Positions 1 through 35,857 of a DNA stretch of 35,857 bases are shown in pieces. Each line of letters starts with the position of its first letter. The first letter of the stretch is position 1. The stretch comes from an uncultured Ruminococcus sp. Lineage in GTDB: Bacteria; Bacillota; Clostridia; Monoglobales; Monoglobaceae. Both the position numbers and the translations under genes were made by a program. Location of the stretch: assembly GCA_902777435.1 (NCBI GenBank), contig CACYTW010000004.1, forward strand, positions 1 to 35,857, in the 5' to 3' direction. The notes under the pieces were generated by a model. The model was not told the origin of the DNA. It made no database searches and saw only the letters and a program-made list of their open reading frames with translations.

Positions 1-23
1 TCCCTTTACACAAGGGAGCCTCC
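1..23. repeat. Partial palindromic interspersed repeat at the window edge
   Basis: TCCCTT (1-6) and AAGGGA (12-17) form a hairpin followed by GCCTCC. This resembles the second half of the compound palindromic repeat common in gut Clostridia genomes, and it matches in layout the fuller copy at 10351-10407. The 5' part lies outside the window. It may be the terminator of an upstream gene. The family assignment is from memory of such repeats, not from a search. Confidence 0.4.
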
Positions 24-130
24 AAGTGGAGAAAATATATAAGAGTATATCTCAAGATATCCCTGTTCTAAGCGATTTCAGACTTTTACAAACGGCTAAG
101 CTAATGATTATACAAGGAGAAAGTAATAAT

Positions 131-844
131 ATGCAAATATCGACAATTTTATTTGATTTAGACGGAACGCTTCTTCCGATGGATTTAAGTAAATTTATAA
201 AAGGGTATTTGGACATACTTGCAGAAAAAATGGCTCTCCACGGATATGAGCCTGAGCAGTTGATTGACACCATATGGTCGGGAATGGAGGCAATGCTGTT
301 AAATGACGGGACATATACCAACGAAAAGGTATTTTGGAATAAATTTTCTGAAGTGTACGGAGATAAGGCAAAAACCGACAAGAAGATATTTGATGATTTT
401 TATGATAATGATTTTAACCTGGCACAAAAATATTGCGGAACCAACCCTAAAATTCCTTCAATAATAAACAAATTAAAAAAGGAAGGGTATCCCTTGATAT
501 TGGCGACAAGTCCTATCTTTCCCGCGGCGGCAACATATAATCGAATTAAGTGGGCAGGCTTAAAGCCGAGTGATTTTGAATATATAAGCACCTACGAAAA
601 CAGCAATTACAGCAAGCCAAATCTCAAATATTATCAGGAGCTTATTGATAAGTTGAAGATTGACCCTAAAAGCTGTCTGATGATTGGCAATAACGTAGAC
701 GAAGATATGATAGCCTCAGAGCTTGGAATGAGTGTGTTTTTGCTGACCGATGACCTTATAAATAAAAGTAATTCTGATATAAGTAAATATGCAAACGGCG
801 GAACTGACGAACTTATAGAATATCTTAATCAATTAAACATATAA
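131..844 (+). CDS. HAD-superfamily hydrolase (phosphatase-like)
   Basis: The 237-residue protein opens with the HAD motif I DLDGTLLPMD close to the N-terminus; its first Asp is the phosphorylated nucleophile and the second the acid/base. Motif II is the LATSP segment near residue 122, and motif III/IV is the GNNVDEDMIAS segment near residue 200, which supplies the Mg-binding acidic residues. A cap insertion lies between motifs I and II. The family dephosphorylates small metabolites; the substrate cannot be read from the sequence. The start at 131 is preferred over an in-frame ATG at 26 because AAGGAGA lies just upstream and the HAD fold begins there. The gene stands alone and ends at a strong hairpin shared with the convergent gene. 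Confidence 0.85.
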   Translation: MQISTILFDLDGTLLPMDLSKFIKGYLDILAEKMALHGYEPEQLIDTIWSGMEAMLLNDGTYTNEKVFWNKFSEVYGDKAKTDKKIFDDFYDNDFNLAQKYCGTNPKIPSIINKLKKEGYPLILATSPIFPAAATYNRIKWAGLKPSDFEYISTYENSNYSKPNLKYYQELIDKLKIDPKSCLMIGNNVDEDMIASELGMSVFLLTDDLINKSNSDISKYANGGTDELIEYLNQLNI

Positions 845-846
845 AA

Positions 847-888
847 AGTGCTGTCTGTTGGTATACAACATTGCCGACAGACAGCACT
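847..888. terminator. Bidirectional rho-independent terminator
   Basis: AGTGCTGTCTGT (847-858) pairs perfectly with ACAGACAGCACT (877-888). On the minus strand the stem is followed by TTTTTAT, on the plus strand by the weaker GTATTTTA. It sits between two convergent genes and can serve both. Confidence 0.85.
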
Positions 889-893
889 GTATT

Positions 894-1604
894 TTACAGA
901 CTCAGCAAATACTTTGCCGCTTTTGCACAATCTTCAATTTCGTTTTCGCCTTCGTATTCATAAATGACTTCTGTGCCGTCATTTAAAATATTAAGACAAC
1001 GTGCAAAATCAATTATGTCGTCACCTGCCGCCGCCTCGCCTTTGTCGGCGGTTATTTCCTTAAAGTGAACAGTATAGATTTTGTCCTTGTATTTCTCAAG
1101 CACATCATACACGTCATATCCGCCGAAGATTACGTGGTAAGTATCGGGCTGAGCGTATAAATGCTCTGCATTGCTCAGCAGAATATCCCAAGGATTTTCG
1201 CCGTCAAAATCCATAGAAAACTCGTGAGCGTGATTGTGATAAGAGAGCTTCATACCACTATCCTCAGCCTGCCGACCTGCCTCGTTTAACTTCTTTGCTT
1301 TTTCAAGCCATACTTCTTTGGTATCGCCGTTGGCATAGGGACAGCAAATGTATTTTGCACCCAAGTATGACATATAGTCTATGTAGTATTCAGGACGTTC
1401 CGTCACGTCACCTGCGTGGGCGGAAACAGCTTTCAGATTATGTTTTTTAAGCAGGGCTTTCATTTCCTCCTTTGAATGTTCCCCGAATGTATAAAATTCC
1501 ACACCCGTGTACCCCATCTTTGAAACTGCTTCAAGAGTTTTATCAAAGCCGTTTTCTTTTAAATAGTTTTTAACAGAATAGAGTTGAAGACTAATTTCTT
1601 TCAT
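894..1604 (-). CDS. Sugar phosphate isomerase/epimerase-like TIM-barrel protein
   Basis: The 236-residue protein has the features of the xylose-isomerase-like TIM-barrel family (AP endonuclease 2 superfamily): an ISLQLYS start strand, GYTGVEFYTFGEH, AVSAHAGD, the metal-site type SYHNHAHEF, and VHFKEI near the C-terminus. Members isomerise or epimerise sugars or sugar phosphates, or act on inositol derivatives, using a divalent metal; the substrate here is unknown. The start at 1604 is chosen over 1631 because AAAGGGGA lies at proper spacing and the longer form only adds a non-conserved leader. The gene is monocistronic, convergent with the HAD gene. A TATAAT-like -10 (1663-1668, minus strand) lacks a good -35. 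Confidence 0.8.
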   Translation of the reverse strand: MKEISLQLYSVKNYLKENGFDKTLEAVSKMGYTGVEFYTFGEHSKEEMKALLKKHNLKAVSAHAGDVTERPEYYIDYMSYLGAKYICCPYANGDTKEVWLEKAKKLNEAGRQAEDSGMKLSYHNHAHEFSMDFDGENPWDILLSNAEHLYAQPDTYHVIFGGYDVYDVLEKYKDKIYTVHFKEITADKGEAAAGDDIIDFARCLNILNDGTEVIYEYEGENEIEDCAKAAKYLLSL

Positions 1605-1764
1605 AATCGGTAATCCCCTTTTTATCGTCAAATCGTATTTGATTTCATCTGTTTCACATTATATTATAGGAAGTATAATAATGCAATATCTATTTTAATA
1701 TTATATAATTTTTTGTGAAACGGAAATTTTTATGCAACTGCAGAAAATTTTTATGCTATTCCGC

Positions 1765-1793
1765 TTGACAAGAAAAGAATAAAGTGATATAAT
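1765..1793 (+). promoter_or_regulatory. Sigma-A promoter of the glutamate synthase operon
   Basis: TTGACA (1765-1770) and TATAAT (1788-1793) are separated by exactly 17 bases, a perfect consensus. Transcription should start near 1800, immediately before a terminator-like hairpin, so promoter strength is probably tempered downstream. Confidence 0.85.
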
Positions 1794-1808
1794 AATTCGA
1801 GTATAAAC

Positions 1809-1861
1809 GAAGATGTTTATTTTTGGGGCATTGTGCCCAAAAATCGGCATCTTCTTTTTTT
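1809..1861 (+). promoter_or_regulatory. Leader hairpin with U-tract (candidate attenuator)
   Basis: GAAGATG (1809-1815) pairs with CATCTTC (1848-1854), and inside it ATTTTTGGG (1819-1827) pairs with CCCAAAAAT (1836-1844). Seven T residues follow (1855-1861). This is an intrinsic terminator placed between the promoter and the first gene. Readthrough must be controlled or partial. The ANTAR protein encoded in the same operon is a plausible antiterminator, but the paired AxxGxx hexaloops expected of a classical ANTAR target are not evident. Confidence 0.7.
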
Positions 1862-1890
1862 ATTGTAAAATTTTGAAAGGCGGATGTTTT

Positions 1891-2979
1891 ATGAAACTTA
1901 AAGAGGGACAAGTCAGGATACCGTCAGGCTGTGCGATATCAGCAGTTATATCCCGTGACGGAAACAGAATGACGGGAGAAAAGATAATTGAAAGTATGCG
2001 GCCTATGCACGACCGTTCCAATGGTCTTGGCGGTGGCTTTGCTGCTTACGGAATATATCCCGAATATAAGGATTTTTACGCTCTGCATATATTTTATGAT
2101 GATAATACCTCAAGACACGAGTGTGAACAGTTTTTAAAAGAAGGTTTTGAAATTGTCAGAGCAGAGAATATACCTACAAGAAAGCATAAAAACATTACGG
2201 ACGAACCTTTGATTTGGAGATATTTTGTAAATCCGCTTGCCTCTGTTCTGGCAAGGGTGCAGCTTGACGAAAAGGAATATATGGCTTGTACTGTTATGAA
2301 GATAAATACAGAGGTAAAGGGTGCTTACGTATTTTCAAGCGGTAAGAATATGGGCGCATTTAAGGCAGTTGGCTTTCCTGAGGATGTAGGTGAGTTTTAC
2401 AGGCTTGAGGAATATGAGGCGTATTCCTGGACGGCACACGGACGTTATCCGACCAATACACCGGGTTGGTGGGGCGGTGCGCATCCCTTTGGCTTGTTGG
2501 ATTACACTATTGTTCACAACGGCGAGATTTCATCTTATGATGCAAACAGACGTTTTATAGAGATGTTTGGTTATAAGTGCACACTTCAGACAGATACAGA
2601 GGTTATTACATACATAGCCGACTACCTTATCAGAAAGCAGGGCTTGACACTTGAAGAGGCAGCATCGGTAATTGCCGCACCTTTCTGGAGCTCTATAGAA
2701 GAACGTGAGGATAAAGACGTTCTTAAGTATTTGAGATGTGTATACAGCAGTTTGCTGATTACGGGCCCATTTTCGATTATATTGGGATTTAACGGCGGAC
2801 TTATGGCGTTGAACGACAGACTGAAATTGCGTAGTATGGTAACAGCCGAAAAGGACGACAAGGTATATATGGCAAGCGAAGAGGCGGCTATCGTTGCAAT
2901 GGAGCCAAATATTAAAAATGTTTATTCTCCTGCGGGTGGCGAGCCTGTAATAGTCAGAGTTAAGGAAGGTGCATATTAA
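1891..2979 (+). CDS. Glutamate synthase amidotransferase subunit (class II GATase domain)
   Basis: This 362-residue protein corresponds to the N-terminal domain of glutamate synthase as a separate polypeptide. It hydrolyses glutamine and passes ammonia to the synthase subunit. The signature HGRYPTN, GGAHPFG and VHNGEISS segments and QTDTEV match class II (Ntn) amidotransferases. The expected nucleophile is Cys14 in IPSGCAIS, implying removal of a 13-residue propeptide, since the Cys must be N-terminal. The start at 1891 is chosen because GAAAGGCGGA precedes it; an upstream in-frame ATG at 1813 lies inside the leader hairpin. The stop overlaps the next start by one base, so translation is coupled. 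Confidence 0.87.
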   Translation: MKLKEGQVRIPSGCAISAVISRDGNRMTGEKIIESMRPMHDRSNGLGGGFAAYGIYPEYKDFYALHIFYDDNTSRHECEQFLKEGFEIVRAENIPTRKHKNITDEPLIWRYFVNPLASVLARVQLDEKEYMACTVMKINTEVKGAYVFSSGKNMGAFKAVGFPEDVGEFYRLEEYEAYSWTAHGRYPTNTPGWWGGAHPFGLLDYTIVHNGEISSYDANRRFIEMFGYKCTLQTDTEVITYIADYLIRKQGLTLEEAASVIAAPFWSSIEEREDKDVLKYLRCVYSSLLITGPFSIILGFNGGLMALNDRLKLRSMVTAEKDDKVYMASEEAAIVAMEPNIKNVYSPAGGEPVIVRVKEGAY

Positions 2980-4484
2980 TGGGAATTAATTATATATATC
3001 CCGAGTTTGAAGTAATAAGGGATGAAAACAGATGTATTAAGTGCAGAGTGTGCGAGCGACAATGTGCCAACGAGGTGCATAGCTTTGACCCTGAAAGAGG
3101 ACTGCTTTTAAGTGATGAGTCAAAATGTGTAAATTGTCACAGATGTGTTTCGTTATGTCCTGTCAGAGCACTCAAAATCGTGAAAAATGATTGCAGCTTC
3201 AGAGAAAATGCTAACTGGTCAAATGCGACCATCAAAGAGATATACAAGCAGGCGGAAAGCGGTGGCGTTCTCTTGTCGTCAATGGGTAATCCAAATCCAT
3301 TGCCTGTATATTGGGACAGGATTTTGATTAACGCATCACAGGTTACAAACCCATCTATCGACCCCTTGCGTGAGCCAATGGAAACAAAGGTGTTCCTGGG
3401 TAAAAAGCCATCAATGCCAAAGAGGGACAAAAACGGCAAGCTGGTAACGGAAACAACACCGCAGCTTGAACTTTCAATGCCTGTTATGTTCTCTGCTATG
3501 AGTTATGGTTCCATAAGCTATAACGCACACGAGTCATTGGCAAGAGCGGCTCAGGAGCTTGGTGTTTACTATAACACAGGTGAGGGCGGACTTCACGAGG
3601 ACTTCTATGTTTACGGCGAAAATACAATTGTTCAGGTTGCATCGGGACGTTTCGGCGTACATAAGGACTACCTTGAGGCAGGTGCTGCTGTCGAAATCAA
3701 GATGGGACAGGGTGCAAAGCCGGGTATAGGCGGACACTTACCGGGTGCGAAAATTGTCGGTGATGTATCAAGAACAAGAATGATTCCCGAGGGTTCGGAT
3801 GCGATTTCACCTGCTCCTCACCACGACATATATTCTATTGAAGATTTAAGACAGTTGGTATACTCTTTGAAGGAGGCAACTGAATATAAAAAGCCTATTA
3901 TAGTTAAGGTTGCTGCTGTTCACAATATTGCCGCAATAGCAAGCGGTATTGCGAGAAGCGGTGCAGATATAATTGCAATTGACGGTTTCAGAGGCGGTAC
4001 AGGCGCAGCACCTACAAGAATAAGAGATAATGTGGGTATCCCCATTGAGCTTGCTCTCGCTTGCGTTGACCAGCGTTTGAGGGACGAGGGTATCAGAAAC
4101 AATGTCTCGCTTGTTGTGGGCGGAAGTATCAGAAGTGCATCTGATGTTGTAAAGGCTATTGCCCTTGGTGCAGATGCTTGTTATGTTGCCACAAGTGCGT
4201 TGATTGCTCTTGGCTGTCACTTGTGCAGAACCTGTCAGACAGGTAAGTGTAATTGGGGTATTGCAACACAAAGGCCCGAGCTGGTAAAGAGATTGAACCC
4301 TGACATTGGTTATAAGCGTCTTGTAAATCTGATGACAGCTTGGAAACATGAAATTAAAGAGCTTATGGGCGGTATGGGTATTAACTCTATCGAGTCCCTT
4401 CGCGGTAACAGACTTATGCTCAGAGGAGTAGGATTAAACGGAAAGGAGCTTGAGATATTAGGTATCTCACACGCAGGAGAATGA
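2979..4484 (+). CDS. Glutamate synthase FMN/Fe-S core subunit with N-terminal ferredoxin domain
   Basis: The 501-residue protein carries two [4Fe-4S] motifs at its N-terminus (CIKCRVCERQC and CVNCHRCVSLCP), then the alpha/beta-barrel FMN domain of glutamate synthase. Visible family features are the MSYGSIS strand, GEGGLHED, the KIGQGAKPG-like segment, GGTGAAPTR, and GGSIRSASDVVKAIALGAD for phosphate binding. The C-terminal CHLCRTCQTGKC supplies ligands of the [3Fe-4S] cluster. It makes glutamate from 2-oxoglutarate and glutamine-derived ammonia. The ferredoxin fusion is typical of archaeal/clostridial split enzymes and points to ferredoxin or a dedicated oxidoreductase as donor. It overlaps both neighbours by 1-4 bases. 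Confidence 0.9.
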   Translation: MGINYIYPEFEVIRDENRCIKCRVCERQCANEVHSFDPERGLLLSDESKCVNCHRCVSLCPVRALKIVKNDCSFRENANWSNATIKEIYKQAESGGVLLSSMGNPNPLPVYWDRILINASQVTNPSIDPLREPMETKVFLGKKPSMPKRDKNGKLVTETTPQLELSMPVMFSAMSYGSISYNAHESLARAAQELGVYYNTGEGGLHEDFYVYGENTIVQVASGRFGVHKDYLEAGAAVEIKMGQGAKPGIGGHLPGAKIVGDVSRTRMIPEGSDAISPAPHHDIYSIEDLRQLVYSLKEATEYKKPIIVKVAAVHNIAAIASGIARSGADIIAIDGFRGGTGAAPTRIRDNVGIPIELALACVDQRLRDEGIRNNVSLVVGGSIRSASDVVKAIALGADACYVATSALIALGCHLCRTCQTGKCNWGIATQRPELVKRLNPDIGYKRLVNLMTAWKHEIKELMGGMGINSIESLRGNRLMLRGVGLNGKELEILGISHAGE

Positions 4485-4912
4485 GAAAGATATATGTTAA
4501 TGAAAAATGGTGTTTGGGCTGTCACCTTTGTGAATATAATTGTGCTTTTGCGGGAACAGGCAAGGCAAATATGTCACTTGCGTTAAAGGACAAGGCTATA
4601 TATCCAAAAATCAGAGTAGAAGATGACGGCAAGATTATGTATGCTGTATCTTGCAGACATTGTGATGATGCACTTTGTGTAAAATCGTGTATATCAGGTG
4701 CTTTGTCTAAAGAGGACGGCGTTGTTAAAATTGATAAGGAGAAGTGCATCGGATGTTTGACCTGTGTTCTTGTTTGCCCCTATGGTGCGCTTGTTCAGAA
4801 CGAAAATAAGGCGGTTACAAAGTGTCAGCTTTGTACCGATAACAGTTGCGGGGAGCCTGCTTGTGTTAAGGGATGCCCTAATAATGCTATTGTTTTTGAG
4901 GAGAGAGATTGA
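4481..4912 (+). CDS. Polyferredoxin (4Fe-4S dicluster type), glutamate synthase electron carrier
   Basis: This 143-residue protein has four groups of cysteines: CLGCHLCEYNC, CRHCDDALCVKSC, CIGCLTCVLVCP and CQLCTDNSCGEPACVKGCP. That is the HycB/DmsB-like pattern able to hold up to four [4Fe-4S] clusters. There is no signal peptide. It starts by ATGA overlap with the synthase core and ends by ATGA overlap with the FAD protein, so it most likely wires electrons from the FAD/NAD subunit to the FMN core. Confidence 0.87.
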   Translation: MRKIYVNEKWCLGCHLCEYNCAFAGTGKANMSLALKDKAIYPKIRVEDDGKIMYAVSCRHCDDALCVKSCISGALSKEDGVVKIDKEKCIGCLTCVLVCPYGALVQNENKAVTKCQLCTDNSCGEPACVKGCPNNAIVFEERD

Positions 4913-6138
4913 TGAAGAATTATGTTATTATTGGAGGCGGTATTGCCTCGCTCGGCTGTGTTGACGGCATTCGTTCGGCTGATAGTGACGGTAAGATAAC
5001 GATGATTTGTGATGAGTCGTTCTCTCCGTATGCAAGACCGCTTATTTCATATTACCTGGAGGATAAGACGACAATTGAAAAAATGCAGTACAGAAGTGAC
5101 GATTTTTATAAAGAGAAGAATGTTGATGTTGTCTTAGGCTCTTCGGTGACAAAAATAGATAAAAATTCCGTTATCACAGATGACGGAAAGGAATATGAGT
5201 ATGATAAGCTGTTGGCGGCAACGGGCTCGTCACCGTTTGTTCCGCCGATTAAAGGTATGGACAGCGTGGAAAAGAAGTTCACTTTTATGACCATTGACGA
5301 TACTCTTGCACTTGAGAAGAGCATAGATGCATCTTCAAAGATTTTAATTGTGGGTGCAGGTCTTATCGGCTTGAAATGTGCAGAAGGCCTTAAAGATAAA
5401 GTAGATAAAATTGTGGTTTGCGACTTGGCTGACAAAGTTCTTTCAAGTATTCTCGATAAGGAATGTGCCGATATGGTACAGAGAAAAATCGAGGAAAGCG
5501 GTATAGAGTTTATGCTCTCTGACAGCGTAGAGGAGTTTAAGGGCAATACAGCAGTAATGAAAAGCGGTGCGTCCGTTGATTTTGACGTTCTCGTTATGGC
5601 TGTGGGTGTCAGACCTAACACGGCACTTCTCAAAGATGTGGGAGCGGAGGTAAACAGAGGTGTTGTCGTTGACGACAGGATGAAAACAACTGTTGATAAT
5701 ATTTATGCCGCAGGAGATGTTGTTGAGAGCAATGACATATCAAGCGATACCAAAAAGATTATGGCTATTCTGCCAAATGCCTATATGGGCGGTTTTTGTG
5801 CAGGAGTAAATATGGCTGATGGCGAGAATGTTTTTGATAATCAAATTCCTATGAATTCAATCGGCTTCTTTGGCTATCATATTATGACAGCAGGCAGCTA
5901 TGACGGAGAACTGTACGAAGAAAAGAGCGGTGACAGCATTAAAAAGCTCTACATAAAGGATAACAGGTTGATTGGCTTTATTATACTCGGCAAGATTGAC
6001 AAGACGGGAATATACACTTCTTTGATAAGAGATAAGACTCCTCTTGACACTATTGACTTTGATGCAATCAAAAAAGATCCATCGCTTTTGCCATTTTCTT
6101 CAGATTACCGTAGAAAAAATTTGGGAGGTGTGTTATAA
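4912..6138 (+). CDS. FAD/NAD(P)-dependent oxidoreductase, probable glutamate synthase electron-input subunit
   Basis: The 408-residue protein has the two-dinucleotide-binding-domain fold of the NADH:rubredoxin/nitrite reductase family. The FAD motif GGGIASLG is at residue 7, the second Rossmann motif ILIVGAGLIGLKCAEGL near residue 145, and the FAD-binding NIYAAGDVVE near residue 263. It probably oxidises NAD(P)H and feeds the adjacent polyferredoxin. The start at 4912 (ATG overlapping the preceding TGA, with GAGGAGAGAG upstream) is preferred to a TTG at 4909. Position between the ferredoxin and the GXGXG subunit supports a glutamate synthase role. It differs from the usual GltD beta subunit in lacking an N-terminal ferredoxin domain, here supplied separately. 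Confidence 0.82.
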   Translation: MKNYVIIGGGIASLGCVDGIRSADSDGKITMICDESFSPYARPLISYYLEDKTTIEKMQYRSDDFYKEKNVDVVLGSSVTKIDKNSVITDDGKEYEYDKLLAATGSSPFVPPIKGMDSVEKKFTFMTIDDTLALEKSIDASSKILIVGAGLIGLKCAEGLKDKVDKIVVCDLADKVLSSILDKECADMVQRKIEESGIEFMLSDSVEEFKGNTAVMKSGASVDFDVLVMAVGVRPNTALLKDVGAEVNRGVVVDDRMKTTVDNIYAAGDVVESNDISSDTKKIMAILPNAYMGGFCAGVNMADGENVFDNQIPMNSIGFFGYHIMTAGSYDGELYEEKSGDSIKKLYIKDNRLIGFIILGKIDKTGIYTSLIRDKTPLDTIDFDAIKKDPSLLPFSSDYRRKNLGGVL

Positions 6139-6857
6139 TGACTATAAACGCATCAGGACTCGACTTTAAAGAGCTTAACGAACAGTTGAGAAATATAGAA
6201 GGTGACGTTGAGATAACGGGCTGTATGGGACAGCGGTTTATCGCCGCAGGTATGAGTGACAGAAAAATAGATATATCGGGCATTCCCGGTAACGCCTTGG
6301 GTGCATATCTCAATGGTGCTACCATTACTGTTTTGGGTAACGCACAGGATGCCGTTGGTGATACAATGAACGACGGTTCAATAATTATTAACGGAAATAT
6401 CGGTGATGCGGCAGGATATGCAATGCGCGGCGGCGAAATATATATAAAGGGGAATGCGGGCTATCGTGCCGGTATTCATATGAAAGCCTATAAAGAAAAG
6501 CATCCCACACTTATAATCGGCGGCAGAACAGGAAGCTTTTTGGGCGAATATCAGGCAGGCGGTACAATAATTGTGCTTGGCCTCCACCAAGATGGAAAAA
6601 ATATTGTAGGTAACTATCCTTGTACGGGTATGCACGGCGGAAAGCTGTTTTTGCGTTCTGATTGCAAAGACATAAAATTTCCTCAGCAGGTTACCGCACA
6701 TAAGGCAACAGATCAAGAAAAAGACGAGATAAGAAATATTGTGGAAGAATTTTGTAAGAAATTTGGTTTTAATGCAGATGAAATTATGAACAGCGATTTT
6801 ACGGTTGTTCTTCCCGACAGTAAAAATCCGTTTAAACAGATGTACGTTGCCAACTAA
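6138..6857 (+). CDS. Glutamate synthase C-terminal GXGXG-domain subunit
   Basis: This 239-residue protein corresponds to the C-terminal beta-helix domain of glutamate synthase. The repeating glycine turns are visible: GCMGQRF, GIPGNALG, GNAQDAVGDTMNDG, GNIGDAAGYAMRGG, GNAGYRAGIHM and GGRTGSFLGEYQAGG. The helix is a structural platform for the amidotransferase and FMN domains, with no catalysis of its own. A roughly 50-residue polar C-terminal tail follows. Start and stop both overlap neighbouring genes by one base, so the operon is translationally coupled through glutamine synthetase. Confidence 0.88.
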   Translation: MTINASGLDFKELNEQLRNIEGDVEITGCMGQRFIAAGMSDRKIDISGIPGNALGAYLNGATITVLGNAQDAVGDTMNDGSIIINGNIGDAAGYAMRGGEIYIKGNAGYRAGIHMKAYKEKHPTLIIGGRTGSFLGEYQAGGTIIVLGLHQDGKNIVGNYPCTGMHGGKLFLRSDCKDIKFPQQVTAHKATDQEKDEIRNIVEEFCKKFGFNADEIMNSDFTVVLPDSKNPFKQMYVAN

Positions 6858-8089
6858 TGAAAGAGCAGGTGCAGGATATGGTTTATTCAAGGAGTGAAGT
6901 GATGCAGTATATAAGCGAGGAGGATGTTAAATTCATCCGTCTTGCCTTTTGCGATGTATTCGGAAACCAAAAGAACATTTCAATAATGCCTGATGAGTTG
7001 GAAAGGGCGTTTGAGTCCGGCATCAGTATAGATGCTTCCGCCGTGTCGGGGTTTGAAGGGAAAGTATTTTCCGATATGTTTTTGTTCCCGGACCCGTCGA
7101 CATTGATGCTTTTGCCTTGGCGTCCTGACCACGGCAGAGTCGTAAGAATGTTCTGTGATATAAAATATCCAAACGGAAAGATATTTGAGTTGGACGGCAG
7201 AAGCATTTTGCGTGAAGCGGTACAGACTGCGATGAATGAAGGGTTTATGTTCACTTTCGGTTCCGAGCTTAAGTTCTATCTGTTCAAGACGGACGAAGAG
7301 GGAAACCCCACCAAAATACCCCACGACAACGCTCGCTATATGGATATTGCACCTATGGACAAGGGCGAGAACGTCAGAAGAGAAATCTGTCTGACACTTG
7401 AGAGGATGGGCATTACTCCTGAAACTTCACATCACGAGGAGGGACCGGGACAGAACGAAATTGACTTTAAGTTCTATGACCCGTTGACAGCGGCAGACAA
7501 TGCGGTTACATTTGGTTCTGTTGTGAGAACCATTGCCGCACGAAACGGTCTGTATGCAGATTTTTCTCCCAACCCTATTCCCGATATGCCTGTGAACAGC
7601 TTTCATATTCATTTGGCGGCACACAGTATTAAAGGTGAAAAGGATATAATGCCGAATGTTATAGCAGGATTGATGAACAGAGTATGCGATATGACGGCAT
7701 TTCTCAATCCTGTTGAGGATTCGTACCTCCGCTTCGGAAGAAATAAAGTACCAAAATTTATTGCGTGGTCGGCGGAAAACCGCTCACAGCTAATTCGTGT
7801 TCCTGCTGCGACAGGTGCGTATAAGCGAATAGAACTTCGCTCACCCGATCCTTCGGCGAACCCATATATATGCTTTGCACTTATAATTTATGCGGCTCTT
7901 GAGGGCATAAAGAATAAGGAAGAACTTAATCAGCCTGCTAATGTAAATCTCGCTGATGCATCAAGAGAGGAACAGGCTAAATACAAAAGACTGCCTGAGA
8001 GCCTGAACGTTGCAAAGGAATTGGCGGCAAACAGCGAGTTTGTAAGACGCAGATTACCGGAGGCGATGATAGCATCATATTGCAAATAA
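6857..8089 (+). CDS. glnA: Type I glutamine synthetase (atypical active-site flap)
   Basis: This 410-residue protein ligates ammonia to glutamate with ATP. The N-terminal beta-grasp is recognisable (VKFIRLAFCDVFGNQKN; SIDASAVSGFEG with the ammonium-site Asp). The catalytic domain has GSELKFYLF, GPGQNEIDF, the metal-site HIHLA and RIELRSPDPSANPY. It is slightly short for the roughly 440-residue class. One oddity: the flap that normally reads (G)xEAPxxxxW appears as NKVPKFIAW, placing Lys297 where the conserved flap Glu sits. It starts by one-base overlap with the GXGXG subunit, so glutamine formation and use are encoded together. Confidence 0.85.
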   Translation: MKEQVQDMVYSRSEVMQYISEEDVKFIRLAFCDVFGNQKNISIMPDELERAFESGISIDASAVSGFEGKVFSDMFLFPDPSTLMLLPWRPDHGRVVRMFCDIKYPNGKIFELDGRSILREAVQTAMNEGFMFTFGSELKFYLFKTDEEGNPTKIPHDNARYMDIAPMDKGENVRREICLTLERMGITPETSHHEEGPGQNEIDFKFYDPLTAADNAVTFGSVVRTIAARNGLYADFSPNPIPDMPVNSFHIHLAAHSIKGEKDIMPNVIAGLMNRVCDMTAFLNPVEDSYLRFGRNKVPKFIAWSAENRSQLIRVPAATGAYKRIELRSPDPSANPYICFALIIYAALEGIKNKEELNQPANVNLADASREEQAKYKRLPESLNVAKELAANSEFVRRRLPEAMIASYCK

Positions 8090-8110
8090 ATTTTGGGGAG
8101 GAAACAATCA

Positions 8111-8698
8111 ATGCTGTTTAAAGATTATACATACAGTGTTCTAATTGTGTCATCTTCCGAAAAGTTTGTTGGCAGTATCAGAGCTATGCTTCCCGAAAAT
8201 GAGTTCGGACCTATCGAAATTGCCAAAAATATTGGCGTTGCACGCCGAAGGTATGCGGAGCGTGGCTTTGATGTTGTGCTGATAAACACTCCATTGCCCG
8301 ATGAGTTCGGGACTAAGTTTGCACTTGACGTTTCTGCTGACACAAACAGCGGTGTATTGATGTTTATAAAAAGTGATTTGTATGACGATATAACCGAAAA
8401 GGTTATCGATTACGGTGTTTTAACAGTTTCTAAGCCGATTTCCGCTTCTATGGTGCATCAGGTCTTTAAGATACTGTATGCAGTACAGGAAAAATTCAGA
8501 GGGTTTGAAAAAAAGACTGCCACTCTGGAGGAAAAGATGGAAGAAATCAGAATAATCAATCGTGCAAAATGGACACTTATAAATAACTTGAAAATGACTG
8601 AGAGCGAGGCACACAGGTTGATTGAAAAGCAGGCTATGGACACAAGAAGAACGAAACGGAGCATTGCAGAAGGAATTATAAATACCTATAATAGTTAA
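8111..8698 (+). CDS. ANTAR-domain RNA-binding regulator with degenerate receiver
   Basis: The 195-residue protein has an N-terminal receiver-like fold (residues about 8-120), a short coiled segment, and a C-terminal ANTAR domain (about 135-190) with the family pattern TESEAHRLIEKQAMDTRRT followed by IAEGII. ANTAR proteins bind leader RNA and prevent terminator formation. The receiver has SSS where the acidic pocket should be and Asn59 in place of the phosphoacceptor Asp, while Lys in VSKPIS remains, so it is probably not phosphorylated in the usual way. The ATG at 8111 with GGGGAGG upstream is preferred to a TTG at 8093. Likely target: the leader hairpin of its own operon. Confidence 0.85.
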   Translation: MLFKDYTYSVLIVSSSEKFVGSIRAMLPENEFGPIEIAKNIGVARRRYAERGFDVVLINTPLPDEFGTKFALDVSADTNSGVLMFIKSDLYDDITEKVIDYGVLTVSKPISASMVHQVFKILYAVQEKFRGFEKKTATLEEKMEEIRIINRAKWTLINNLKMTESEAHRLIEKQAMDTRRTKRSIAEGIINTYNS

Positions 8699-8723
8699 GT
8701 TGAGAAATATGAAGGGAGGTTAA

Positions 8724-10322
<1,599 letters not shown>

Positions 10323-10350
10323 GGTATGTATTGTAAAATACATATATAAT

Positions 10351-10407
10351 CCCTCCCGTCAGCTAAGGCTGACAGGCCCCCTTATGCATAGGGGGCTATT
10401 TTTTTGC
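10351..10407 (+). repeat. Compound palindromic interspersed repeat acting as pyrG terminator
   Basis: GTCAGC (10358-10363) pairs with GCTGAC (10368-10373) across a TAAG loop. GCCCCCT (10376-10382) pairs with AGGGGGC (10390-10396), followed by TATTTTTTT. The CCCTCC start, the two successive hairpins and the T-run match the general design of a repeat scattered through gut Clostridia genomes, related to the partial copy at 1-23. The second hairpin plus T-run is a good intrinsic terminator for the upstream operon. The rest of the 10323-10815 gap holds the 13-base repeat, promoter and palindrome listed separately and no gene. Confidence 0.65.
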
Positions 10408-10556
10408 TGTATACCCTCCTTGTGCAATAAATTTGCTGTTGTGGAAAATATATGCATAAAAATCTCCATTCCGCCGACTTGTGCTGGCACAAATAGTAAT
10501 TAAAGTTATCTCCTATCCGCAAGGCAATGTTGGTTTTAGCAATGAAGTTGTGTTTA

Positions 10557-10582
10557 ATTACTATAACAAATTACTATAACAA
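10557..10582 (+). repeat. Tandem 13-base direct repeat
   Basis: ATTACTATAACAA occurs twice back to back (10557-10569 and 10570-10582), about 50 bases upstream of the -35 box of the next promoter. It could be a binding site or slippage product; nothing else identifies it. Confidence 0.5.
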
Positions 10583-10629
10583 ACCCCTTGTAAACTTGTA
10601 AATTCTACATAGACGTACAATATTTATTG

Positions 10630-10658
10630 TTGCAATATAGGGCAATTCGTGTTATAAT
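10630..10658 (+). promoter_or_regulatory. Sigma-A promoter of the hydrogenase/fumarate operon
   Basis: TTGCAA (10630-10635) and TATAAT (10653-10658) are separated by 17 bases. Start of transcription is expected near 10665, leaving a 150-base untranslated leader. No other promoter or intrinsic terminator with a U-tract was seen before 28213, so this may drive all 17 genes. Confidence 0.7.
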
Positions 10659-10670
10659 GAAATAGTATTT

Positions 10671-10690
10671 TTGTTGTTATACAAAAACAA
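10671..10690. promoter_or_regulatory. Candidate Rex-type redox operator
   Basis: TTGTTGTTATACAAAAACAA is an imperfect palindrome (16 of 20 positions symmetric) with TTGTT/AACAA ends, as in the NADH-responsive Rex consensus. It lies just downstream of the expected start site, where a repressor would block transcription. AT-rich context makes chance similarity possible. Confidence 0.35.
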
Positions 10691-10815
10691 TGACAAAAAT
10701 TTAACAGACTTTGAAATTACAACAAATTTATGGTAAATATTAATGATTTGACTATGCGTATTTTATCTTGCCCACGGTAGATTACGTTAAAAATAAATAT
10801 TAGGGCAGAAAGGTT

Positions 10816-11067
10816 ATGAAAAATATGAAGATAACCATATGTATCGGAAGTTCTTGTCATATAAAGGGTTCTCGCGTTGTTGTTGAGAGAATTCAGGAAC
10901 TTGTAGAGGAGAACAACCTGGGAGATAAAGTTACTATCAAGGGTGCGTTTTGTATGGGAAAATGTGTTGAGGGTGTATGTGTAACCATAAACGAAAAACA
11001 TTATTCCGTTAACAAGGACGAAGTTGATGAATTCTTTGAAAAAGAAGTTTTAGCAAACATAGAGTGA
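10816..11067 (+). CDS. Thioredoxin-like [2Fe-2S] ferredoxin (first of tandem pair)
   Basis: This 83-residue protein matches the NuoE-like thioredoxin-fold ferredoxins. Cysteines in CIGSSCH near the N-terminus and FCMGKC in the middle give the four-ligand pattern for a [2Fe-2S] cluster. Such small proteins accompany electron-bifurcating or sensory [FeFe]-hydrogenase genes and pass electrons between partners. AGAAAGG precedes the ATG. It is the first gene of the operon and a tandem paralogue of the next one. Confidence 0.82.
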   Translation: MKNMKITICIGSSCHIKGSRVVVERIQELVEENNLGDKVTIKGAFCMGKCVEGVCVTINEKHYSVNKDEVDEFFEKEVLANIE

Positions 11068-11125
11068 GTGTGCGTAAAAAAGCATTAATTACATTAATAG
11101 TTATTTAATACTCAGGAGGGGAAAA

Positions 11126-11380
11126 ATGCTTATTGTGCAAGTGTGTGTCGGGAGTTCCTGCCATTTAAAAGGGTCGCAGGAAATTGTGGAAAAAATGCAA
11201 GCGGCGGTAGAAAAGTATAAGCTTGATGATCAGGTTGTACTGTCGGGCAGCTTCTGTATCGGAAAGTGCAGCCGCGGAGGCGTTACAATACAGGTGAATG
11301 ACGAAGTTTATACAGGCGTATCACCTGATAGTTTTGATGAGTTTTTTAAGGAACATATTTTAGATGTGGTTAATTCCTAA
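11126..11380 (+). CDS. Thioredoxin-like [2Fe-2S] ferredoxin (second of tandem pair)
   Basis: The 84-residue protein repeats the layout of its neighbour: CVGSSCHLKGS at the N-terminus, FCIGKC in the middle and a DEFF segment towards the end. It has diverged strongly outside the cluster site, suggesting different partners. AGGAGGGG lies at ideal spacing. It is followed after 18 bases by the PAS-hydrogenase homologue, with which it probably exchanges electrons. Confidence 0.82.
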   Translation: MLIVQVCVGSSCHLKGSQEIVEKMQAAVEKYKLDDQVVLSGSFCIGKCSRGGVTIQVNDEVYTGVSPDSFDEFFKEHILDVVNS

Positions 11381-11398
11381 AATAAGGGAGAGTTGCAT

Positions 11399-13075
11399 AT
11401 GGCTGAATGGTTGAAATTTAAAAAGTCAAATTGTAAGAATTGTTACAAGTGCATCAGACATTGTCCTGTTAAGGCAATTCGTTTTTCGGGCAATCAGGCT
11501 CATATTATCGGAAACGAATGTATACTTTGCGGACGTTGTTTTGTTGTCTGCCCTCAAAACGCAAAGGAGATTGCGGACGAAACAGAAAAGGTAAGAGTAA
11601 TGCTGGAAAGCGATAAGCCAATTATTGCAAGTCTTGCTCCGTCGTTTATCGCAAATTATGATGGTGTGGGAATTGAGTCTATGCGTGCGGCACTGAAAAA
11701 ATTGGGCTTTTATGATGCTGAGGAAACGGCGATTGGGGCAACGGTTGTTAAAAATGAGTATATGAGAATACTCAAAGAGGAGTCCCCCAATATTTTAATA
11801 TCCTCCTGCTGTCACTCGGTAAATCTTCTTATACAGAAGTATTTTCCCGATGTTCTTCCGTATCTTGCAAAAACGGTTTCGCCTATGCAGGCACACGCCC
11901 TTGATATAAAGAGGCGGCACCCTGATGCTCAGGTTGTTTTTATCGGACCCTGTCTTGCTAAAAAGGATGAGGCTGATTATTACGGAAACATAGTTGATGC
12001 TGTTCTCACTTTCGAGGAACTTTCCGCATTGCTTAAAAATGAGGGAATTACGATTGAAAAAGGTGTAGACGATACTGAAGAAAGTCGTGCAAGACTATTC
12101 CCCACAACAGGCGGAATACTCGGAACAATGCAGGAAAGACTTTCTGACTATACCTATATGGCGATAGACGGCACGGACAATTGTATTGCCGCCCTGAAGG
12201 ATATCGAAAACGGAAGTATACATAAATGCTTTATTGAGATGTCGGCTTGTTCGGGCAGTTGCATATCGGGTCCGATAATGGAAAAGTTCAACTTCTCGCC
12301 TGTGCGTGAGTATAAGGCGATAGTTGATTATGCCGGTGAAAAAGATTTTGATGTTGAACAGCCCGAGGCACATATTTTGGTTAAGAATATCGAAGCAATC
12401 AGCAAAAAACTGCCTGAACCCACAGAAGAAGAAATCAGAGAGGTTCTGCTTAATATGGGTAAATATAAGCCTGAGGATATGCTGAACTGCGGCTCTTGCG
12501 GATATGATACCTGCCGCGAAAAGGCGATTGCTGTATATCAGGGAAAGGCTGAAATTTCTATGTGTCTGCCGTTCCTAAAGGACAAGGCTGAGAGCTTTTC
12601 GGATAACATTGTTAACAATACCCCAAACGGAATTATAGTTGTAAATGAACAGCTTGAAGTTCAGCTTGTAAATAAATCTGCAAAGAAGATTTTTAATATT
12701 CGCTCGGCATCTGACGTTATGGGTGAGCCTGTTGTCAGAATTATGGAGCCTATTGAATTTGTGAACGTATTAAACACAGGACGTTCCGTAGAGAATAAAA
12801 GAATGTACCTTGCTGAATATGATAAATATGTAGAGGCTACTATTGTTCCCGATAAGGAATATCACATTATGATTTGTATGCTCAGAGATGTCACCGAGGA
12901 GGAAAAGGGCAAGGAAAAGCGTGACAGAATAGGTATGCAGACGATTGAGGTTGCCGATAAGGTTGTTGACCGTCAGATGCGTATTGTTCAGGAGATTGCT
13001 TCATTGCTTGGCGAAACGGCGGCTGAAACAAAAATTGCACTGACAAAACTTAAGGAGACGATTGCTGATGAATGA
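11399..13075 (+). CDS. hfsB: Sensory [FeFe]-hydrogenase homologue with PAS domain (HydS/HfsB type)
   Basis: The 558-residue protein has, in order: two [4Fe-4S] motifs (CKNCYKCIRHCP, CILCGRCFVVCP), an [FeFe]-hydrogenase H-cluster domain, a CGSCGYDTC plus downstream Cys iron-sulfur segment near residue 363, and a PAS domain at about 405-500. H-cluster motifs are of the group C type: SSCCHS near 136, GPCLAKKDE near 183 and SACSGSCISG near 283; all cysteine ligands are kept, but the motifs differ from catalytic TSCSPGW and MACPGGC. It therefore probably senses H2 or redox state and signals through the PAS region to the phosphatase encoded next. The ATG at 11399 with AAGGGAG upstream is preferred to a TTG at 11393. 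Confidence 0.87.
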   Translation: MAEWLKFKKSNCKNCYKCIRHCPVKAIRFSGNQAHIIGNECILCGRCFVVCPQNAKEIADETEKVRVMLESDKPIIASLAPSFIANYDGVGIESMRAALKKLGFYDAEETAIGATVVKNEYMRILKEESPNILISSCCHSVNLLIQKYFPDVLPYLAKTVSPMQAHALDIKRRHPDAQVVFIGPCLAKKDEADYYGNIVDAVLTFEELSALLKNEGITIEKGVDDTEESRARLFPTTGGILGTMQERLSDYTYMAIDGTDNCIAALKDIENGSIHKCFIEMSACSGSCISGPIMEKFNFSPVREYKAIVDYAGEKDFDVEQPEAHILVKNIEAISKKLPEPTEEEIREVLLNMGKYKPEDMLNCGSCGYDTCREKAIAVYQGKAEISMCLPFLKDKAESFSDNIVNNTPNGIIVVNEQLEVQLVNKSAKKIFNIRSASDVMGEPVVRIMEPIEFVNVLNTGRSVENKRMYLAEYDKYVEATIVPDKEYHIMICMLRDVTEEEKGKEKRDRIGMQTIEVADKVVDRQMRIVQEIASLLGETAAETKIALTKLKETIADE

Positions 13076-14240
13076 TTTATGCGCAGAGATAGGTTACAGG
13101 AGCATAAACCATTACGGTGAGGAGCTTTGCGGTGACCACATAGATGTAGTAAACAACAATGATAACTCGCTGATAATTGTTTTGGCAGACGGACTTGGCA
13201 GTGGAGTTAAGGCAAGCATCTTATCTACATTGACCTCAAAGATAATATCTACACTAATGGCGGCAGATTTGTCCGTTGAAGAATGTGTGTCAACAGTTGC
13301 GGCAACATTGCCTGTTTGCTCGGTCAGAGGGGTTGCGTACTCTACATTTACTATTATTCACATAGTTGACAATGAATATGCAGAGATAATCCAATATGAT
13401 AACCCACAGGTTATTATGCTGAGAGATGGTGTGAATTATGACTATCCAAAGGATGAATATATAATAGAAGATAAAAAAATTTATCGTTCAAAAATCAGAC
13501 TTCAGGAGAATGATGTATTTGTTGCAATGAGTGACGGCTGCCCTCACGCAGGGATAGGTCTTGCATACAACTTTGGTTGGAAAATTGATGAAATAATTGA
13601 TTTTGTTGAAACAGTAGAGTGTGCAGGCTACAACGCCAAAACACTTGCGACAATCCTGATTGATGAAGTAAACAAGTTATACGGCAACAAACCCGGGGAT
13701 GATGCTACGGCTTGTGTGGTTAAGATAAGAAAACGCAATCCGATGAATATCCTCTTTGGACCGCCGTCTAATCCTGATGATTGCAACAAAATGATGTCGC
13801 TTTTCTTTGCAAAGGAAGGCAAGCATATCGTCTGCGGCGGAACCACCTCGTCCATAGCCGCAAAATTCCTCGGCAAAGAGGTAAAGCCAACACTTAAATT
13901 TGAGTCGAAGGAAATTCCTCCGATTGCTGAAATCGAAGGTGTTGACTTGGTAACAGAGGGTGTAATCACCGTAAACAAGGTTTTGGAATATGCGGAAGAT
14001 TTTATCTCCGAAAATAAGCTATACGAAATATGGGAGTTTGGTCGTGATGGAGCATCCTTGATATCGAGAATGCTTTTTGAGGAGTCAACCGACATAAACT
14101 TTTATGTAGGGCGTGCAATAAATCCTGCACATCAAAATCCTGATTTGCCTATTAACTTTAATATAAAAATGAATTTGGTAAAAGGACTTTCCGAATGTTT
14201 GACAAAAATGGGAAAGCGCATAAAGGTAAGTTATTTTTAA
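13068..14240 (+). CDS. hfsC: SpoIIE-family PP2C phosphatase (HfsC type)
   Basis: This 390-residue protein has a PP2C-like phosphatase domain in its first 220 residues, with the metal-binding acidic motifs LADGLGSG, AMSDGCPHAG and GDDATACVV. The remaining 170 residues form a second domain without a motif I recognise. It overlaps the sensory hydrogenase by eight bases, and the same gene pairing occurs in the Hfs cluster of Thermoanaerobacterium saccharolyticum. It likely converts the hydrogenase signal into dephosphorylation of an unknown serine/threonine phosphoprotein. TAAGGAG sits before the ATG at 13068. Confidence 0.83.
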   Translation: MNDLCAEIGYRSINHYGEELCGDHIDVVNNNDNSLIIVLADGLGSGVKASILSTLTSKIISTLMAADLSVEECVSTVAATLPVCSVRGVAYSTFTIIHIVDNEYAEIIQYDNPQVIMLRDGVNYDYPKDEYIIEDKKIYRSKIRLQENDVFVAMSDGCPHAGIGLAYNFGWKIDEIIDFVETVECAGYNAKTLATILIDEVNKLYGNKPGDDATACVVKIRKRNPMNILFGPPSNPDDCNKMMSLFFAKEGKHIVCGGTTSSIAAKFLGKEVKPTLKFESKEIPPIAEIEGVDLVTEGVITVNKVLEYAEDFISENKLYEIWEFGRDGASLISRMLFEESTDINFYVGRAINPAHQNPDLPINFNIKMNLVKGLSECLTKMGKRIKVSYF

Positions 14241-14281
14241 GTTTAATCTGAATTGTGTCATTGACGAGAGGAGCAGCTATA

Positions 14282-15727
14282 ATGAAGATAAGAAAGTTTG
14301 ATACAAAAGTGCAGCATCTGAAGTACAAAGTATTGCGTGAGGTTGCAAGACACGCCTGGGCAGGGGACCTTTTGGAAAAGGTTACTGACATTCCCGAAAT
14401 AATAGTTCCCGGCAATACGGCAACAATGAGATGCTGTGTATATAAGGAAAGAGCTATTCTTTCAAAGAGAGTAAAGCTTGCAATGGGCGGCGATACAGAA
14501 AACAAAAATGTGATTGAGGTAATAAGCATAGCCTGTGACGAATGTCCAATGGGCGGTTACGAGGTTACAAACGCTTGCCGCGGATGCTTGGCACACAGAT
14601 GTGAAGACGTGTGTAAGTTTGGAGCATTAACCTTTGACGAACAGCAGAAAGCACACATTGATAAGTCAAAGTGCAAAGAGTGCGGTGCTTGTTCCAAGGT
14701 TTGTCCGTACAGTGCGATTACACATCATAAGCGTCCTTGTCAGAGTGCTTGTAAAATCAAGGCGATTTCTATGGACGAGAACAAGGCGGCTAAGATTGAC
14801 GATGAAAAGTGCATTTCCTGCGGTGCTTGTGTTTACCAATGTCCCTTTGGTGCAATCTCGGATAAGTCTTATATCTTAGATGCAATAGACATAATCAAAA
14901 ACAGCGAGAACAATACAAAATACAAGGTTTATGCGGTAGTTGCTCCGTCTATTTCCAGCCAGTTTACATATGCGAAGCTTGGACAGGTAGTAACGGGAAT
15001 TAAGAAACTCGGTGCATACACAACGGTTGAGGCGGCACTCGGTGCAGATATGGTTGCAATGGAGGAATCGAAAGAGCTTGTGGAAAAGGGCTTCCTTACC
15101 AGCTCGTGCTGTCCCGGGTTTGTAAGATATGTTGAGAAGAACTTTCCCGATATGAAGGAAAACATTTCACACAATTTGTCGCCTATGGCAAGAATTGCAA
15201 AATATATCAAGGAGACAGACGAGAGTGCAAAGATAATCTTTATCGGTCCGTGTACTGCAAAAAAAGCGGAGATACAGCTGGACAAGGTAAAGCCTTATGT
15301 TGATGTGGTTCTTACATTTGAAGAATTGCAGGCATTGTTTGACAGCCGTGATATAGATATCACAACTCTTGAAGAGGGAGTGCTTGACAATGCGTCATAT
15401 TATGGAAGAATTTTTGCCCGTTGTGGAGGACTGTCCGATGCGGTGGTTGAGGCACTTAAGGAACAAAATATTGATGATTTTGAGGTTAAGGGTATTTCCT
15501 GTGACGGAATTGAGGAATGTAAGATTGCTCTCATTAAAAAGAACAAAAATCTTATAGACGTAAACTTTATCGAGGGTATGGCTTGTAACGGCGGATGTAT
15601 CGGCGGTGCAGGGTGCTTAACCCACGGTGCAAAGGATAAAAGTGAAGTTGACAAATATGGAATGCAGGCATACGAAAAGACAATTAAGGGTGCCGTTGGC
15701 GTTTTTAAATCAAATGAAAATAAATAA
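14282..15727 (+). CDS. hfsD: [FeFe]-hydrogenase, group B-like (HfsD type)
   Basis: This 481-residue protein carries several [4Fe-4S] motifs in its N-terminal third (among them CKECGACSKVCP, then CISCGACVYQCP) and an H-cluster domain. L1 is SSCCPGF near residue 273, L2 is GPCTAKKAE near 321, L3 is MACNGGCIGGAG near 432; all four cysteines of the H-cluster are present. SCCPG in place of SCSPG fits group B. It should reduce protons with ferredoxin or oxidise H2 in the cytosol, and is the likely catalytic partner of the sensory pair upstream. GAGAGGAG precedes the ATG at 14282; a more upstream start is possible but lacks a site. Confidence 0.88.
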   Translation: MKIRKFDTKVQHLKYKVLREVARHAWAGDLLEKVTDIPEIIVPGNTATMRCCVYKERAILSKRVKLAMGGDTENKNVIEVISIACDECPMGGYEVTNACRGCLAHRCEDVCKFGALTFDEQQKAHIDKSKCKECGACSKVCPYSAITHHKRPCQSACKIKAISMDENKAAKIDDEKCISCGACVYQCPFGAISDKSYILDAIDIIKNSENNTKYKVYAVVAPSISSQFTYAKLGQVVTGIKKLGAYTTVEAALGADMVAMEESKELVEKGFLTSSCCPGFVRYVEKNFPDMKENISHNLSPMARIAKYIKETDESAKIIFIGPCTAKKAEIQLDKVKPYVDVVLTFEELQALFDSRDIDITTLEEGVLDNASYYGRIFARCGGLSDAVVEALKEQNIDDFEVKGISCDGIEECKIALIKKNKNLIDVNFIEGMACNGGCIGGAGCLTHGAKDKSEVDKYGMQAYEKTIKGAVGVFKSNENK

Positions 15728-15748
15728 TCTTTAAGGAGAGGAAAAATT

Positions 15749-16693
15749 ATGAATAAAATTACTATTATCGGAAGCGGAAGCGTTGGTTCAACCATCGCCT
15801 ACACATTGACGGTTAACGGCATTTGCTCGGAAATCGTTATGATTGACATTAACAACGAAAAGGCTCTCGGCGAGGCTCTTGATATCAGACAGGGTATCCC
15901 CTTCTGTAATCCTTGCAGCGTATATGCAGGCTCATATGAAGATGCTGAAAATTCAGATATCGTAATTATTACATCAGGCATACCAAGAAAAGCAGGTCAG
16001 ACAAGACTTGAGCTTGCTCAGACAAACATTGATGTGTTAAAGGGCATTATACCTGAGATTACACATTATGCACCTGATGCGGTTTACCTTCTTGTAAGTA
16101 ACCCTGTTGATATTTTAACCTATGCATTCTGTAAGTGCTCAGGTATTCCTGAAGAGCGCATTATCGGTTCAGGTACAATTCTTGATACCGCAAGATTGCG
16201 TTCGCGTCTTTCCGAATATTACAAGATAAGCCAGAACAATGTTCACGCTTATGTATTGGGTGAGCACGGTGACTCGTCATTTATCCCTTGGTCCCTTGCA
16301 AATATTTCAAATGTACACATTGACGACTGTCCTAAATCATTCTCAACAGGAGCTACTATTCTTCCTGAACTTGACAGAGAAGAAATCCTTGAGCACGTTC
16401 GTAAGTCAGGGGGCAGAGTTATTGAACGTAAGGGTGCAACATTCTATGCGGTTTCAATTTCAGTATGCCATATCTGTAAGTGTCTGCTCAGCGGTATTGA
16501 CACAACTATGACAATTTCCACAATGATGCACGGCGAGTACGGAATTGATGACGTTTGTTTAAGTACACTCAGTGTTGTAGGTAATAAGGGTATCCGCAGT
16601 AAGGTTATGCTTCCGCTTAATGATGATGAGATATTGAAGCTTCGTAACAGTGCAGACAAGCTTAAGGAAATCATAAACGCCACTGTAATCTAA
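15749..16693 (+). CDS. Lactate/malate dehydrogenase family, probably malate dehydrogenase
   Basis: This 314-residue NAD-dependent 2-hydroxyacid dehydrogenase has the Rossmann motif GSGSVGS at the N-terminus, the substrate-site SNPVDILTY, the catalytic HGDS His and the LDTARLR segment. At the specificity position on the mobile loop (IPRKAGQTR) it has Arg80, the residue typical of malate dehydrogenases; lactate dehydrogenases usually have Gln. With fumarase directly downstream, reduction of oxaloacetate to malate is the best guess. Automatic annotation may still call it L-lactate dehydrogenase. AAGGAGAGG precedes the start; it is 21 bases after the hydrogenase. Confidence 0.82.
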   Translation: MNKITIIGSGSVGSTIAYTLTVNGICSEIVMIDINNEKALGEALDIRQGIPFCNPCSVYAGSYEDAENSDIVIITSGIPRKAGQTRLELAQTNIDVLKGIIPEITHYAPDAVYLLVSNPVDILTYAFCKCSGIPEERIIGSGTILDTARLRSRLSEYYKISQNNVHAYVLGEHGDSSFIPWSLANISNVHIDDCPKSFSTGATILPELDREEILEHVRKSGGRVIERKGATFYAVSISVCHICKCLLSGIDTTMTISTMMHGEYGIDDVCLSTLSVVGNKGIRSKVMLPLNDDEILKLRNSADKLKEIINATVI

Positions 16694-16724
16694 ATTTGTA
16701 TTTAATATTAAGGAGGATATAGAA

Positions 16725-18101
16725 ATGGATTATCGTATTGAACACGACTCAATGGGTGAAGTCAAGGTGCCTGCTGACAAGCTATGGGCGGCTCAAACCC
16801 AGAGAAGTCACGAGAATTTTGAAATCGGTGTTAATATTGAAACAATGCCAAGAGAGATTACTCACGCATTTGGTATCTTAAAGAAGGCTGCCGCACAGGC
16901 AAACAGCGAACTTCGTCCCGAAAAAATGACAGCGGCAAAACTTGAGGCTATAAGCGGTGCCTGTGATGAGGTTATCTCAGGCAAGCTCAATGATAATTTC
17001 CCTCTCGTTGTATGGCAGACAGGTTCGGGTACACAATCCAATATGAATGCCAATGAGGTTATTGCCAACAGAGGAAATGAAATCGCAGGCGATAAAATTC
17101 TTCATCCCAATGATGATGTAAATATGAGTCAGTCATCAAATGATACATTCCCGACAGCTATGCACATTGCGGCAGTTTTGATGCTCGAGGATAAGCTCAT
17201 TCCTGCGGCTCAGACTCTTATTGAAACATTCAAAGGTCTTGAAAAGGAAAACGAAGGCATAGTAAAGAGCGGCAGAACTCACCTTCAGGATGCAACTCCT
17301 ATCACATTTTCTCAGGAAATAAGCGGTTGGCGTTCAAGTCTTGAAAAAGACGTTGCACTCTTAAAGATGGCGGTTAAGCCTCTCTACGAGTTGGCTCTCG
17401 GCGGAACAGCGGTAGGTACAGGCCTTAATGCTCCTGCAGGCTTTGGTGAGCTTGTTGCAGAAAAGGTTTCGGGTCTTACAGGCAAGCCCTTTGTTACTGC
17501 GGCAAACAAGTTCCACGCTCTTACATCAAAGGACGAGTTGGTATTCGCTCACGGTGCCATTAAGGCTCTTGCAGCTGATATGATGAAGATTGCAAACGAC
17601 GTTCGTTGGCTTGCAAGCGGTCCGAGAGACGGCCTTGGCGAAATCTTTATTCCTGAGAACGAGCCGGGTTCTTCAATTATGCCGGGTAAGGTAAACCCGA
17701 CACAATGTGAGGCTGTTTCTATGGTTGCTGTTCAGGTTATGGGTAATGATGTTGCGGTTTCTATGGCGGCATCACAGGGTAACTTTGAACTTAACGTATT
17801 TATGCCTGTTTGTATCTACAATTTCTTGCAGTCGGCAAGACTTTTGGCTGAGGCAATTCTCTCATTTAACAAAAACTGTGCCGTAGGTATCAAGGCTAAC
17901 AAGGAAAAGATGCATCACAACCTTCACAACTCGCTTATGCTCGTTACTGCTCTTAACCCTTATATCGGTTACGAGAATGCAGCAAAGACAGCAAAGAAGG
18001 CATTTAAAGATAACATTTCATTAAAGGAAGCCTGTGTAGAATTAGGTTTTCTCACAGCTGAAAAATTTGACGAAGTATTCCATCCGGAGCAGATGGTATA
18101 A
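16725..18101 (+). CDS. fumC: Class II fumarase
   Basis: This 458-residue protein, close to the usual length, interconverts malate and fumarate without an iron-sulfur cluster. It shows TGSGTQSNMNANEVIANR near residue 102, SSNDTFPTAMH, the TGRTHLQDATP-like segment (SGRTHLQDATPIT) and the superfamily signature GSSIMPGKVNP near residue 316, whose Ser is the catalytic base. AAGGAGG precedes it. Lying between the dehydrogenase and Hdr/Frd genes, it supplies fumarate in the reductive direction. Confidence 0.95.
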   Translation: MDYRIEHDSMGEVKVPADKLWAAQTQRSHENFEIGVNIETMPREITHAFGILKKAAAQANSELRPEKMTAAKLEAISGACDEVISGKLNDNFPLVVWQTGSGTQSNMNANEVIANRGNEIAGDKILHPNDDVNMSQSSNDTFPTAMHIAAVLMLEDKLIPAAQTLIETFKGLEKENEGIVKSGRTHLQDATPITFSQEISGWRSSLEKDVALLKMAVKPLYELALGGTAVGTGLNAPAGFGELVAEKVSGLTGKPFVTAANKFHALTSKDELVFAHGAIKALAADMMKIANDVRWLASGPRDGLGEIFIPENEPGSSIMPGKVNPTQCEAVSMVAVQVMGNDVAVSMAASQGNFELNVFMPVCIYNFLQSARLLAEAILSFNKNCAVGIKANKEKMHHNLHNSLMLVTALNPYIGYENAAKTAKKAFKDNISLKEACVELGFLTAEKFDEVFHPEQMV

Positions 18102-18119
18102 TTTTAGGAGGTAGCGTAA

Positions 18120-18899
18120 ATGAAGGTATCATACTTTCCGGGCTGTACCTTAAAGACAAAAGCTAAACAGCTTGACAAATATACAAGAAAAAGCGCAGAG
18201 GTTCTTGATATTACCTTAGAGGAAATCGAAAATTGGCAATGTTGCGGCGGTGTGTTTACAACTGCCCGTGACGAGATAGCTACAAAGCTGTCATCTGTCA
18301 GAGCCTTGTCAGAGGCCGCAAAGAAAGACCAAATTCTTGTTTCTGTTTGCTCTGCTTGTCACAATGTAATAAAGCAGACAAACAATGCAATGCAGACAGA
18401 TGATGAATTTAATTTCCGCGTAAACCAATATATTGATGAAGAATATAATGGTGAAGCTAAGGTTATGCATTTTTTGGAGCTCCTGCGTGATGAGGTTGGC
18501 TTTGATAAGGTGGCCGAAAAGGTTAAAAAGTCATTAGAGGGTAAAAAGGTTGCCGCATATTACGGTTGCTTGCTTCTCAGACCAAGCAGCGTTATGCAGA
18601 TGGACGATCCCGAAAACCCAACTATTATCGAAGATTTGATTTCCGCCCTTGGCGGAGAGCCTGTGGTTTATCCGTACAGAAACGAATGTTGCGGCGGATA
18701 TATCGCGTTGGAAAACCCTGAGTCTGCAAAGGCAAGAAGCAACAAGGTAACCGAGAGTGCTGTAAAGAGCGGTGCTGAGATAATTGTTACGGCTTGTCCC
18801 CTTTGTAAGTATAATTTAGAGAAGAACGGCAGTGAAATTCCTGTTGTCTACTTTACTGAACTGCTTGCAGAGGCGCTCGGTGTAAAGGAGGAGAACTAA
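18120..18899 (+). CDS. hdrB: Heterodisulfide reductase subunit B homologue (two CCG domains)
   Basis: The 259-residue protein has two complete CCG domains: Cys9, Cys41-Cys42, Cys77, Cys80, and Cys150, Cys190-Cys191, Cys226, Cys229. In HdrB these bind two non-cubane [4Fe-4S] clusters that reduce a disulfide. It should form a complex with HdrC and HdrA encoded next. In Desulfovibrio FlxABCD-HdrABC the partner is DsrC; no dsrC-like gene is present here, but FrdAB-like genes are, so its acceptor may be the fumarate reductase. AGGAGG precedes the ATG, and its stop abuts the next start. Confidence 0.93.
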   Translation: MKVSYFPGCTLKTKAKQLDKYTRKSAEVLDITLEEIENWQCCGGVFTTARDEIATKLSSVRALSEAAKKDQILVSVCSACHNVIKQTNNAMQTDDEFNFRVNQYIDEEYNGEAKVMHFLELLRDEVGFDKVAEKVKKSLEGKKVAAYYGCLLLRPSSVMQMDDPENPTIIEDLISALGGEPVVYPYRNECCGGYIALENPESAKARSNKVTESAVKSGAEIIVTACPLCKYNLEKNGSEIPVVYFTELLAEALGVKEEN

Positions 18900-19292
18900 A
18901 TGAATAACAGTACTGAAAATCTCCAAAAAGAAATTATCCGCTCCAGCGGAGTAAACCCAAAGAAGTGTATGCGTTGCGGTAAATGTTCTGCAACTTGTCC
19001 TGCATATGACGAGATGGAATATCATCCGCATCAGTTTGTGTATATGGTGGAAAACGGTGATATTCAGCCGCTTTTGGAGTCTAAATCCCTGTTTCAATGT
19101 CTTACGTGCTTTGCTTGCATAGAGAGATGTCCAAGGGGTGTAGAGCCTGCAAAGCTGGTTGAAGCTGTACGTCTTGCGGTTATCCGCAAGCAAGGTGCAA
19201 ATCACTTAAAAGCAGACGATATTCCTGCTCTGCTTGACGAGGATATGCCACAGCAAGCAATAGTCAGCGCACTTAGAAAATACAGTAAGTAA
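18900..19292 (+). CDS. hdrC: Heterodisulfide reductase subunit C homologue
   Basis: This 130-residue ferredoxin-like protein has two [4Fe-4S] motifs, CMRCGKCSATCP near residue 22 and CLTCFACIERCP near residue 65, spaced as in soluble HdrC. It conducts electrons from HdrA to HdrB. GGAGGAG is embedded in the end of hdrB, with the start immediately after the hdrB stop. No membrane segment is seen, so the complex is the cytosolic HdrABC type and not HdrDE. Confidence 0.92.
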   Translation: MNNSTENLQKEIIRSSGVNPKKCMRCGKCSATCPAYDEMEYHPHQFVYMVENGDIQPLLESKSLFQCLTCFACIERCPRGVEPAKLVEAVRLAVIRKQGANHLKADDIPALLDEDMPQQAIVSALRKYSK

Positions 19293-19308
19293 GGAGGAAA
19301 AGACAAAA

Positions 19309-21303
19309 ATGCAAAGAATAGGCGTATTCGTGTGTTGGTGCGGTAGTAATATCGCCGGCACTGTGGATGTACAGGCAGTATCAGATGCTCTGCAAAATGA
19401 GCCGGGTGTTGTCTTTTCCACGAATTATCAATATATGTGTTCTCAGGCAGGACAGGATATTATAAAAAATGCCATAGCTGAGCATAAGCTCACAGGTATT
19501 GTTGTATGTTCTTGTTCACCGAGAATGCACGAGGCAACCTTCCGTAAGACTGCGGCAGCCGCAGGTCTTAATCCATATATGGTTGAGATTGCAAACATAC
19601 GTGAACAATGTTCTTGGGTACACAAAGATATGCCCACGGGAACAGAGAAGGCTATCATTTTAGGTAAGGCGGCAGTTGCAAAGGTTAACCTTAATGCTCC
19701 CCTTAAACCCGGTGAGAGCCCTGTTACCAAGAGAGCTCTTGTTATCGGCGGCGGTATCGCAGGTATTCAGACAGCTCTTGACATAGCAGAGGCAGGCTTC
19801 CCCGTTGATATAGTTGAAAAGAAGCCCACAATCGGCGGTAAGATGGCTCAGCTTGATAAGACCTTCCCGACACTTGACTGTGCGGCTTGTATCCTCACAC
19901 CTAAGATGGTGGATGTGGCACAGAATGAAAACATCCGCATTTTCTCTTACAGTGAGGTAGAAGAGGTTGGCGGCTTTGTCGGCAACTTTGATGTTAAAAT
20001 CAGAAAGAAGGCTCGTTTTGTAAACGAGGATATTTGTACAGGCTGTGGAATTTGTACAGAAAAATGTCCGCAAAAAAAGGTTCCCAATGAGTTCAACCTG
20101 GGTATGGACAACAGACGTGCAATCTACATTCCGTTTGCACAGGCTGTTCCTAAAGTTGCAACAATAGATGCAGACTATTGCACAATGTTAAAGACAGGCA
20201 AGTGCGGTGTTTGCTCAAAGGTTTGTACTGCAGGTGCTATTGATTATACTCAGAAGGACGAAATTATAGAAGAAAAATACGGTGCAATCGTTGCGGCAAC
20301 AGGCTTTAATCCCATTAGTATGGACAAGTTTGACGAGTATGCGTACAATCAGTCAAAGGACGTTATCACCTCTCTTGAGTTTGAGCGTTTGACAAATGCC
20401 GCAGGCCCGTCTGCAGGTAAGCTTGTTCGTCCCTCTGACGGCAAACACCCGCACACAATCGTGTTTGTGCAGTGTGTAGGCTCCCGTTGTGCGGCTTGTG
20501 CCGAAAAGGGTAAGGAGTATTGTTCAAAGATTTGTTGTATGTACACTGCAAAGCACGCAATGCTCACAAGAGATAAGTATCCCGATACCGATGTTTATGT
20601 ATTCTACATAGACGTAAGAACTCCCGGTAAGGCATTTGATGAATTCTATCGCCGTGCCGTTGAGGAATATGGTGTTCACTACATCAAGGGTATGGTAGGT
20701 AAGGTTTCACCTGAGGGTGACAAGCTGATGGTTCAGGCATCTGACCTCCTTGCAAACAAGCAGTTGCATATCGAGGCAGATTTGGTTGTATTAGCCGCCG
20801 CTATCGAGCCTGACAAGTCTGCAAGACCCCTTGCAACTCAGCTTACAGCAAGTATGGATACCAACGACTTCTTTACGGAAGCACATCCTAAGCTCCGCCC
20901 CGTAGAAAGCCCCACAGCAGGTGTATTCTTATCAGGTACTTGTCAAGGACCTAAGGATATTCCTGAAACAGTTTCTCAGGCAAGCGCGGCTGCTGCAAAG
21001 GTTATCGGCTTGCTGGCAAAGGATAAGCTTACAGGTAACCCTTGTGTCGCAGCTTCAGATGAGCTTATGTGTAACGTCTGTTCCTCCTGCGAGAGAGTTT
21101 GTCCTTACGGTGCTATCACTTATGTTGACAAAGAATTCCGTATGCCTGACAGAACAACAAGGGTAAGACGTGTGGCTTCTGTCAATGAGGCTGTATGTCA
21201 GGGTTGCGGTGCTTGTACAGTTGCGTGTCCGTCAGGTGCTATGGACCTTAAGGGTTTTGCAACAAAACAGATTATTGCGGAGGTGGATGCTATATGCAGA
21301 TAA
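19309..21303 (+). CDS. hdrA: Heterodisulfide reductase subunit A homologue (FAD, bifurcating core)
   Basis: The 664-residue flavoprotein begins with the HdrA N-terminal domain (CWCGSN; CSCSPRMHEATF). The FAD-binding motif VIGGGIAGIQTA is at about residue 145, the HdrA-specific cysteine insert LDCAACILTPKM at about 190, [4Fe-4S] motifs CTGCGICTEKCP at about 243 and CGVCSKVC at about 299, and a C-terminal di-cluster domain (CNVCSSCERVCP near 588 and CQGCGACTVACP near 630). HdrA holds the flavin where electrons are split between a high-potential branch through HdrC/B and low-potential ferredoxin. AAGGAGG precedes the start. It overlaps the MvhD-like gene by ten bases. Confidence 0.94.
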   Translation: MQRIGVFVCWCGSNIAGTVDVQAVSDALQNEPGVVFSTNYQYMCSQAGQDIIKNAIAEHKLTGIVVCSCSPRMHEATFRKTAAAAGLNPYMVEIANIREQCSWVHKDMPTGTEKAIILGKAAVAKVNLNAPLKPGESPVTKRALVIGGGIAGIQTALDIAEAGFPVDIVEKKPTIGGKMAQLDKTFPTLDCAACILTPKMVDVAQNENIRIFSYSEVEEVGGFVGNFDVKIRKKARFVNEDICTGCGICTEKCPQKKVPNEFNLGMDNRRAIYIPFAQAVPKVATIDADYCTMLKTGKCGVCSKVCTAGAIDYTQKDEIIEEKYGAIVAATGFNPISMDKFDEYAYNQSKDVITSLEFERLTNAAGPSAGKLVRPSDGKHPHTIVFVQCVGSRCAACAEKGKEYCSKICCMYTAKHAMLTRDKYPDTDVYVFYIDVRTPGKAFDEFYRRAVEEYGVHYIKGMVGKVSPEGDKLMVQASDLLANKQLHIEADLVVLAAAIEPDKSARPLATQLTASMDTNDFFTEAHPKLRPVESPTAGVFLSGTCQGPKDIPETVSQASAAAAKVIGLLAKDKLTGNPCVAASDELMCNVCSSCERVCPYGAITYVDKEFRMPDRTTRVRRVASVNEAVCQGCGACTVACPSGAMDLKGFATKQIIAEVDAICR

Positions 21304-21731
21304 ATGGCGAATTTCAACCTAAAATAGTGGCTTTTTGCTGTAACTGGTGTTCATACGCAGGTGCAGACCTTGCAGGTAATAACAGATTGGCTTATCCTGA
21401 AAATGTTAAGATTATTAAGGTTCCCTGCTCGTGCCGTGTAAACCCTATGTTTATACTCCGCGCGTTTCAACGCGGTGCTGATGGAGTAATCCTTTGCGGA
21501 TGCCATCCCGGTGACTGTCACTATACATCAGGAAATTATTATACAAGAAGAAGAATGGCGTTGCTGTTCTCTATGCTGAACTACCTCGGAATTGAAAAAG
21601 AGCGTACCCGTGTTGAATGGGTATCTGCCGCCGAGGGTGCAAAGTTTGCACAGACAATGAACGAGTTTACCGAGGCTGTTGCGGCTCTCGGCGAAAATAA
21701 GAGATTGGAGGATTTGAGATGCAAAAAGTAA
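21294..21731 (+). CDS. flxD: MvhD/FlxD-type hydrogenase iron-sulfur subunit
   Basis: This 145-residue protein matches the MvhD family: FCCNWCSYAGADLAG at the N-terminus, VPCSCRVNP, then GCHPGDCHY. The conserved cysteines bind a [2Fe-2S] cluster that delivers electrons to HdrA. In methanogens the donor is the Mvh hydrogenase; in bacterial Flx-Hdr complexes it is the FlxABC NADH-oxidising part, which follows directly here. It overlaps hdrA and the next gene, so stoichiometric coupled translation is likely. Confidence 0.9.
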   Translation: MQINGEFQPKIVAFCCNWCSYAGADLAGNNRLAYPENVKIIKVPCSCRVNPMFILRAFQRGADGVILCGCHPGDCHYTSGNYYTRRRMALLFSMLNYLGIEKERTRVEWVSAAEGAKFAQTMNEFTEAVAALGENKRLEDLRCKK

Positions 21732-22717
21732 CTTGTGATACACTTGTAGCTAAGGCTTGCGAATTGCTTGAAAACGGCACTGTTGACCGTGTGCTTGGCT
21801 GGAAAAACGGCGAGTTTGTATACGACGTAACGCCTGCTCTCTTTACAACAGTTGACGATATCAAATCCGAGTTTGTTTTCAATGACTTTTGCGGTGCAAA
21901 CTTCTCTAAATATTTGATAGAAGAAACACGTAAAACAGAAAGCAAAGTGCTTGTATTCTTAAAACCTTGCGATACATACAGCTTTAATCAGCTTTTAACC
22001 GAACACCGCTTTGACAGAGAAAAGGTGTATGCATTAGGTATTCCTTGCGAGGGTATGGCTGATATAACAAAGGTAAAGGCTGCCGCAGGTGATGGTATCA
22101 CCGCAATCAAAGCAGAAGGCGAAAATCTTGTTATTTCAACTCTGTATGATGAGGATAAAACTGTGGCCTGTGCTGATATGCTTGCTGAAAGATGTATGGT
22201 ATGTAAGAGTAAAAAGCACGTTGCATATGACGAGCTTTTGGGTGAAGATGGTGACGTTATCGACTCAAATCGTTTTGATGAGGTAGAAAAGTTGGAGGCT
22301 ATGACAGAGGACGAGAGATTTGCATTCTGGCAGAATGAATTATCACGCTGTATCAGATGTAATGCTTGCCGTGACGTATGTCCTGCTTGTACCTGTGAAA
22401 AGTGTGTGTTTGATAACCCTGAGTCAAGTGTGGCTAACAAGGCGATTTCGGACAGCTTTGAAGAAAAGATGTTCCACATTATCCGCGCCTTCCACGTGGC
22501 AGGACGTTGTACCGACTGCGGTGAATGTTCAAGAGTTTGTCCTCAGAATATTCCCCTTCATCTACTCAACAGAAAGTTTATAAAAGATATTAACAGCTTC
22601 TATGGTGAATATCAGGCAGGGGCAGAGGCAGGCAGCCGTGCTCCCCTTGTAGACTACACCACGGAGGACATTGAGCCTACCGATGCTGTTCTGAAAGGAG
22701 CGTCAGATAATGCGTAA
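21719..22717 (+). CDS. flxC: FlxC-like iron-sulfur protein
   Basis: The 332-residue protein has an N-terminal region resembling the F420-dehydrogenase/sulfite reductase A type alpha-beta domain (KVLVFLKPCDTYS) and three cysteine clusters: CMVCKSKKH near residue 160, CIRCNACRDVCP with CTCEKC near 212-230, and CTDCGECSRVCP near 264. It should carry two [4Fe-4S] clusters and possibly more. Gene order flxD-flxC-flxB-flxA is the mirror of the order described in Desulfovibrio, which is why I assign C. TTGGAGGA precedes the ATG; it overlaps both neighbours. Confidence 0.65.
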   Translation: MQKVTCDTLVAKACELLENGTVDRVLGWKNGEFVYDVTPALFTTVDDIKSEFVFNDFCGANFSKYLIEETRKTESKVLVFLKPCDTYSFNQLLTEHRFDREKVYALGIPCEGMADITKVKAAAGDGITAIKAEGENLVISTLYDEDKTVACADMLAERCMVCKSKKHVAYDELLGEDGDVIDSNRFDEVEKLEAMTEDERFAFWQNELSRCIRCNACRDVCPACTCEKCVFDNPESSVANKAISDSFEEKMFHIIRAFHVAGRCTDCGECSRVCPQNIPLHLLNRKFIKDINSFYGEYQAGAEAGSRAPLVDYTTEDIEPTDAVLKGASDNA

Positions 22718-23735
22718 ATGTTCAATTCAGAATTTAGATGCTGTGTTCTCTAAAATTGCGGAGGAGGCTAAACTCTATATTCCGCAGGATAGCGAAAAGG
22801 GTACAGATTATAAGGAGTGGACAGAGGGTGCAGTATTAAGCAACGCCCTCAATACCAACAGAAGCCCTAAGGACTTCTTCTTCCCTCAGACCGAAAATCT
22901 TATGGAATTTAAGACAAGCGGCAAGGAAATCGAGATAATCGATAACAGGGACGAAATGGAAGACTTCGTTGTATTCGGCGTTCGTGCCTGTGATGTAAAG
23001 AGCTTTGAGATACTTGACAGAGTATTCTTGGTTGAGCCTTACGACAGCTATTATGCCAACAGACGTGAGCACGGTGTTATAATTTCAATGGCTTGCACCA
23101 GACCTGTTGAAACCTGCTTCTGTCAGACTTTTGACATAGATGCGGCAAATCCTGAGGGTGATATTGTTTGTCACAAGACAGAGAATGACGTTTTCTTTAA
23201 TGCAGTAACCGAAAAGGGTAATGCTCTTATGGCAAAGCTCGAAGGTGTAACCGAGGACGCAGACAGCAGTGAAGTTGATGCACAGATAGAGAAAACTCAC
23301 GAGATTATGAAGAAACTTCCTCTTGCTAATCTAACAGCCGATAAGTTCGGTGCAGACAAGACAAATGAGTTCTTTGATGCACCACAGTGGAAGGAGCTTT
23401 CACAGTCGTGCTTAGGCTGCGGTACTTGCACATTTGTATGCCCGACTTGTCAATGCTATGACATAAAAGACTACAACACAGGTCACGGAGTTATTCGTTT
23501 CCGTTGTTGGGACTCTTGTATGTATTCAGACTTTACAAAGATGGCTCACGGCAACTCCAGAAACTCTCAGCTTGAGCGTTTCCGTCAGAGATTTATGCAC
23601 AAACTTGTGTACTATCCTACAAACAATGACGGCTTGTTCAGTTGTGTAGGCTGTGGCAGATGTCTGGCTAAATGCCCGATTTCTATGAATATTGTAAAGG
23701 TTATGAAGACGTTAGGAGGTAAAGATAATGAATAA
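22710..23735 (+). CDS. flxB: FlxB-like iron-sulfur protein (anaerobic sulfite reductase A-like)
   Basis: This 341-residue protein resembles AsrA and sulfhydrogenase beta subunits. Features are GVRACDVKSFEILDRVF near residue 90, a CTRPVETCFC cysteine group near 128-138, and two [4Fe-4S] motifs, CLGCGTCTFVCPTCQC near 235 and CVGCGRCLAKCP near 312. It is a paralogue in layout of the preceding gene. Adjacent AsrB-like FlxA makes an electron-input pair: NADH to FAD (FlxA) to the Fe-S clusters here. AAAGGAG precedes the start; it overlaps flxA by eight bases. Confidence 0.7.
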   Translation: MRKCSIQNLDAVFSKIAEEAKLYIPQDSEKGTDYKEWTEGAVLSNALNTNRSPKDFFFPQTENLMEFKTSGKEIEIIDNRDEMEDFVVFGVRACDVKSFEILDRVFLVEPYDSYYANRREHGVIISMACTRPVETCFCQTFDIDAANPEGDIVCHKTENDVFFNAVTEKGNALMAKLEGVTEDADSSEVDAQIEKTHEIMKKLPLANLTADKFGADKTNEFFDAPQWKELSQSCLGCGTCTFVCPTCQCYDIKDYNTGHGVIRFRCWDSCMYSDFTKMAHGNSRNSQLERFRQRFMHKLVYYPTNNDGLFSCVGCGRCLAKCPISMNIVKVMKTLGGKDNE

Positions 23736-24561
23736 TCGTGAGGAAACTTTAATTCCAAAAATTGGTGTGATTACTGATGTTCGTATCGATACACCTGATG
23801 TAAAGACCTTCCGTGTGGTAACTCCCGACGGTAAAAAGGCTTTTGAGCATAGACCCGGTCAGTGTGCAATGCTCTCTATCCCAGGTGTGGGAGAGGCAAT
23901 GTTTTCTATAACATCTTCGCCGACCAACACCGAGTTTATGGAATTTTCGATTAAAAAGTGCGGCTGTGTAACCGAGTGGCTCCATCAGGCTGAGGTAGGA
24001 CAGCAAATTACCATAAGAGGTCCGTACGGAAACCCTTTCCCTGTGGATGATGCGTTTCAAGGACAGGATTTGCTCTTTATTGCCGGCGGTATCGGCCTTG
24101 CACCTCTGCGTTCGGTAATCAATTACTGCAGACATTACAGAGAAAATTATGGCAAGATTGATATTGTATATGGTTCAAGGAGTAAGGACGACCTTGTAGA
24201 TTATGACGAGATTATCAATGAATGGGTAAAGGATGACGGTATTGACGTTCATCTTACCATTGATAACGAGCAGGAAGGATGGGACGGTCACGTTGGCTTT
24301 GTTCCTAACTATGTTAAAGAGCTTGGTTTTGATACCAACAAGACAGTTATTATTTGCGGACCGCCGATTATGATTAAGTTCACACTCCAAGGACTTATTG
24401 AGATGGGTTATGATAAAACTCAGGTTTATACAACTATGGAGCTTCGTATGAAGTGCGGCATAGGCAAGTGCGGCAGATGTAATATCGGGTCAAAGTATGT
24501 TTGCAAAGACGGCCCTGTATTCCGCTGTGACGAGCTTGAAGAACTGCAGGATGAGTATTAA
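23728..24561 (+). CDS. flxA: FlxA-like FAD/NAD(P)-binding oxidoreductase
   Basis: The 277-residue protein has the ferredoxin-NADP reductase fold with a C-terminal cysteine cluster, as in PyrK, AsrB and sulfhydrogenase gamma. RPGQCAMLSI followed by FSITSSP near residues 40-58 binds FAD, and IAGGIGLAPLRS near residue 118 begins the nicotinamide nucleotide domain. CGIGKCGRC with a later Cys near 243-258 binds a [2Fe-2S] cluster. It is the expected NADH entry point to the Hdr complex. AGGAGG precedes the ATG. Confidence 0.83.
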   Translation: MNNREETLIPKIGVITDVRIDTPDVKTFRVVTPDGKKAFEHRPGQCAMLSIPGVGEAMFSITSSPTNTEFMEFSIKKCGCVTEWLHQAEVGQQITIRGPYGNPFPVDDAFQGQDLLFIAGGIGLAPLRSVINYCRHYRENYGKIDIVYGSRSKDDLVDYDEIINEWVKDDGIDVHLTIDNEQEGWDGHVGFVPNYVKELGFDTNKTVIICGPPIMIKFTLQGLIEMGYDKTQVYTTMELRMKCGIGKCGRCNIGSKYVCKDGPVFRCDELEELQDEY

Positions 24562-24577
24562 TAAGGAGGAAATCGAA

Positions 24578-25252
24578 ATGGAAAATATGGTAAATATATT
24601 TCTGTTCGGAAAAAAATATGAAGTTCCGGACAATCTTACAATAATGAGTGCAATGGAATATGCCGGTTATCAGTTGGTTCGCGGTTGCGGATGCCGTAAC
24701 GGCTTCTGTGGTGCTTGTGCTACAATTTACAGAATTAAAGGTCAGACTGAGCTTAAGGCTTGTCTTGCTTGTCAGACTAAGGTTGAGGACAATATGTATA
24801 TCGCAACATTGCCCTTCTTTCCATTGGTTAAGCAGACTTATGATATCGAAAAGATTGCTCCCACAGAGCAGATTATGATGCAGCTCTACCCTGAGATTTA
24901 CGCTTGTATCGGCTGTAACGCTTGTACAAAGAGCTGTACTCAGGAGCTTAATGTTATGCAGTATATCGCATATGCTCAAAGAGGCGAATACGAAAAGTGT
25001 GCTGAGGAGTCATTTGACTGTGTAATGTGCGGAGTATGTTCTTCACGTTGTCCTGCAGGAATTTCACATCCTCAGGTTGCAATGCTCGCAAGACGTCTTA
25101 ACGGTAAGTATCTGGCACCTAAGTCCGCTCACCTTGAAAATCGTGTTCAGGAAATTAAGGACGGCACATTTACTGAACTTATAGAGGGTCTTATGCAAAA
25201 GCCCATAGACGAAATCAAAGAACTTTATAACAACAGAGAAATAGAGAAATAA
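24578..25252 (+). CDS. FrdB-like soluble iron-sulfur subunit
   Basis: This 224-residue protein begins with a plant-type [2Fe-2S] domain (CGCRNGFCGAC near residue 34, then ACLACQ), like SdhB/FrdB/TfrB. It continues with two [4Fe-4S] motifs, CIGCNACTKSC near 108 and CVMCGVCSSRCP near 148. Classical SdhB has one [4Fe-4S] and one [3Fe-4S] cluster, so the second full motif is unusual. It lacks the HdrB-like C-terminal half of archaeal TfrB; hdrB is a separate gene in the same operon. The ATG at 24578 is chosen for AAGGAGGA upstream; longer in-frame starts overlap flxA. Confidence 0.78.
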   Translation: MENMVNIFLFGKKYEVPDNLTIMSAMEYAGYQLVRGCGCRNGFCGACATIYRIKGQTELKACLACQTKVEDNMYIATLPFFPLVKQTYDIEKIAPTEQIMMQLYPEIYACIGCNACTKSCTQELNVMQYIAYAQRGEYEKCAEESFDCVMCGVCSSRCPAGISHPQVAMLARRLNGKYLAPKSAHLENRVQEIKDGTFTELIEGLMQKPIDEIKELYNNREIEK

Positions 25253-25266
25253 GGAGGTGTTTTCTA

Positions 25267-26862
25267 ATGTATGCAGATAGATTTACTGAATCAATAAAGG
25301 CGGTTGAAGCCGCAAGAGAAGAAAATATTAAGCTTGAGCCAAGACGTATGACTGCACAGGAAAAAGAGGACTTACTTAAGGCTTATCACCCTGACTATAA
25401 GGTAGACGAGTTTGAGGAATTGAAAATTGGTCCAAATAAGGGTGAGAAGGTTCCCAAAGAGCTTGCGGCTATACTTCAGGCACACAGCCGTATAAAGTCA
25501 GATGCGGTTGATTTGAATAAAGTCGACTATGACGTTGATGTTTTGGTTATCGGCGGCGGCGGTGCAGGCTCGTCTGCGGCAATCGAAGCAAACGAGGCAG
25601 GTGCAAATGTAATGATAGTTACAAAGCTCCGTATCGGTGACGCAAACACAATGATGGCAGAAGGTGGTATTCAGGCGGCAGACAAAGAAAACGACTCTCC
25701 TGCAATTCACTTTGTAGATGCTTTTGGCGGCGGTCACTATGCCGCAAAGCGTGAACTTTTGTCAAAGCTCGTATGTGACGCACCCGAGGCTATTCAGTGG
25801 CTTAACGAACTTGGCGTTGAGTTCGACAAGGACGAGGACGGCAGAATGATTACAACTCACGGCGGCGGTACATCACGTAAGCGTATGCACGCAGCTAAGG
25901 ACTATTCCGGTGCAGAGATTATGAGAACTCTCCGTGATGAAGTTATAAACCGTGGTATCCCCGTGGTTGACTTTACTTCTGCAATTGAACTCATCCTCGA
26001 TGAAAACGGAAACGCCGCAGGTGCAGTTCTTATGAATATGGAAACAAAGGAATTGCTGGTGGCTAAGGCTAAGACTGTTATTATCGCAACAGGCGGTGCA
26101 GGCCGTATGCACTATCAGGGCTTCCCTACATCTAACCACTATGGTGCAACAGCAGACGGACTTGTACTTGGCTATCGTGCAGGGGCTAAGCTCTTATATG
26201 CGGATACACTTCAGTATCATCCGACCGGTGTTGCATATCCTGAACAGATTTTTGGCGCGTTGGTTACAGAGAAGGTTCGTTCACTTGGTGCAAAGCTCAT
26301 CAACGCTAATGGTGAAGCATTTATGCATCCCCTTGAAACAAGAGACGTTTCAGCCGCATCTATCATTCGTGAATGTTCAGACAGAGGCAATGGCGTAGAT
26401 ACAGGCAACGGCCTTGGCGTATGGCTCGATACTCCTATGATTGAAAAAATCGGCGGTGAAGGTACTATTGAGGCAAGAATTCCTGCTATGATGCGTATGT
26501 TTGCTAAATACGGAATTGATATCCGCAAGGAACCGATTTTGGTTTATCCGACACTTCACTATCAAAACGGCGGCCTTGATATTAATGCGGATTGTATGAC
26601 AACAGAGATTGAAAACCTCTTTGTTGCAGGTGAAGCCGTAGGCGGAATTCACGGAAGAAACAGACTTATGGGTAACTCACTTCTTGACATTATCGTATTC
26701 GGCCGCAGTGCAGGTAAGAATGCTGCTGCTAAGTGCAAGGATGTTAAGGTTGGCACACTGTCGCTTAAGCATATTGATAACTTTGAGGCTGAAATTTCAG
26801 CAGCAGAAATTGATACTGATGTAGTTTCACCTAAGTTATTGCCTGATTACACAAGAAAATAA
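25267..26862 (+). CDS. FrdA-like flavoprotein, probable soluble fumarate reductase catalytic subunit
   Basis: The 531-residue protein belongs to the succinate dehydrogenase/fumarate reductase flavoprotein family. FAD motif VIGGGGAGSSAA is at about residue 94, substrate-domain HPTG at 318, TEKVR with Arg338 near the usual catalytic Arg, His431 in HYQNGG, and GRNRLMGNSLLD near 463. Three oddities: an 85-residue N-terminal extension before the FAD domain; Asn127 in ANTMMAEGG where His normally carries the flavin covalently; and loss of the usual C-terminal helical domain. L-aspartate oxidase is an alternative, but the FrdB-like neighbour and fumarase argue for fumarate reduction. No membrane anchor gene is present, so the enzyme is cytosolic. 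Confidence 0.8.
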   Translation: MYADRFTESIKAVEAAREENIKLEPRRMTAQEKEDLLKAYHPDYKVDEFEELKIGPNKGEKVPKELAAILQAHSRIKSDAVDLNKVDYDVDVLVIGGGGAGSSAAIEANEAGANVMIVTKLRIGDANTMMAEGGIQAADKENDSPAIHFVDAFGGGHYAAKRELLSKLVCDAPEAIQWLNELGVEFDKDEDGRMITTHGGGTSRKRMHAAKDYSGAEIMRTLRDEVINRGIPVVDFTSAIELILDENGNAAGAVLMNMETKELLVAKAKTVIIATGGAGRMHYQGFPTSNHYGATADGLVLGYRAGAKLLYADTLQYHPTGVAYPEQIFGALVTEKVRSLGAKLINANGEAFMHPLETRDVSAASIIRECSDRGNGVDTGNGLGVWLDTPMIEKIGGEGTIEARIPAMMRMFAKYGIDIRKEPILVYPTLHYQNGGLDINADCMTTEIENLFVAGEAVGGIHGRNRLMGNSLLDIIVFGRSAGKNAAAKCKDVKVGTLSLKHIDNFEAEISAAEIDTDVVSPKLLPDYTRK

Positions 26863-26869
26863 AAAGGTT

Positions 26870-26906
26870 TTATTGATGTCAGCTGTTTTTCAGCTGACAT
26901 CAATAA
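26870..26906. other. Strong intercistronic hairpin without plus-strand U-tract
   Basis: TTATTGATGTCAGCTG (26870-26885) pairs perfectly over 16 bases with CAGCTGACATCAATAA (26891-26906) around a five-T loop. No T-run follows on the plus strand, so it is more likely an RNA-processing or stability element, or a leaky terminator, lowering transporter expression relative to the enzymes. Confidence 0.7.
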
Positions 26907-26933
26907 TGATTAAAGAAAAGAGGTTTTTTAAAA

Positions 26934-28190
26934 ATGAGTTTATTTGGCGGAGTTATTCCAATAACGGGAATTACATTTTTAATGTTCTGCTTATTTGCAA
27001 TTTTGTTTGTTGGCTACGCTCTGGGACGTATAACCATAAAGGGAGTGTCCCTGGGTGACGCAGGTGTATTTATTATTGCCCTGCTTTTTGGATGTTTCTT
27101 TTATAAGCCCCTTGAAGCACAGCTTGCTATTAAATTCGGAGGAGAAATGGTGCACTACACAGATAAGGCACTGAAGATTATCGAAAACTTTGGTCTTATC
27201 TTGTTTGTTACCTCTGTTGGCTTTATTGCAGGTCCGAACTTCTTTGGCAATATGAAAAAGAACTTTAAGTCATATGTGCTTATCGGTCTTATGATAATAT
27301 TGTTCGGCGGGCTTGCGGCAGTTGGCTGTATCTACTTAGGCTTTGCATTGGGCGAGCCAAAGGACGGCAGCTTTGTAGCTATGATAGTTGGCTTGCTTTC
27401 AGGTTCACTTACATCAACTCCTGCTTTCTCGGCAGCTAAGGCAACCGTAAACCCTGAGTTTGAGAGCCTTGTATCAGTAGGTCACGGTATCGCATACATA
27501 TTTGGCGTAATCGGTGTTGTACTGTTCGTTCAGCTTATTCCTAAAATTACAAAGGCTGATATGGATGCAGAGAGAGCAAAAATTACTGTATCAAAGGAAC
27601 AATCAACAAAGAAAGTAGCTAACGTAAAACTTTTAAGTCTTGATGAGCACGGCTTTGCGGCATTTGCACTTGCGGCAGTTGTTGGTATGGTTGTCGGAAT
27701 GATTAAAATTCCCCTTTCATCAAATGGACTTAGCGGTACAACCTTTGCTTTGACTACAACAGGCGGATGTCTTTTGACATCACTTGTATTCGGTCACTTT
27801 GGCAGAATAGGCAAGCTGAACATTATGCCTGATACTTCAACACTTAAACTGTTCCGTGAGCTTGGTCTTGTACTCTTTTTGGTAGGTGCAGGTATCCCGG
27901 GCGGTGCAGAATTTGTAGCACACTTTGACCCAATGTACTTTGTATATGGTGTAATTATGACTATAGTACCTATGTTTGTTGGCTATCTGTTTGCAAAGCA
28001 TATTTTAAAGCTTCCGTTGTTGAACAGCCTTGGCTCAATCACGGGCGGTATGACATCTACCCCTGCTCTTGGTACACTTATCAATGTTGCAAAGACAGAG
28101 GAAGTTGCATCAGCGTATGCGGCTACATATCCTATTGCACTTATCGCAGTAGTTCTTGTGTCTCAGTTCCTTATTCTCTTTTTGGGATAG
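26934..28190 (+). CDS. AspT/YidE-family (AAE) dicarboxylate carrier, possible succinate exporter
   Basis: The 418-residue membrane protein has about ten hydrophobic segments in two halves, each with the duplicated AAE-family motif: SGSLTSTPAFSAA near residue 157 and GGMTSTPALGTL near 371. The family includes the aspartate:alanine exchanger AspT and the succinate exporter SucE of Corynebacterium glutamicum. The central soluble region is only about 40 residues, so the RCK_C (TrkA_C) domains of full-length AspT are missing. Being last in an operon that should make succinate, export of succinate or dicarboxylate exchange is the best inference. AAAGAGG precedes the ATG. Confidence 0.82.
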   Translation: MSLFGGVIPITGITFLMFCLFAILFVGYALGRITIKGVSLGDAGVFIIALLFGCFFYKPLEAQLAIKFGGEMVHYTDKALKIIENFGLILFVTSVGFIAGPNFFGNMKKNFKSYVLIGLMIILFGGLAAVGCIYLGFALGEPKDGSFVAMIVGLLSGSLTSTPAFSAAKATVNPEFESLVSVGHGIAYIFGVIGVVLFVQLIPKITKADMDAERAKITVSKEQSTKKVANVKLLSLDEHGFAAFALAAVVGMVVGMIKIPLSSNGLSGTTFALTTTGGCLLTSLVFGHFGRIGKLNIMPDTSTLKLFRELGLVLFLVGAGIPGGAEFVAHFDPMYFVYGVIMTIVPMFVGYLFAKHILKLPLLNSLGSITGGMTSTPALGTLINVAKTEEVASAYAATYPIALIAVVLVSQFLILFLG

Positions 28191-28212
28191 AAAATTTCGC
28201 AAAAGATGTTTC

Positions 28213-28245
28213 AACCTGGCTGAAAGTGCTTCAGTCAGGTTTTTT
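28213..28245 (+). terminator. Rho-independent terminator of the long operon
   Basis: AACCTGGCTGAA (28213-28224) pairs with TTCAGTCAGGTT (28230-28241) with one G-T wobble and an AGTGC loop, followed directly by T residues. It closes the operon 23 bases after the carrier gene. Confidence 0.88.
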
Positions 28246-28277
28246 GATGCTTGATCTGTGTATCATCATTTTATGTC

Positions 28278-28306
28278 TTGACCATTTATGTAAAGAGAAT
28301 TATTAT
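28278..28306 (+). promoter_or_regulatory. Probable sigma-A promoter of the truncated FIST-like gene
   Basis: TTGACC (28278-28283) and TATTAT (28301-28306) are 17 bases apart, about 65 bases before the start codon at 28373. Confidence 0.55.
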
Positions 28307-28372
28307 AAAAGGTATAAGAAATTTTAAGAAATACTGGATGGCTTTTATGTTCTGTTTTGCAAGGAGGTCAAA

Positions 28373-28873
28373 ATGATCCAGAAAACTTATAAAATGCCAT
28401 TAAATGGAGATTTTTCTGCCTTACTTGACAAAATAGAAGCAGAAGGGGATGTTAAAGAAAACTGGCAGAGTTTTTTTGTTGTTCATGAACGTGAATATAA
28501 AGAAGACAGAATAAAGGAGCACTTAAGGGCACTTTCCTTAAGATTTCCAAGTGTAAAAATTGTGGGAATGACTCTGCTTGGAAAAGTGGCTCCATGGGTT
28601 AATCTGGAGTATACAACTTTTATTTCACTGTTATCTTTTGAGACATCAAAGTTCTTTGTGTTCAGATATGACTGTAATATCATGATGCCAGATGAGGCAG
28701 GAAGACAGTTTTCTAAGGATATCGAAAAGCTTGATGATCTCAGGGCAATCTATTATATTTCTTCTGGAGCCGGTATTGATCCGGAGGATTTCTTTGAAAA
28801 TATAGAATTACGATATGAACATATACCGATTTTAAGGCGCAAAAAACTCCCGAATCGCTCCGGGAGTTTCTGA
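28373..28873 (+). pseudogene. Truncated FIST-like sensor domain protein
   Basis: The 166-residue frame resembles the N-terminal part of a FIST-type ligand-sensing domain, as found ahead of GGDEF or chemoreceptor modules: residues 51-66 (FPSVKIVGMTLLGKVA), then an ISLLSFE strand and a YYISSGAGIDPEDFF segment. Intact relatives continue for hundreds of residues. Here the frame runs straight into the minus-strand terminator hairpin at 28841-28869, so the last 10-12 residues are encoded by that terminator. AAGGAGG at 28361 gives a strong start. Low GC contrasts with the genes to the right. I read it as the 5' remnant of a larger gene cut by recombination or by assembly. The FIST assignment is from motif memory only. 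Confidence 0.5.
28841..28869 (-). terminator. Rho-independent terminator (minus strand)
   Basis: AAACTCCCG (28844-28852) pairs with CGGGAGTTT (28861-28869). Read on the minus strand, the stem runs into six T residues. It follows the CPBP protease gene by 35 bases and overlaps the 3' end of the FIST-like frame. Confidence 0.85.
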
Positions 28874-28903
28874 AATCTGATCAAAAGCGCAGCGTAATCA
28901 GCG

Positions 28904-29962
28904 CTACTGTTTGAAATGCTTTCCGGGTGCGCTTTCTTCATGAGCGCCGATCTTTTCATTTTTAGCCGCCATTTTTTCCGCCTTTGCTGCCTGCTTCGCT
29001 TCCCTGCGTGCAATCTTATCGTCTATTCTGGCGTTCCATGCAGCGGCATCATCTTTTCTCATCCTGTTGAACCAGTCAGTCTTTCTGCTGATGATGAATA
29101 TTATGATCACGAATACAGCTCCCGTGACGGCTTCAAGAATAAAGTCATGCATAGTCGTTGCTCGTGTTATCGACGCCATATTCATGCCCTGCAGATAGAA
29201 AATCGTCATGTTATTGGCAATATGGAAAGCTGATGATACTTCGATACCTCTGCCCATCCATGCAGAGAGAGAGAATACAGTCCCGGTAACGATGATGCCG
29301 ATCTTTCCCATCATGTCATACGGATGCATTGCCGCGAAAAGTACAGACTCAAGTATCACGGCTATGACCGGTATCCTGAACCACGATCCGAAGGTCTGCA
29401 TAAGCAGCCCGCGGAACAAATACTCTTCACTGATGCACTGCAGCGGGCCCAGCACAGTGACCACGGCAAAGCTTGCAAGTGTGAATTTCATCTGGTAGTT
29501 ATCGATGTTGTGTTTATAAACCAGTTCGTCAACGATGATAGGTATACTGATGCAGATGAAAGCAACAGGGAAAACTTTCCAGAATACTTTGCTGCTCCAG
29601 CCGCCTCTTGAAGACGAATAAGACGAGAAAGGCCTGTCACGTACTATTTTGGTTGTAAGCCATAGTGCAGGGATCATCACCGCTATGACACCCAGACCTG
29701 CTACCGACTGCCATGTATTTGAAAGGTCCATGTCATCATAGCCGCTTTGAAATATTTTGCTTGTCTGCAGTTCGGCCAGAGTCGGCAATCCTCCGTAGTT
29801 GATATACGCTACTGCGGCACTCAGTGCCATCCCCAGTATGAGGTATATGACAAGGAAAAGTATAAATACGATCAAAGGCTTATACCACCTGTATGACTTG
29901 AACTGTCTTCCATAAACCGGATATGAGTGTTCTTTAGCATTTGAACTATCTATTACAGACAT
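28904..29962 (-). CDS. CPBP-family intramembrane glutamic endopeptidase
   Basis: The 352-residue membrane protein has the CAAX-protease/bacteriocin-processing (Abi) motifs EEYLFRGLLM (Glu pair and Arg), FAAMH (second motif His) and a later HIANN. Around eight hydrophobic segments are seen, starting with one at residues 30-52, and the C-terminal 60 residues form a charged, Ala/Lys/Glu-rich cytoplasmic tail. Bacterial members cleave membrane or peptide substrates, some giving bacteriocin self-immunity; no bacteriocin gene is nearby. AAGGAGGA precedes the start. Confidence 0.85.
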   Translation of the reverse strand: MSVIDSSNAKEHSYPVYGRQFKSYRWYKPLIVFILFLVIYLILGMALSAAVAYINYGGLPTLAELQTSKIFQSGYDDMDLSNTWQSVAGLGVIAVMIPALWLTTKIVRDRPFSSYSSSRGGWSSKVFWKVFPVAFICISIPIIVDELVYKHNIDNYQMKFTLASFAVVTVLGPLQCISEEYLFRGLLMQTFGSWFRIPVIAVILESVLFAAMHPYDMMGKIGIIVTGTVFSLSAWMGRGIEVSSAFHIANNMTIFYLQGMNMASITRATTMHDFILEAVTGAVFVIIIFIISRKTDWFNRMRKDDAAAWNARIDDKIARREAKQAAKAEKMAAKNEKIGAHEESAPGKHFKQ

Positions 29963-30016
29963 TTTTCCTCCTTCAGCATCATAAACTTCGTTATAGATGC
30001 TTATATCCCTAAGTAA

Positions 30017-30052
30017 GAGCCCTTCTCCACTCAGGAAAAGGGCTCATTTTTT
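30017..30052. terminator. Hairpin with T-run between the EF-G paralogue and the CPBP protease gene
   Basis: GAGCCCTT (30017-30024) pairs with AAGGGCTC (30038-30045). ATTTTTT follows on the plus strand; on the minus strand, the direction of the flanking genes, the tail is the weaker TTACTTA. It may terminate the EF-G-like transcript only partly. Confidence 0.55.
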
Positions 30053-30108
30053 GTATTTTGCAAGCGGATGCTTTTACCTCAGGCATAAAGCCTGTATCGG
30101 TAAGTTTA

Positions 30109-32049
30109 TTACTTCTCTTCCTGCTCCTTCTTATATGCAGCGATAACCTTGTCTGCGAGGTTGCCCGGAAGTTCTGCATATCTTGCGAACTCTACTGTGA
30201 AGGATCCTCTTGCCTGTGTCATCGATCTGAGTGCGATAGCATAGTCGAAGAGCTCTGCCTGAGGTGCCTCAGCGTGGAGAATTGTTCCGCGGTGCGAGGA
30301 ATCCATACCGAGTACCATACCGCGTCTGTTAGGCATGTCGCCCATTACAGCTCCTACATACTGCTCAGGAACTGTGATCTCGAGCTTCATGATAGGCTCG
30401 AGGAGGCATGGTCTGGCCTCAACGATACCCTTCTTGAATGCGAGCGAAGCAGCAATCTTGAACGATACTTCGTTGGAGTCTACTTCGTGATAGGAACCGT
30501 CGTAAAGAACAGCCTTGATGTTCTGTACTTTGCATCCTGCGAGAGGGCCCTTTTCCATGCACTCGAGAAGTCCCTTCTCAACTGCAGGTACGTAGTTCTT
30601 AGGAACTGATCCGCCGAAGAGCTCTTCTGAGAACTCGAGGCCAGGCTCCTGTGAAGGTGAGAATCTGATGTGAACGTCACCATACTGTCCTGCACCGCCG
30701 GACTGCTTCTTGTGCTTACCCTGAACATCGGAGTTGCCCTTGATGGTCTCTCTGTAAGCGATCTTCTGAGGAACAACATTTACGCTTACGCCGTATCTGT
30801 CTTTGAGCTTAGCCTGGATGATTCCGAGCTGGATGTCGCCCTGGCCGCCGAGCAGTGTCTGATGTGTCTCAGCGTTTCTCTCGAGAACGAATGTAGGATC
30901 CTCTTCCATGAGTCTGGAGAGACCCTGAGCCATCTTCTCGTCTTCGTTCTTGTCTGCAGCCTCTACAGCTACGAAGTAGCAAGGTGTAGGGAATGCAGCA
31001 GGCTTAACTGTAACCTGCTTGTTCTTAGCGCAGAGTGTGTCGCCTGTCTTTGTGTTCTGGAGCTTACCGAGAGCAACCATGTCGCCTGCGACTACAGTGT
31101 CTGTCATCTCCTGAGACTTACCTCTTACAAAGAAGACGGAGCCGAGCTTCTCGGACTTCTCTGAACGTGGGTTGTAAACGTCAGTACCGGACTTGAGTGT
31201 ACCCGATACGATCTTTGCGTATGAGATCTTTCCGAGGAACGGGTCAGCGAGTGTCTTGAAGATGTATATAACGAGGTCTCCTGCAGGATCGCATGCGATC
31301 TCGATGTCGTTTCCGTCAGCATCCTTAGCTTCTGTAACGACTGTTTCCGGCTTCGGTACGTACTTGCAGAGCGAGTCAAGAACAACGTCTACTCCCTCGC
31401 CTGTAAGAGCACTCATTGTCATGATCGGCATGATGTCTCCGTTGTGGATACCTGTTGCCAGACCGTGAGCGAACTCCTCGTCTGTGAAAGCCTCTCCCTC
31501 GAAGAACTTCTCCATGAGTTCCTCGTCAGCAGCTGCAACTGCTTCATCGAGAGCGTCCTTGTCATCAAGAGTAACACATGCGCTTCCGAACTTGTCCTGG
31601 ATAGCTGCGACTACTTCGTCGAGTTCAACGTTGTCCTTGTCGATCTTGTTGATGATGAAGAATGTCGGTGAATTGTACTCCTTGACAAGATCCCATGCCT
31701 TTTCTGTTCCGACCTGGATGCCGGACGAAGCGTCTACCATGATGATAGCTGTAGCCCCTGTCGAAAGAGCAGCTCTTGCCTCTCCTGCGAAATCGAAGAA
31801 TCCCGGAGTGTCGATAAAGTTGAGCTTTGTTCCCTTATACTCTACAGGAACGAGTGTCTGGTTGATGGTGTATCCCTTTTCGATCTCCATCTTTTCATAG
31901 TCGGATACTGTGTTGCCCGACTCAACCTTTCCGAGTCTGCTGATAACCTTGGTGTTCAGCAGACCTGCTTCAAGGAAGGTGGTCTTACCTGTGCTGCCGT
32001 GTCCCAGCAGTACGATGTTGCGGATCTTATCGCTTGAATAGCCTTTCAT
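30109..32049 (-). CDS. EF-G-like translation factor paralogue (EF-G2 type)
   Basis: The 646-residue GTPase is a paralogue of elongation factor G. G1 is GHGSTGKT near residue 16, the switch region GKVESGNTVSDYE near 40, G3 DTPGF near 80 and G4 NKID near 135. Domains II-V follow, with the domain IV/V pattern ending in RGSFTVEF. Switch II has Phe in place of the catalytic His of DTPGH, and the switch I text differs from true EF-G, both typical of the FusA2-like subgroup. It is therefore unlikely to be the housekeeping translocase; its role is unclear. CAGGAGG precedes the ATG. A GC-rich imperfect inverted repeat (32106-32122) lies between it and asnS but has no T-run. Confidence 0.85.
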   Translation of the reverse strand: MKGYSSDKIRNIVLLGHGSTGKTTFLEAGLLNTKVISRLGKVESGNTVSDYEKMEIEKGYTINQTLVPVEYKGTKLNFIDTPGFFDFAGEARAALSTGATAIIMVDASSGIQVGTEKAWDLVKEYNSPTFFIINKIDKDNVELDEVVAAIQDKFGSACVTLDDKDALDEAVAAADEELMEKFFEGEAFTDEEFAHGLATGIHNGDIMPIMTMSALTGEGVDVVLDSLCKYVPKPETVVTEAKDADGNDIEIACDPAGDLVIYIFKTLADPFLGKISYAKIVSGTLKSGTDVYNPRSEKSEKLGSVFFVRGKSQEMTDTVVAGDMVALGKLQNTKTGDTLCAKNKQVTVKPAAFPTPCYFVAVEAADKNEDEKMAQGLSRLMEEDPTFVLERNAETHQTLLGGQGDIQLGIIQAKLKDRYGVSVNVVPQKIAYRETIKGNSDVQGKHKKQSGGAGQYGDVHIRFSPSQEPGLEFSEELFGGSVPKNYVPAVEKGLLECMEKGPLAGCKVQNIKAVLYDGSYHEVDSNEVSFKIAASLAFKKGIVEARPCLLEPIMKLEITVPEQYVGAVMGDMPNRRGMVLGMDSSHRGTILHAEAPQAELFDYAIALRSMTQARGSFTVEFARYAELPGNLADKVIAAYKKEQEEK

Positions 32050-32135
32050 GTGTTCCTCCTGAAATGTTGTTTATATCTTTTTGTTTTATATCGTTTTTTA
32101 TATGTGCGGCCGCGCGGACCGCTGATTAACTGTTT

Positions 32136-33530
32136 TTAGAATTCAGCGTTGCCCGGTGTACGCGGGAACATCTGAACGTCTCTGATGTTGCTCATGCCCG
32201 TGAGGTACATGAGGATGCGGTCGAATCCGAGTCCGTATCCGGAATGGAATACGCCGCCGTATCTTCTGAGGTCGAGATACCAGTCGTATGTGCTCTCATC
32301 GAGTCCGAGCTCGTTGATCCTCTGAACGAGAACGTCGTAGCGCTCTTCTCTCTGGCTTCCGCCGATGATCTCACCGACTCCCGGTACGAGCATGTCCATT
32401 GCAGCTACTGTCTTGCCGTCATCATTGAGCCTCATGTAGAAGGCCTTGCAGTCTTTTGGATAGTTGATGACGAACATTGGCTTCTTGAATACCTCTTCTG
32501 TCAGGTAACGCTCATGCTCAGTCTGGAGCTCGAGTCCCCACTCTACCGGATATTCGAATTTTTTGCCCGACTTCTGCAGTATATCGACCGCCTCGGTATA
32601 TGTGATGCGGACGAAATCAGAGTTGACGATGTGGTCGAGTCTCTCGAGAAGGCCTTTGTCAATGAAGCTGTTGAAGAACTTCATCTCTTCAGGGCATTTC
32701 TCAAGAACATAGCTGATGATGTATTTGATCATCTCCTCGGCCAGGTCCATGTTGCCGTTGATGTCGCAGAATGCCATCTCAGGCTCCATCATCCAGAATT
32801 CCGATGCATGCCTTGCCGTGTTGGAGTTCTCTGCGCGGAACGTAGGTCCGAACGTATAGATGTTGCGGAACGCGAGCGCCATGATCTCACCTTCGAGCTG
32901 GCCCGATACAGTCAGGTTCGACTTCTTGCCGAAGAAGTCCTTGCTGTAGTCGATGTTGCCCTGCTCATCGCGCGGCAGATTGTCGAGGTCAAGTGTGGTC
33001 ACCTGGAACATCTCGCCGGCGCCTTCAGCGTCGCTGCATGTGATCTCAGGTGAGTGAACATAGATGAAGTTTTTCTCCTGGAAGAACTTGTGGATCGCAT
33101 AGGCCGCGACACTGCGCACTCTGAATACCGCACTGAATGTGTTGCTGCGCGGTCTGAGGTGAGCGATCTCCCTGAGGAACTCCATGCTGTGGCGCTTTTT
33201 CTGAAGCGGATAGTCCGAATCGGAATCTGCGACGAGCTCGATCACGTCTGCTTTGATCTCGAAAGGCTGCTTTGCTTCAGGTGTGAGAACCAGTGTACCA
33301 ACAACCTTTACGCCTGCGCTCAGTCTGAACTTTGCCACTTCGCTGAAGTTTGCAAGCTTGTCTGCCTCATAGACCACCTGTACAGGTGTGAAGAATGTAC
33401 CGTCATTGACCGAGAGGAAACCGAACTGATTGGAACTTCTGTTGCCCCTCACCCAGCCGTAGACCATTACCTCTTTGCCTGCGTAAGCATCTGTGTTTCT
33501 GAATAATTCTCTGATCTCAATATCTTTCAT
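32136..33530 (-). CDS. asnS: Asparaginyl-tRNA synthetase
   Basis: The 464-residue class II synthetase charges tRNA-Asn. The N-terminal OB-fold anticodon-binding domain shows [13 protein letters not shown] and GFLSVNDG. The catalytic domain has motif 2 [29 protein letters not shown], and motif 3 [26 protein letters not shown] at the C-terminus is of the Asn type, not Asp. Start and length match the family. The ribosome site before the ATG is weak (GAAAAGAAG). No T-box leader is possible, as the leader is only about 45 bases. Confidence 0.96.
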
Positions 33531-33580
33531 ACTTCTTTTCCCGTTTTTTATTTACCTGTGCTGTCCGCACTAGCCGTAAG

Positions 33581-33610
33581 ATTATATCACAATGGACCTC
33601 TTAATGTCAT
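33581..33610 (-). promoter_or_regulatory. Sigma-A promoter of asnS
   Basis: On the minus strand ATGACA (33605-33610) and TATAAT (33581-33586) are 18 bases apart. Transcription would start near 33574, giving a short leader for asnS. Confidence 0.6.
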
Positions 33611-33614
33611 CAAA

Positions 33615-33637
33615 AAGGCGCGAATAATTCGCGCCTT
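33615..33637 (-). terminator. Rho-independent terminator of the secreted Ig-like protein gene
   Basis: AAGGCGCGAA (33615-33624) and TTCGCGCCTT (33628-33637) form a perfect ten-base stem with a three-base loop. On the minus strand the stem runs into TTTTTGATG. It follows the Ig-like protein gene by about 40 bases and directly precedes the asnS promoter. Confidence 0.85.
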
Positions 33638-33677
33638 GATCGATTATTATAGTTGTTATTATGCTTATTGCTGCCAC

Positions 33678-34382
33678 TTACTTGGCAAAAGGAGTTTTTC
33701 TGTAGAACTGGAATACATACCACTGCTTCTCTCCCGTGCTGGTATTTACCAGTCTCACTTCTACTAACATATTCGTATATTTCTTAGCAAACTTGATTTT
33801 CTTTCCTTTTGTGATATTTTTTTTGCTCACTTTGATCTTAGTGCCTTTGTAGTCTTTCCAGCCCTTGTATGCGCGTGCGCCTACCTTCTGGATTTTCCAA
33901 CCCGAAGCCACCTTAGCCTTGACCTTTACACTTGTTGCTTTCTTGACCTTTTTATTCATGCCGAACGGGTGCTTGGACAGGCTGACTTTTTTACCGTTTA
34001 CTTTAAGGCTCTTGAACAGTACCGGTATCTTCTTTACCTCCAAAGGAACACTAAGTGATCCCTTCTGACCTCTATAGGTATAATTGCCGGTGATAGTTAC
34101 CTTTCCTAACGCAACACCTTTGACAAAATATTCTCCATCCTTTTTATATACTGTTGCCACGTTAGGATTGCTGGAGGATACTGAATCAAGAGTGACATCA
34201 TAATCACCTTCACTATATGCTCCTACATAAGCCTCAGTATAGCCTAAATACACTTCACCATCTGCGAAAAAGACAACGTCTCCGCTCTTAGCTTCTCCGG
34301 CAAATACCGTTGTTGTCATGCCCAGCGCTACCAGCAGTGTGAGCAGAAGGCTGAACGTTCTCCTGAATACATTCCTTTTCAT
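33678..34382 (-). CDS. Secreted protein with bacterial Ig-like (BIG2-type) domain
   Basis: The 234-residue precursor has a clear signal peptide: KRNVFRR, a hydrophobic run to about residue 25, and cleavage after VFA (residues about 26-28). Residues about 50-115 look like a BIG2 domain (SSSNPNVATV, VKGVALGKVTITGNYTYRG). The C-terminal half is very Lys-rich and strongly basic, and may bind cell-wall polymers or another anionic surface. There is no sortase motif or membrane anchor, so it is likely released or wall-associated by charge. The start at 34382 (GGAGGGAGAGG upstream) is preferred to 34415, which would precede the signal peptide with acidic residues. Confidence 0.75.
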   Translation of the reverse strand: MKRNVFRRTFSLLLTLLVALGMTTTVFAGEAKSGDVVFFADGEVYLGYTEAYVGAYSEGDYDVTLDSVSSSNPNVATVYKKDGEYFVKGVALGKVTITGNYTYRGQKGSLSVPLEVKKIPVLFKSLKVNGKKVSLSKHPFGMNKKVKKATSVKVKAKVASGWKIQKVGARAYKGWKDYKGTKIKVSKKNITKGKKIKFAKKYTNMLVEVRLVNTSTGEKQWYVFQFYRKTPFAK

Positions 34383-34434
34383 AAAACTTTCCTCTCCCTC
34401 CTGAAGTATCATCATACTACTCCATACAGATAAA

Positions 34435-34473
34435 GTTTTACATTTGCGCTACCCTTTTGTCAACGGGGTTGAC
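34435..34473 (-). promoter_or_regulatory. Possible promoter with overlapping inverted repeat
   Basis: On the minus strand TTGACA (34458-34463) and TAAAAC (34435-34440) are 17 bases apart, upstream of the secreted protein gene. GTCAAC-GGG-GTTGAC (34459-34473) is an inverted repeat overlapping the -35 box and could be an operator. The -10 match is weak. Confidence 0.4.
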
Positions 34474-34562
34474 AATCCCCGGAAGCCACCGACTGTACGC
34501 TCTTGACGCCATTCCGGGATAGATCCGCAGCATTCATCAGGAATGCAAAGCACCACCCGGCT

Positions 34563-35354
34563 CTACAAAAGCCAGCACTTGATCATGGCATCTATCAGCT
34601 TTCCGTCATAGCCGCCTTTCTCATTACTGAAAGTCATTATCAGGTTATCCCAAGGCTTAATACCATAGCTGATATAATCTTTCACCTTTCCGATATTATT
34701 CAGTACATACTCGTAATCAGTCACTTTTCCAAAGTGTTCCCAGTAAATGATTTTGCGATCACGCGGCCTCAATATTTTTAGGTCGGGAGCATATTTCAGA
34801 TCCGGTATTCCCGTGTCGTCTTCATATCTATACGGTATCCCAAAATGATCAAGTCTTGATGTGATATACATTTCACCTCCCGATCTCATGTTTTCTCCTT
34901 TAGCAGATATGGACTTATAACTCTCCTCATAAAATACAGGCTGAACATAACCGGATTCCCACTCGTCTGGATTTCTGTCACCGTAATAAATCCCTTTTGC
35001 CAGCTCCGGATACTTTACGCAGAAAGACTTCATTACACGCTCCTCGCTGATCGGGCTGTAATTCTCGATAGCTCTGTTAAGCTCCCCAATGTTGTTTTTT
35101 ATGTTCTCCACCGCTTTTTCTACAAATGTTTTACGCACAAGAGCCAAAACAGCATCACTGTCTTTTGTAATGGCGATCCTATGCTCCTTCTTTCGATGAC
35201 CTCCTTTAGGAATCCTTTGGCAATAGTAATACTTGCCATTTTTCTGATAAATATAAAGCTTGCCTTCCGGAAGACTCTCCAATTCACTATTTAAGTCCAA
35301 TAGCTGATCATTCAATCCATCCCTTAGCGAAACCAGCTGTTCCTTATAGTACAT
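34563..35354 (-). CDS. Uncharacterised protein, possible PD-(D/E)XK-like segment
   Basis: The 263-residue protein is not one I can name. The first 40 residues look alpha-helical and coiled, followed by a KNGKYYYCQRIPKGG beta segment that is Lys/Tyr-rich. The C-terminal half begins SGGEMYITSRLDHFGIPYRYE and continues with APDLKI, IIYWEHFGK and a LIMTFS strand. The spacing of PD and the later WEH recalls restriction-endonuclease-like folds, with His where the usual Lys would be. No partner gene hints at its target. GAAAAGGAGG lies at good spacing before the ATG, so the frame is probably translated. Composition is more AT-rich than asnS. Confidence 0.65.
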   Translation of the reverse strand: MYYKEQLVSLRDGLNDQLLDLNSELESLPEGKLYIYQKNGKYYYCQRIPKGGHRKKEHRIAITKDSDAVLALVRKTFVEKAVENIKNNIGELNRAIENYSPISEERVMKSFCVKYPELAKGIYYGDRNPDEWESGYVQPVFYEESYKSISAKGENMRSGGEMYITSRLDHFGIPYRYEDDTGIPDLKYAPDLKILRPRDRKIIYWEHFGKVTDYEYVLNNIGKVKDYISYGIKPWDNLIMTFSNEKGGYDGKLIDAMIKCWLL

Positions 35355-35570
35355 ACACCCCTCCTTTTCTGTTAATCAAGATCCTCGCACACCAAACAGG
35401 ATCCTGCGAGTAGCAATAAACCGGTCCGCTGCATTTAAGCTCAGTCAATCGTATATAAAGCCAGGTCTGCCGCACTGAAAAACATGCTATGTGCATCTAC
35501 TCACTGAAATGAATAATTATTAGTATTTTTACTTCGTGTCCCGTTGGTGAAAAAGGAAAATTTGAAAACC

Positions 35571-35609
35571 TTCTACATGAGTGCCCAAATAATAGCATCT
35601 CGTGTAGAA
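35571..35609. repeat. Inverted repeat TTCTACATGAG (first copy)
   Basis: TTCTACATGAG (35571-35581) pairs with CTCGTGTAGAA (35599-35609) through 11 positions with one G-T pair and a 17-base loop. The same core recurs exactly 200 bases downstream. Confidence 0.6.
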
Positions 35610-35627
35610 AAGAGAGCGGTCTCTTTT
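35608..35627. repeat. Short hairpin AAAAGAGA-GCGG-TCTCTTTT
   Basis: AAAAGAGA (35608-35615) and TCTCTTTT (35620-35627) flank a GCGG loop, forming a stem directly abutting the first TCTACATGA repeat. On the plus strand the stem ends in TTTT and could terminate transcription weakly. Confidence 0.5.
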
Positions 35628-35770
35628 GCGTAAAATACGTACAAAAGGCGCCACACAGCTAAAACCAGCTGCATAATAGTAGATTGTCAACCGATTAGTC
35701 CCTGAAGTTGCCATTTTTTACAAAATATCTGCGGTGTATATCGATGAATACTCCGAAGTGTCTGTTTTTT

Positions 35771-35807
35771 TCTACATGAAATGTTAAATTTCGGTACCTC
35801 ATGTAGA
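35771..35807. repeat. Inverted repeat TCTACATGA (second copy)
   Basis: TCTACATGA (35771-35779) pairs perfectly with TCATGTAGA (35799-35807) across a 19-base loop that contains GGTACC. It is followed by CATTTTTCC. It shares its core with the repeat at 35571-35609. Confidence 0.6.
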
Positions 35808-35857
35808 CATTTTTCCAAAACTCCTTTTTTGAGAACATAATGCAAAAGCTGCGCACA

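Follow-up and report, generated by a model that had tools for sequence, protein, structure and literature searches.

A predicted soluble fumarate reductase with an N-terminal extension in a Flx-Hdr gene neighbourhood

A 531-aa FrdA-like flavoprotein (FrdA) is encoded in the window, which is the whole 35,857-nucleotide stretch of DNA analysed here. We consider it likely that FrdA is the catalytic flavoprotein of a soluble fumarate reductase, that it is fed by the protein FrdB with a bifurcating Flx-HdrABC complex as the most probable donor, and that its N-terminal extension is a signature of the protein family. There is as yet no settled account of how gut Clostridia poor in cytochromes turn fumarate into succinate, or of whether this step yields energy. 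An operon of this type has already been proposed for Pseudoclostridium thermosuccinogenes. What is new here is the breadth of its distribution, the placement of the extension-bearing FrdB-FrdA pairs in a distinct clade with apparently exchangeable donors, and an Arg-type dehydrogenase that probably corrects an L-LDH label. The succinate operon is found in about 1/7 of the sampled genomes of the class. Ruminococcus flavefaciens, a succinate producer of the rumen, and Blautia also carry it.

Anatomy of the FrdA-like protein

The open reading frame (25267-26862, on the + strand, as are all operon genes described below) starts with an ATG that is preceded by a strong Shine-Dalgarno sequence, GGAGGTG. 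Pfam FAD_binding_2 covers residues 91-472 (E 2e-70), and the GGGGAG FAD motif begins at residue 96, about as late as the earlier note on this DNA had placed it (near residue 94). The HGRNRL motif (residues 462-467) is followed by only 64 residues up to the C-terminal end, compared with 153, 188, and 210 residues in E. coli NadB, SdhA, and FrdA, respectively. With this tail the C-terminal helical domain is missing, as had been noted for a tail of about 70 residues. The AlphaFold model of FrdA (AF2; 45 homologues, pLDDT 81.8, pTM 0.87) has E. coli FrdA (1kf6) as its best match among solved structures. This fold and six dicarboxylate-site positions that are kept bear out the original description of the protein as FrdA-like.

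The six positions, common to SdhA, FrdA, and NadB, are H318, T320, T334, R359, H431, and R466, which match His232, Thr234, Thr244, Arg287, His355, and Arg390 of E. coli FrdA (numbering without Met). They are kept in 38/38 aligned family members, with Ser in place of T334 in four proteins linked to NuoF-like genes. In most lineages the neighbouring genes make or use fumarate: fumarase (FumC) and malate dehydrogenase in the window, class I fumarase in others, and aspartase on an Ilyobacter plasmid. Because the active site is kept and fumarase, aspartase, malate dehydrogenase, or malic enzyme genes adjoin in most lineages, we infer that the reaction is fumarate reduction.

Asn127 (codon AAC, 25645-25647) aligns with the covalent-FAD His of E. 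coli FrdA and SdhA (His45 in FrdA, numbering with Met). The replacement of this His by Asn, which the earlier note had pointed out, is found in 38/38 family members. With Asn at the covalent-FAD position, FAD of FrdA is very probably bound non-covalently, as had been suggested. Asn is also found at this position in several Bacillota NadB-like reference proteins. Judged from the alignment, the missing flavin-linking His is an ordinary feature and, since these NadB-like proteins share the Asn, no sign of Hdr pairing.

The operon and the proposed electron path

FrdA is the second-last gene of a tightly packed operon with the order MDH-FumC-HdrB-HdrC-HdrA-FlxD-FlxC-FlxB-FlxA-FrdB-FrdA-transporter and gaps of -13 to 71 bp. 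The first gene (15749-16693) encodes a predicted malate dehydrogenase (MDH) of the LDH family. L-LDH models match it above cut-off, but it has Arg80 at the substrate-specificity position, as do 54/54 operon-linked orthologues. Arg is the classical malate-dehydrogenase residue at this position, and the automatic L-LDH label is probably wrong. Because of this MDH-type Arg, a complete route from oxaloacetate through malate and fumarate to succinate would be encoded in one operon. Fumarate would be supplied by FumC (16725-18101), a class II fumarase (TIGR00979, 710 bits; cut-off 665).

The next seven genes encode the predicted donor complex. HdrB (18120-18899) matches solved HdrB structures and has two complete CCG motifs (two matches to CX30-40CCX33-38CX2C); it scores 152 bits with the HdrB model and 141 bits with the SdhE model. 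HdrC (18900-19292) has two [4Fe-4S] motifs, found by profile matches and by motif scan. HdrA (19309-21303), the candidate site of flavin bifurcation, matches HdrA of structure 5odc in full length (682 bits over 660 residues), and its Cys-rich YCSKICCM aligns to YCSNVCCM. HdrABC thus has the features of the bifurcating type in all three subunits. A FlxD/MvhD-like subunit (21294-21731; Pfam FlpD, 188 bits) would link Flx to HdrA. It is followed by a FlxC-like [4Fe-4S] subunit (21719-22717), assigned by its Fer4 domains and the conserved gene order, and a FlxB-like (AsrA/HydB-like) Fe-S subunit (22710-23735; Fer4_22, sulfhydrogenase beta models). The FlxA-like FAD/NAD(P)-binding subunit (23728-24561) has NAD_binding_1, FAD_binding_6, and DHODB Fe-S domains, matches the sulfhydrogenase gamma structure 9nez with 197 bits, and is the predicted entry point of NADH. 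FrdB (24578-25252; 224 aa) is SdhB-like, with a [2Fe-2S] motif and two CX2CX2CX3C motifs (Pfam Fer2/Fer4); its start is at 24578, after AAGGAGG, and not at 24497. The last gene (26934-28190) encodes an AspT/YidE-type transporter (Pfam Asp-Al_Ex), probably a dicarboxylate/succinate carrier, and a gene of this type lies 3' of FrdA in many relatives.

In the proposed mechanism, NADH would enter at FlxA and its electrons would pass through FlxBC and FlxD to the flavin of HdrA. From there one electron would take the downhill path through HdrC, HdrB, and FrdB to FrdA, while the second would be raised to ferredoxin. The Fe-S clusters of FrdB would feed the non-covalent FAD of FrdA, where fumarate is reduced to succinate. 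The net reaction would be 2 NADH + fumarate + ferredoxin(ox) -> 2 NAD+ + succinate + ferredoxin(red). Reduced ferredoxin would be re-oxidised by Rnf for energy, oxaloacetate from PEPCK would be turned into fumarate by MDH and FumC, and succinate would be exported by the AspT-type carrier. RnfC and a GTP-type PEPCK are found in the window's genome. We infer this path, including direct transfer from HdrB to FrdB, from the known HdrA-MvhD arrangement in solved HdrABC structures and from TfrB and SdhABE, where HdrB-like units naturally go together with SdhB-like ones; profile matches place such pairs in TfrB and the SdhE model. Given the potentials of fumarate/succinate (+33 mV) and NADH (-320 mV; PMC5861303), we estimate that the gap is enough for a second electron pair to be driven to ferredoxin, with about -33 to -49 kJ/mol left. 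Bifurcation by Flx-Hdr is probable by analogy, and Flx-Hdr may also have a further acceptor. We know of no enzyme of the extension-bearing clade that has been purified and shown to bifurcate.

It is also conceivable, though rather unlikely, that Flx-Hdr gives all NADH electrons to FrdB-FrdA in a plain NADH:fumarate reductase, with no ferredoxin reduced. Pelotomaculum thermopropionicum has NADH:fumarate reductase activity in its soluble fraction, which is ascribed to the cytoplasmic SDH2 (PTH_1490-1492; PMC10308238), an enzyme compared here by its description. Family members linked to a NuoF-like gene suggest direct NADH input elsewhere, and the energy balance drawn up for Blautia luti took the enzyme to be a plain NADH-dependent one (PMC12773636). 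However, the full bifurcating architecture of HdrA is conserved and would be unneeded for simple downhill transfer, in which about 350 mV would be wasted. Moreover, succinate formation by P. thermosuccinogenes is suppressed by H2, and the authors of that work took this as a sign of ferredoxin coupling (PMC7282089).

Directly upstream of the operon, the co-directional region 10850-15727 encodes two small thioredoxin-like [2Fe-2S] proteins, a [FeFe]-hydrogenase-like protein with a PAS domain (11393), a SpoIIE-type phosphatase (13062), and a monomeric group B [FeFe] hydrogenase (14279; 566 bits), whose gene ends 21 bp before the MDH gene. The region resembles the hfs clusters described in the literature. 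It adjoins the succinate operon only in some relatives (e.g., L053, L067, L080, and L116). At 1813-8698, glutamate synthase is encoded as separate ORFs (amidotransferase, Fer4 plus synthase, ferredoxin, NAD-dependent reductase, and GXGXG); after them come glutamine synthetase and an ANTAR regulator.

The extension and the donor modules across the family

The extension comprises residues 1-87 (25267-25527) and carries the signature LxxxHPD...GxNxG. It is absent from the SdhA, FrdA, and NadB references and present in every family member aligned. In the AF2 model it has pLDDT of about 81-97 and forms helices at residues 4-22, 30-40, and 64-70 as well as short strands. The earlier note had allowed for a misassigned start. 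This was rejected, since homologues align from residue 1-4 of FrdA, their start codons carry Shine-Dalgarno sequences, and four extension residues (L37, P42, D43, and G55) are invariant in 38/38 family members. The extension is genuine.

FrdA orthologues are found in 40 of the 291 sampled genomes of the class, with 61-100% identity and aligned from residue 1-4; the one exception to full alignment is a gene split over two contigs. No match fell between these 40 and the 1e-60 limit in this sample. Of the 299 genomes sampled across the phylum, 30 encode a protein with the extension, at identities down to 51%. Among the carriers with names are Ruminococcus flavefaciens FD-1, Blautia glucerasea, and [Clostridium] asparagiforme. 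Nineteen of 20 long-flank loci have the identical order HdrBCA-FlxDCBA-FrdB-FrdA, which also holds wherever the contig reaches among the 80 named loci listed. Ilyobacter polytropus has the same nine genes on a plasmid, with aspartase before and an aspartate aminotransferase family gene after them.

FrdB is adjacent to FrdA, immediately upstream, in 120 of the 121 loci listed. Among the listed loci with 9.5 kb upstream, HdrA is present in 85/95 and FlxA plus HdrA in 79/95; these counts, taken from identity-ranked best matches and dependent on contig reach and tblastn with the window proteins, are weighted to close relatives and overestimate the whole family. Other donor genes are found elsewhere. 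Three loci (L168, L174, and L178) carry HdrC-HdrB-HdrA together with additional HdrA-like genes, with FlxA not found; in L036, L171, and L172 HdrBCA lies downstream; and L173 and L175 have HdrC-HdrB only. No Hdr gene was found near FrdA in L176, L177, and L179, where genes for MDH, malic enzyme, fumarase, or 2-oxoglutarate oxidoreductase lie beside it. Aerobic proteobacteria (Cupriavidus metallidurans, Paraburkholderia, Pseudoroseomonas, and Caballeronia; L137-L140, all from plasmid or chromid records) have a NuoF-like gene after FrdB-FrdA, and neither HdrA nor HdrB was found in the vicinity. In 3/4 of them (Cupriavidus, Caballeronia, and Paraburkholderia) C4-dicarboxylate-type transporters, named by sequence reading, lie beside this trio, which is a candidate soluble NADH:fumarate (or other dicarboxylate) reductase. 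The FAD motif is at residue 91-113 in the family proteins with other donor genes, and all keep the extension.

Several loci differ in other ways. In L164 and L169, FrdB-FrdA lies beside a membrane module with FMN-type genes and an HdrC-like transmembrane protein, a possible membrane-linked donor. The most divergent pairs, L161-L163, have no HdrA or HdrB nearby; they have MmgE/PrpD-, isocitrate-dehydrogenase-, or PrpF-like genes and a ferredoxin, and their substrate may be other than fumarate (e.g., a tricarboxylate such as aconitate). L165, an extension-bearing protein without an adjacent FrdB, is the second copy of its genome.

A maximum-likelihood tree was made on the shared core, with the extension excluded. 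A branch supported at 100/100 sets all extension-bearing proteins apart from the rest, and a quick tree agrees. NadB (100/99) and SdhA/FrdA (100/100) form separate groups. A place among the aspartate oxidases, which the earlier note had left open, is thus not seen. Within the family, the Hdr/Flx label changes at least three times, and when the tree is rooted on the other proteins the outermost branches are the NuoF group and L161/L163. Because of this tree, and because Hdr-less branches keep the extension, the extension is, on phylogenetic grounds, a family property older than or independent of the Hdr link.

The earlier note had read the extension and the non-covalent flavin as adaptations that let the protein dock to a soluble Hdr partner. 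All close relatives with enough flanking sequence have Hdr and Flx genes upstream, and to this extent the expected co-occurrence with hdr/flx genes stands; it fails for L161-L163, L137-L140, L176, L177, and L179. The first helix (residues 1-34) is poorly kept in NuoF-linked proteins (10-19% identity), which leaves room for a lineage-specific role of that helix alone. Against docking, the extension and the Asn are kept in members without HdrA or HdrB nearby and in the NuoF-linked proteobacteria, and the constant partner is FrdB. Residues 35-87 of the NuoF group are 33-37% identical to the window protein (50-52% in the core) and keep the four invariant residues. First-helix identity to the window is not higher in the Hdr-bearing L136 (29%) than in the Hdr-less L177 (38%). 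Docking to Hdr is an improbable explanation of the extension.

The extension is better described as a fold-level signature of the FrdA family, which goes with the FrdB partner and the loss of the C-terminal domain. For its function, the donor-swapping pattern points experimenters to FrdB, not Hdr. A tethered FrdB-FrdA AlphaFold model (L056, read through the FrdB TAA) gave pTM 0.65, with FrdB pLDDT mostly 25-58. By gene neighbourhood, FrdB-FrdA is the constant core and the electron-donor module is interchangeable; since family members without Hdr/Flx exist, FrdB-FrdA would be able to use other donors. We lean towards the wider reading that extension-type FrdB-FrdA is a separate, widespread soluble fumarate reductase family, an exchangeable core that conserves energy through ferredoxin and Rnf in gut Clostridia. 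Its donors would be bifurcating Flx-HdrABC in gut Clostridia and Fusobacteria and a NuoF-like NADH dehydrogenase in aerobic proteobacteria; elsewhere they would be HdrABC lacking Flx, HdrBC on its own, or a membrane module of the FMN type.

Comparison with known enzymes and operons

All NadB and SdhA/FrdA models score FrdA below cut-off. The top-scoring NCBIfam model is TfrA (NF004900), with 346 bits against a cut-off of 718; the score is 284.6 bits (cut-off 567) for TIGR01812 (SdhA/FrdA), 273 bits (453) for TIGR00551 (NadB), and 233 bits (1100) for NF042982 (8-methylmenaquinol:fumarate reductase SdhA), and the last identity was rejected on this score.

The rank of TfrA and the two non-cubane cluster motifs in HdrB would fit a thiol/disulfide carrier, in which HdrB would reduce a disulfide and FrdAB would work as a thiol:fumarate reductase like the methanogen TfrAB (NF004900/NF004898). 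TfrAB is also soluble, has an SdhB-like plus HdrB-like electron path, and binds its flavin non-covalently. However, the TfrA score is below cut-off (the comparison used the HMM only, with no methanogen TfrA sequences included), and FrdB, with only Fer2 and Fer4 motifs in its 224 aa, lacks the CCG domain of TfrB; on both grounds a TfrA identity was rejected. The TfrA model has no N-terminal extension and runs about 120 positions past the FrdA match. The donors of TfrAB are the CoM/CoB thiols, which to our knowledge are not expected in Clostridia. A thiol route is very improbable. It is hardly credible that FrdA is NadB or a succinate dehydrogenase of another pathway: although the superfamily is the same and short NadB forms exist (model PRK06175, 433 positions), the scores are below cut-off, NadB Glu121 is replaced by Gly199, the clade is apart from E. 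coli NadB, SdhA, and FrdA, and the neighbouring genes are fumarate-forming, with no quinolinate genes among them.

FrdB-FrdA fed by Flx-Hdr, the reading favoured here, can be compared with several other systems. E. coli FrdABCD and SdhABCD share the flavoprotein fold and the substrate-site residues, but have the covalent-FAD His, the C-terminal domain, and membrane anchors, all absent in the window system; the first two absences and the model score exclude FrdA as a classical complex II flavoprotein. No SdhC anchor was found in the window's genome (83% complete) or in 16 other operon-bearing genomes. SDH2 of P. thermopropionicum is, by its description, likewise a cytoplasmic FrdAB without a membrane subunit; its neighbour is a gene for an FrhB-domain protein, whereas that of the window is Flx-Hdr. 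FlxABCD-HdrABC of Desulfovibrio vulgaris was reportedly described by Ramos et al. in 2015 and linked to ethanol metabolism. It is the same seven-subunit donor module, which in the window adjoins FrdB-FrdA.

Blautia luti has methyl-viologen:fumarate reductase activity and transcribes frdAB (PMC12773636). If B. luti shares the operon, which is seen in Blautia glucerasea, and if bifurcation is true, the gain would be about 0.23 ATP per glucose (an estimate of 0.42 succinate x 2 H+ / 3.6, from the stoichiometries of PMC12773636).

The closest likeness is to the 'succinate operon' of P. thermosuccinogenes, for which Flx-Hdr-driven, ferredoxin-coupled fumarate reduction has been proposed and is biochemically unproven (PMC7282089, citing the preprint of Koendjbiharie and van Kranenburg 2019). 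That operon is up about 4-fold under CO2 limitation (PMC7282089). According to the published description, with its sequences outside the comparison, it has the same arrangement of a fumarase gene, the seven genes of Flx-Hdr, two genes for fumarate reductase, and one for a putative succinate transporter. In the window, by contrast, the LDH-family MDH gene lies directly upstream, with hydrogenase and phosphatase genes before it. With fumarase, HdrABC, FlxABCD, FrdB, FrdA, and a transporter all present, the window locus is, by gene content, a member of this proposed Flx-Hdr-linked fumarate reductase type.
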